DNA of 64,000 nt, taken from Lutjanus erythropterus (lineage: Eukaryota; Chordata; Actinopteri; Lutjaniformes; Lutjanidae). Below are positions 1 through 64,000 of the stretch, in pieces; the stretch's first letter is position 1; the number at the start of each line of letters is the position of its first letter. The DNA lies in the NCBI GenBank assembly GCA_020091685.1, contig CM034600.1, forward strand, positions 12,628,438 through 12,692,437, in the 5' to 3' direction. The notes beneath the pieces are model-generated. The model made no database searches. It was not told the origin of the DNA and was given only the letters and a program-made list of their open reading frames with translations. Made by a program: the position numbers and the translations under genes.

Positions 1-252
1 TATATACATATATACATACTACATTCATTAACAGGCTCATTGCTTATGTCTGTTGTTAAGCACAGGGATATGTTAAATGCATTGTGTTTACAAGCTACTC
101 CTAATCTTTCAAAGGTGTGTCGTTTTCCCTGTATTTGTACATAATTTTTATTTTCCAATTGTGAAAAGTAATAAAGTTGTTATCGCCACAAGTATGCCGA
201 GCGTTTTATTTTATAAATTGCACTTTACTTCCTGTTTATATCGGGACTCAAT
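1..252. other. AT-rich left edge, no gene seen
   Basis: This is AT-rich sequence upstream of the first inverted-repeat element. The short open frames in it have no recognisable protein features. I see no coding exon. Confidence 0.5.
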
Positions 253-493
253 ATCGTGTATAGAAGGGAACCCCAGACCCACGAAAAATCTCGCGAGAAT
301 GGTTATTTTAATCAATACCAGGACTTTTCACTAACCCTACAAAGTGTCTCTGTCCCTAAACCTACCCAGACCTTAGCCATGGAATTGTTGCATTATAAAT
401 CATTATGAGTTTGTACAATGTGCGCAATGAAGAAACAACGCTTACAAATCTCGCGAGAGTTTCGCAAATCGACGGTTCCATTGTAGATATGAC
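253..493 (+). mobile_element. TCTCGCGAGA-bearing MITE, copy A
   Basis: This is an inverted-repeat element of about 241 bp. The left end (ATCGTGTATAGAAGGGAACC) and the reverse complement of the right end match with a few changes. Perfect TCTCGCGAGA palindromes lie at 289-298 and 449-458, each just inside an end. The interior shares blocks with copies B, C and D, such as the segment around 'cctaaacctacccagacctta' and the TGCGCAATGAAGAA block near 420-433. It lies about 60 bp upstream of the splice donor of the first transposase-derived gene, so it is probably that gene's promoter. TCTCGCGAGA is an established vertebrate core-promoter motif (CGCG element). The MITE interpretation is mine. Confidence 0.75.
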
Positions 494-553
494 TGGATTA
501 CAGCTGGTGATCACGTAGCGGTGGAGAGGCTGACTACTTGTACAGTTTTTGTT
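494..553 (+). other. Putative non-coding exon 1 of transposase-derived gene 1
   Basis: The sequence ends at a good splice donor (GTT|GTAAGT, GT at 554-555). The same donor with similar flanks occurs at 4038 upstream of the paralogous gene. An acceptor (TTTACAG, AG at 1130-1131) precedes the coding exon. Conservation of both splice sites between the copies supports a real 5' UTR exon. The transcription start is not visible and is assumed to lie in or just after the upstream inverted-repeat element. Confidence 0.55.
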
Positions 554-1330
554 GTAAGTATAATGCACCATAGTCAGTGCGCACGCTAAGTAGTTTAATT
601 TGTCCGTAAGCTGCATTGAAGTAGTAGCACTATATACGCTAAATACGTATTTTGTTGGTGAAGGCAATGTAGTATCTTGCTACCTGGCTAGCCTAAATTA
701 CAGCATCGAATATTACTATCGAGTGGATTGAACACCTTTGACTGTCAACAAAAACCCAATGAGCCTCTTTAAATGTGTGTGAGCTGCTGCTGGTTAAAGG
801 CCCTGTGCCTTAAAGTGTGAAGTGTTATTTTGTCCAGCCCATGTAGCTGCATTTGAGTCCTGATGCTGTTTTCAGGAATATGTGATTGCATCATGTCAAT
901 ATGGACCAAAATCTATAAGAAATGTTTTCCAGCACCTTCTTGAATCTGCCACAGAGAATTAAGGCAGTTCTGAAAGGGGATCAAACCTGGTACTAGCAAG
1001 GTGTACCTAATAAAGAGGCCAGTGAGGGTATTTGTCTTTGCATACAATTGAGTGTTTGTGTTTCAAACAGTTATAATGTATGAAATGTTAATTTCTGGTA
1101 TTTCTTATCATCTCTTTCTGTCTATTTACAGACCAATAAGGACACAAATGTCACCAAGGATCTTTTACACTCTGCACCTCAGTGGACAAAATAAGGGAAG
1201 CACCACATGAAAAGTAACTTTGTAGTAATTAAATCATAACTACAGAAGCATCTGCTCAGTTATTCACTGGAGTGACAGCTGGTATTATCTGCCACCTTCA
1301 AAGGAGATGGTCAACACCTCCGCTTCCAGC

Positions 1331-1654
1331 ATGAGTGAGTTAACAGACTTTGACAGAGGCCAAATAGTTGGTGCACAACTTGCAGGTCTGTCAGTCAGAG
1401 AAACCGCCCAGTTATGTGGTGTATCAAGTCAAACTGTTCTCAAAGTCATGAGTGTCTATAATAAACATGGACACACTGCATCAGCAAAGAAGAACAGTCG
1501 GCACAAGTCACAGACAAAAAAGATAAGGCAGACAAAAGGTGCTGCTTACAGAGGAGCTGCCAAGGTGAAGCCAGTACCTGAGCCTCTGGTCGACACACAA
1601 AACCCAGATGAAGAGAGTAAAAGACCTGATTCCCAAACCAAGGACAGTCAGTAA
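1331..1654 (+). CDS. Transposase-derived DNA-binding protein, short paralogue
   Basis: The product is 107 residues from the Met at 1331. An in-frame Met at 1307 adds eight, but 1331 aligns with the start of the paralogue at 5306. The N-terminus reads [20 protein letters not shown] and continues as a helix-turn-helix ending near VMSVYNKHG. This is the typical first HTH of fish Tc1-like transposases. About 36 of the first 56 residues equal the paralogue. After a Lys-rich segment the protein skips some 38 residues found in the paralogue (the second HTH) and resumes at RGAAK, then ends in a Pro/Glu/Asp/Lys-rich tail. No DDE catalytic domain follows. The coding exon starts after the acceptor at 1131 and the ORF has no disruption. 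It could be a domesticated gene or a well-preserved remnant. Function is unknown; DNA binding is inferred from family. Confidence 0.6.
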
Positions 1655-2154
1655 CGTGGTCTGAGGAGCTGTATTTCAGACTTTACATAGGCTGGTTAAT
1701 TGTATGTGCATAAAGTCACAGGATGCCTTCCTTTAAACCACAGTTTTATTCACTGTTGAACATTTTCATTTACATTGTTGGTTTAATTTTTTTTTTCTTG
1801 ATCATGTCATGTAAGCTTCAATAACTTTAGTTCAGTTTAAATCAGCAGCACCTGTATATTTTTGGGTGCAGCTGTCATTTTTGTTGTTGAGGTGGAAAAA
1901 CACATAAGACAAAACAATGCCAGATTTTTCTTTAATTTTGAATCACCATTATATAATATGCATACTGGACAATGAAACCAACTTAAAAACTGGAATTGAT
2001 ATTTTATCCAAAATGTAAAAAAAGAGATCAATGGGAACAGAGAGAACTGTCTATATGCCACATTCTTATGTTAGACAGGTAGTGTTTTTCCCACATGCTG
2101 GAATGAAGCAGTGTTTTAAGCTGATAGGTGCATGATGACTGCTGTCCACTAAAG
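1655..2154. other. 3' region of transposase-derived gene 1
   Basis: This is AT-rich sequence after the stop codon, probably 3' UTR and then spacer. No further coding similarity was found, and in particular there is no trace of a DDE catalytic domain. Confidence 0.45.
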
Positions 2155-2749
2155 CAGGGGTCTCAAACTGATCACCCGCTCTCCCCCTCCATCCAGCCCA
2201 CAACGTGATGTCAAAAATATAACCTGGACCACAGAGTTGTTTTATTTTTTCTAGTTGTTTAATACCGATTTAAACTTCCCTTCAACTGAATACAGTTGAA
2301 ATAAAAACACAAATCTATTAAAAAAAAACACACACAAAAAAAAAACATTGTATGATAAGATACGACTTTGTTGATCCCACACCTGGAAAAGAATATCTCG
2401 TTCAACAATATTTCTCTATAAGCAAACACAGTGGCAGAGTGGATTAGCTAGTTATGTGACAAAGCTTAAGTTTTCTTTGCAATGACTGACGATGACTGAC
2501 AAATTCAAAGTGACAGGAGAGTCGCTGAGTTTGTGTTCAATGCACAGCTAACTAATGATTATAACAAAGAATAGGAACTGCTGTTTGTATTTTTTGTTAA
2601 GTATGACATATAAATGTTACTAATGGACGCAAAAAGTTAAATTTTCATAAATATTGCCCATTCCTGCAGTTCTTGACCATTAACATGGCCTCACCATGAG
2701 ATGACAATACTTTAAGTGGCCTCAAGCCAATTTGAGTTTGAGACCCCTG
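2155..2749. mobile_element. hAT-type non-autonomous element with perfect 8-bp target duplication
   Basis: The left end is CAGGGGTCTCAAACT and the right end AGTTTGAGACCCCTG, a perfect 15-bp inverted repeat. The element is flanked on both sides by the identical 8-bp direct repeat CACTAAAG (2147-2154 and 2750-2757). Terminal sequence and an 8-bp duplication are the signature of hAT elements (Charlie/Tip100-like ends). The 595-bp interior is AT-rich with no transposase ORF. The exact target duplication points to a fairly recent insertion between the two transposase-derived genes. Confidence 0.9.
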
Positions 2750-3717
2750 CACTAAAGTCCATGTACCCAAAAATTATTATTGGTTTCTGACTGATTAGCC
2801 TTTTTTCTGTAGTTGAGAATTCAGGGGAAAAATACTGTAACTTTTCTGTGGATCAATATTACAGATTCATCCTCTGTACTGTGCATTGATTTCAATAAGA
2901 GAAAATACATCTATGTTCTCCTGACAGCCTCCATCTATCTTTTTTTCTTGTGTTAGATCACTGTTCTGGCCACCACTTTTGTATGCACTGTGACCCACTG
3001 AAAATACCTGTTTTATCAGGATATGTTGACCTTTGATGAAGAGAAGCAGCATCAGATGAAAAGCAGAGTGGATGTTGACTGCTTCAAAAAGGGTAGTTTT
3101 AGAGCTGTTTTTTCATAATTATAAAAGTCTCTCATTGGAGATTATTGAATAATGGAAATAATTAATAGTTGCAACCTGAATTCGGTTACCTCGGAATTAG
3201 TAATTCTTCATGTGCAATTTACATTATTTTGTCTACCCTTCCCCTGTACCAGCAAAAGCAGAGGGAAGATTTACAACATGCTTATTGCAGCTAATTCTAC
3301 AGAAAGCACTATAAAGAGCAGTGGTGGAAGAAGTATTCAGAAAAAGGCAACATCATAGTGTTCAGAACAGAACAACTGAGCGCAATATCAAAACAAAAAG
3401 GAAAAATAGAAAAATACAGGGCAACATAATAATGATGAAATAGATTAAGAATAAATTCATTAAAAAACACACACAAGTGGTCAATCCGGAATTAAGGTAT
3501 GTAGACGTTCTGGCTTTTGTAACATTTCACATATTTCTTACATAGTACTATATAGTAGAGTACTTATATATGCAACAAGTGTAGGAATAGTTTTTAAGAA
3601 ACTTCGGCATTTATGTGTGAAATACTGTTTAAGTAAAACATTGAGGGATGTAAAGCAGTAGTTATGGCTCTTTTATTCTGAAACGCTCCCACCAGAAACA
3701 CTACTACTTCTCCCACC
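2750..3717. other. Spacer between the two transposase-derived genes
   Basis: AT-rich sequence with short open frames only. No domain, RNA gene or clear element was recognised up to the left end of inverted-repeat copy B. Confidence 0.4.
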
Positions 3718-3955
3718 GGTCATGTCTAGAAAGGAGCCCCAGACACGCGAAAGATCTCGCGAGAGTGATCATTTTAGCCCAAACCATGATCTTTCTCTCA
3801 TGGTAAACAGGTGCTTTTTTCCTAAATCAAAACACATCTTAACCACTGTAACATTATAAAACGTAATTAGTTTGCACAAGGTGCGCAATGAAGAATAATC
3901 ACATATAAATGTCGCGAGAACTCCACAAATCACGGGTTCCCTTCTAGACACGACC
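3718..3955 (+). mobile_element. TCTCGCGAGA-bearing MITE, copy B
   Basis: This is a 238-bp element with ends GGTCATGTCTAGAAAGGAGC and, at the right, TTCCCTTCTAGACACGACC, which form a terminal inverted repeat. A perfect TCTCGCGAGA lies at 3755-3764 and a one-base variant, TGTCGCGAGA, at 3910-3919. It is collinear with copies A, C and D. The flanks carry similar sequence (ACTTCTCCCACCGGT left, ACTTCTCTCCCCGGT right), which may be a degenerate target duplication or chance. It ends about 83 bp before the splice donor of the second transposase-derived gene and is its likely promoter. Confidence 0.78.
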
Positions 3956-4037
3956 ACTTCTCTCCCCGGTGAAACACAAACATAGCTTGGTGATCATGTA
4001 GCAGTGGACAGGCTGACCACGTTGTACAATTTTAGTT
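3956..4037 (+). other. Putative non-coding exon 1 of transposase-derived gene 2
   Basis: The sequence between MITE copy B and the donor TTAGTT|GTAAGT (GT at 4038-4039) matches the corresponding part of gene 1, including the run CAGTGCGCACGCT just inside the intron. The acceptor is TTTATAG (AG at 5146-5147). The paired preservation of donor and acceptor supports a two-exon gene. Confidence 0.55.
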
Positions 4038-4449
4038 GTAAGTACAACACATCATAGTCAGTGCGCACGCTCATGTGTTTCATTTGTCTTTAAATTACAT
4101 TAAAACGGTAAAATTATATTCTGAATGTGTTTTTTGTTGGTGAAAGCTAATCCAGTAGCTTGCTACCTGGCTAGCCTAAAATTAAAGCATCGAGATTTCC
4201 TATCGAGTGGGTTGGGCACCTTTGACTGTCAACAAAAGCCCAGCTGATGATAATGAGCCTTCCTAAATGTGTGTCAGCTGCTGCTGCTGCTGGGTTATTG
4301 CACTCTGCTGTGAAGTGTTCAGTTTATTTTGTCCAGCCCCTGTAGTTGTTTATACCTGCCTCAGGTAACGTTAGCTCCATCGTGGTGATTGTGTGAATCC
4401 TGCTACTGGATTCATTTTTAATACAGAACATCTGTCTCTGCATACGATT

Positions 4450-5062
4450 AGGACTGGTCAGTAAATCAATATTATATCTATCATGATATGAAAACAGATA
4501 TCATCCTAGATTTTGGATATTGTTATATCATAATGTGGCATAAATGTCGTCTTTTCCTGCTTTTCTGAATTTATCAGATTGTTTTAGTTGTTTTAATATT
4601 TTCCTTTACACAGTTAGTCATTGCATCCTGATCCCTACTGATGATTATTCATCAAATCTCATTGTGTTAATATTTTGTGAAAGTACCAAATAGTCAGCCC
4701 TATAATGTTGCTGCAACATCAATATTGACAGATTTGGTCTAAAATATTGTGATATTTGATTTTGTCCATATTGCGTAGTCCCTCTGCCAGTGTTTTACTA
4801 TTATATATGACACTTGGGGATTAATATTACTGCTTCATTAATGTGTACAGTGCATTTTACTGCTGTAGCTGGTTATGATTGTGTTAATTCTGGGTACTTT
4901 ACTGAGTAGCTTAATCTACAGCAAGCATCATATTCTGTAAGGTCATAATATGTTTACATTATTTGAGACTTTATGGTATGTTAGTTTAGAGAAAATGTGT
5001 TCATTGAGATATAAATCGTAATATCGCAATATTATTTATGGGCTATATCATCCAGCCCTACA
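4450..5062. repeat. Interspersed ATATC-rich repeat in the intron of gene 2
   Basis: The ends resemble each other inverted (AGGACTGGTCAGTAAATCAA at the left, GGGCTATATCATCCAGCCCT at the right), with many ATATTGTGATAT-like blocks between. This is typical of a common fish interspersed element. No ORF. It makes this intron about twice as long as that of the paralogue. Confidence 0.4.
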
Positions 5063-5305
5063 TGCAGTTGTATTTTGGTGTTTCAAATAAATGTAGTGTT
5101 TTAAAATTTTAATACTTTTTAATTTTCCCTTTTCATCCCATTTATAGACACTTCAACTGCCTTTTAGAAGTGGATTTCTTCCTACCATGGATCTTTCTGC
5201 TTTAGTAAAAAGAAAAATGTAAACACCATAGGACAGTGGACTTCGGAGCACCTAAGTAGCACTTAACAGAGCCTGCTGCCTGCCTGAAGGCCTCATCAAA
5301 GGAAT

Positions 5306-5938
5306 ATGAGTGACTTAACAGAGTTTGAAAGATGCCAAATAGTTGCTGCACGACTATCAGGCGCATCTGTCACCAAAACTGCACAGCTGTTTAACGTGGC
5401 GAGAGGAACGGTCTCCAGAGTCATGACTGTGTACATCAAACATGGACGAACAGCATCCGCAAAGAAGAACAGCGGGCGCAAGTCAAAGCTCACTGAAAAT
5501 GATAGACAGACCCTCCTCAGGATAGTTGATGAACACCCTGAGTACACAGCCTCAAAGATAACCACAGAGCTGAACAGACACCTCTCACACGCCGTCTCAG
5601 TAAAAACTATACGGCGTGAGCTTCACAAAGCTGGTATATTTAGAGGAGCAGCCAATCGTAAACCAGAGGCAGAGACTGACGCACAAAAGCCAGATGGAAA
5701 GAACACTAAACCTGAACCTCATACACAGAAATCTGGTGAAGAGAGCACAAGACGTGAAATGTTAAAACATGACAAAGAGTGTGGCACACAAAAGCCTCCG
5801 GAGGACAAAACTGTATCTGAACCCCAGGCAGAAAAATCTGAAGAGACGAGACAACCTGAAGTCAGTGAAGAAGATTACAGCACTCAAAACTCTGGTGCAG
5901 AGAGCACAGGAGCTGAATGCCAGACAAATGTACAGTAA
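5306..5938 (+). CDS. Domesticated Tc1-like transposase DNA-binding protein, long paralogue
   Basis: An intact 210-residue ORF lies in the second exon, starting at [20 protein letters not shown]. Residues 1 to about 45 form the first HTH of Tc1-like transposases. A basic linker ([17 protein letters not shown]) follows. Residues of about 58-110 form the second, paired-type HTH, ending in [15 protein letters not shown]. In a normal Tc1 transposase a DDE catalytic domain of some 220 residues would follow. Here it is replaced by about 95 hydrophilic residues with a loose repeated theme ([30 protein letters not shown]). The start codon is a true ATG and the frame has no stop or shift, unlike the decayed transposase elsewhere in this window. 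This fits a host gene that kept only DNA binding. Its DNA target and role are unknown; a nuclear location is inferred. It could instead be a deletion derivative of a transposon. Confidence 0.72.
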
Positions 5939-7875
5939 TAATGTGTTCTGATGTGCTGTTTTTCAGCCTCCCAGCATCCAGAGGGATCATGTTAAGGGAA
6001 AATCACAGAATGCCTTCACCCCTTAATGTCACCAACTGCCCATATATCTGTAATAACATTTCAGTTTTTAAGATTTCATTGTTCATTTTGCATGAGTGCA
6101 TCATGGTGCAATATTCAGAGCTATTTAATTTTTCAAGTTTTACAAGCAAACTTAATTTAAACTGTTGGGAATTAGCCTAAATGGTTGAAAATATCCACAC
6201 CGTAGATGTTTAAAAGTATATTATGATATTATTCAATGCAAAACATTCAATTCACAAGATAAACACAGCGGCCATTTTCCTCTGATGTGACACTCAGGGT
6301 GAGAAACTCAAATGTCATACTGCTGTTCCAGGTTGCAGGTCATACAGAGAATCTGAGAAATTGTTATCATTTCAGCACTTCCTGACTGATCAGCAACATT
6401 TTTGTATTGGATATAATCAGGGTTAGGTCAGATAACTTTGAAATGTAGTCAGTTACTGAAACCAAATTACATGGAAATTTATGTAATTAGAAAATATAGA
6501 ATCTTAAAATAAAATGAAACATCCAACTGCACTATTTATTTTTTGCTGAAAATGTCTTGGATGATAATTGATGACCACACGTAAGGTCTTGAATCTCAGT
6601 CATCACGTCCCTCCTGTGCTGCCTTTTCTTTTGTATGCTAAGTTTCACATTTGTAGCACCTGCATGTGTATAGCTGGGACACGAGTGGGACACAAACTGC
6701 CAGACAACATGTAATGTTTGTACTACATATTAAAACATTACACAGAAAAATACAAAAGTTGTCTGTACTTTCTGATGTTAAATGGACAGTTTGGATTATT
6801 TGATGTGGAATTGTAGGGGGTACTTGGCCATAGTCAGTGTATGACCTCCAGTTAGGAGAAGCAGAGAGGGGCACCAGCATGGAAGCTAAACAATGTACTT
6901 TTGTGGACAGGATCAGCTACAAAATATATTTTAGCCACTTAAAGAGGTCAACTTCAAAAAATCAATATCAGTTTACATGTACAATAATTAACTTAATGTC
7001 AAACAGCCTTTTCCGACAGGAACCTGTTATAAAAGCCAAATATCTCTCCAAACCAGCCAGACTCCATAGCAAAGTCAGTAATTGTACCTTGCAAAAAAAA
7101 GTAGTTGCCGATCTAGTGTGTGTTACTGTGTGACTTCGATGTTTTAATGATTGCATTCACTGCAATCACAACCTTCCTCCTAAGGGCTGTGGGACCTCCT
7201 GCTGCTCCTCCCAGACATGGAACATCTTTCCTGTCTCTCCATCACTGGTCGTCATGGTCATCCATTGTCAACCTCCTTGCTCACCAGCTGTAAAAAAACA
7301 AGCAGTGACACAACTGCTGAAAGAGTCAAGAGGCCTGAAAGATTCTGGAGTGAGCCATTCAATTCCATGTTAATGACAACAGTCTGCAGCACAGATCATC
7401 TGAAAGAACAGAAAATGCAGGTCAATAGACTGGAATGATAAGAAGACGTCAAAAAAGATGGATGTGGGTAACTACATTTAAAACTGTGGGGAAAACTGTT
7501 GAATGAGGCCTAATTTATGAAAAGAGGTTTAGATCATGGTAGTTTGAGTTGTTGTCATTCATTACTTTCCCTTGTTCAACATTTTGCAAAACGATGATGC
7601 ACAGATTGGGAGCAAAATACTTCATCATTGTTTTTTATGGTTCCAGAGTTCATCTGACAGTTTGCTGTTTGAAATTTTAAAAGGTTATTCCCCGACACGG
7701 ATGCATGAATACTGCATTCCTGTGAGTTTTGTACAGTTCTCTCATGTAGTCCAGACTGGTAAATATCTGGTTGATGTCACAAACTACAATTGTTTCCTCA
7801 TTACCATATTAGATATAGTATAGATATAGTATACTGTAAGTTGTGTATATGGTCTACTATGTGTACTATACACAC

Positions 7876-7932
7876 TGTAGTAGTAGTAGTAGTAGTACTG
7901 TAGTAGTAGTTGTAGTAGTAGTAGTAGGAGTA
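7876..7932. repeat. TAG trinucleotide microsatellite
   Basis: TAG/GTA units repeat with a few interruptions (tagtagtagtagtagta). Confidence 0.9.
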
Positions 7933-8071
7933 CTGTCTATCAGCTCTAACTAGCAAGCTAGACACATTTAGGTTCTCCACTTAACCGTCTTGTTTCTTGA
8001 TTAATTACCATGTAGAAATACTAGAAACTGACACATTGTGGTTTAGCAGCTCTACTCTAAGAGTATATACA

Positions 8072-8150
8072 TATTGATTGATTGATTGGTTGGTTGGTTG
8101 GTTGATTGATTGATTGATTGATTGAGTGAGTGAGTGAGTGAGTGAGTGAT
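8072..8150. repeat. TTGA/TTGG/GTGA tetranucleotide microsatellite
   Basis: A compound run of GATT, GGTT and GAGT units lies directly upstream of the SELENOK promoter. Confidence 0.92.
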
Positions 8151-8207
8151 TGGGGGCAAATGTCCGAGCGCAACAACGGAAAATATTTTATTTTGAAATG
8201 AACGGAC

Positions 8208-8216
8208 CCGGAAGTG
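8208..8216 (+). promoter_or_regulatory. ETS-type site in SELENOK promoter
   Basis: CCGGAAGTG sits 47 bp before the SELENOK start codon. It matches the core recognised by ETS/GABP factors, common in housekeeping TATA-less promoters. Position and match are seen; binding is inferred. Confidence 0.55.
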
Positions 8217-8262
8217 CACCGCCAGTCGTAAACACAGCTGTGAAAGCTGCTGTTACCAAAAG

Positions 8263-11200
8263 ATGGTGTACGTGTCCAACGGTGAGTGGTTTCCACTGTG
8301 TCTTCAACTGTTTTTTCATCCTTAGAACGAATATTAAGCTTTCTTGTATGTGTGTAGTTAATTTATCGAACATGTTCATTTAAATGACAAAACTTACACA
8401 GAAATATGTGAAGGTGGCGGAGCGTTTGGCTAAACTTAGCTCTCTAGCTTGTTAGCAAGTTTAGCCTGACGGACCTGCGTAGCAAGAACTGCTGAGTTAA
8501 TCATGCGAGTCTTTGTAATGTTACTACTGTTTCCATCATTTCTCGGCACATATTTTCTAATTTCAGAGTTAATTGCAGAAGTTTGTCGGGTGTCCTGTGA
8601 GGCGATCCTTTAGGCGATGTAACAAACAGGCCCCTTTTCATTAAAACATCTTAAGACTGAGATGATCTGTCCTCGGACTTACAGTGGGGCTAAGATCATC
8701 TTAACCATAAGATCCTTCTGGGAAACATGGCTCTGCTGTGTTGTGTCTGTCTTTTAAGTCCTGAATGTCTGCCCTGTGTGCACAATATACCAGTTTAGTC
8801 TAAGGAAAGTCCCACTGGAAACTGCCTAAACGTTTAGCTGGTGTCTCACCCAAATGTCTCTCTCAGGTCAGGTCCTGGACAGCAGGACACAGTCGCCATG
8901 GCGACTGTCCTTACTGGTCGATCTCTTCTGGGGAGCAGTGGAGTTTATTGGCCTGTTGTAAGTCAATCACTCACACAAATATTGAATCAATTAAACCAAA
9001 AGGCCACGTTATTAACCATAATGTGGGTCTTCTCTAATAATGTGATCTACATGTAATCTACGTTTGAAGGTTTGTTTTAATGAGGTTTATTAAGGGTGTC
9101 AGTAATGTTTTTCTGATTTCAAGAGGTGCTGAGACTCAGCTGAGGAACCACATTATATTGGATTTATTTTGTTTAATATTGTTTTGGGCAGCAACTATTA
9201 TTTTCATATTGATTAATCTGTTGATCATTTCCTTGACTGATTGATTAGCTGTTTCAACCATTGTCACATACATTGATCGCTGTTTCCCATCCATCATCCT
9301 GAAATATCTTGTTTTGTGGAAAACCCAAAGATATTCAGTGTGCTGTCAAACAAGTAAAGAATTCTGAAACTATTCTCATTTGAGAAGCTTAAATTCAAGA
9401 ATTTGGGCATTTTTGTCTTTAAAAGAATGACTCAAAATAATTAATCAAGTATCAAAATGGTTTGCAGTTCATTAAATAGAGGACAATTTATCAATTAATC
9501 ATTAGAGCTTTAATACTGTTAACCTGTGGGCAGTGAAAATAATTGAAAGTGTAGTAATAGTAAAATACTTAAATGACTATTCGTGTCACAGCTCTCTGAG
9601 GCTGTATTAGACTCAGCTTTGAGCTGAATTCTAATGTCAGCAGCTTATCGCCTGCAGTGACGCTAACGTACTGATGTTTAGCAGTTAGTGTTTAACATCT
9701 TTCATTAGCATGCTAACATTTGCTAATGAAGTGAATGCTTAACCAGATTGGAATGTCTTTTTTTATTCAGGTATTTTGTTTTAAACTAGTGAACTGAGAA
9801 AAACAATGTTTCCATTGTCACAATATAACACTGTAATCCACTCTGTTCTTCTTTGTCCCCTACTAGTTTTAAGACATTGATTGACCCGCACATGTCTAAG
9901 CACGGAAGCAGTGCTTCGTCAGGCTTCACTGATCCCAGAGGGTAGGTCTCAGAGCCACAGTCATTTCTCTACTTCTCTACTATCACACACACGCCTGACT
10001 ACTCCCTAACCTGATGATGTGAGTTAAGTCCATGTGGTACCATGTACTTGTCATATGTAGGAACTACTTGAGGATTTTATTTGGAATGGGTATCCCGTTA
10101 AAGGCATAATATGCAACAATTTTGCTTTAACAAAAAAAAAAACAAAAAAAAACACAATCCCTTTTAATCATCACTTATGACCCACTGGAAGTGTGTGGTA
10201 ATGGCTGGATCTTTAGAAACCCTGCCCTGCATTATTTTGTTGTGCTGTGGATGCTTCACCAACCCATAACATAGATATTTGACATCCTAGGAATGATACT
10301 CAGCAATCACCTACCTTTCTGGTAGGGATGTTCCTGGGGACTAATTTCCCTGTCAATTAAACAGAAATTTTAAGAAAACACTCAACAGACAGTTAAAATT
10401 TAGCACAACTTATTAATTGATAATGTAAAAAAAAAATCAAAAAGTACTGTGTGTATTAAGTGCCATTTGAAGACATTAATCACATTCTTCAATTACCCGA
10501 TCGTATTATAAATGTCGCTGAAATGTGAGGCACTTTGCATTATGAACAATGCAAATTATTTTACAGTAGATCATAATAACTCACTTTTCAGACTGAGTAG
10601 GATCACAGCGTCCGCAGGTAAACCACGTCATTTAGCCGAAGCTGATGAACATTAGCCGTGTGTTAGCATGTTGCTAACATGTCGGTTAACCTCCACATGC
10701 CTGCGCTCACAATGGTTACACGTTGAGTGGCAGTTTGAGTGGCTATATATCAGTTTCTTATGACGCAGCCAACATACAACCTTATTTTCATTTACTAGAT
10801 CAAAATATTGCCAAACTGTTTTTTACAAGCTGTCATCTGTTCCACTTTGCTGTGCCCACCCCTTCATTCCAGTTTCAAATATCTGTTACAGGCAAGAAAA
10901 TGATGAAAACAATAATAAAGAAGTTATTGTTACAATTTTAAGGTCTTTTTTTTGGTCTCATGCCATTGTTCCATCTCTTCTTTCACTTCTGCAGTCCTCC
11001 AGGTCCCCCAGGTGGCAGAAGACGGATGGGAAGAATCTCCCAAGGTGGAGGTCCTGGCGCTCCACCAATGGGTGGAGGATGAGGAAGGTAAGAAATTTTT
11101 TTTTTTTTTTCCTAAATAAAACATTAGTCATCAGATAAACCTTGTTGATATCTTGTACATTCTCTTTCTGCGGTTTGTATCACAAAATGAGATTAGGGGT

Positions 11201-11293
11201 TTGAATTCTGAAGAATAAAAACATTTCCAAGCAGTCTTGTAATTGCCCAACAGATACTCCTCGATTGTATAACCATGACTTCTCTGCAGGTAA
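8263..11293 (+). CDS. selenok: Selenoprotein K, with selenocysteine at an in-frame TGA
   Basis: Five coding exons: 8263-8281, 8867-8957, 9867-9941, 10995-11087, 11290-11293, giving 93 residues (human about 94). The protein starts MVYVSNGQVLDSR. It has one membrane-spanning helix (roughly residues 20-42, ending FIGLFFKTL), then a cytosolic Gly/Pro/Arg-rich tail (RGPPGPPGGRRRMGRISQ). It ends GGG-Sec-GR, with the selenocysteine TGA at 11080-11082 followed by GGA AG|G TAA. SELENOK is an ER membrane selenoprotein. It acts in ER-associated degradation (Derlin/VCP partners) and is a cofactor for protein palmitoylation by DHHC6, which binds the Pro-rich segment. The TGA lies five bases before the last exon junction, so it should not trigger junction-dependent mRNA decay. 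An automatic predictor would truncate this protein by three residues. ACTR8 is the convergent neighbour. Confidence 0.96.
9184..9511. repeat. 'GGGCTGCAACTA'-type fish interspersed element, degenerate
   Basis: It starts near GGGCAGCAACTATTATTTTC and ends near AATTAATCATTAGAGCTTTA, with repeated TTGATTAATC-like motifs. This is a widespread non-autonomous fish DNA element. Further copies lie at about 38053-38346, 43366-43470 and 44003-44310. It sits in SELENOK intron 2. Confidence 0.55.
10323..10860. mobile_element. hAT-like non-autonomous element, right end missing
   Basis: The left end TAGGGATGTTCCTGGGGACT and an internal block near 10822-10846 (ACAAGCTGTCATCTGTTCCA) closely match the better-preserved element at 32331-32690. 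The terminal CATCCCCA is not found here. It lies in SELENOK intron 3. Confidence 0.55.
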
Positions 11294-11294
11294 A

Positions 11295-11317
11295 CGCCTA
11301 CACTGGCTGTGTAGGCG
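11295..11317 (+). other. Perfect hairpin just after the SELENOK stop codon
   Basis: CGCCTACAC and GTGTAGGCG form a 9-bp perfect stem with a 5-base loop, starting two bases after the TAA. It is too small to be the SECIS element, and its role is unknown. Confidence 0.5.
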
Positions 11318-11428
11318 TGGGGCCTGGCACTGTGTCCTTTTGCTGAGAACCTAAAGATGGTGTCTGATGGTGATGTCACAGTGCTGAAGCCCCCTCTTCA
11401 TTGGCTGCTGCTGCCACAAGCAGTTTCT

Positions 11429-11475
11429 TGACGCCCTTCTGGGAATTCCTACTCATAGGGGCCAGAACGGCCGAT
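11429..11475 (+). promoter_or_regulatory. selenok: SECIS element of SELENOK
   Basis: The non-Watson-Crick quartet is seen as TGAC (11429-11432) opposite CGAT (11472-11475). Between them GCCCTTCTGG (11433-11442) pairs with CCAGAACGGC (11462-11471), ten positions with one C-C mismatch. The conserved unpaired AA is at 11444-11445, thirteen bases after the A of the TGA. A small upper helix, CCTA with TAGG around a CTCA loop, makes this a form 2 SECIS. Outside the core, GCTGCTG near 11404-11413 can pair with CAGCAGC at 11477-11483. The element recruits SBP2 and the selenocysteine elongation machinery so that the TGA at 11080 is decoded. In spliced mRNA it lies about 146 bases after that codon. The base before the 5' TGA is T, not the usual A. 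Confidence 0.78.
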
Positions 11476-11637
11476 ACAGCAGCTCCCGGCATCACTTCTC
11501 CACTTTTCCTGCTTCTGCCCTCATATTCTCCTGTCGCACCAGTTTCCTAGAGAGGTGTGTCGCTGACATCTTGGTTATAATCATCCCTTCAGGGAAGCAT
11601 GAAGTTAGTCTGTCTTTGTTTTGTATCCTTTTGTTTG

Positions 11638-11643
11638 AATAAA
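11638..11643 (+). terminator. selenok: SELENOK polyadenylation signal
   Basis: AATAAA lies in the last exon, about 345 bases after the stop codon and downstream of the SECIS element. It is the first canonical signal after the stop and is followed by a T/G-rich stretch. Confidence 0.75.
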
Positions 11644-11649
11644 TGATTG

Positions 11650-12313
11650 TGCTCTTAAAACATGTTATTACTTATTTCATCTTGTTCCATTACGGTCACA
11701 CTTTTTAATACATGATTCGCACAATTAATTGAAATATTATGGAAATCACATATATCCAAATCCCAGAAGCTGCAGGGGGTTTTTTTTTGATAAAGGTAAA
11801 ATGTGACAAAAAATAGCATTATAATGAACTACCATAGTGCTGCAGAGATGCACTGGCCTACAAATACTGTTTTTCAGTTGTAAGAAAACTATCACATCAT
11901 CATGATTATGAGTTTGTTGTTTTTGTTTTTTTTAATCAATATGATTATCTACCATGTCAGCCAGCCTTAGTGATGACACAACTGGCCTCTATAGCTGGGC
12001 AATAGAGAAAAATGAGATATGGCATACTTTGGTCTCTGTACTTCAATATTAATATAGGAAGATATAAAGAAATAGATTTATAAGATGTGTTTTGTATGTG
12101 AATATAATGTGTATAGTGGCAGTGCACTGGAGGCATTCTTTTGTCATTCTTTTAACTCAGCTGCAGTTGTTTCATAATGCATGTAAGCATTGAGTTTCTG
12201 GGTTTGTTGTACTGGAGGTTTCCTTGTGTTTTAATTCAATGTTCAGAATTACAAGAAAGATGGATTTTGTTTGTTGAATAAAATTCAACTGTTCTTTATC
12301 CAAATGTCCAAGG
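11650..12313. other. Gap between SELENOK and ACTR8 3' ends
   Basis: AT-rich spacer between convergent genes. No exon, RNA gene or structured element was recognised. Confidence 0.5.
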
Positions 12314-12314
12314 C

Positions 12315-12320
12315 TTTATT
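12315..12320 (-). terminator. actr8: Candidate ACTR8 polyadenylation signal
   Basis: AATAAA occurs on the minus strand about 820 bases past the ACTR8 stop. It is the first canonical signal I found there, and no cleavage evidence is available. Confidence 0.4.
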
Positions 12321-12699
12321 TACACATATCCAAACAACCAAAAACAGGATAAGCAGTATTATTCAGAGAATATTAAAACATAAACTCCGTCCTCTGACCT
12401 CATTTGGGTTTTTGACAGATGAAAGACAGAACACAGCAACTGAAATGGAGATAGTTTGGTGACAGATTTCAACATTATGTTAACAGTACTCTAACTGTCA
12501 AAGGGATATTGTCAATATACTGTCCCAGTATGTGATTTTAATGTTTGCCTATAGGAAAACACCTGAGGTTTTCTCTCCACATCACTGATTTATCTACTAG
12601 CTACTCTCTGTGTGTGTCACCATATATTTGTAGGAGTCTTCTCTAACAGTGTGTGTACACAGGTGGCGTTTCAGGCATGTTTTTCAGTTGTCTATGTTA

Positions 12700-12933
12700 A
12701 GGTTGGGCGCTCATTGCCATGGCTGACAGTCATCGATCACTGAGCCCTCTACCATCCTCACATGGTGATTTAAAAAAGTCTTCTGTTTTGAGGTAATGTG
12801 TCCTTTTCAGAGTTGCTGGTCATTGTACTGCGTCTCCTTGTCATATTATTTTCTTTTAAAACACAACTAAGTTACAGGTATGTGGTGGCGGGACAATGAC
12901 CTTTTAGACCCGGCAATGATAGCGTCCAACCCT
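12700..12933. mobile_element. Small inverted-repeat MITE in ACTR8 3' UTR region
   Basis: The left end AGGTTGGGCGCTCATTGCC matches the reverse complement of the right end (AGGGTTGGACGCTATCATTG) with small changes. It is about 234 bp with no ORF. The class is uncertain. Confidence 0.6.
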
Positions 12934-13142
12934 AGTAGATGCACCTCAATGCTAACCAAAACTTACTTTTACACTTTAACTCTATTTTCTTCTCTAAGTG
13001 CTGCAGAAGCGCAGGTGACCTACACTCAATACCGTGCCTGACCGTGTAGACAGATGAACTTGCTGCTCTGCCAACATGCTGCTCACACTATGCTTCATCC
13101 TGTGTAGACATGGTGTTAGGTTCAAGTCAAATCTGTTATGTT

Positions 13143-16100
13143 TCACCAGACGAAGGCAGCTCTCTCGCGGAGCATTCGTACACCAAAGCGCTGCCACTCC
13201 CTCTGATGGATCCACATCTCCTGAGTGGTGTCCAGACATGCCAGCACTGCTCCACCCTTCCACGATATCAGCCGGGGGTCCATGTCCTACAGCACAGATC
13301 AACACACAGTGTGTGAGAGGAGCTGTGTGTTTATACAGTCTTCTAAATAACTTCCAACCTCTGACACATAAAAAATAAAGGTCACTGAACATCATGCTAC
13401 TTTGCCTACAGTGCAGATCAGGGTCTGTATCACAGAAACTTCCTATCTTAAGTGTTAAGATAAGAAGAGTCTAAAATATGAGTCTTTAATCTTTGGTGTT
13501 ACAGAAGCAAACATTATTTTATCTCAGGTTAGGAAATCCTAAATACTGAAACCGACATTGCTTATCAACTTTTATGTTGATTATCTAGTAACCACTACTT
13601 TTCTCACCCTGTTGAACTAAACAATTTTGTAACTCTTGCTTTTTACTATTGAACTGTACATGGGCATTTCTACACACACTACACCTCTAGACAAGATAAG
13701 TGAGTTAGTTAGCTTGATGTGAATAGTAAGGTATAATTTCACCTCCAAATTAGTTGCAATTTCATGCCATTTATTCTTGTTGCTGTTGGTGCGTACAGTA
13801 GAGCCTGACTAATATATCCAGTGACTGATGTTACCCGTCTAATATTGGCTGATCACAGCTATATCAGCCTATATCAGTATCAGCATATATGTTGTTCGTA
13901 TGTGTCTCTGAAAACTTTTTTTAACAGAACATAATGCTTATTGTCATTCTTTGTCAGCTTTATAAGCAGAATTCTGTGTATATTTGTTGTTGATTCTTAA
14001 TTCAGGTTTACATCTATTTGTGGTTATTTTATAGTTTTTTTATAACTATTAAAAATACCAGTGAAACTCTACTGTGCCTTGACGTCATTTTGGATGAAAA
14101 AGTTCATAATAATTATAAAACGTCCTGACTCCTCTAAATATTTTGAGAGGATATAAACCACATTTAAGGATGATTGCAAACAATGTGCGTTCTTGTATAT
14201 TATTCTATATATTATATACTGTACAGAATAAATGGCTGACATATCAATATGTGTTTTTTTTACTCCCTAACATCAGTGTTGGCTCCAAAAACTCTTGTGT
14301 CAATTGTTCTGTAATGTCAGGGTCTTTCGAAGTGTTGGTAACATCCGGACAGGCTTTATCTAGTAAGGAGCATTTTGTCATAAAACTGCAACATATTGTT
14401 AAGATCTGCCATAAACCACTCAGTGAATAAGGTCTGCCTGTTGACATTTCATTGGTTGTTTATAAGCAACAAAAGAGCAGCCATATAGACTAAACAAGTT
14501 ATCTAACACTACCTAGTGAAAACAATTTAGGACAGCTTAATGGCTATCCTGAAGTTAGGAGAGTTTATTTAAAATTTTGGGAAGTTGGGATTCTTACATA
14601 TTTCCCATCTTCAGTTAGGATAGGGACATTGATTTAAGACCTGTGTGTCTGTAATGTTTTCCTAAATCAGGGCCTGACCCTAATTACCATGGTTACCAAA
14701 CACTTCAGGTAGGATACAAGTGAATTTTCTCTCTTATGGCCCCTGTATCCTATTCTGTGACTATATACAACATATCATCCCTGGTTACCTTTGGTCTTGT
14801 GATAACTTCCACGTTGTCCACCAGCCTTCTGAACGAGGGCGGCATCTTGTTGATGATGCGGTGAAGCAGAAACTCCTGAGCACCATGAAACATTAACCCT
14901 CCTCCCACTACCAGGATGGAGCTGTACATCTTGCGTTTGGTTTCGTCCGATGCTGTCAATAAAAGAAAACGAGGCGAGTTAAAACAGGAGGGGTTTTTTA
15001 ACCTCCTTGCTAATATAACATAAAATAATTTTATATAGTGCTTTTTTATTTACACAATTCCTCGGTATTTCCATTTTGTGACCCTCTTTTTGAAATATAA
15101 TATTTTATAAAATTTCATAATGAAATATAAAACACACATGACAAAAAAGGGACACAACAGTGTAACATGTAGACATAAATGTTCCTTCTTCCCTTCGCTC
15201 TCTGTCCTTTCTTACCGCAGCAGTCGATGCTGTGCAGGATGGCCTTGTCCAGGCCCAGCGCTTTGCTCTCAAACTGGCTCATGATCGCAGTCTTCCTGGA
15301 GAGGTGAGCAGACAGGGGCTCCTCCACCTCTCCTGCCCCCATCAGGCACTCGCCCTGAGCAGGCCCAAGCTCCATCTCCCCCTTCATCCCCCCTCCACCA
15401 CCGCCGCCGCTGCTGCCACTCCCACAGCCCCTGGGCAGGTCAGACAGCTCCCCGCTCCCCTGACTGCTCATCTCACCATCCAAACCTCCACCCGGTCTAG
15501 CCTTCCGATCTGCAGCTGATTTTGAGGACTGATGAAGAAAATGGGTGACTGATCAAAAAATAAGTCCAAAGGGCTTCTATCTTGAATAAAATGTAATATA
15601 ATTCAACATGTGAAATGCAGGCTGAAATGGTGAAAAGGTGAAATGTGTGTATATCTCTGTATGAGCGTGTGTGTTACCTGGTCCTGTTTGCTCTGGGTGG
15701 CCAGCAGGTAGTGTTCATCATGAGGATCCTCCGAGTCGCCTTGGGAACGGTACTGAAGTGATGTCATCTTCTGACCTACAATACCAAATGTGGTCGGGTA
15801 GAACAGACCCATGGGTGCCTACGAGCATGAGGGATATAGACACAAATAGAGCCACAGATGAAAATAAATTCTAATACGCAAGCTGGAACACCAGTGTTAA
15901 AGGACCAGTATGCAGGACTTAATGGTACCTAGCATTGAGCTTGCAGATTACGAACATTGTGTCTCGCTCTCTGCTTCCAAGCATGCAGGAGAACCTACGT
16001 TGGTCATAAATCTCACAAAAAATACCCAGGCCCTTTCTAGAGCCAGCGTTTGGTTTGTCCGTTCTGGGCTATAACCCTGGCAGTGCAACATGGCAGCCTC

Positions 16101-19100
16101 CAGAGCACCCAGGCCCTCTGTGGATATAAACAGCTCCTTCTACGCTAACGAAATCACTACAATTCCTATTTTCATGTGATTATGCCTATACTATATATAT
16201 GCACATATTTTTTCCACCTAATTGCAGAGAACATTGAGTCTTTCTTGTAATGGAATTAACAAACTGTATTACCCAATGACAGATGCAGACATAAATGCTT
16301 GTCTGTAAACATTCACTGGGGAAAAACAAGAAAATCACTGCTGACGTTTTTTTTAAGCTGGTGTCTGTTTCTTTCTGTTCTTCACACATTTTTAAAAAAT
16401 GCAGGTTATCCCCACCAAAAATGCATAGACTCACAAAAACAATTCCTGTCAATCATCACCCATGGCCGCCAGCAGAAACTGTTCATCTGTACCTTCTTAT
16501 TTCCTCATCATTTTACTCTACCAAATTCTACCAACCCAAAATGTCAGTATTTGACATCCTAGGAATGAGACTCAAATATCAACTGTCTTTCTGGTGCATT
16601 TACCAACAGCAGCTGACAAATCTTCCTACAATCTTTAAACTCACTGAATCCTCTGAAGTTATTTGTTTCTTTATGTTCTCACTTTGTCTCGCTCCGCCTG
16701 CACCTCTTCACTATTCATTAAGTGTAATTGCATTGTTTACACTTTTGTACTGTTATGCTTTCAAACTCAGTCAGACTCTTCATAGCCATAATAGTTATAA
16801 TATCATTATCATAAATTCTTAGGGCCACGATGATTGTGTATGTATGCCTACAACATACTTATGAATATAATATTCCATTTCTGCCAGTAAATCACACGCT
16901 GGACCTTTAAAAAGCATTTAGTTTATCATTACTATTAATAACATACCTCTAATTTCTCATCCCCTAGTCGAACCTGGTAGAGAAGAGCTGGGGCTTCTGG
17001 GAAACGTGTCTGGAATTCATGATCTTGTAGTCCTGATATGTCCTGTTACAAGTAAGTGGAGGAAAGACTTTTTAGAATGAATGTGAATACCTGCAGATTT
17101 TTCAGTCCACTGCTGAGAAGCAACTACGGTGATCTAAAAGAAACAAAGCTGCTAATGCTTTATTGAAACTGATCAACAAACAAGCTACAGTTCCCCAGTG
17201 CTCCCTCTAAACACACAGATTCCAACCCAGGACCAGCACACACTTGATCTAGATGGCAGAAGGTCTCTTTGAGATGCTGCAGCAGCTGACAGTCCAGCCT
17301 GCTGGACAGCTGACAGTCTCTGTAGGGAAAGCCTGCTCTCTGCAGGAGCCAGAAGAAAGTACGGGTCACATCTGAGCCACCGTATGCCAAACACAGCCTG
17401 CAAAGTCCAACAGACAGACAGAACATACTATAATAATCATAATTCTTTAATCAAACACTCACCATCATTAGAGGGAATCCATGATATTTTTAATTATAAC
17501 CTGGCTGAATGAACAATTTCATAAAATATAAATTAAACATAACAGCCCAACCTGGAGTTCCGGTGTGACACTCCGTCCTCTACACAGCAAAGACTGGTCT
17601 TCTGGTCTCCAACATCCACAACACAAGCACTGCTCAGCCCACTGCCAAATGTAGCACACACCGACTCCTGGTGCACGATGATCGCTACAAACACGCACAC
17701 CAAGAGAGAGTGTAAGGTGATGACAAGAAAGGCAGACGGGGTCGTTCTTTAGCCAACTCTGAACAAGTCACATATATGTTTACATGCATGTAATAATACC
17801 TGAGAATCCCATATTTAGCAGCAGCATGCTGACAACTTCTTTGATGTGCTGCCTGTTGTAAATGTCAGGGACCAATAGGATGCATCTGTAATACTGGAAA
17901 CCAGTCATAAAAACAAGGTATTACAAGAGAAATTTGTGATATATTTACCGTAATTTATCATAAAATGACCATGATATTCCCCCACAGAATATGGAAACAT
18001 GCGAAGTTGACTGTAACAATGTTACAGTCGCAGTGTCCTCCTTTGAAATTACTAGCCCGGGCCAGAATGACTATTTTTGTTTGCCCATTTCATAGTAATT
18101 AGAGTTTAAATTCTTGCCAAATGCTTGCTGAAGACGTAAGTGTCTGCTTACGAGTTGTAAGAAATCACTAATAATCTTTTAAAAGGAGTAGATCTTTATA
18201 ACGGTTAAATTGAGCAATATGTTAATGGAATCTGGCAGACAGGCAGTCACTGAACTCAAACTCCAGAGTGTGTGTTTTTAGAGCAGGCGGCTTTTGTTTT
18301 CAGGACAACAGGCTGAACTTTACACTGACACACACTTGACAGTAATAGATAATAGTAATAGATGAGGAGGTTTCTCTCACCTTGAAGTCTTTAAGGGGGA
18401 TATCCAGTTGCTTTTGAATGACGTGACACCAGATCGTCTCCAGGTCAGCCAGGACAGCGGTCAGCGAGCCTCCAGGACCAGAATGCACATTGAGCTGACC
18501 TCTCACAATTGGCCAGTGGATGTTATAACAGTCAGATGGATTCACATAAAGAGCCTGCATATCAGCAGGATGGAGGGGTGGTGGGAATGAGAGAGAGAAA
18601 ACAAAATGGATAGAAAAGAGTTTAGGTAATGCACACAGTTTTGGTATTTGCTAAGAGTTATCAGACACATTTAGGCACATGCACTGACCTCCTCTCCCAC
18701 CAGATGAGGGGGATGGTGAGCTGTGTTGGTCCACTTCACCCTGGAGCTGCTGTCTAGTACTGCCGGACGGATCTGACAGTTATAAGCTCTGGCCTGAACA
18801 CATGCAAATACACAATCAGGTATAAAAATAGATTATTCTATACATTTCTGCACAGGAAAGCCCACAAACACTAGACACAACAACGCTAGAGTCATTCATT
18901 ATACTTTAAATCAATGGTTCCAAATCTTTTCGAGTCACATCAACCCTGAATAATCAGGTTGGTGTTTGCAGCTCCCACAAACAATCAATATAACAGAAAG
19001 TCCGGATGATATTTCTGAAACTTGGTGGGAGCGCTGGGCTCTGTTGTTGCATTTCTTAGTTGATGGTGCTGCTGTTTGATTTTCAGGTGACTCCATCTTA

Positions 19101-21056
19101 ATTTCCTGTCCAGTCTTCTGTTGGCCTGAGTCTTGAGCTATAGTAGTTTTTCTGGGATGCCATTGCTTCAAGTGATAGCTGGCAAAACTGGCTATAGCAC
19201 ATTTTTATGAGTGGATGCACACTTTGACCATGAGAAAACAAACAAACACACTGTATAAAATCTGCTCTAATTAAAATTACATCACTGGTACAGGTAATGT
19301 ACTGTGAAAGACATTTCTCAGTCTAAAATACAGGCTTCATTTCCCAGCATGCTTTAGGTAGTTTGTTGTTTTATGTTTATCTTGTGACTGCCTTGGGGGT
19401 TCCAACCGCCAGGTTAAGAAACACTGCTTTAATTCAGCTAATCAACCCATTATTTACTGTAGCTGTTTACACACAAGCCCGTAGCAGATTTCTGTCAAAA
19501 AGGAGAAAAGTCACTTAAACCAACAAATAATAGCAAACAAAGAAGTTTCAAATTTGTCTGTGCCGGTTTACACCTGTAAATTGTTTTCATTTGAATGGAA
19601 CTTTATCAGGTTGTTGCTATTGGTGAATGTTGCTGTAATACACATCCAATCTTTCCACCACATTACACACTTGTTCAGCAGATACGGGTGTCCTCCGCAC
19701 TCCATTTGACATCTTCTTTGACCAGATGGCCTGGTCGACCATTTTGAGCCCATTCTGCCTCTGCTCATTACTCTCTGGTTTCTGTTGGACAGGAAGAAGA
19801 AGCACTGATGAGGGCAAATGAAAAATGGCACAAATAAGAAATTATGCTGAGTACAGGAACACATGATGAAAGACTCAACTGTGGGTGTACTCGTTCATGA
19901 CGTACATTTAGACCTTCTCTCAAAAGCCAGGCATCTTCATATCTGGGCTGTCCACTTTGCTTGTGTCTGCGTGCGATCACATGTGGGATTGTCACCGGCA
20001 GAGTGTCTGTTGCTCGGCCAATGCGGAGCGTCCTTGAACCAGGGTGAATGACAACTACAAAATTGCTCTGGATTTGCTGCAAAATAGGAATATATACACA
20101 TTAAGATAAATGTTCAGCAAAGCATAACAATGTCATGCTGGTGCTGTATGACCTGAACAAGCAAACGAGACAAGATACAAAAACATGCATATTTAACATA
20201 TCATTACAATGACAAAAAGACTTAACATTACAGACAGAGAAGACAACATTTAATGCCCTTTAATGTACATTTGATCTGGGATTAAGCTCCATAGTTTTAT
20301 GACTGACTAGTACAAAAGAGTTCTTCAGAATAACATTAAATCATTGAGCCCTGTGTGGTTTGATGGTATAACATTTTGTATTCACTGTCCAGGACAATTT
20401 TGTAGTCAGTAACAATGTTTGATTGCCAGCCTTAATATGCAACAAAGATCAGCTGATTCATTAAGTTCCTCCAGAGGGGTCGACCTACAATCTTTGAGCA
20501 GAACAGTGCACAAAATAGTGGACAAATACTTGCACCATGTAGCATTACAGCACCATCACAGTACAGTACAGCTGCTTTTCATGTCAATGTAAACCGATCT
20601 CCTTTGAGGTTTAACCAATAGAGGTCACATAAAGTATCTTAAGGCAGATTTTGGCAGAACCGGACACTTTTCTGAATACAAGATCGACCAAAAGAACGAT
20701 AAACAGTTTAACCAGTAATGAAAATAATCTACTAAACTATATTCGCGAGACTGAGTTCAAGTAACTGATATTACGCCTCCTGTCAGTCCTGAACTTAGGA
20801 TGTCTGTGCTAAAAGCTAAACCGGCTGAATTACAGAGACTCAGACACGGGTATCTGGCTTCATGACAAAAAAATATGCTACGCCTGAGACAACAGGTGAA
20901 ACCCTCGTCCTCCCCTCTCACCTCCTGCAGGGGGTCTGGGATGGTCGGAGGAGCGATGGGTCTCTTAACCCCGCGCTGCTGCTCCTTCTCTTTCTCCTTG
21001 TCTCGTTCCTTTTCTTTTTCCTTCCCGTTGTCCTGCTCTTTCTCAGCCTGAGTCAT
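13143..21056 (-). CDS. actr8: Actin-related protein 8, INO80 complex subunit
   Basis: Thirteen coding exons (5' to 3'): 21056-20922, 20076-19906, 19781-19671, 18793-18689, 18554-18381, 17893-17800, 17684-17552, 17397-17244, 17042-16947, 15818-15678, 15528-15216, 14952-14789, 13286-13143. All have consistent phases and sum to 644 residues (human 624). The N-terminus MTQAEKEQDNGKEKEKERDK is a charged, disordered tail. The actin-fold body includes FVVVIHPGSRTLRIGRATDT, ALYVNPSDCYNIHWPI, TRPSFFWLL-type core blocks and the C-terminus ERAAFVW. ARP8 is a nuclear subunit of the INO80 chromatin remodeller that binds nucleosomes with actin and ARP4. Exon 11 holds a Ser/Gly-rich insertion with seven Gly in a row (GSGSSGGGGGGG) in the region where the human protein has its acidic insert. 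It is tail-to-tail with SELENOK and head-to-tail with IL17RB. Confidence 0.96.
15901..16906. mobile_element. TTAA-flanked inverted-repeat element in ACTR8 intron
   Basis: The ends AGGACCAGTATGCAG and, read inverted from the right, AGGTCCAGCGTGTGATT are related. Both are bordered by TTAA (15897-15900 and 16907-16910), the target site of piggyBac-type elements. There is no transposase. The 175-codon open frame at 16295-16822 has no recognised feature and is probably chance. Confidence 0.6.
20922..21056 (-). other. actr8: ACTR8 first coding exon
   Basis: Starts at the ATG at 21056 and ends at CTGCAGGAG|GTGAGAGG. It encodes 45 residues rich in Lys and Glu, then KRPIAPPTIPDPLQE, which matches the start of vertebrate ARP8. 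Confidence 0.9.
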
Positions 21057-21189
21057 AGTTACAGTTAAATGCAGTCTCCTAAATAACCAGAAACAATGGG
21101 TCGAACCTTTCCGTGTTTGTATTTTGCTTGAAATGCGACCACAATCAAAGACCCTCTAGTGAAAAGTTGCGGCAGCAGTTTTAGGTTCT

Positions 21190-21211
21190 ACTTCCGTGTT
21201 TGGTCACGTGA
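21190..21211 (-). promoter_or_regulatory. ETS site and TCACGTGA box in ACTR8 promoter
   Basis: Read on the minus strand, an ACGGAAGTAG ETS-type core lies about 135 bases upstream of the start codon. The palindrome TCACGTGA (21204-21211), an E-box of the USF/TFE/MITF type, lies next to it. No TATA box is apparent. Site matches are seen; use is inferred. Confidence 0.5.
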
Positions 21212-21649
21212 TACAAAACGGTGATTTCTATTTGTCGAAAGAGTTTTTTTTCTTGGGCACTGCCTCTAACAAAGGGCAAATGGATTGTATTAGTCGGCAA
21301 GAATAACTTTTGCTGAACACCAGCCGCTGCGGCCTCAGATCACAATGAGAGTGACTGAAAAGCTAATTTCCAAATTGACTATGGTTCTGAATTTTATTTT
21401 ATTATCTATTTTTGCTTTGAACATACTTAGTGTTTTTTGTTTAATGTTTTTGATATTTATGTATGGCATGATTTATTTACTTCCTTTTCTTTATAAACAT
21501 GTGTCTAGACCTCCTCCTGCAGCAAGGAGTTAGGCCATTGTAGGATAATAAATTAAAATGACATGGAATTTAAAAAAAATCTAAGGAAAGCAAGCAGAGA
21601 AGTAGATATGTTTCTTATTATTACTTTATTGACATTTGTTATTGCATTT

Positions 21650-22853
21650 ACAGTTTTTGTCAATTGCTACACACTGTCTGAACACATTGCTTTTCCTTAC
21701 AACACTAATACACAAAAACCACAAACCTCTAGCAAAACTTTGCATTCAAAACAATAGTATGTCTACTCAAAAGGAAACTTTGACCTAAAATGACACACAC
21801 ACACGCACACCCACCCACACACACACGCACACCCACACGCACACCTACACACATACCCACACACACATCAACTGAAAAGACATTTCTAAGAACCAGCTGA
21901 GCACAGAGGTGCTCAATGGAACAGTGTGATGGGTGGAAAACCACAATGATCTTATCAGTAGGGCTTTTGCATTTTCACTGTTACACAACAGACTGTGTGA
22001 AGTAAGGCTGTTATAAACTTGTTTTTCATACTTTCATACTCTATAAAACAGAAAACACAGGAATCATTTTTTACAGCATTAGACATCTACAGTTTTTTTT
22101 ACGATTGCTTGCACACTAAAAGTAAAAATAACACACAGATAGTGAATCAAGGAGCAACACCTCAGCCCAGATCTGCATTGTCAGTGTCACACTTTTTGAC
22201 ACACTTTTTTGTGTTGTTCAAATCATTAAACACGCTTCTCTACATTAGACAGAAATCTAACATCATGTCACTTGTTGACCCTTCAAAGCACTGCCTTTCA
22301 AAATACCACACAGTTCAAACAGTGGCTCTGGTGCTTAACTGTAAACTCACCTGTCAAACATGAGGGGAAAAAAAGTCAACAGGTGAGTTTATCTGTACCA
22401 AATTTATCAAATGTACACCATTAGTTGACCATGTTATAAACTCTGGGTTGACACTGAGAGAGGCTGAACCAAGAGTTCAGCTCAACCTCACCAGACCTGC
22501 TGTTGCAACAGTAATTTGGACTTTGAACTTTTTGGGGGGGGTTTCTGAAAGGGGGGCGTGCCATCTCTAAAAAATCCCAGGCTTTTCCTAAAAAAAAGTA
22601 GAAATGTCAAATGTGTTCTAGATTGAGCACAGCAGTGTGTAGCTGGTTCAAACAAAATCAAATCATATGAAGCATATGGTCACAAAATTGGGTTTTTACT
22701 AATTTTTGTTTTGAATGAGGTGTTTCGTTTTGCAAAAGATCTGAGGTGTTATGCTTCTTGTGCGTGTGGTTGTGTGAAGTGTGTGTAGCATTTTGACAAA
22801 ATGAGCCCTGTTTTCAAAATTGTGCTTAAGCAATTGTAAAAAAAAAAACTGTA
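21650..22853. mobile_element. Inverted-repeat element with ACAGTTTTT...CAATTG ends
   Basis: The left end TACAGTTTTTGTCAATTGC faces CAATTGTAAAAAAAAAAAC and CTGTA at the right, giving an inverted terminal repeat. Similar 'gcttacacac', 'cacaattgttt' motifs recur near 62470-63500, suggesting a second copy there. Its interior holds a CA-rich microsatellite. No transposase was seen. Confidence 0.5.
21791..21868. repeat. CA-rich microsatellite
   Basis: A run of ACAC interrupted by ACACCC and ACGC units. Confidence 0.85.
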
Positions 22854-23434
22854 TGCAAAAACAGCTGGATTTGTGACGTGTTCTTCAAACAGAAGAAAGA
22901 GTAGAAAAAAGAAAATAATTCATCTGCATATACGGTAAAGAAAAAGAAAATTAAGCCCGTCTCCACAAAGTTTGCATCCATTGTTCTTCAACATAGCAGA
23001 GCTTACCTTTGTCTCTTTGGAGTCACCGGTGTGATTAGTGGTTTGAGTTTAGCATTCTGAATAGCAATGTTTTCTACATGAACATAAGATTTTATCACTG
23101 AGCACTGTGCCAAATGTGGAGAATTGTGTGCAAGTGCAAGTGCTGTGCAAAAAGTGGGGTTTAGAACTACAATGTTGGTGAAAAGCATGAAATGCGTTTA
23201 TATTTATGCAAAATTGGTGTAAGATAAGGAACATGAGTTACAGGTTTTGGTTATTCCCCAGATAACAGCATTTGAGCCTCCCACCCTGAGTGTGGCGTCA
23301 GAGGAAAATGGCCGCAGTGCAAATGTGGTGAATTGTGTCTCAAGTTTCAGTGTTACTGTGAAAACAGCTGAGAAAACAAAAAAAATATTTCAACCACTAA
23401 CACAATTCAAAAGAACAACATGAAACCATCAGTC

Positions 23435-23440
23435 TTTATT
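23435..23440 (-). terminator. il17rb: Candidate IL17RB polyadenylation signal
   Basis: AATAAA on the minus strand, about 1.1 kb past the IL17RB stop. It is a plausible signal for a long 3' UTR, without cleavage evidence. Confidence 0.4.
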
Positions 23441-24548
23441 CCCGTGTACACAAGCATGTACAGACAGAGAAGCAGGTTACCCTGGAAACACACATCTACT
23501 GAGACACTTAGTGCTTCCAGTCCTCTCTGTGTGCTCTGCGAGAAAACTTAAAAACAGGGAAACCAATCCACTCGTCAAAAAGCCCCCTCTATCCACCATG
23601 CACCTTTTGGTTGAATAAATCAAGACTACTAGATTACACTCATATATATATAGATTGTACTAGACCATACAAGCTGTTAAGTCATAACATGCTGACATAA
23701 AAACACATAAGGTAGCAAGTTAAATTTTCTGTCTGAGATTATAAACAAATATTCTTGAGGGATTACAACATACAGTGTAACAGAGCATGTAACCTTTAGT
23801 TTTAGTTGATGGATAATAAGGAAATGTATTCTGCCACAATCCACCACTTTCTCTTAAATCAATCTTTTAAGGAGAAATACTTAAGTCCCGACTGCACATG
23901 TGGGTTGAAAGGACACTCTAACCTGTTAATATGGGCACAGAAATTAAAATCTGCAACTAACACTAAGCTCATGTGCTGCTCAAGCATGCAGTGTGAACCA
24001 GCTGAAAACCCGTTATTCTGAAAGCAAAAGCCAAAAACAAAAGCTGACTGCTCCAAAGATACACACTCTGGACTTGGTGTTCAGTGACTGCCTGCCATAA
24101 TGCTTGTCAGACTCCATTAACATATTGCTCAATGTAACTGTTATAAACATCTACTTCATCTAAAAGATTATTAGTGATTTTTTTTTCCTCTATTACTTTC
24201 GATGGAGAACATACTGGCTGTAGCATTGATGCCGTACAAGTCTGTATTTCAACTTAGCATGTTTCCTTAATCTCTGATGACAAATCATGGTTATTTTATG
24301 ATTTTGTACAGTAAATATATCACGTTTTTTCTCTAAGGTTTGCAGATGTAACAAACATATCTGTTTATAAGTCAGTATTTTGGTAACAAAAATAAGTCTA
24401 AGTCATATGTAAAAAATAAAGTAAATAAATACATTTTAGAAAACAATAAGCATAATGAAAGAGTCAGCTATCCACTAATCTACTATTCTGTCTACTACTC
24501 TGACCTATCCTTGTTATCCATCTGTGGAAACATTTTAATTACAGACGT

Positions 24549-27500
24549 TCAAATAGTTGTGACTACAGATTTTAATGGTTCCACCTCTTTGATGATGCTT
24601 GGCTGATGTCCGCCTAGATTTTCTACAGCTTCCCGCAACTTTACAGCAGTCTTGTCAACCTTGGGTTTGGCGATCAGATCTGCTATCTTCTTCCTGTTTT
24701 GCCTCTGGGTGTGAAGGCTGCTGTACAGCTTGTTCAAGTCCTTCATCAGACAAAAAGTCTTGCAGGCCCTCAGTTCCGGCGCCAGATTACTTGGCCTCTT
24801 GTCCTGCTGCTGGCCCAGCTGCACCACCCAGAACTTAGCCAAGTCACTGGTGCTCTTTGCGTGGCTCGCCACCATGTTGAGGATCAGGGGGTAAAGGTCA
24901 TGAGCTGCAGCTGGGATGGAGGGTTCTGGGAGGCCGTTGTTGGGAGGAGAGTCACTGGGCTGTGAAGACAGCTGCGAGAAGAGAGTTCAACTTAAGTTTT
25001 AAGACATTATGAGAAGGAGGACAGTAAATCACGCACAACCACCACAGGCACCTGAGCAATGGAGTAAACAGAGCTGCACCCCTTTAGCAAATGCATGCTT
25101 TTGCATCCACACTTTTTGTTCAGGCAACTTTTAAAAAAGTCTTAAAATCTTTGCTGCCACAGAAATAAAATCCCCAAATAAAGCAAAACATTCTGCAATC
25201 AGTCATCTGGAAACACACCTGATAGACAGTGTTATGAGTTCATGTTTAATTTGGCGTGTATCTGATCCAAGAAGCAGCAAACATTTTAGTGACAACTCCT
25301 AATTTTTTAAAACTGTTTTCCTCTCATGGTTGAATCCCTCTGAAATAGTGTAGCTGACCAACAGGCACTGGTAGCGAGCTTTGGATACTGTCAACATACA
25401 TATACACATTATTTGCACTTCAAGAGTTACGTGTTTTCATAGACATCTAAAAAATAGTTAATATTTCATATTTTTTAAAGGGAATTTGGTGTAATATTTC
25501 CCCTAGAAAGTGCAGGGAGGTTCAGTTTAATTCAGGCTGCTAATATGTTATATTTTTTTAAATATTTTGTCACAACTACAGAAACACTAGGTAACTGCTA
25601 AAACATGATAAGGTTGTCTGTTGTTGACTGCTACTAGTTATTGGTTTGATTAATGGTATAATAATTTGTGTATTGATTACTCACATGGCTGACCAGGGTA
25701 ATGGACTGGTTGTACATTTTGACTCGTCAGACCAGGAAAAACACAGGTGGATAATAACAGTGATTAAAGCTCAGTTACATTAGGTGTCCAGTAACAGTGA
25801 CCGTGAACCAGCATGCACAATACAAGGACCTCCCCTAAGTGGGACAGAGCAGTCGTTAATACACCTTTGCGTTTTCCAGTATGACATGTCGAAATGTGTG
25901 CTGTGCAACTAGTCCATTATAAGCTAATTGTACTCAGTTTCTAACAGTATGCAGTAAATGGATGTTTTGTGTGCATTTATCTGCCACTCACTGTTGAAAG
26001 TACAGAACACAATGGAAAAAAATACGCTTTTATATATTACAGTACTAAATAAAGTAAGATTTATGGTGTAAGGGGATGATTGAAGGCTCTGTATTGCGGG
26101 AATTAGCACTATCAGGTGTTACTGAGAATTTCCTACCATACTAATCTCACACGCCCACTTTTTAACTGTAAATAGGCACTCATGACAATTGTAAAAGGTC
26201 AAGGATTACCCTGAGTGACACAATAAAGTCCTTATTTTGGTCCCGGATGTAAAGAGATAAAGGCAAATTTAACTTCATATTCATTGTGTAGTATTTCTTT
26301 GGTATTCTAATTGGTGATAAACTCTTTGAGAGAACAGGTTGGTTTTGTCTGCAATAAGGTCACTAAATCTCTTTCTGAGATTCTGAGAATAATGTACACA
26401 GCATTATATTACACTTTAAAGTAGTAATATGTTATATTTGAGCATTCAAAAATAAGTACTGCAGTAAAATAGTGAATTGGAGCCACAGATGGAATATTAA
26501 ATGCAGCTGCAGGTCAAATCCCTATTCAATATATGACCTATGCTTGAACCAAGTTGTTTCCCTCCCCTTTCCTCCCTTCGGGCAAATTTTCTGAAGCCTG
26601 CAGGGACACTGAAAATGATGCAGGATGAGTGCAACAATCTTAAGTAGATAATGACAAATGCAGACAAATCCCACATTGTAAGTTGATCCGCTGCTCCAAA
26701 AATGCGTACTTTGGAGTTGGAGTGCAGTGACTCTGTTGCTCAATCTAATTATTATGATCATCCACTGACTCTAGAAGATAATGACTGATTTCTTATAACT
26801 CATCAACACTAACTCATTCAGCAAATATTCTGCATTAATATGAACTCTAATAAACCTAGAACAAGAAAAACAAATACAGATGTTTTGGTCTGCAATGGGA
26901 ATTTTAAAGGAGAACATGGTGGCTGTAGCGTTGTTTTCAGAAGCAAACTTGTTGCATGTTTCCTTTTATGACTATCATGGTCATTTTATGATTTAGAACA
27001 ATAAATATATTACATATTTCTCTTTTCATGTATCCATATCCAACATTCTGTAATATTGCCAGGGCACTTACTTTTCCTGTTTTATTTGTACAAAATATTG
27101 CTGCTGCAGAAACGATTTATCAGATCAGCAACATTTTACAACATCATACAAGTTGTTGTACCAAGCACCTCTTTTTTTATTACAGCTGTTGACTATATTT
27201 TTGACATCAGCACTCTTCAAATCTGCACATTTGTTTTTATTTACTTCATCATTTTATATATTATTGTTCAAATAATTCACCATTCGATAATTAGCCAGCT
27301 AATAACATCCCATGGTCAGTTTCCTATTGAATATTCTGTGGCTATCTGTCATTCTATCATCTATCTATCATTCCTAGTCAGACAGAAATAAATGTTAAAG
27401 ACAAATAACACTCTTTACCTGTGGACACACGATGAGCACGCGGTCTGCAGCCTTGGCCTGTTCTGCCAGCCAGCGCATCGGCCCCAGCTCTGCAATCTTC

Positions 27501-30500
27501 CCCTGCTGCCACATGTCGACAGCGACGCTGCAGCCGCCGTTCCACTGCAGGAACTCTGCCAGGGCCACAACTGCCCGCTGGAAGGCCAAATTCTCAGCTG
27601 GGTACACCACGAGGACAGGAACGGCATCCATGGGAGCTACAGGCAACATTTTGAAACCCAGTGATGTGGCAAAGTTGGCTCCACAGCATTTATCTGGGGA
27701 GTAAGAAATTATTGAAAAGGTTAGTTTTCTCCAGCATCAGGCAGCAGCAGTGTCAGTCACTTTATGTAAGCTAGAAGGGTTTTCTGAATTTCTACGAAAA
27801 ATGTGTAGCTAGCACGAGCTTGATAGTTTTAAATACTTCTTTCATCCAACCTTCAAATCTAGGAGGTGAAGCACATTTACATTACAAGACAGGAAGACGT
27901 CTAGCTGCAGTGGAACTAATTTCATTTCATATTCAGCATTAAGAGAGTTACTTTACAAATATATACCAATATTTACTAATTACCTGTTTAAAAATTTAAT
28001 CAGTAACCAAATGTAAGTATCACAATATTAAAGTAATGGAACGTGATTACCTCCTGTTAGTTTTGGATTACCTGAATACCAAATATGGAAAAACTGTTTA
28101 GCCCAATATAATTTTTTTATGTTTATTAATTGTATGCCTGCTATTCTTTCCTTTAAGCACAAAAGCAGATTCAGTTCATTAGTGTTGATTATGCACATTT
28201 TAAACATACTTTGTTGAGTAACTATCCAAGTCACATGTCACACTTAAACTTCAAAAAAACTGCCATAAACTTATCCCAACCTGGGGCTTACACACATCAT
28301 CCCAGTCACTAGCATCTTTTTTCTGCTTATTTCGGTGCAGCTAACGTTAGCAGTTGGTCTTGCCTGAAGAATTATAGATGTCATTTTAGATGTCAAGTCT
28401 TTGGATGGTGACAACATTTTGAAGATGACAATGTTGTTACTGATTAAAAGTAAAATAAGCTAGTGAAAACATTTTTTCCACTAGAAGCCATGATGATGAA
28501 TTAGGAGCTGTAAGATTAAAGAGACTCATAAGGTGCTGCAATATGTGTAAACTGTGCAAGGTAGTATATAGTCCTTTATTTCCAAATATATTTTAAAATT
28601 GCTGTCCCACTAAAAATCTCATTTTTTATTAAATGTATCTGTACTCTGATTACGTCTTTTTTCCTGTAAAGGAATACAGTTCCCTTTTCATGTATCCTTA
28701 TTATGTAATCTTACATACAATCCCAAAGCCTACTTGTAATTATATTTGTATAACTTTTTCAAGTTTGTTTTTACTTGTACTTAAGAATGCATTATGTTGA
28801 TCTACTTAGTCACTTCTAAAATCATTATTCACTGCCCAGTGGGCCGACAATTTGAATTATGTCCAAAGCTTTCATCTGCACCTTTGTAAACAATGAGGCT
28901 ATCCAAGTTCAAATGGGCAACGGACAAAAAAATAACCCCAAAACACTGCACTTTGATTAAAATAATGAAATATCATAATCTTGGGTAGGGTTAGGAAACA
29001 AAAGCTCTTTGGTTAAGGTTAGAGAAACATTAATAAATAAATCTAATGTCTCAATACACTGCTGACGTCTGAATAATGCTCTGGACACTACGACTGCACA
29101 GTGTATTGCAAGACTGCCTGTTTTGGTAGAAAACAAATGAAATATGTTGTCAGTGTTGTGTTGTATTTACAGATTATGTAGCAGGAACTCAGGATCATCA
29201 AACTGGCCAGTCCCGCAAAAATGGCCATGGCCACGCTGGTGAAGTTGGTAGTACCAGGGACAACTGGTGTAGTCTTAGCCGTCGTTCTTTCAACTGGAGT
29301 AATTTTAAAAAATATTATTAAAGAAAGAATAATCAACATCTGTCATAAAGTACAATGTATTACATTATGCATACATACACACATGCCCAAGAGATATTGC
29401 TCACCTGTAGAAATAGAAGAAGTTGTAGGTGCAACAGCTGGTCAGAAAACAGAGAAGAAGGTTTAAACATTTTAATACTTTTCACATCATGCAGTCTGTA
29501 TGGACACAACATACACACTGCCTGGACAAAAAAATCACTACCTGGATTCATCTAAGCAAATATGTAAGATCCTTCCATTGGATAATTACTGCCATGATTA
29601 ATATGTTTCAGCTGACAACAAGTTATTTAACCCTAACTGATGCAGCGAGTAGCTTCTCATTTCTTAAACAAACATATGACAGAAGACATATCCTGTGCTC
29701 GTGGAAAATACATTACTTTGTTTCAGAAGGGTCAAATTATTGTCCTGCATCAAGCAAAGAAAACAACTAAGAAGATTGATGAAACTACTAAAACTGGGTT
29801 AAGAACTGTCCAACACATTATTAAAACCTGGAAGGACAGTGACGAACCATCATCTTCCAAGAAGAAATGTGGTCAGAAAAAAATCCTGAATGATCACTGA
29901 AACATTTGGTGAAATCAAATCGTAGAAAATGTAGGAAAATGTAGTATTTCAATATTGTGCAAATAACAAGGTTTGTATGCAATGTTATGGAGACAGTAAA
30001 CGGATAGTTTGGATTATCTGATGTGGGGTTTTATGAGGTACTTATCAATAGTCAGTGTATTACCTGCAGTCGATGGTGGTCAGCACTAACCAAGTTAGCA
30101 ATAAACTGCTGTGGACAGGGTCAGCAACAAAATGTTTTTTTGCCACTTAAAAAAAGTCCACCTAAAATAATCAGTATCAGTATAAGTGTATGCTTGATTT
30201 CTAATATTTTCACAGTTCTTTTGCAGCCTGTCAGCTTTTTCTTATGGGAAACTAAGCCAAATATCACTCCCTCCAAACCAACCAAACACCATAGGTAAAC
30301 TTAGTAATTTTAAGATGCAGAGCACAGGAGTTTAAGATCTACTGCCGCCTCAATTTATTTAATTTGTTTGCATTCTTGTGTGACTTGGGTGAATCCAAAC
30401 AATCCTTTTAAAACACAGACGGTGAAAGTGGTGAAAATATTCAAAATTTAGAATTTTTTAGGTGCACATTTTGAATGGCTAAAATATCTTTTGTTGTTAA

Positions 30501-33500
30501 CCCTGTCCACAGCAGTTCACTGGTTTAGCTTCCATGCCGGTGCCTCTCTCAACTTCTCCTAACTTGGGCATCTGACCACCACCTACTGTAGGTAATACGC
30601 TGACAAGTAACAAGTACCTTATACAACCCAACATCAAACAATTTGAACTATCCCTTTAACTAATGTTTCTTATGCAGGGCAGTGTGTCTAACAAACTAAC
30701 GACAAATTGCCTGCTTAAATGAAAATAAAATACTCTGCTGCAAGTATTGAAAAATTGGAGAATTTAAAAAAAAAAACTTACGTGGTATTATGCGGGGAAC
30801 AGTGATACTGGTTACTCTGCATGGTAGGCCGCTCCCCTGCTGAGGCAAAGGGAGATTGCAAGCCTGGATGGTGTGGATGCCAGTGGACTTGCTCACTACA
30901 TAATGGAACCATATCTGGATTTGAAAAGATGACAACCAGTAAATATAGTTTAATCCTTTCAACCTCACATACCCTTCAGTAAGTCCATTATGTCAACCTC
31001 ATGCTGTCCAAACAATCACAGATTAAACATTATCACTTTTAATCAAGATTCCATCCCCATGATACCTGTGTCGACTCAGTGTGAACTGCATTGGCCAAAC
31101 TTTGATTATATTCACAGTCGTATGTTGATCCTGAGATGATTATCCGTGTTCCGTCCAGAAAATCAATACTCGCTGCAGAGACAGAAAATGTCAAAAAAGT
31201 TCAAAATATCAGATGACCATCACTGGCCATTAGATTTCAATCAGTCAGTATCCTTCACTTCCAGCATGGCAGAGTATGTACCGTAAATGTTTGTCAGGTC
31301 TAGTGCAGTCACCTCAACATGAGGTCATGAGTCCCGTTTGTCAAGTAGGGGAGGCCGGGGCAATTGTAACACACTCAATTCCTACCAACAAACACAAGCT
31401 AGAGGGATGCTTCTTATTCAGTAGGATTCTCTGTCTCCCTGTGGAACAGGAGCAGCATCATTTCACCGCAGCAGAAGTTTTCAACAACAATATGATTTTG
31501 ACATAAATCAATTTTATCTCTGGGTTACTGGTTAACATGAGCAACCTATGCTAACATAGGCATTGCTAGCTAGCATATAAGATTTTATCATGGCTTCAGG
31601 ATATTGGACATATACAGTATATATATTAGGCCACATAGCCCAATGTAAGGACCCTGTTTTTCTGTGTTGGCAAACATATTTCACCAAATTCAAATGTAAA
31701 CACTTTCCTAGTCTTCTGCAAAACAATGTTTGGCATCAAGAAGAATCTGAACATATATACAAACTACAGCTGTAATGTGATTACTTTGAGGTGTATATTG
31801 AGATACAGTGGGTTAATATTACTTATTTTTTCAGTGTTACAATTGCCACCATGTAAGAGGCAAATGAAATGCTTCTTGCATTAAATTAAATATTATAGCT
31901 GATGATATATATTATCATCATTATGTTTTTCCTCTCTCATTTCTGTTACTACGAAACACCGGAGTGGCCAGTTACAGCGTGCCGCTACTTCCATTGTCTG
32001 AGCATCTCTGCTGACGTGCAGACGTCCTTTCAAACATCATGGCGGAAGGCTTGCAGCCAAAGTTAGCTAAATTAGCTTATTAGATAGAAAAGAGACACAG
32101 AATGTTCTTCGATTTGTAGAAAGCAATATATCAGTGGGTGGAGTGCGATGCCACAATACCGGCTATGTACTGCACTGTCTGCAGAGAGTTCCTGGCTAAA
32201 GCCAATAAAAATGTATTATTTTTCTGCAGCAACGGAAGCTACAGAAAACAGAACTTGGAGATTTTCAGCTGTGATTGGGCGTTAAACAGGTGGTTCACCC
32301 GTTCAGAGAGGACACAGAGGGTGTAACTGGTAGGGATGTTCCTGGCGACTAATTTCCCTGTTGATTAAACGCAAAGTTTCATTTAGACAAGTCGACTAGT
32401 CTAACAGTGAATAAACACTGCCAAACCGCGCTGGTTTTACAAGCTGTCATCTATCCGACGTTGCTGATATAATCATCCGGGGTTGCCTAGGCGATCAGGT
32501 TAGCGAGAGGGGCTGCAGTCTGACACTGCCGCAGCCCCAACTAGTGGCGGGCGGCTGCATAAAATCTTAGAGGCAACAGATAACTGGCATCATGCATGAA
32601 TGAAATATTTATAAATAGTTTAAACGACCAGTATTTCTGGTGCCGACTAGAGAGGGCGGCTCACTAGTTGTCTAATCGTGCACATCCCCAGTAACCAATA
32701 CTGTTTAATTACTGTGAAATAGCACTCAAACATTTCACTGATCTATACAAATTCCCAATTAAATACAATGTTGAGTTGAGTTTGAAGTTTACTGAACATG
32801 TTAAAAGAATAAAAACAAAATAAAAACAAGCTATAAGAAAGAAAGAAGATCCCTTATCCCTTCTTTGTTGGCTTTAATATAGCTAATAAATACTTCTCTC
32901 TGAAGAAAGAAGTATTGTGTAGTGTTTTATACAGTCAACACGCAATGGATTTTAGTTATAAATAAGTTGTGAGCAAAAGTATGCACCACACAGCCAGACA
33001 AAGAACCTCCTAGGCAGGGCAAGTAGGAATTTAGATGGGGCAAATAGATTTGAGAAGTACTTTGCCTGCAGGGCAAGTAGGAAAAAACCTTAATGTGACC
33101 ATGCAACTGTATTAATAATTGGTGCACATGTATCAACAGATGACTGGCATATTTCAAGTAATCTGTTAGTTATGAATGAAAATGTGAAAAATGTTACACT
33201 TGCCCCCGGTCTCCCCTAAATGAATTAACCAGTGCCTGGGACATCTACTCTGTTACTGGATAAATTACAATAACAGAACAAATGATAAATAGTCATTACA
33301 GATTAATGGAAATTAATGGACAATGCAATGATGCATAATAATCACTCAGTCTTGTATTACATATATTTATTATTTGAGAATTCTGCACCATTTGTGTGTA
33401 GAAGTGTCTGGTAAACTGCCATAAAGTCAACAATATCAAGTGGTGTCAGTTTCCATGTGGAAAAGATACAAAGTGCCCTCTCCTACCATCAATGTTGATT

Positions 33501-34698
33501 GCCCAGCTTATGTTTATCTTATATCTTTCTCCCTCTGGCACCAGCTTCGCTTTCAAGTCCACCGGCAAAGATGGAGACAGCTCACTGTGAGGAGCGAACT
33601 CTGGAACAAAAGACCACAAGAAATCCACACGTTAATAATGTGTGCAGTATTATTCTGACATTTAAGCAGATGTTCTTTGTTAGTTCAGCTCTTGAAGAGT
33701 ACTGTTTGTTCCAGTCTGTCAGAACACCAGAGAACACTCAATGTAAAAACATTATATTCATTATATTCTGGAACTCCTGAGTTATACAATGTGTTGAAAA
33801 CCAGTGTAGCCTCTGACTGTATTCAGTCAGTTTCAGTCAGGTATTTTAAATAAACTTTTGTTGTTTACCCCTGGGCTACATAAACAACGTAAAGCTGGCA
33901 ATCTGGCTGTCATCCTGAATTAATGCAAAATACAATACAATACAATATAATATAATATAATATAATATAATGCAAAAAGAAAGGTGAGAGCTATTTAGAA
34001 CAGAAATAAATCTTAAGTGCAAGTAATCATCCACTAGCCTTGAAAGGATGGTTCACCCAAAAAACAAAAATACATTTGTTTTCATACCTGTAGGTCGATT
34101 TATCTGTCTAGATTGATGTGGCGTTACCTGCTGAGTTTTGGAGATATCACCAATAGAAATGCCTGTCATCTCATATGGAAACTAGACAGCACTCAGCTTG
34201 TGGCGCTCAAAGCACAAAAAATATATTTGATTTGAAACTCAACAGCAACATCTCTTTCCACAGTCGTAATGGTCACTCAAGTAGGAACTACTTTTTTAAA
34301 GTAAGAAGGGAAAGTAAGAAGGCAAAAGTAAAAAATATGTATTTTTGATGTTGGGTAGAACTGTTCGTTTAAAGTTTTGTCTCCGCATTGACCTGCAAAT
34401 TATATTTTATATCAAAACCACACAAAAAAAAAAGTATTTTCGCTTTTTAAGTTAGATGATATTATTGACATTAGAGGCTAGAGTTCATCCGGAGTAAGAA
34501 TAATAAATATGACAACATACCATCAACTTCAACACAGTCCATTTTCTGCAAAGAAATAAAAAAAAAAAATCACGTACAGGTAAATCACTTTGAATCTGAA
34601 ACTGGAAGAATTACGTGGTAAAGTCGTTAACTTACAATTCCATGTGGTGCCACCTGAGCAGCGATGAAGGAGACAAAAATCAGTGCGATTCCCCACAT
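24549..34698 (-). CDS. il17rb: Interleukin-17 receptor B-like, with shortened ectodomain
   Basis: Nine coding exons: 34698-34636, 34545-34521, 33600-33487, 31172-31066, 30914-30782, 29437-29405, 29293-29171, 27693-27419, 24971-24549. All phases agree, giving 431 residues (human about 502). The N-terminal signal peptide is MWGIALIFVSFIAAQVAPHG. A first fibronectin-like domain follows (LVPEGERYKINISWAINIDG and onward). Next come a Thr/Pro/Ser-rich stretch (VAPTTSSIS, TTAKTTPVVPGTT), one membrane helix (VAMAIFAGLASLMILSSCYI) and a cytosolic SEFIR domain (PVLVVYPAENLAFQ; MWQQGKIAELGPMRWLAEQA). IL17RB binds IL-17B/IL-17E and signals through Act1 by SEFIR-SEFIR contact. The second extracellular domain of the human receptor was not found. 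An upstream in-frame ATG at 34838, joined across a 5' intron (exon end 34821, acceptor before 34716), would add twelve residues, but it lies at the predicted TSS. Head-to-head with CHDH as in mammals. Confidence 0.92.
29518..29930 (+). pseudogene. Fragment of a Tc1-like transposon in IL17RB intron
   Basis: The sequence begins CACTGCCTGGACAAAAAAAT, a typical terminal sequence of a fish Tc1-like element. It then encodes a degenerate first part of the transposase DNA-binding domain (KGQIIVLHQAKKTTKKID, then GLRTVQHIIKTWKDS). It ends before any catalytic domain. It lies in the intron where the missing second receptor domain would be expected. Confidence 0.65.
30001..30656. mobile_element. Long-inverted-repeat MITE in IL17RB intron
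   Basis: The left arm (GGATAGTTTGGATTATCTGA, AGTCAGTGTATTACCTGCAG) recurs inverted in the right arm, which ends AACTATCCCTTTAA. The same family occurs at 6778-6975 (one arm), 47861-48645 and 53290-53915. Full copies end at TTAA. No ORF. Confidence 0.7.
31347..33217. mobile_element. 1.87-kb inverted-repeat DNA element with nested insertion
   Basis: The left end AGGGGAGGCCGGGGCAATTG continues to TAACA and matches the reverse complement of the right end (AGGGGAGACCGGGGGCAAGT). A further internal copy of the end motif, GTGTTACAATTGCCACC, is at about 31834. No transposase ORF was recognised. A hAT-like element is nested inside at 32331-32690. It lies in IL17RB intron sequence between 31172 and 33487. 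Confidence 0.65.
32331..32690. mobile_element. hAT-like MITE, complete
   Basis: Ends TAGGGATGTTC and GCACATCCCCA are inverted repeats. Flanks GTAACTGG and GTAACCAA may be an aged 8-bp target duplication. It is related to the partial copy at 10323. Confidence 0.6.
33936..33972. repeat. ATACA/ATATA pentanucleotide microsatellite
   Basis: Repeated AATAC units change into repeated AATAT units (acaatacaatataatataat). Confidence 0.9.
34045..34378. repeat. 'GGTTCACCCAAAAA' interspersed element
   Basis: It begins GGATGGTTCACCCAAAAA and ends near GGGTAGAACTGTTCGTTTAA. Related copies lie at about 42598-43227 and 49837-50300. This is a common fish MITE-like repeat without an ORF. Confidence 0.6.
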
Positions 34699-34820
34699 CT
34701 TCACTACCTGAGTAGCCTAAAAAGCACAACAAAAATTAATAAACAGAAAAAGTGAGAAATACGTACATTTTCACAATTCAGAGCACATTCAAACCTGAGT
34801 GCAGAGCACAACCTGCTCAC

Positions 34821-34838
34821 CTGTGATCCACTTTCCAT
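34821..34838 (-). other. il17rb: IL17RB 5' exon with in-frame upstream ATG
   Basis: On the minus strand ATGGAAAGTGGATCACAG is followed by the donor GTGAGC. When joined to the acceptor before 34716 it is in frame with MWGIALIF and would give MESGSQATQVVK ahead of the signal peptide. A TATA-box-based start would fall almost on this ATG, so it is more likely leader sequence. Confidence 0.45.
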
Positions 34839-34860
34839 CTGACACTACAGTTGCTCCGTT

Positions 34861-34868
34861 AATTTATA
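34861..34868 (-). promoter_or_regulatory. il17rb: TATA box of IL17RB
   Basis: TATAAATT on the minus strand lies 25 bases downstream of MITE copy C. It would place transcription start near 34838, at the beginning of the first exon. Confidence 0.55.
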
Positions 34869-34892
34869 AACCTGCTAAGCCCCGCCCGCGCC

Positions 34893-35122
34893 GGTCAAGA
34901 AGGGACCGTTGGTTTAGAAAACTCTCGCGAGATTTGTAAGCGTTACACATTGTACAAGCTAATCATGTTTTTATTAATAATTTAAAGGCTGTGGTTAAGG
35001 TTTGGGTAGGTTCAGAGACAAAAACACTCAGCTAGTGTCAGAGAAAGATTATGATTTGGGTTAAAAATTATCAGTCTCGCGAGATCTTTCCTGCGTTTGG
35101 GGGTTCCCCTCTAGACACGACC
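34893..35122 (-). mobile_element. TCTCGCGAGA-bearing MITE, copy C
   Basis: This 230-bp element is in the reverse orientation to copies A and B. Plus-strand ends are GGTCAAGAAGGGACCGT and TTCCCCTCTAGACACGACC. Perfect TCTCGCGAGA palindromes lie at 34923-34932 and 35075-35084. Read on the minus strand, its interior matches copy B, for example AAAGATCTCGCGAGA followed by the 'aacccaaatcataatctttctct' block. It sits immediately upstream of the IL17RB TATA box. Confidence 0.8.
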
Positions 35123-35140
35123 GAGCAAACTGTCTGTGGT

Positions 35141-35374
35141 GGTCGTGTCTACAGGGGAAACCATAAATTTGTGGAACCCTCGCGAGATCTCTACGTTTTG
35201 TTTATTCTCTGCGCAGGTTGTACAAACTAATTCTGTTTTATAATGTGACAACGCTGTTGTTCAGGTCTACTTAGATTTAGGGACCACAACACTTTGTTAA
35301 GAACATAATTTGAGTTAAAGCGATGACTCTCGCGAGATCTTTCGCGCGTCTGGGGTTCTCTCCTAGATGAGGCC
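35141..35374 (-). mobile_element. TCTCGCGAGA-bearing MITE, copy D
   Basis: This 234-bp element follows copy C after 18 bp, in the same orientation. Its left end is GGTCGTGTCTACAGGGGAAA and its right end CTCCTAGATGAGGCC. A variant palindrome CCTCGCGAGA lies at 35178-35187 and a perfect TCTCGCGAGA at 35328-35337. It borders the putative first exon of CHDH. Copies C and D together occupy most of the IL17RB-CHDH intergenic space. Confidence 0.8.
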
Positions 35375-35379
35375 GTTGC

Positions 35380-35442
35380 TCTAACCTACCTCTGTACGGG
35401 TTAGTTTGGGTGTGCAGTTACAGCGTTCAGTCCAAAAACGAG
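35380..35442 (+). other. chdh: Putative CHDH non-coding first exon
   Basis: A strong donor, AAACGAG|GTAAGG (GT at 35443), lies just right of MITE copy D. The coding exon begins after an acceptor (TTTACAG, AG at 37553-37554). The exon's left limit is a guess. About 2.1 kb of intron with no coding features separates the two. Confidence 0.45.
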
Positions 35443-37557
35443 GTAAGGGCAGTTATTTTCTGCTGCTTAAACTTAAGTTTTCAGAACGTCTTCCTGCCTG
35501 TGTTGGTAATAAACTACTCTGGCACAAACTCGGTTTAAAGTGTTCGTAAAGTTGCATTCAGTTGGTTTGCATGTCCTGCTGTGAACTGCAGACGACTGAC
35601 CGACATAAATAACGTTATCTAAACGAACGTAACGGTTAAAGTTGAAGTCCCGAAAGAAGTCTCAACAGCGCTGTCACCAATTGACCATACCCGGTAAAGA
35701 TAAAAAAAATAATTTAAACATCTTATCTTTAATAGTTTTAACCCTTGAACTGTGTTTTAAACGAGCAGAAATGTGTCTGCAAGTGTAGGTAGGTGTTGCA
35801 GCAGAGTTATAGACCCCAGACTGGTTGCGAAATTGGCCTTTCATCGTAAACTGTGAATTCAGACCGAAATGATAAGTTTGAACGTGAAACTTGCAGACAT
35901 CCTTCTGTCATACACTTCTCACTTTAGGACATGACATTTACATACTAGCTTAAGTGAATGGCTGCTTTATTGGTTTGTTAATATGACAGCCATCCTGACC
36001 CAGTTAGATATCCCTGCCTTGTCCTGAATGACATGACTACACTATCTCTGGAGAGTTGTAAACATTTGCACAGCATAGGCAAGAGACACACACACACGTG
36101 ACCTACGTGACTTTTTGGGACATTCAATAGCCCTGTACTCATTTCCTGGGGGCAGTTTTTCAAAACGCTTAACCCAAACCAGATTTATCCAGATATGATT
36201 AAATCTCACATTTTGGTATTTCAAAACCAGAAGATGTGATCCTGATCCAATGAAGTTGGGATACAGATTTGGTAATCCAGTCCTACCCAGGGTTCAGGTC
36301 AAATGTTATTTTTGGGTATATCAAAACTCTAAGATGTGGATTAGGGTAGTTTTGATGATAAAAATCAGGATTATTCAGATACCACTGGAATGGTGGATTC
36401 GGGGTGGACTCCAGGTGGCTGTAGAGACATGTAGGGCTCATGGGATATATTTAATAATTATTTGATTGATGTTTTCCATGATAAAATAACACAGATCAAA
36501 CAAAACTATATTCATTCTAAATTAAACAATCAACCAATAAATCATTATTTGATTAGAACACAAAAAACAAGTCCAAGTTGAAGTAAAAATGGGTTCAGTG
36601 AGAGATGCTCTAATGAAACATTATTTTACTGACGGTCTTCTGATCAGTAAAGGCAGTTGTATGCTGACAAAACAGTCTATTACTTTTTTAATCCAGTAAG
36701 ACATTTAATTAATAATAATTAATTACTAATGCACTTCCAAACATATTCAGTTGTCTGTAATAATGAAATGTTATTTTGATCAACAGATGGAAGCCTATCC
36801 TAAGACTGCAAATCCAGATTCTCTAATCCTGATCTTGAAGAAGATCAGGTTTATCTCGGATAGCAAAAAAAGGGTTTACAAAATCTGGATTGTTCTGATC
36901 TAGACTAAAAGTTTTGAAATACTGGCCCCCAGAGACTTACCTTAAGACTACCCATTCTCATTACTTGTCTTACCCTATCCCATGCCCTACACCTAACCTT
37001 AAGTTAACCCTACCCTTAACAACTGACTCTGTCAGTGGCTTGCAGATGTTCACATTTTATTTATCAAATCTCCTCTGAAGCTGGCTGTGCATGATCACAG
37101 CGTTTTATCAGGCTGAATCCAAGTGACACTGCAGCAGAGAGAAGCTTACTTGTTGAGACACATAAGACTCCGTTTGACCAAATAAAACAAATAAAATGTT
37201 AACATTTGGCACTTCATGAATCAGAAGTTAAGAGAGTAACTTCTCTCCTGATCAGCAGTGAGGGGACTATGACAAATAACAAGGGCTCCAGATCAGGTCT
37301 TTGTAGCTGTTCATTTCACTAACAGTTGGTAACTTATTGGTTGAGACTGTGAGGTCAAGGTGTGGCTCAAGTAATAATTAATAAAATGTCAAACAAAAGC
37401 CTCTTTGTAACCCACAATTTGCATACTTAGCAGGACGCAGTACACACAATCAGTCTTGGACATGTAAATTTCATTCAGTACCATCAGATATACTAGTTCT
37501 AGTTCCAGCTTGCCCCATCCAGTGCATCCTTTAAAGTCTGTTTCTTATTTACAGTGA

Positions 37558-37605
37558 ATGAAGAAAACCCTTCCGGAGCCAGGATGTTGTCTTTGGCCAT
37601 ATTAG
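37558..37605 (+). CDS. Upstream ORF overlapping the CHDH start
   Basis: An ATG four bases into the exon opens a 15-codon frame ([15 protein letters not shown]) that ends at TAG 37603-37605, past the CHDH ATG at 37584, in a different frame. It could lower CHDH translation. It is seen in sequence; its effect is inferred. Confidence 0.45.
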
Positions 37606-40600
37606 GCCAGACTGGAGCCCGACGAGTTGTGACTTCAACTCGAGGGGGATTTATGAGGGATGGCAGGTGCCTGTTCACCTGTTTGCCAGAGTGGCCATTT
37701 GTCCCCAAGACCAGAAACACTAGCCAGGCCTTTTCCTGCTCCACTTCCTTCAGCCAGTACAGATGCTTTAGCGCCACATCTGCTTATCTGAATGCTTCAT
37801 CATCACCCACAGCAAATCAGAAAACACCCTCCTACAGTTATGTCATCGTTGGGGCGGGGTCGGCGGGCTGTGTTCTTGCCAACCGCCTGAGTGAGGATTC
37901 CCATGAGTCTGTGCTGCTGCTGGAGGCTGGGCCTAAAGATTTGCTGCTAGGCAGCTTACGGCTGTCATGGAAGATCCACATGCCAGCTGCGCTGACCTAC
38001 AACCTCTGTGATGACAAGTACAGTAGTTCAATTATTACAGTGCAGTATAAAGCTATTTAGAGCTATAACAATTAGTTGATTAGTCAGTTGGTTATCAAGT
38101 ATGCCGTTAATTGCCAATTATTTTGATAATCGGTCAACTGTTTTGAGTCATTTCTTTTAAAAATATCCAAATTCTCAAGTGTAATTATTTTCTTGTGTCT
38201 TTTGTCCTCTATAAGAATCATCTGAATATCTTTGGGTTGGGAAAAAAAAAAAAAACATTTGGACACTGATTGAGATTTTTCAGCATTTTCTGAAATTTTA
38301 TTGATCTAACAACTAATCAATTAATCGAGAAAATGATGCAAACCACTGATTACCTAAACGCAAATACAGACTCGATGTGACATTTTAGCAACACACCAGT
38401 CATGGGAGACTCAACAGTAACAAATGAGTCATTCAACTTATTTGTCCAGCTGATATCAGTTTCCAAATAACAATAAATATGAAACTGTTGATGTCATTCT
38501 GTATTTCTTTTCATTTCTTCTCAGGTATAACTGGTACTACCACACTTTACCCCAGGCCCACATGGACAGCCGGGTGCTGTACTGGCCGAGGGGCCGTGTC
38601 TGGGGCGGGTCCTCTTCTCTCAATGCCATGGTGTACATCCGTGGACATGCTGAAGACTACAACCGCTGGCAGAGAGAGGGGGCTGAGGGCTGGGATTACG
38701 AACACTGTCTGCCTTACTTCAAGAAAGCTCAGTGTCATGAGCTGGGAGAAAACAGGTACCTAACAGAAATATCTGGAGCGCTTTTTTTTTTTTCATCCAA
38801 GGGCATCATGCAAAACCTGTGAGCATCACAGAACCCTATCGTCACTATTTATTCTCAAGCTCTGACTGGATGATAGCTGTTATTAAAGTAAATGAAATGA
38901 AATGTTCTAAGTTATCTGATAATTATATATGTACAACTGTCTACAGAAAGGTAGCATTGTTGGTAATAAAATGATAAATATCTTTTCAGTATTGATCTTT
39001 TAATACCTCCTGTATATGTGACTTCCTTAGATAGATATGTTGCATTTTAAAATGCAACTGTTCTCATCTGAGACATATCTAATTTGTGTTTCTTGTGGGA
39101 ACTACAGGTACCGGGGAGGCAGGGGACCTCTTCATGTGTCCAGAGGAAAGACCAACCATCCCCTTCACAAGACTTTTATTGAAGCAGGGCAGCAGGCAGG
39201 GTACCCCTTCACTGATGACATGAATGGATACCAACAGGAGGGCCTGGGTTGGATGGATATGACCATTTATAAAGGTTCTGGGAAATACTATAACATCAAT
39301 GTAGTATTTATACATCTGTTATGAACCACCCTTTTAATTTTGTCTACATCTGACTGTCCAAATCTGTCCAGGGAAGAGGTGGAGCTCAGCCAGTGCCTAC
39401 CTGAGACCTGCTCTGGGTCGACCCAACCTGAAGACGGAGGTACGCTGCCTGACCACCAAGATCCTGTTTGATGGCAACCGCGCTGTGGGTGTGGAATACA
39501 CTCAGAATGGACAAAAGAAAAGGGTAAAATGAAGAGACTTTCTGTCAGTTTAAAAGATGAGGAAAAGAAAATTATATTGTGACAGGTGATATTAATTAAA
39601 AAAAAAAATCTAAATTCTTAACCAATCCTTTTCATTTATCTTTTCACTTACTACTGACTTGATTTATGTGGATGTTTTTTACGCTGTGCTAACAACGTGG
39701 ATGACGGGATGGCAATGGTGGTCATTGGATCCATCATTCTGGTTCAGACTGAAATATTTATGCAGTTATTGGATGGGTTGGATGAATCCTAATTACATTT
39801 TTGTATTCTGGTGAACTATCTTGATATCTTGATTATTTTAATTGATTACCATCAAATTTGGTAGACATGTTGCCCAGTGGATGAATCAGACGACTTTGGT
39901 AATCCCCTGACGTTTCATTTAGCCCCGCAAGCAGGTCAGAACTTTCGTTTATCCATTGAAAATCAACATTAATTTTTCATACCTTCATGGTTCTCAGACT
40001 ATATATTCAAGAGACTTCCCCTTGCACCATTATGAGGTTGACATTTCCATGTTACAGTTATCATTTTGAGCATGTTAGCATTCAGGATTAAACTGTTGAA
40101 TATTTTCACAAGAATGGCTGCAGATACTCACTCTTCCTCAGTGATTCACTCATCAGTTTTTTTCTGATCCCTCTTCAGGTGTTTGCAGATAAAGAGGTGA
40201 TATTAAGTGGAGGAGCCATCAACTCCCCTCAGCTTCTCATGTTGTCTGGTGTGGGCAACGCCAATGACATGAAACAACTTGACATCCCTGTTGTTCAGCA
40301 CTTACCAGGTACATTTTGAGAGAGTGTTTTTTTTTCTTTGGCCAGCGATAGAGTGATTAATTGTCATTTTCATTTTTTTTTATCTCCCTGTCCTACTCTC
40401 TTCTCTTGGTTGTTTCTCAGGTGTTGGCAGTAACCTGCAGGATCATTTGGAGCTGTACATCCAGCAGAAGTGCACTCAGCCCATCACCCTGTACAAGGCC
40501 CAGAAACCTTTCCACATGGTCAAGATAGGTCTGGAGTGGCTCACCATGTTCACTGGTAATCAAAGGCATCTGCACATGCATATGAAAATACAAATGTTCT

Positions 40601-43600
40601 GCTGGATGATCTAAAACCCCAATTCCCCCAAAAGTGGAGACACTGTAGAATGTAAATAAAAACAGAATGCAGTGATTTACAATGATTTTTTTTTTACCTA
40701 TATTCAATTATGTTCAAACTGAAAAATGTTATTGTTTTTTGTAAATATACACTCACTCTGAATTTGATGCCTACACCATGTTACATCACTGAGTAGACTA
40801 ATTGTTTTTAATTGTAGTTCTTGAAGTTTTGAAAGTGAAATTCTGTCCCATATTTGCTTGATATAGGAATTCAGGTGCTCAAAAGTCCAGGTTTTCTGTT
40901 GTGTTTTGCACTACATAATGCACCACACATATTCAATAGGAGCAAAACGTAGTTTGGCATTTTCTTGCTGAAATAAGCAGGGACGTCCTCAAGACTTGAT
41001 TGATTTCCAAAGAAATGTGAACTCCTAAGTCCACAGCACACGTTTTCACTTTGTGTCGGTCCAGTCCTAGAAGTTGGTGGTGTTTCTGGATGTTGTTGAT
41101 GTATAGCTTTCTCTTTGCATTAGTAGATGCAGCGACAGACTGTGTTTACTGACAACGGTTTTCTTGAATGCTCCTGAGCCTATATAGTATCCTTTATACA
41201 TGTTATTTTTTTAATGCAGTGCTGCCTGATTGATCAAAGGAACCGGCAATTAATATTGGTTTTTGGCCTTGCCCCTTACGTGCAGGGATTTCTCCATATT
41301 CTCTAAGTGTTTAATGATAATATGGACTGTATATGGTGAAATCCCTAAATTACTTGTAATCGTACATTGAGAAACCTGCTAAGCTTAAACTGGTGCTGTT
41401 TAAGCTAGGCAGCACTGCATTAAAAAATAACATGTATAAAGGATACTATATAAGCTTAAACTGGTGCTGTTTTTCACAAAGAGGTGAACCTCACCACATC
41501 CTTGCTTGAACAGGGATTTCCATTTATATTTAATAAGGGAAAAAGCTTCAGGCTGAACACCGGCACTCATTTGGTGTGTGGCAACACTTTGTAGATCATA
41601 GCTGGCTTCTATTTCAACACCATTTATTGGGATCTCTTAAACAGCTGTCTTCATTGGAACCCACTTTGTGAAATGTGACATTAACTGGCACGACCACAAG
41701 CAGGGGACATTAACTGTGATACAGATTGTGGGCTTGAGCTTGGTACAAATGATCTTGGCAGAGGATGCTGTACATTTGTGGTGGTGTCACAGTAAGGGGC
41801 AGGAGCAGGTGGGGGCCAGCTTACTCATAAATGACAAATAAAAACTACATGCATCACACTGGTGATATCGATAAAAAAAACAAAGAGCAAAGTATCACAA
41901 CACACAGTATATGTATGAAGTATCTGTTGTGTGATCTTTAGTCGCACATGACACAGAGTCCCACCATCTCACTAACCATGATGATCATCCCATAGGTTAT
42001 GGAGCAACAGCTCACTTGGAGAGTGGAGGGTTCATCCGCAGTCGGCCAGGTGTCACACACCCTGACATCCAGTTTCACTTCCTGCCCTCACAAGTCATTG
42101 ACCATGGACGAGTTGCCTCCAAGATAGAGGCGTATCAGGTGTGTGTGGTTTGTGTTTTAAGGAGACTGTTGCTCTGTTTTGTCTGATTAATACAGTTGTT
42201 TATCTCTGACTCCACATGGTGTGTGTGTGTCTGAGAGCTTTCAGGATTATTTATGATCATGTTCCTATTGTATTACACAGGAAAATGTGTCTTGTTGGTG
42301 TTACTGTGATTTGGCTGTGACTGTGTCACTGACATACTGTGTGTACTCTTAAGCCTGTATGCACCCAAACTGAGGATAAGATCCTCACATGCCCAAGAGA
42401 ATGCTTACACACCTGTCATTCCATGGAAAAACAGTTACTTGATCCCTGATGATACAATAACAGCTTCCAAGAAATTTCCAGAGAGGTGGCCCAGCTATTT
42501 ATAGCTTCCTTCAGATAATGATTAAAGATTACATCATTATTAGATCATAATGCACAGTGCTGACACTAGGTTTCAATTTGAACTGCTACAAAAGGCTTGA
42601 AGGGACAGTTCACCCTGAAACCAAAATACCTCCTGAGAAACTTAGTTTCTTCTAGACAAGCATTTTTTTTTGTCAGTGTGCATTACAGTAACAGGATAAA
42701 ACAGAACCTTACAGAATGCACAATAACAATATGTGACAGCAGGCACTGTTGGGTAACTGATGAGAGAAGGTGAAATGAGTGGTTGGTAGTTTCAGCTATC
42801 AGCTGTTTTAAGCTGTGTGATTCTACACAGAACAAAGCAATAGCATGGAAGGCGGTATGATATGTATGATTGAGAAGTGAGAGGAGGACACTTTCTCATG
42901 TTGTCACATCACATATTACAAGGAAAGGCATTTAAGTAATTTAATAAGTCTCCAAGAAAATGGTTCCTACGTGAAACTGCTCACAGCCAGGTGTGTGGAT
43001 TGTCTTGAGTAACCTGATCATGATTTCTGAAAAGAGACATTACTGTGTATTAGTTTTGAGCCCCACAAATCAGATAATATTTAATTTCATTATATTTGGG
43101 AGAAAACAAACATATCTACAGCAAATATCTCTAAAACTCACACCAAAACTATCTAGATGGATAAATAGGACTACAGGTGAGAGGCAAAATATGTATCTTT
43201 GATTTTGGAGTGACCTGTCCCTTTAACATATTTAAAAGTACATTTTCTGTCCTGCAAATGTAAATATGGCACTATATAGTTTTTGATGTCTGAATTTTTT
43301 GAGTAGGCAAATCATGGGTTATTTGTGTTTAAAGTATTTGCAGGTTTGTGTCATGAGTAGAGCTGCAACTAACAGTTATTTTCATTAGTCTGTTTCCCTG
43401 ATCAATCTATGAGTTTTTTGGTCTATAAAATTTCAGAAAATGGTGAAAAATATCAATCAGTGTTTGCCAAAGCCCAAGATCATGTCCCCAAATGTTTTGT
43501 TTTGTCTAGAAGCAGAAAATACACAGTTTACTGTGATAGAGGTGTGTGTACTGGATCTTGGTGTGCCCAGAGACACACAGTGGTTGCTTAACTGTCAGGT

Positions 43601-46600
43601 CATTTAGTGGAAAATAACACTGAATTCTGGGGTTTTCCATGAATACATTTTTGAAGAAACTCTGATTTATCTGTGTAGCTGCCCCTGATACTGGGTAGGG
43701 CTTTTCATTGCACAAAGATTGTTGGGTTATTTTATTTATTTATTTATTTTTTTGTGGCATTTGTTTGACTATTGGACATTGAGATGTCCAAGAAAATGGA
43801 CAAGAAATGGGAGAGAGAGGAGGAGTATGACATTCAACAAAGGTCGCCAGCAGAATTTGTTCTGAAAAATCAGTATTTGTTGATTTTTTAAAAACTCAGA
43901 AAGTCTTTCCATAATACTTACTGCTATTCTGATTTAGTTTTTTCTAGAAACCGCAGAAACTCTTCTAACCACCTGGATGAAAAAATATGCTCTTGATACT
44001 AGGGCTGCAACTAAAGACTATTTTCATTATCCATTTATTGGCAGATTATTTTTATTTAATTTGTTAATGATTAGTCATGGTAAAGTAGTAAAAAGATGGC
44101 CTCAGATTGCTTCATTTGTGCAAACAGCATTCCAAATCCCAAAGACTCTTAATTTACTATCTTAAATAACAAAGAAAAGCAGTAAATCCTCATATTTAAG
44201 AGGCTGAAAGTAGCAAATGTTGTTTCTTTGCTTGAAAAAAATTGTGAAACATTTAATCAGATACCAAAATAGTTTATGTTCTTTCAGTCGACTAATTGAT
44301 TAATCAACTAAAACCAGTTTTGAGAACTGGGTTAAAACCTTTTTTTAGTTTAGTTTTTTTTGTTTTGTTTTGTCATTCAAGCAAAGATGGTAGCTCTTGA
44401 CATAATTGTCTGTACTGAACTGTGCAACATGAAACAAAAGTTATCCGTTTATGCTGCACTGATGTTACACTGTATTGTTTAATTTTCGCAAAAATAACAT
44501 GTTTATGTTTTTCTTTTGCTATCCAAAAGAGCAAGGAGATATGTGTTATTTCTAGCTGTCTGGATGTTGGCAACTTCAGAAATGGGTTGATTTTTTTTAT
44601 TGTGCAGCAGACTGAATACCAGGTGAATATAAAGTCTTCAGAAAAGCTGTCAGTGTTGTTATAAAACCCTTTGGTGTTTCAAAGATTACTTGGGGTTTAT
44701 TCATGGGGATGTTTAGCTCTGTGATTGCAATAACGGCAAAAGCAGAAACTAAAACCATAAATACGATAACAATCACTGGACGCTGTAATCATTCCGTTGT
44801 GTCTTCTTCATTCTGTCTGTGAAGCCATACCTTCCTAGCATGACAACGCTGTGATTAATGAGGTGTGAAGATAGGGGATTACAGCAACACAGTACTTTTG
44901 GCATCTAAGTGTAAATATAAAACACAGCTCAGAAATTGCATTAAAAGTGTGTGTTTGTGTTGCAGGTTCATGTTGGACCAATGAGAAGCACCAGTATCGG
45001 CTGGTTGAAACTGAAGAGCGCCAACCCCCTGGATCACCCAATTCTGCAGCCAAACTATCTGTCCACCGGTAAGATTTAGTCACTGGACTGTCAAGTACTA
45101 AATCCATCAGAGGTGTCAAGAACTTCACTCCACCTGACAGGAGAATATACTTTCTGAAACCTCATTAGTCTCCTCATACAGCAGGAGATCTACCTGTCTG
45201 AGCTCTGCTTGGGTCTGGATATACTGTGCTTGATATTTTTGCTTTGACCATCCCCTCTGAAAGCTGAGCCCCCACAAGGATCATTGTAATTTGAAAGATT
45301 CTTGGTATCAAGTTTATCTCTTCAATGTGGGAAATGACTTGCTAGAGTTGGGTTAGATTAAGATCTCTATGTATTTTGTTGCAGAGATACTTAAGTTTGC
45401 ACGCTAACCAGCTAACTCCAGCCCATCCTATCATGGCCCTTCCGATGTGCCCCATGGGACCTAAATTGGAAAAAATATTAACTGTAGTCTGTGGTGGGAG
45501 ACAAGTTGTTTTTTGGCTCTATTTGAACTGTACCACAAATTATAAATACGCTGTTTATCAATTTGAAACATAATTTTACAAGTCAAGAAAGTCTCATTTA
45601 GTTGTCCATGTATTGTAGTTTAGTTTTGTGTGAAACTGCTTAGTGAACTACATCTCTCATTTTGCACAGTCTACGCCCCCAGCACCAATCTTCCTGTCCC
45701 TTTGACATTATCTTACCTGAAGTGTTTTATTAAGTGACTCCTGGTGCCTTTATCAGCCATGAAGTCGTTGTGTGACTACATCCCAGTATGAAAACACACA
45801 GGCATTGTAGCTCACTTTTGAAGAGAGAAAATCATGACATCACTTCTGTGACTTCTGGTTGTGTAGTCTTCATAATTACCTATCTTCACAGTCTGACACT
45901 TTAACAGTTTTACAGCAAAATGCTACTTTTATTATCTTTTAAATTGACAAACATCATATGTATAATTTGTGGCACAATTCACACAGGATCCAAAAATTAT
46001 TTTTCTCTCGCCATTGATTACAGTTCATATTTTTTCCAAAGTTAGGTCCCATGGTGGTCCACCAGAAGGGGCGTGACCAAGGCACTCTATACTGCTTTGT
46101 GCCTCAAGAAGCAAGAGGCGTCGCCCGTAGTTTCAGCTGGGACATGTGTGAGCTGGGGGGTTTTTACTTTCACAAACTCTCTTAGCTTAACCGTACAAGA
46201 CTCGATGGAAACGAAATAAAACTCACCAAAAAGTCTTCCTAATGTTCAAAAATAGCCAACTCCAGTGTGGTTGAAATAAATCCTTCATCCACTGTGGTTA
46301 GATGTAAGAATATTCTGGCTCCCCGCTGCCTCTCTGAAGCCTGACTACCTCTTGCTCAAGGTTCCATTGTCGTGTTTACAAATACTCCCAGGTCTGGCCA
46401 GACTCAAGTCAGCTGAGGGCCACTAGCAACACAGCTAACTGAGTTAACAGCAGCGCGTACGCTAGTTAAAGCAAAGAGTACAGTGAGCAGCAGTTAGCTG
46501 TTACTCTGATGATGTGCTGCCCTCTATTAGTTTGACTAATGTTCAACAGATGGCCATATTTCATACATTGCCTCACTATTGTTCATCTTTTTCTCTCTTC

Positions 46601-47029
46601 TCTCTGTCAGATATTGACGTGTGGGAGTTCAGGGAGTGTGTCAAACTCTCAAGAGAGATTTTTGCCCAGAAGGCCTTTGACATATTCCGTGGTCCTGAAG
46701 TCCAGCCTGGTCCTCAGGTCCAATCTGACGCTGACATCGACGCTTTTGTCCGCAGAAAAGCTGACAGCGCCTACCACCCGTCCTGCACCTGCAAGATGGG
46801 CTCGCCTTCCGATCCGATGGCAGTTGTTGACTCAAACACACGTGTTCTGGGTCTGGAGCGGCTGCGCGTGGTCGACGCTTCCATCATGCCCAGTATTGTC
46901 AGTGGCAACCTGAACGCTCCAACCATCATGATGGCAGAGAAGGCTGCTGATATCATCAGAGGTCGCCCTCCTCTTGTTGACCCAGGCGTTCCTGTGTACC
47001 AACCCGCGACACTTGACACACAGAGATGA
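37584..47029 (+). CDS. chdh: Choline dehydrogenase, mitochondrial
   Basis: Nine coding exons: 37584-38017, 38525-38755, 39108-39274, 39372-39523, 40179-40308, 40421-40555, 41996-42138, 44966-45068, 46611-47029, giving 637 residues (human 594). CHDH oxidises choline to betaine aldehyde at the inner mitochondrial membrane, using FAD and passing electrons to the respiratory chain. The N-terminal ~85 residues are Arg/Ser/Thr-rich with few acids, as in a mitochondrial targeting peptide. The FAD-binding GMC signature is [20 protein letters not shown]; then [40 protein letters not shown]. The C-terminal catalytic block is [13 protein letters not shown] (active-site His) and [18 protein letters not shown] (conserved Asn). 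The ATG at 37584 is chosen because the frame upstream (from GTG at 37554) has no ATG. An out-of-frame upstream ORF overlaps this start. The extra N-terminal length relative to human is in the presequence. Confidence 0.97.
40614..41780. mobile_element. Interspersed DNA element in CHDH intron 6
   Basis: Starts AACCCCAATTCCCCCAAAAG followed by 'tggagacactgtagaatgtaaataaaaacagaatgcagtgattt' type sequence, a very common fish non-autonomous DNA element. It also contains a near-perfect 46-base inverted repeat (41181-41226 with 41407-41452). No intact transposase. Confidence 0.55.
42598..43227. repeat. 'GGGACAGTTCACCC' MITE in CHDH intron 7
   Basis: The left end AAGGGACAGTTCACCCTGAA is inverted at the right as GTGACCTGTCCCTTTAA. 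Same family as 34045-34378 and 49837-50300. Confidence 0.65.
44003..44310. repeat. 'GGGCTGCAACTA' fish element
   Basis: Starts AGGGCTGCAACTAAAGACTA and ends near GACTAATTGATTAATCAACT. Two related pieces are nearby at 38053-38346 and 43366-43470. Confidence 0.6.
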
Positions 47030-50000
47030 ACGGAGAGAACGGAGAGTAGAACATCTGCTGGCACATTAGTAAAATGGTACGTGTGGGTCAGAACAATTTC
47101 ACAACAGTATTTGATCTGAGGGAACAACAGCATTGAACAGTTTATTGTTTGAATAGGAGCTTATAATTTTGGGTTTGATCTGGTATTATGAAAAAAATAA
47201 GGTGAGAATGTTATGTTGTTGATTTTCACAAAAGGTAACATGTTAGTGTGTGTAGTCACAAGTGAAGAATAATTTTGAAAGGCCGATCTACATGATGTAA
47301 ATTCAAAGCTATGATGGTGTTGAATACAGTTAATTTTAGCATGAACTCATTCTATTTCTATTTTCCATTCTAAATGACACTTAGTTAAAATTAAAGTTAA
47401 AAGTTAGTTATGTTAAAGCTAATGTGACCCTGATGATGGTCTCCTCTCCTGTCTAGTTTAATGAACTTTTAATGACTAAAACCAACTGTTTGTTGAGGTT
47501 ACTTGACTCTTCAAACAGTAACACATTGGACCAGCCCATTCTGAGGATCAACCGATTGGATTTAACAAACACTAGATAATTGTACATTACTGACTTACAA
47601 CTATACCAAATCCTCATTTTCCTCATTTTCAATTTAGACATTTACCAAGTCTGCTGTGTGCTGCTGACACTTACTGATGACACAACGTGGTGCTAGGAAG
47701 GATGCAAAGCCACTGTGAATGTAATCGACAATTGTGCCATGGAATATTTGCCTTAATTTGCCTGGTGTTACCAACTATGACATGTTAGTGTGTGCTTGTA
47801 TATAATCAGAAGTTCATATGTCTTGCAAACTACAGAAGACTACAGTGAATTAATAACATAGTTTGGATTATTTGAATTAGGCTAAACGAAGTAGTTCGTG
47901 ATAGTCACTGTAGATGTGGGTCTAAGCATTTTCCTAAAAAACATGTACAGTCATGTGACATAATCCTTTTCAATCATCATGTATGACCCCTGGAAGTGCG
48001 TGGTGGTGACTGGACCTGCAGAGGCCCTACCCTCTGTCAGTATTTCCTGTTTTTTTTTTTTTTTGTCATTGTTTTGCCGTTAATATTTGACGTCCTGATG
48101 CATGTATGAACAACTGGGACAAATCCTACTGACTCTACCTTAAGTATACACTATATTTAGAATATTTTAATGTTCTGCTGCTGCCTTGATCTGTTAGTTT
48201 GTTTCTGTTATTGTGTGACTTTGGTGTTTTAAAAGGTTAGTTCAGATTAACCAAAGTCACACAACAAAACACACAAGCTAACAGTCGAGGCAGCAGTAGA
48301 CAAGCAAAGCCTGAGGTGAATGTCCCCAGTGGAGCCTGGTTTAGCAAGAGAGAGAGAGAGTGATGTTTGGCTTATATAACAGCAGTTTCCTGTTGAAAAA
48401 CAGTCTGACGGCAATGTAAAGCTACTGTATGTTTTCTTTTAGATGGGCCTTTTTTGAGATGGCTAAAATACATTCTGTTGCTGACCCTGCCCACCTCTGC
48501 ACTTTGATTAGCTTCCATGCCGGCACTTCTCTCTGCTTTTCCAAACTAGGGTGTGCTTAACACCATCACTACAGTTAATACAATGATTGTTCATAATTAT
48601 CTTATACAACCCCACTTTGATTAAACTATCCCTTTCAGCCTTGTAAAACATCTCTGACATAAACAATAGCACATATGCATATATAACATTTCAACCACAC
48701 TATTATTCTGGGATCCTGAATCCACAGTCAGCTTTCAGTTGAAATTCCGCAGTATACACAAGGTTGTTGAACTGTCTCTAGTTCCACGATGGGAAAGTTT
48801 GACCTGTCAAAACACTAAAGCAGCCATATGCAGTGACTCATGTTTATTTGCTTAATTTCTTTTTTTTTTTTTTTTCTACATTTTCAGATGTTTTTTTAAT
48901 GTTGCAGTCCACTGCATTTCAAAACACTTTTCTCCCCCGCCGGTTGTATCTTTTTATCAACTTGTGCTCTCACCTACATTCAGTCAGCAGCCTAAGTCTT
49001 GCGTTATCACTTCTCTCGCTGTCTGACTAATGATCAGCAAACCTTGGTTTCATGCAGACTGTTTACTACATTTTCAGGTGTTTTTTTAATGTTGCAGTAA
49101 ACAGTCTGTTTAGACTGTTTACTAAACAGTCTGAACAGTAGTTTTTGTTTTGTCTGTACAGATCAGTTATCACCTGGTAATATTCCTCCTCCCTCCTGTA
49201 AACTTGCAGATTCAACACTTTGACAAAGTACTAGTTTTGTTGGGGTTATTGCACACATCTTAAATTGAAGAAAAAGATAAAGAGTAAAAATAATTTAGCC
49301 TCTTCTCTTGTCTTGTTTCACAGCAGTCTTAAAACAGCTGGAGACAAATCTCGGGGCTGCCAATAGTGTATGTCCAGTAATATTCCACTGTACGGCATCC
49401 CTGCACTGTTGAGACCTGAGGCTCATAAAGTTATTGATTTAACAGAGACAGCCAGGTGTCTGGATCAGTGGAAAGGCATTACACTGTGATTCATCTCATT
49501 ACCTGCAAACGTAATAATAAACATATGAAGTTAATATGGTAGTTGATAGTGTGACTGATAGATTCACTGCTATGTCAGATTCCACAGCAGCTGACTTGCA
49601 GTATTTTAATGCTTTGAAAGAAACAGTCACAGTTTCTGTTTTTTGTCTGGGTCCAGAATTAGATTTGATTTGCTCTCATCAGGACTCAGTCTCAACTGGC
49701 TGTTGAATTGGCTTCGATCTGATAGTGCTTTCTGTCCGGTACTTTTAGTGCAAGTCTGAAAGTGGTCTTCATATTACAAAAATCTGGTAATATGAACCTG
49801 ATTTTGGTTGTATACATTGTTTGCAAACTCAAGTTAAAGGGACAGTTCACCCCAAAAATACATTTTTCTTCTTAACAGTAGTGCTATTTATTCATCTAGA
49901 TAATTTTGTGTGAGTTGCTGAGTTTTGGAGATTTCATAGAGATGTCTGCCTTCTTTCTAGTATAATGAAATTAGATGACACTCAACTTGTGGTGCTGAAA

Positions 50001-51315
50001 AAAAAAAGAAAAACTCAGTAATGTCTTCCCAGAAATCATGACCTGGTTACTCAAGATAATCCACAGACTTTGTTATGAAAGATATTGCTCTTGTTCTCCA
50101 GCTCAATGGGTGTGTACTGTGCAGCTGAATGAGTCTGTTGCTGAGCAGCAGCTCTCACCCGAGCAGACCCTGAAACTAGCAAAACAAAATGATACAAACT
50201 GGCTAAAAAGATATATCTCAAATTCTGCAACTCGCACCCAAACAATCTAGATGTGTAAATAGCAATACAGGTAAGGGGGCAAAAAAGTATTTTTGATCTG
50301 GGAAGAAAAAATGAATCAGAGTCAGTTTAGCTGTGGTAGGTTTCATGTACAGTCAGACTATAATCCCCACTCACACGTGATGTGCTTATGTTGTGAAACT
50401 ATTATTTGTTCTGTATTGTTGCCACGACAACTGCGGAGACAGATACATGAGCAGAAAAACACAATGAAGCCTATTCTTTTTCAGCTGTGCTGTTTGTGTA
50501 ACCTCCACCTTCTCATCAGTATATCTTGACTTGATGTAGTTAATTAAGCAGTCTTTCTAAATGGCATTATGTTCAGTAAGCCTAGCCCTGCTGTTGTTTG
50601 CTTTGGGTGATCAATGTTATGGATTTATCTTTGCTCATCAATCTTCAAGTATTAAGCTCACAGCTTTTAGTTGCCTCCACAGCAATAAATGTTTGCTATA
50701 GATAAATAATGTAGGCTCAGAATATCAAATAAATATAAAAACAAATCTTCTGTTAATATTCTTAATATAAAATTATACACTAAAAACACTAAGTACACTT
50801 TTTCTGTATCGTGAATGTTTACAAATAAGCTTTTGAACTGACTTTGTATAACTAATCAGATAACACTTTTGGTGCCTGTAGGATCATAATGTTCTGAATG
50901 TGAATATATACACAGTGTGTGACTGAAGTGTGTTCTGTTTAGTCTGGCCAGGACTGATTCACATTGGTGCTGAATAAATTTTAGAATCAGCTTCACTGAT
51001 AAGTATTGATTAAGATTAAATTCACTTTTTTGTCATTTCTAATGGAAACAATCAAGTGCCATAATGAATTATAATTGTGTCTTATTAAGCTTTGCACTAC
51101 AGTATGACGTATCTTTATTACTGTGACAATTATTGTTTACATTATATGCAGTCTTAACTTGAATGTTTAAATCATTTGTGTCCTAATGATTGAATAACGT
51201 GGATCTTAAAGGGAAATGATTGTGAAAATACTTCCAGCCTTAATGTTTGCATGTGTTTTTTTTCTTCTTGATTGTGAACAGACACTTCAAACCGTCCTGA
51301 CCTTGTCCTCGTGAC
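47030..51315. other. Intergenic stretch between CHDH and CACNA1D 3' ends
   Basis: The first part is probably CHDH 3' UTR; no canonical AATAAA was found close to the stop, only ATTAAA near 47390. The rest contains a long-inverted-repeat MITE (47861-48645) and a GGGACAGTTCACCCC element (49837-50300). No coding exon was recognised. Confidence 0.45.
47861..48645. mobile_element. Long-inverted-repeat MITE, degenerate
   Basis: Left arm near ATAGTTTGGATTATTTGAAT, right arm ends near AAACTATCCCTTTCAG. The interior carries a 'tgtgtgactttgg' motif on both strands around 48215-48262. Same family as 30001-30656 and 53290-53915. Confidence 0.55.
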
Positions 51316-51321
51316 TTTATT
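51316..51321 (-). terminator. cacna1d: Candidate CACNA1D polyadenylation signal
   Basis: AATAAA on the minus strand about 4.9 kb past the stop codon. Several other AATAAA sequences lie between, so this choice is uncertain. Confidence 0.3.
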
Positions 51322-54300
51322 CAGTGATCCTTACAAAAATCCTTAGCAGGTTTGTTGTCATTTTCAGGCAAGAATTCAAATGTACAAAACAGGGTTTTTG
51401 TTTTCCATTGGTACAAAATCTATAAGGTACTAGAACTTATGCTACAAAGTAGATAGAGCTATATTTTTGTAATTTCCATACAACAAATAGGTAGAAAGCA
51501 GAAATCTTCAAGTTCATCATCACTTAACTTTTTACAAACACTGTACAGATTTTATACATTATCATTTCATCTGTAAAGCAGTGAAACGGTACAAAAAATA
51601 AAGCTGTAAGTTGCACAACAAAGCTTTGTGTTGTCTTTTGTGACTAATTTCTTTTTCATAAAAGTCAAAATTTTCATGTATTTGGACAGTTGTATTGTGA
51701 ATAAACCACAGATGTTTGTTTCTGGTGTTGTGTCTGACCTGTGAGCCAGAAAGACTCGTACAGTAAAACCTGCAGTGTATGAAGTCATGCAGTGTTGGCC
51801 AATTAACAATAACACTGACGGACTGATTCATGCCTAATCTGTTTCGCCCTGCCATCAGGGTGTAAATGACATAGTTTTACATCACACAGAAGCTGCTGTA
51901 AGAGCTGAGGAAAACATGGCCAACTTTTGAGCAGGAAGGAAACCATCACAGGTTTGACAACGAGTCCACCTGACTGTACATGACAGTCCCACGTTCTTCT
52001 GGGTGCCTTACCCTCCTCAGAAAAGTGTTTCAGAGGGATGTGCAGCAAATATACAGATTTCTTCTTACAGTATGTGTGTTATATGGCTTTTGAAGTGCTT
52101 GTAAATACTCTAATTTGTAAAAGTAATTAGAATCCAAAAACAGTACAACTACATTTCTGGCTGTATTCACACAAATTGAAGAGATTTTTAAAGTGATATT
52201 GATTATTTTCTGATGTTGGCTGTTCAGATTTCAGTGCTCCACTTTCCAGAGATCACCTCTCATTCAAACACTGAGATGACTTTCCTCTTTTTGGAGTCTC
52301 AGATCACCATTAAACAATCATCACTCATAAGGATTTTTGTCCAATCAGATTGGATGAAAATGTTACTTTAAATATCTTTTTGTCCACTTTGTGCAGATGC
52401 AGCCATTGCCACAGTCGCCCTCACACGTTCACCAACACACCCGGATAGTTACAGAGGTAATAGCAATAACATTTCTTAAAATTCTTAATTAAACACAATT
52501 TCCATGCAGTTAGAAAATGCATAAGTCATATTTATCAGCTGTATTGGCCATTAAAACCTGTAATCTTCTGGAGAGAGGGAGGAATGAGTGCCTTTACAGT
52601 ACATATTCCAGATATCAACTTATATCCTGCTGTAGGCTGAATTCATCTTCATACCTGTGTGTGAGAAACACAAACCACCAACTGTCTTTTTGTCATTATT
52701 GTACACAAGAATGGTGTGCTCTTCAACAACAAAGTAAACTTGTGAAGAAATTGATGTATCTGGAATAATTGAATATTGATGTGCGTGTAAATGCACTTAA
52801 TGATCCCTTGTTTTGGTTTTACGTCTGAAGGAGCCCTTTGATTGCACAGAACAAACACGTTGCCCTGACAACAGTATTTCAATTGAGGACAAAAAGAAAA
52901 ACAAGATTACCACGAGCCATTGTTGGCTTGTAAAAGTTAACCTGAAGACATTATTACAGTTGGCAGTGGTAGACAAACACTGGTTAGAAGTGGAGCAAAT
53001 GTGAAGAATGTGAGATGAGATGGGTGTTTTTATCTACGAGCGGGTTGAGAGTTCTCCCTCCACTGACAGCAGCTGTTTTTGACATATTGTGCACTTCAAC
53101 TGGTGCTGGAACAAAAAGAAATCCTACACATAAAAGGCAGCAGCTAACATCAGTCATTCATTATATACACCCAACAACAAATTACTGAATTTATCAGGAA
53201 AATATAATTTCCCTTTCTGTTGTGGCATTTTAAATATACAATTTATAGACAGTGACAAAAAGCAAAATGTGTCAGACCTTTATGGTTAAAGGGGTGGTTT
53301 GGATTGTTTGAAGTGGGGTTGAATGATGTACATATCGATAGTGTACTATCTGTAATAGATGGCAGTCAACACGTCCCCAGTTTGAAGAAGCAGCGGGAGT
53401 AGCTGGTGTAGGAAGCTAAGGAATGTACCGTTGTGGACCATTGTGTCAGCAGCAAAACGTATTTTAGCCACCTAAAAAAATCAATATCACTTTGAAGCTA
53501 TAATATCAAACATTTCTGAATTAAAATGTCTAAAATTTCCATACATATGTTATATATTTTATTGAGTTGTGTTCTTACATTATCCCAAATGTTTCCACAA
53601 TGTTCAAACCCAGAGAAATACATTATACAATTTATTCCAAGTAACGGTGTGTAGTAACGGAAAATGCTGTCAGACAAGGTTAAATGGTGAAAATATGCTA
53701 AATATAGCAGAAACTTTTGTATTGTTTTAGGCAGACTTTTTTAGGTGGCTAAAATATTTTCAACTGACTTTGTCCACAGACGTATATTGCTTAGCTTTCT
53801 ACTCCTGCTGCTTCTCCACACTGGAGGCGTGTCGACTGCCGTCAACTGCAGGTAATACACTGACTATGGATAAGTGCCTCATACAACCCCAGTTCAAAAC
53901 AGCAGAACTATCCCTTTAATACCTACTTACTTCATCTGCCTGATTTGAAATCAACCTGAGAGAAATTCCTCTTATTACTTCACTGCTCGGCAGGTGAAAC
54001 CCATTAAATGTGATGTGCGACTCACAAAGCTTTAATTGCCTGAAAGTGAAGCTCACCAGCTGTCAAGAGAGTAAGAAGCTGATCTGCACATGACTAATGT
54101 AACACATGAGAGCGTTTAATAACTTTGTGCTTCAGCTGCAGGATCATCTTTGTTTTCATGTCACGTTTTGTCTGTTTTGTTTTGCAGATGAGGAATTTAA
54201 AAAATATTACTAGTGGAATTCACATGCAGCAGTTTTACAACCCACACTGGTATGACTAATGTGCCACAGCCTTACGCTGCGTGAGGCACACACAGATGGA

Positions 54301-56263
54301 AACATTTCATCTACAGCTGTCATCATTTTGTGATCACTAAAAGAGTCTAAAGCAGGTCTGAGCAGAGTGAATCATTGCATATTCTGAGTGAGTTATAACA
54401 ATGAAGTGGTCTCTCCTCACAGTATTCAAGGGGCTTTGATAAAAGTTAGGGGTCACCATGGAAACTGTGACATTACAGTATCATCTTAAATGTTCCTTTA
54501 ATTTCAGGGTGTTTAAAGTCATCAAGTGAAAATAATTAGTGTCAGTCTAGTATCTCTGTTGTTGGTGTAAAGGGGGAAGGACTTACAGTATGTTTCACGT
54601 GAAACACGAGGATATGCCTGAGGACAAAGTCTTTTTTTTTTTCATTGATATGTGATTTCCTTTTCAAGTCAAGTACTGACACAAGCAACGGTTAACCCTG
54701 AAACCCCAAACTGTGAACCTAGAGCGGCTCCCAGATTCTGTGATGGCTTTGGATCAGCCTGATCGACTCGTTTTTGTCACCTCTTTTTGTGTTATTTGAG
54801 TCACAGAGGCCAAAATGTAATGTAAATAACCAGCAGCAGATCAAAACTGTGCCTGTCATTGTGGTCACTAAAGGTTAAAATCACACATTATATATACATG
54901 AAATGAAACTCATCTGAATCTTGGAATCATTGGAGAGCCAAAAACATTTTTGCAGCAGGACAAATGCAGCTTTTCAAAGCCAGGTTCACCCTGTGTGACC
55001 TCCTCCATCGCTCTGACTCCTGTCATTGGAGTTTGCTGCAAATATTTTTCAGAAAATCAGTTAAATAAACATGATGCAAGACATTTCATACAGTGCAGTC
55101 TGCAAATAGAATAGAGACACATTTCCTGTTTCACTAGCTATATTTACATGGACAATACTTCTGCAGCCTGCTGTGCACAACGGTGTGCAACAGGCTTTGA
55201 AATAAGTTTCCTCTTGTTTGGCGGGTGTGTCACAAGTGTTACAAATCAGCAGTGATGTGTATATCATAGCAACAATATTAACATGTCTATATATTTTAAG
55301 GTTTCTAACAGAAAAGATGTAATGGCTGTTGACCACTTCTGTTTTGCTACCACCATATTTCTGTTCCTCCTGTGAACTTACACCCACGTTGGGCAGATGT
55401 GCAGAAAGAATTTTTTTTTTCCATACAGAGAAAAACGATCAGTGTTTACATGGTTATTATTATTTTCCTATTAAATGGATTATCAAAGATTTACACTGCC
55501 CCTCCACCAAATTGAAAAATGCTTGAGCTGTCCAGATCTGGCCAGTCTCTTCCAATTGAGGTGTTTACATGAGGAATTTTTGTTTTGATTCGGCTGTTAT
55601 TTAATTTTTTTGTGGAATATTAGGGTCCATGTAAATGCAGCTAGACTCTTCATGTTGAGTGAACAGTGCAGGACTCGCACTCTTGTTTATACAAAGTCAC
55701 ACATTGTCAGGACAGTGCAGCAGAACAGTGACAGGTCCACAACACTGTTCAGCCAAAATGGATGCAAACACCCTCAAATCAAACCAATAAAAATCTATAT
55801 GAATAACCAAGAAGTACCTGCAGACTGCACAGACCATGTAAATGTTATCATGTCATCTTTACTGTATTTTTCCAAAGTGTCCGGCTTTCAGCTACTGGAC
55901 TTGATCCTCAGTGGATGTTGTTGGAAAAACTAACTTCATGAGCTTTGTGCTGGCTTTGTGAGGCTGCCACGTGATTCTGCTCCATCAAACCACTGTTATT
56001 AATAAAGAAAATAGAAAACAGCCTCAAGAAAGTATTCCTGCTAAAAGACAGGTGGGCTTACAGGCAGATTCTTCCAAATTTCCACCATGTTTCCATCCTC
56101 CACTCCACAGAAAGAGAAAACAAGGCACTTTGTTCTCTTATCCATCCGAGTTTTACATGTGCTGTCTATCGAGGGATGCACGTGAGCAGAGACATCCCCT
56201 CACTGTGGAACAGTGGTAGAAATTCAAATTAAAAAAAACTAAATAATCCAGTGTTAGCCGCTG
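51322..56263. other. Presumed long 3' UTR or flank of CACNA1D
   Basis: No coding similarity. It contains the TTAA-flanked MITE at 53290-53915. Part is likely CACNA1D 3' UTR, but its end cannot be fixed from sequence. Confidence 0.35.
53290..53915. mobile_element. Long-inverted-repeat MITE flanked by TTAA
   Basis: The left arm starts AGGGGTGGTTTGGATTGTTT; the right arm ends GAACTATCCCT. Both are bordered by TTAA (53286-53289, 53916-53919). The arms (about 200 bases each) are inverted copies, including the 'gatggcagtcaacacg' and 'gtgtcgactgccgtca' blocks. It could be a piggyBac-like derivative. Confidence 0.72.
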
Positions 56264-59200
56264 CTATAGCGACGTGATGCATATCATCTCGTCTGTTAGG
56301 TCCTCCTCACATTTCACTGCCACATATGGCTCCTCATCGCTGTAGTCACGAATACTGCGGTCTCTAAGATGCGCGGTGGCATGTGGGTCCGAGCTAGCGT
56401 TACCTGTTCCCACAGTGTTGCCGTTATCCATGCTGCCGTTCAGCAGGTTACTGGCAGCGCTGTCCATCTCATCAATGGTCAGCTCACAGGCGTCTGCAAT
56501 TTCATGTTTGGTCACTGACACAAACTTGGGGTCCCTGGCATATTTCCCCAGACCCTCAGAGATCAACACCTGTGAACAATGAGTAAAAAAAAAAATTTTT
56601 TTTTGCATTAATTCACATCAGAATTCACAGATTCTGGTGGTCTCAGGAACATTTGTGACGATATGAATTCAGGGCAGCCGGATCTCAACAAACCAAAAGT
56701 GGGACATACAGTTGTGCTCATAAGTTTACATAAGTTTTTGGCCATTTTTCAGAGAATATGACTGATAACACAAAAACTTTTCTTTCACTCATGGTTAGTG
56801 GTTGGGTGAAGCCATTTATTGTCAAACAACTGTTTACTTTTTTTTAAATCATAATGACAACAGAAACTACCCAAATGACCCTGATCAAAAGTTTACATAC
56901 CCCAGTTCTTAATGCCGTGTTTTGCCCCCTTTAACATCAATGACAGCTTGAAGTCTTTTGTGGTAGTTGTGGATGAGGTTCTTTATTTTCTCAGATGGTA
57001 AAGCTGCCCATTCTTCTTGGCAAAAAGCCTCCAGTTCCTGTAAATTCTTGGGCTGTCTTGCATGAACTGCACGTTTGAGATCTCCCGAGAGTGGCTCAAT
57101 GACATTGAGGTCAGGAGACTGAGATGGCCACTCCAGAACCTTCACTTTATTCTTCTGTAGCCAATGACAGGTCGACTTGGCCTTGTGTTTTGGATTGTTG
57201 TCATGTTGGAACGTCCAAGTACGTCCCATGCGCAGCTTCCGGGCTGATGAGTGCAAATTTTCCTCCAGTATTTTCTGATAACAGGCTGCATCCATCTTGC
57301 CATCAATTTTGACCAAGTTTCCTGCCTTTGTAGCTCACACATCCCCAAAACATCAGCGATCCACCTCCGTGTTTCACAATAGGAATAGTGTACCTTTCAT
57401 CATAGGCCTTGTTGACAACGTTTATGGTTGTGGCCAAAAAGTTCAATTTTGGTCTCATCACTCCAAATGACTTTGTTCCAGAAGTTTTGAGGCTTGTTTC
57501 TGTGCTGTTTGGCGTGTTGTAAGCGGGATGCTTTGTGGCATTTGTGTAGTAATGGCTTTCTTCTGGTGCCTCGACCATGCAGCCCATTTTTCTTCAAGTG
57601 CCTCCTTATCGTGTATCTTGAAACAGCCACACCACTTTTTTTCAGAGTCCTGTATTTCGGCTGAAGTTATTTGTGGGTTTTTCAACAATTTTCCTGGTAG
57701 TTGTGGTTGAAAGTTTTGTTTGTTTACCTGACCGTGGTTTGGTTTCAACAGAATGCCTCATTTTCCACTTCTTAATTAGAGTTTGAACACTGCTGATTGG
57801 CATTCTCAGTTCCTTGGATATCTTTTTGCATCCCTTTCCTGTTTTATACAGTTCAATTACCTTTTCCTGCAGATCCCTTGACAATTCTTTTGGTTTCCCC
57901 ATGACTCAGAATCCAGAAATGTCAGTTCACAGCTGAGGATGGTTTCCTTTAGTAGCCATTCAAAGCCGTTCATGTCAACTTGTGTGCATGTTATCAGGCC
58001 AAAATTTCCACGGTATGTAAACTTTTGATCAGGGGCATTTGGGTAGTTTCTGTTGTCATTATGATTTAAAAAGAGTAAACACAGTTGTTTGATAATAAAT
58101 GGCTTCACCCAACCACTAACCATGAGTGAAGAAAAACATTTTTCTCCTATCATTCATATTCTCTGAAAAATGCCCAAAAAAATCACAAATTCTGCCAGGG
58201 TATGTAAACTTATGAGCACAACTGTAGATTATGTTTGTGTGGGACAATGAGGGAAACATTTAATTCTGCCCTGTAACTTGTAACATCTCTATGCTTTGCC
58301 CTCTGGTTGATTCAGTATCACACAATAGATATGTAGTTTCCTGGTATATGTTGTGGCTGCATTTCCTTTTCTTCATGGTAATTTCCATCATATTCTGACT
58401 AAATCTGCAGAGTTAATGACTTGCAATTTTGCAGTTTTTCCTGTGACGACAGTGTTTCCTGTTTTGTTTTGTTTTTTCCACAGCCATAAGCTAAAAGCAC
58501 AGATATTAAGTGTTTGTCGCAACATCTGGCTGGCGGGCCTAACTGTAGCCAAGAAGATTGCAGTCCAGCGCTGGAAACACAATATCACAATATCTCACAT
58601 ATTTATTGGCTCTGGAGCTTTCTGGACATTTCTTACCAGGAACTATCATCAGCAAGAATTAATGATGCAGGACCAAACACAATTTTAATGTGGACGGATC
58701 TGATATCTGACTTGAAAGACCTTCTGTCTAGATAGGACTGCTCTGATCATCTGTCCTGTTGGTTGGTGGAGGGGGTGGGGGTGGGGGGCAAGAAGGGATA
58801 GAGGAAAGGGTTGAGGGTTGGGGGGGTATGTAAACCTAAAATGGAAATAGAAATTTGCTGTATTGGCTTTAAGCCTATTCATTATCATTATCAATAAAAA
58901 AAATGAATGATAAAAAAAGAAAAGTGTTTGTCCTGCAGTGTTTTGACTTCTGATAACTAGAGCTAATCAGTCGTCTTAATATGTGGGACACAGGATAAAA
59001 ATTCGCAAAGGGTGACCAGGTGTCCTGCATAAACTGGCACGAGGTCACCCTTTGTGAACTGTGTGTGGATAAGTCAGTGTGTGCAGGACCTCTTAGGGTC
59101 CTAATGGGGGTCTCAGGAAAATGAAGAAATACTATTTGTTGATTAATTGCAGAACATACAGTTCAGAGGAAGCTCTACAAAGAACCAGAGTGAATAGTCA

Positions 59201-62200
59201 TACGTGCAGGGAAGGGCCCACAGACAATGTCTTGATACTGGTCCAGAATTTTGAGCTACAAGCATGGATATCATTATGAAGTTAATACTTTGGGTTGTTT
59301 GACTACATATCAAAGTAAATGTTTAAATAAAATTTGCATGATGGTAACTGGGCATAGGTGAATATTTTTGATCTTTCATAGCTCAACAGTCTAAACAGTT
59401 ATCAAGAGTTTTTTTGATATTATAATACTCACTATATCCCTTCTCTAAATCACAAATTAGTGGCTGATTTTTATGCAACAGCATGTCGATGGACATGGGT
59501 TCATGTATAAAAAAGTGTTTTTTACTCACAGCCTCCACCAGACTGTTGGCGCTGCCTCTCTTCTGCAGGAAGTGTGAGCAGCTCTCTGCAGGTAACTGCA
59601 GATGTGACGGAGAGTGGCTGCGGCTGGGAGGACCGTCTGGGCTGTCTGTGTACCACGAACTCCTCTTCACTGCTGCGGGGATGTTGCCGACACTGCCAGA
59701 ACTGCGCCAATCCACCTGAGAACACACACAACACACACTGATCAAGATGATAACTATATAAAGCACGCTGGCTGGCTGATATCAGCCATGAGGGGCAACA
59801 GTTGTGGACTACAGATGGTTTTAATGAAACACTACCTTGTTCATCTTATGAAGCTCAGAAAAGCATTTACATAGGAAAATAATAAAATAATACAGAAAAA
59901 TCATAATAAACTAGTTGTATTTGTGGCATTCACTAAACCAGAAATTAGCAAATTATTGCATGGCAGTTAGGTCCAGTTTCAAATGTCTCCACAAAAAATC
60001 ACTTAAGTTTAGACTCAAACATTTGAAGCTCTTTAAAAACTTTTCTGTAGTTTATTCACATTCCATCAACATTACAATGTAAAATGTAAGAATTGGCCAC
60101 CTGTCAAACTTATACCCCAAACAAATATGAGGCAGCATATCACCAGAACTCCTACTAACTGTAGCTGCTTACTTTAGCTGCCAATAGCTAGCAGACTAAG
60201 CAGACCAGTGAACATAGCCAGACAGGGATGAAACACAGCCTCCGAGACTGAAGGACGACAGGGGACGCAGCACTGAGGTGATTTGCAGCAACTCCAGTGA
60301 TGGCAAAGGCCCAGTGGGTTAGCCCCCATCTCCCGAGGCCTGATCAGGGGTTATGATGGGGTCAATCCCAGGGTGCCAGGAGCCAAACCCCGCAAGTAAA
60401 CTGCCTCAGTGTTGTTGGACTGAGGACAGACGGGGTGCTACAGTGACTCACTATTGGATCTTGAGGTTCAAAGTGGTATTACAAGATAGGACAAGTCGGC
60501 GCTAGGTGGTTAGCATGCTAACTTCAGTATACATCTCTACAACACAATACATAATGTCGAAACTTATTTCTTGACATTCTGTTGCTAATTTTAGATAATT
60601 TTTGAATTCTTTAAATTAGAATTCTGACAGATTGCTCCTTCAGCATTTACTTTCACATTTATGGCAATATATGTATGCCTGTTGTTAATCTTAAAATGTG
60701 GTGTTTTATCACACAGTGAGACTGACCTGTATGAGTGGCGTGTAAGAGGGCGAGCAGTCACGGCTGATGGGTGAGGCAGGAGGTGTGGCCCAGGAGCGCA
60801 GCGAGCGTGCAGGAGACAGGTGGTGAATTCTACTGGCATCCAGACCAGCCACCGCCATCACCTGAGGTCAGAGTTCACGGGCAAAATGACGATGAAGAGG
60901 AATCAATTAAGGCCGACATTTTAGGGTAGGAAGTAGAAATAAAACAGCCATACTACCATGGTAATGACCGCATTTTGTGACAATACTGTATATTCAATTA
61001 GCACAATATTCATAAACGGAAGCATGAGTGTTTGGGCGTGTGTGTACCTGTTGCTGCACCAAGTGCAGTGGAAGAGCTGTACAGGATGGAGAGGGAGGAG
61101 CCTCGTCCTGACTGCTTCTTCTGCGAAGACACTCAAAACTGAATGTTGGCCTGTTGGAGGCTGAAAGAACACACAAGAACCGAAAATGTAAACAACTGTG
61201 GTTATTTACCAAAAACGAAATACTGTGATAATAATTCAAGAGCAAAGATAGATCAACCACAATATGTATGGATAATACAGTAATAACTAATCTAACTCGC
61301 CTTTTCGTTACTTTACTACTTGCACTGTGAATCAGCCCAGTTTATCAATATGTGCAATAAATCTTTAGAACTGAGTTAACAATCATGAAGGAACCTCAAC
61401 AAACATCAAACTTAATGCGAATGACACATAAAGTTGTCACACTTCTAAATCTGTGTCAATGAATCACCTTGAGGTGAGGGTAAAAACCATCTCCTGGGCG
61501 ACCGCCTGCCATCTTGGTAGATGGGCTGTTGGTCATCGTCATAGTAACCATCGGGCTGGTGTTCGCTCCTGGAAGCCTCAAAGTCAAAGTCTCCCTCTGC
61601 ACCTTTCTGGTCCTTGTGAGACAACCTGTGATACAAAAACAGATAAACTTTACATCTCTACAAGAGCTTTTTTTTTTTTTTTAAATAAAAGTGAAAGCAA
61701 GAAAAACAAGCTGGAGACACATAGTTACACAAGTACAGAGTTATTATGTTGTTACTGGTGAGCATGTTGCCAGTGATCCACCATGTCCTCATGCCAGATA
61801 AAGTCTAGATGAATGTAGCTTTCACTCAAGAGAGAAAATAATGTCTAAAGCCATAGTATTATACAGTCACAGTACCTGTCTTTTGTGAGCATGATGTCGT
61901 CCTCATGAAACTCTTCCCCGCTGTAATACTCTCCAGAGCCTCTCTCGTCATCGCTGTCCCCGCCCCTGGGCTCCTCTCGACGAATGGTGGGGTAGAGTCC
62001 ACCACCGCTGTCTGACCTGACATTGAAACAATCAAATACACAAAAAGTCAAATACTGATCAGTGTAAAAATTTGAAAATTATAATTGAAAATCATTTGCT
62101 GTTTCTTGGAGGTTTTATGCTGATTCATTTCCCCACAGTCTTCATTCACTGCTGCATGTACTGAAACCGCCACAAATTTTCACTGCAAGTAAGAAGCTTT

Positions 62201-62305
62201 CATAGCAGGTTTTATGACACACTCGCCACCAAGAACAGTGAAATTAAACCCTATAAAATGGTAACATCATGCACATACCTAATGTAGGCTTCATAGTAGC
62301 GCGTC
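56264..62305 (-). CDS. cacna1d: Voltage-gated L-type calcium channel Cav1.3 alpha-1 subunit, C-terminal part
   Basis: Seven terminal coding exons: 62305-62279, 62016-61876, 61625-61468, 61160-61048, 60861-60727, 59715-59530, 56569-56264, phases consistent, about 355 residues. The gene continues past the right edge. Motifs in order: [136 protein letters not shown], and the C-terminus [13 protein letters not shown]. These match Cav1.3 rather than Cav1.2 (YSDEEP, DEMICIT). This cytosolic tail holds the distal regulatory domain that tunes calcium-dependent inactivation. The last four residues ITSL form a class I PDZ ligand (human ITTL). A transposon lies inside the last intron. Tail-to-tail with CHDH. 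Confidence 0.96.
56709..58224 (-). mobile_element. Tc1/mariner transposon with intact ends
   Basis: Ends CAGTTGTGCTCATAAGTTTA (left) and, inverted, at the right; flanked by TA on both sides (56707-56708 and 58225-58226). Total 1516 bp. Inverted repeats extend about 200 bases inward, sharing blocks such as GGTTAGTGGTTGGGTGAAGC. It encodes a decayed transposase on the minus strand. It is inserted in the last intron of CACNA1D, in the same orientation as the gene. Confidence 0.92.
56909..57902 (-). pseudogene. Tc1-like transposase, frameshifted
   Basis: The start [20 protein letters not shown] and the HTH are in one frame (57902-57642). The rest is spread over other frames, so at least two frameshifts are present. 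Catalytic landmarks remain: [10 protein letters not shown] (first Asp), [12 protein letters not shown] (second Asp) and [10 protein letters not shown] (Glu). The family cuts and pastes the element at TA sites. This copy cannot make a full protein. Confidence 0.85.
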
Positions 62306-63660
62306 CTGTTCCAAGAACAGGAAGGGGTCACACAGGATTGTTTGCAACAGGAGAGCAGGAAAGGAAGGGGAAAATAGGATACATGCAACGACAAAAGACA
62401 AGAAGACACAGATTATAATACTTACAAAAATAGATTTTTGTAGAGGTGGGGAAGACTGTTACTGAATAGTACGTGACTCTTATTACTATTTTTTTTGGTT
62501 GCTTACACACCATAACTGGGTCTATATGATTTTTCACAATTGTTTACACACTAAAATCTGAACACAATCACTGAAACCTGAACCTCATATACCAAATCCC
62601 AAAACCAAGTCTGGAATTTCTTTTTTTTCAAGCTTTACCAACCGGCAACAGCCACTTCTCACAGTTCTAAACACTAATGGCTTAATTATTTACTTGAAAT
62701 CAGAGGAAAATCAGAACCAGATCGTAACCCATCCACATTTTATTGTTCTCATCCTCCCAACATTCCTCATGCCTAATTAATAAAGGTTGACTTGACCCTT
62801 TGTAGTAAAGCCCTCTGGGAAAACACTGCTTGTGACGTAGATGAGGTGCTGTAGTCAGACCAAAATAGGAGGCAGGATGCAGCTTTGTTTTCTTACATGT
62901 TGCATATGTTTTTGTCTTTTTGTGTTTATAGTTTAAAAAAAGGCACTTTTTTTTTAAATGAAAGCCATTTCTTACTGAATGTTTTTCCTGGTTTTCTCTT
63001 GTTGGGCCTGTTATAATGTTACATACAAAATGTTACAACAAAACAAGAGTTCCAGAAGACTTCTTTTTGGAGAAATTAAAATGTTTTTGTTACTGTGTTG
63101 TGTGTGCGTGTTTATTTATACATATTTAAGGAGATACACATTACTGTAACAATCTTTTACTGCCAGCTACAGTGTAACACTGAAAATGCAAAAGGAATAG
63201 ACTTAATGTTAAGATATGCATGGCAGTGTTTTGCATTGAGCACATCAGTGTGGTGTTGGTTGGTAGAAAGATCTAGTGTGTGTGTCACCTTGATGCAAAA
63301 AACATTTTAGAAGAAGACGAAAAGTTTGAATGCAGAGTTTTGAATCCACATTTTGTGTTTTGAAAAAAAAAAAAAAAGCCAAAAAATGAGACAAAAATTC
63401 AGAAAATGTGTGTAAACTACTATGAAAAACCATAACCAAACACCAAAACACATAACTTCTACTGAAAGACAGACTCATTTCCTGCAACCATAAACACTAT
63501 TCCCTGTTTTCACACATGATTCAAATTTGGTGAACTTTTTGTTCCTTCACAGATTGGTGGATGCATCATGTGTTCATTTAGAAAACCCTGCCATGAAATA
63601 TCACTGGCTAAAGTCATCAGAGCTGCAATGCAATTAACCCACAATTCCCCAGGTGGAAAC
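62306..63660. other. CACNA1D intron with repeat sequence
   Basis: No further CACNA1D exon was recognised here. Between about 62470 and 63500 motifs resemble the ACAGTTTTT...CAATTG element at 21650-22853. The interior is T-rich. Confidence 0.45.
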
Positions 63661-63667
63661 ACGAAGG

Positions 63668-64000
63668 GCCCTATCTTACGCCCAGCGCAAAGCCATTGCA
63701 CTGGTGGCGTAGATGAATTTGCTATCTTACACCAGTGCAGCTGCCATTTTTGTCACGTCTGCAAGATAGCAAATGAACATGCACCTGGTCTGTGCAGCCA
63801 TGGGCAGGAGGTCTACAGATGAAGGCGAAAGTAAAGCATGCCCTGGCACATTTGCTATCTTGTGCTTGGCACATTTGAGTAAAAAACACTTCCGCCTTAA
63901 ACCAGCTAAAACCTGGTTGAAGCATAAAGTCTGTGGCGCCATCAGTTTGTCTGCACAAGATAGCGCCCGGTGCATTTGGTCGAGGCACACACGCACGTCT
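63668..64000. mobile_element. GGGCCCTATCTTACGCCC-type element, cut by window end
   Basis: It starts GGGCCCTATCTTACGCCCAG and contains several inverted copies of the motif GCAAGATAGC/GCTATCTT. This is a recurrent fish non-autonomous DNA element. The right end is outside the window. Confidence 0.55.

Follow-up and report, generated by a model that had tools for sequence, protein, structure and literature searches.

A MITE family of Lutjanus erythropterus with a CGCG palindrome near each end, and the retention of the motif in CpG-rich DNA

Can a DNA transposon distribute a housekeeping core-promoter motif through a vertebrate genome, and what becomes of the motif in the individual copies? The question is raised by a 64,000-nucleotide stretch of contig CM034600.1 of Lutjanus erythropterus (hereafter, the window), in which a first-pass annotation, made from the letters alone, had recognized four elements bearing the palindrome TCTCGCGAGA just inside their ends and had proposed that they belong to a mobile family that spreads a ready-made promoter. 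We analyzed the window together with the 937.6-Mb assembly of 444 contigs.

The elements of the window and the genes beside them

All four elements are indeed present (Table 1). They are about 230-243 bp long and 67-73.5% identical to each other in pairwise comparisons, and searching the 64-kb window with a profile built from the four gives no further full copy. With at most one mismatch, TCTCGCGAGA occurs at 9 places in the 64 kb, against 0.23 expected; one of these, at 57081, lies outside the elements, and the other eight (six perfect, two with one mismatch) are the palindromes previously assigned to them. The palindromes stand 36-38 bases from the element ends, with the exception of one end of E3 (30 bases), and the sequence AAATCTCG is present at both E1 palindromes and at the right-hand palindrome of E3. 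The CpG observed/expected ratio (o/e) is ~1.0-1.1 within the elements, versus 0.35 for the window, and the palindrome CpGs are intact at 16 of 16 positions, versus 19 of 34 for the other inferred CpG sites (P 0.0009). Rfam yields no matches in the window.

The terminal inverted repeats that the elements were said to share are evident in the consensus of E1-E4, where the left and right 23-mers, one of them inverted, agree at 20 of 23 positions, but not in every copy. Against a random mean of 6, the agreement is 14/23 in E1 (P 0.0009), 19/23 in E2 (P <0.00001) and 13/23 in E4 (P 0.003); in E3 taken alone, the inverted repeat is not significant (8/23, P 0.24). Hairpin strength, expressed as z, is -2.3 in E1, -3.7 in E2 and -2.1 in E4, and is weak in E3 (-1.2).

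Neither the collinearity ascribed to the elements nor their status as four separate insertions survives closer inspection. E3 and E4, which are separated by a gap of 18 bases, are oriented opposite to E1 and E2. The latter two have their right flank in common (254-849 versus 3720-4348, 72% identity), as well as a downstream coding exon (73% identity); the element together with the first-exon region is still 72% identical, similar to the exon, and the stretch between the shared flank and the exon gives no blastn match, which implies that the duplication is old. Judging from this pattern, E1 and E2 are best read as one insertion that would have been copied when the gene beside it was duplicated in tandem, in which case the window probably holds three insertions, not four. 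The homology of the two units starts where the element itself starts on the left (254 and 3720), either because neutral DNA upstream has decayed or because the duplication broke there, and the homology of E1-E2 to E3-E4 ends at the element boundaries. Clear 9-bp target duplications are not visible at the window copies; the flank repeat of E2 spans 12 bases, 10 of them matching (0.0005 per site at random), and does not fit 9 bp.

E3 and E4 sit between two divergent genes, the SEFIR-domain gene on the minus strand and the GMC oxidoreductase gene on the plus strand, which, from the vertebrate gene order and from a match to the C-terminal region of a calcium channel further on, are probably il17rb and chdh. 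By eye, a splice donor follows E3, and a donor-like GTAAGG follows E4, with a possible first-exon splice donor at ~35441. The accessible portion of PMC10721200 contains nothing on a shared il17rb/chdh promoter. The tandem helix-turn-helix frames downstream of E1 and E2 have no DDE match within the frame and possibly are domesticated transposase DNA-binding genes. Elsewhere in the window, a fragment on the minus strand (56912-57334) matches DDE_3 and probably derives from a Tc1-type transposase.

Table 1. Coordinates of the elements, the CGCG palindromes (TCTCGCGAGA) and the neighboring genes in the window
Feature	Position	Strand	Remark
E1	253..493 (252/253-493/494, ends +/-1 base)	+	element copy
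E2	3718..3955	+	element copy; best inverted ends of the four, 19/23
E3	34893..35122	-	element copy, upstream of minus-strand IL-17-receptor-like gene
E4	35141..35374	-	element copy, upstream of plus-strand choline-dehydrogenase-like gene
CGCG palindrome	289..298		E1; perfect, AAA just before
CGCG palindrome	449..458		E1; perfect, AAA just before
CGCG palindrome	3755..3764		E2; perfect
CGCG palindrome	3910..3919		E2; one mismatch, CGCG core intact
CGCG palindrome	34923..34932		E3; perfect
CGCG palindrome	35075..35084		E3; perfect
CGCG palindrome	35178..35187		E4; one mismatch, CGCG core intact
CGCG palindrome	35328..35337		E4; perfect
SEFIR-domain gene	24552..34838	-	SEFIR exons 24552-24986, 27398-27736
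Signal-peptide-like exon of SEFIR gene	near 34630-34700	-	by eye
TATAAA	34863..34868	-	between E3 and supposed first exon of IL-17-receptor-like gene, by eye
GMC oxidoreductase coding exons	37503..47026	+	probably chdh
Helix-turn-helix frame	1229..1651	+	downstream of E1; best match just under Pfam cut-off
Tc1/Tc3-type helix-turn-helix frame	5288..5935	+	downstream of E2; paralogue of 1229-1651; above cut-off

A dispersed family of high copy number

The genome contains 2938 copies of TCTCGCGAGA, versus 438 of the reversed control word, which differs in CpG content. Perfect pairs 135-162 bases apart number 568, versus 0 for the reversed control; together with the 9 places versus 0.23 in the window, this rules out chance as the origin of the window palindromes and of the genomic pairs. 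All 15 pairs that were read (L012-L026) match the element profile. With E2 as the query, at least 40 other copies were found on many contigs at 73-78% identity (40 of the 1777 first-look candidates scored; 41 matches including E2 itself). The family profile has 243 columns and 55 rows that represent 54 distinct copies, E2 being entered twice (also as L027); L027 was left out of the retention, flank and target-duplication counts.

The members of the family are short (~240 bp) and non-coding, with inverted ends GGTCGTGTCTAGAAGGGAACC, and the ends of the wider profile are, by eye, inverted copies. Target duplications were assessed in the 37 of the 54 copies that have complete ends, the other 17 being incomplete or too near an edge: for 9 bp, the flanks match at 49.5% of positions versus 27.4% after shuffling (z 9.4), which makes 9 bp the best among lengths of 6-12 bp (next best z 2.3), and at least 7 of the 9 positions agree in 10 of the 37 copies, versus a shuffled mean of 0.31 and maximum of 3. 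Short, non-coding and dispersed in high copy number, with inverted ends and 9-bp target duplications, the family is an old MITE; thus, the surmise that the window elements are mobile, with defined ends and copies elsewhere that are more than segmental duplicates, is borne out by the 568 pairs and by the copies on many contigs.

The family accounts for most of the perfect palindromes in the sample that was read in detail, namely, 44 of the first 50 listed (contig 1, first 15.4 Mb). These 44 consist of 28 sites in profile-matching perfect pairs, 2 that by their coordinates fall in the second copies at L023 and L025, and 14 among the 20 single sites read, which give clear matches (E 1e-11 or better), whereas 5 single sites belong to another repeat and 1 has no match. 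Given this proportion, the MITE may have supplied many of the CGCG sites in the genome. The other repeat (L059, L060, L061, L062 and L068, ~500 bases each) is near-identical among its copies and carries TCTCGCGAGATCATC; it matches the MITE profile weakly (E about 1e-4). A shortened form of the MITE, 125 bp long through internal deletion (L077, L078, L082-L086), lies inside a larger repeat and has multiplied with it, so that counts of exact 22-base ends are inflated; 3 of the 44 sites (L057, L058, L069) resemble this derivative travelling inside the larger repeat. Ten of the at least 100 exact-end sites were read, and seven of these are the 125-bp derivative with shared flanks (one cut short at the right end), L079 is another 125-bp copy, and two are full-length copies. 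These ten sites, all short copies, lend no support to the younger partner that the exact-end search had suggested, and no autonomous element sharing the ends is among them.

At 6 of 44 loci (L023, L025, L035, L038, L050, L053), a second copy lies within ~1.5 kb of the first, 71-80% identical to it and in either relative orientation, as with E3 and E4; such pairs could mark hot spots of insertion, or promoters at which both copies were retained. Two scans of viral records gave 0 matches; among bacterial records, there were 7 matches to the spaced pattern, one of them with a profile match at E 0.69 and the others with none at E <=1.

The definition of the Merlin superfamily includes target duplications of 8-9 bp, and the 9-bp duplication of the MITE fits this length. 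Seven Merlin-type (PF12762) transposase matches occur in the genome (on C17, C13, C23, C14, C8, C6 and C16), and in six the matching part is free of stops. At five of the seven places, no Merlin elements sharing the family ends were found within ~1.5 kb on each side: there is no profile match, and the closest 13-base match to the ends differs at 3 positions. Merlin is thus not supported as the source, and neither is MULE, for which PF10551 gave 0 matches (3 candidates scored).

Retention of the palindromes and its CpG setting

A sample of copies was chosen by an AT-rich interior word pair, with the motif ignored (the first 20 of 51 listed copies). None of the 20 has both palindromes perfect; in 3, one palindrome is perfect and its partner has a single mismatch. 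The flanks of sixteen copies are CpG-poor, and these copies have lost the motif, with 8 of 64 motif CpGs kept; in this class, the motif CpGs (8/53 with letters) fare no better than the other CpGs (6/56). The remaining four lie in CpG-rich flanks and have kept 12 of 16 motif CpGs (three copies all four, one none), or 12/13 versus 9/15 for the other CpGs. CpG-rich flanks surround all 15 of the copies chosen by the motif and 24 of the 29 chosen by similarity, and with the blind copies mostly CpG-poor and eroded, the motif-bearing copies look like a class that survived in CpG-rich DNA. The flanks of the blind copies are not significantly more often CpG-rich than the window background (4/20 versus 20/178, P 0.18), and the far flanks are CpG-rich in 16%. 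The idea that the element spreads a ready-made promoter therefore stands only in part: the motif is near both ends, and some copies are at gene starts, but most copies of the blind sample have lost the motif and CpG-rich flanks are not significantly enriched. Retention at promoters fits these data better than the making of a promoter wherever the element lands.

It appears probable, on the sequence evidence, that copies of the MITE in unmethylated promoter DNA are kept as CGCG (BANP/Kaiso) sites. The family is widely dispersed, with TCTCGCGAGA placed 36-38 bp from either end. In the samples, the palindromes have eroded along with the other CpGs where the DNA is CpG-poor and presumably methylated, and have been kept, the non-CpG letters included, where it is CpG-rich and presumably unmethylated, sometimes at a gene start. 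Under the proposed scenario, BANP and/or Kaiso/ZBTB33 would bind the kept palindromes and support transcription, often divergent, and it would be on account of host-factor binding and transcription that selection keeps the palindromes. In the window, one insertion upstream of a gene would have been duplicated later (E1 and E2), and E3 and E4 would have come to lie side by side between the divergent genes that probably are il17rb and chdh.

Some motif-bearing copies stand at gene starts, and the sampled motif-bearing copies occupy a CpG-rich setting, as does the CGCG element. The outward frames (146 of at least 70 codons, at 44 loci) match 11 Pfam families, one frame each, namely, Mat89Bb, JAB, XPG_N, PCNP, FEZ, F-box and F-box-like (one frame), Steroid_dh, ALKBH8_N, Ank and DUF3039, and some of these, for example XPG_N and ALKBH8_N, are N-terminal domains; the 148 inward frames match one Pfam model, a disordered or low-complexity repeat, in 2 frames. 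When 20 of the 146 outward frames were compared with Pfam individually, 3 matched. ATGGCGG occurs within 300 bp 5 times outward and once inward; in the near flanks, there are 6 ATGGCGG/YY1 words versus 1.0 in shuffles (0 in the far flanks) and 3 SP1 words versus 0.3. ETS, NFY, CREB, USF, E2F, ZNF143 and TATA words in the near flanks show no clear excess over shuffles, and the two NRF1 matches there are one palindromic site. There is no outward excess of splice donors within 400 bp (NAGGTRAG, 7 outward and 7 inward), with a mixed picture further out, and open frames are of no greater length outward than inward (at least 80 codons in 13 versus 14 of 88).

The order of events might have been the reverse, with inserted BANP/Kaiso sites keeping their surroundings unmethylated, such that an island of CpGs and a start site arise anew and are captured by genes later. 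The median CpG o/e of the flanks falls from 0.83 within 250 bp to the background value of 0.28 beyond 1 kb (88 flanks, 44 loci), a peak in and beside the element that such seeding would produce. Moreover, a single CGCG palindrome suffices for bidirectional reporter transcription, which methylation abolishes (PMC6192621). In one simple simulation at about the observed divergence, unmethylated drift alone raised the CpG o/e from 0.33 to 0.64, so that an island need not have existed before the insertion for the flanks to be CpG-rich. Nevertheless, we regard this course of events as rather unlikely: the motif CpGs were lost in 16 of the 20 blind copies, and the flank o/e of 0.83 exceeds the 0.64 that was simulated at d=0.16.

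Selection might also be dispensed with altogether if, in unmethylated islands, CpGs simply escape deamination, so that an inert motif looks conserved by virtue of being CpG-rich. The dependence of retention on the flanks (12/16 versus 8/64 motif CpGs) and the CpG-rich flanks of all 15 motif-chosen copies are what such passive survival predicts. However, other CpGs of the same copies fared worse. In a retention set of 37 copies chosen by E2 similarity or vicinity, where the similarity-chosen loci may over-represent constrained copies, 126 of 147 palindrome CpGs are kept, versus 133 of 312 other consensus CpGs; when the latter are restricted to the four sites with the best support, the count is 86 of 134 (P 3e-5). 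The non-CpG letters of the motif are kept as well (419/442, 94.8%), better than the interior (5127/6051, 84.7%, P 2e-10) or the ends (1184/1324, 89.4%, P 6e-4). In six bystander copies, the corresponding counts are 65/72, 787/978 and 187/208; there, the motif differs from the interior (P 0.04) and not from the ends. Accordingly, we consider purely passive survival unlikely.

It is still less probable that the palindromes are transposase-binding sites, with a coincidental likeness to a host promoter motif. Their symmetrical placing, 36-38 bases from both ends, would be natural for such sites, but this reading explains neither the link to CpG-rich flanks and gene starts nor the fact that the motif outlasts the ends. 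Perfect pairs of equal length number 568 for the motif, 31 for the ends and 51 (23+28) for the interior. Among the copies chosen by perfect ends (31, reduced to 29 by dropping two of three near-identical C13 copies), the palindrome is perfect at 27 of 58 ends and has at most one mismatch at 44 of 58, with both perfect in 7 of the 29; in the 37-copy set, both palindromes are perfect in 15 copies and both end words in 2. Finally, derivation of all copies from duplicated promoters, including segmental duplication of a single one, without any transposition, fits E1 and E2 only and is practically out of the question given the unrelated flanks of E3 and E4, the 9-bp duplications and the dispersal over many contigs.

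In a broader scenario, one MITE family, to which 44 of the 50 sampled perfect sites belong, wrote most of the genomic CGCG (BANP/Kaiso) housekeeping-promoter sites, and the survivors constitute a regulatory network that transposition has distributed; divergent promoters shared by two genes, as between il17rb and chdh, would be part of it. This scenario is conceivable, but we lean slightly against it.

Precedents among promoter motifs and transposons

Transposons have often been proposed as carriers of control sites, mostly in the form of retroelement-borne tissue-specific enhancers. Here, a DNA transposon bears a housekeeping core-promoter motif near both ends, in hundreds of copies, and the coexistence of eroded, CpG-poor copies with motif-keeping, CpG-rich ones makes transposon-built core promoters testable in one genome with existing assays. 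Repeat libraries contain unclassified fish MITEs with 9-bp target duplications, and the size, ends and duplication could fit the present family, the consensus of which may already be deposited there. In open-licence full texts, we found no description of such a CGCG-bearing MITE family, although one may exist elsewhere.

The 10-bp palindrome, the CpG-rich setting, the location at gene starts and the paired or multiple sites are all shared with the CGCG element, or Banp motif, as described in PMC6192621, PMC9363121 and PMC10206803. In zebrafish, start sites follow the Banp motif at a distance of 20-70 nt, and banp mutants show lower accessibility at the motif (PMC9363121); the preferred sequence of BANP is AAATCTCG (PMC10206803). 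E3, with the adjacent TATA box recognized by eye, resembles the PRDX1 arrangement described for the CGCG element. In zebrafish, DNA transposons are reported to lie in genes or close to them more frequently than the longer retroelements do (PMC9341512). In the accessible portions of PMC6192621 and PMC9363121, the CGCG element is not connected with a transposon, whereas here it is transposon-borne.

The nearest precedents that we have seen are the THE1 LTRs with BANP/ZBTB33 motifs and the ProtoRAG ends with YY1 sites. The human THE1B and THE1C (PMC10474299) likewise are transposable element families with a CGCG-containing BANP/ZBTB33 motif, and the activity of THE1 is methylation-sensitive, but they are LTR retroelements that were studied as enhancers in cancer cells, in contrast to a DNA transposon that bears the motif at both ends and has some copies at gene starts. 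The inverted repeats of ProtoRAG (PMC7481187) similarly equip a DNA transposon with terminal sites for a host factor, YY1, and in reporters each of the two ends drives bidirectional transcription. ProtoRAG, however, is autonomous and expresses its own genes, whereas the family described here is non-coding, present in high copy number and, in some of its copies, positioned at the genes of the host.
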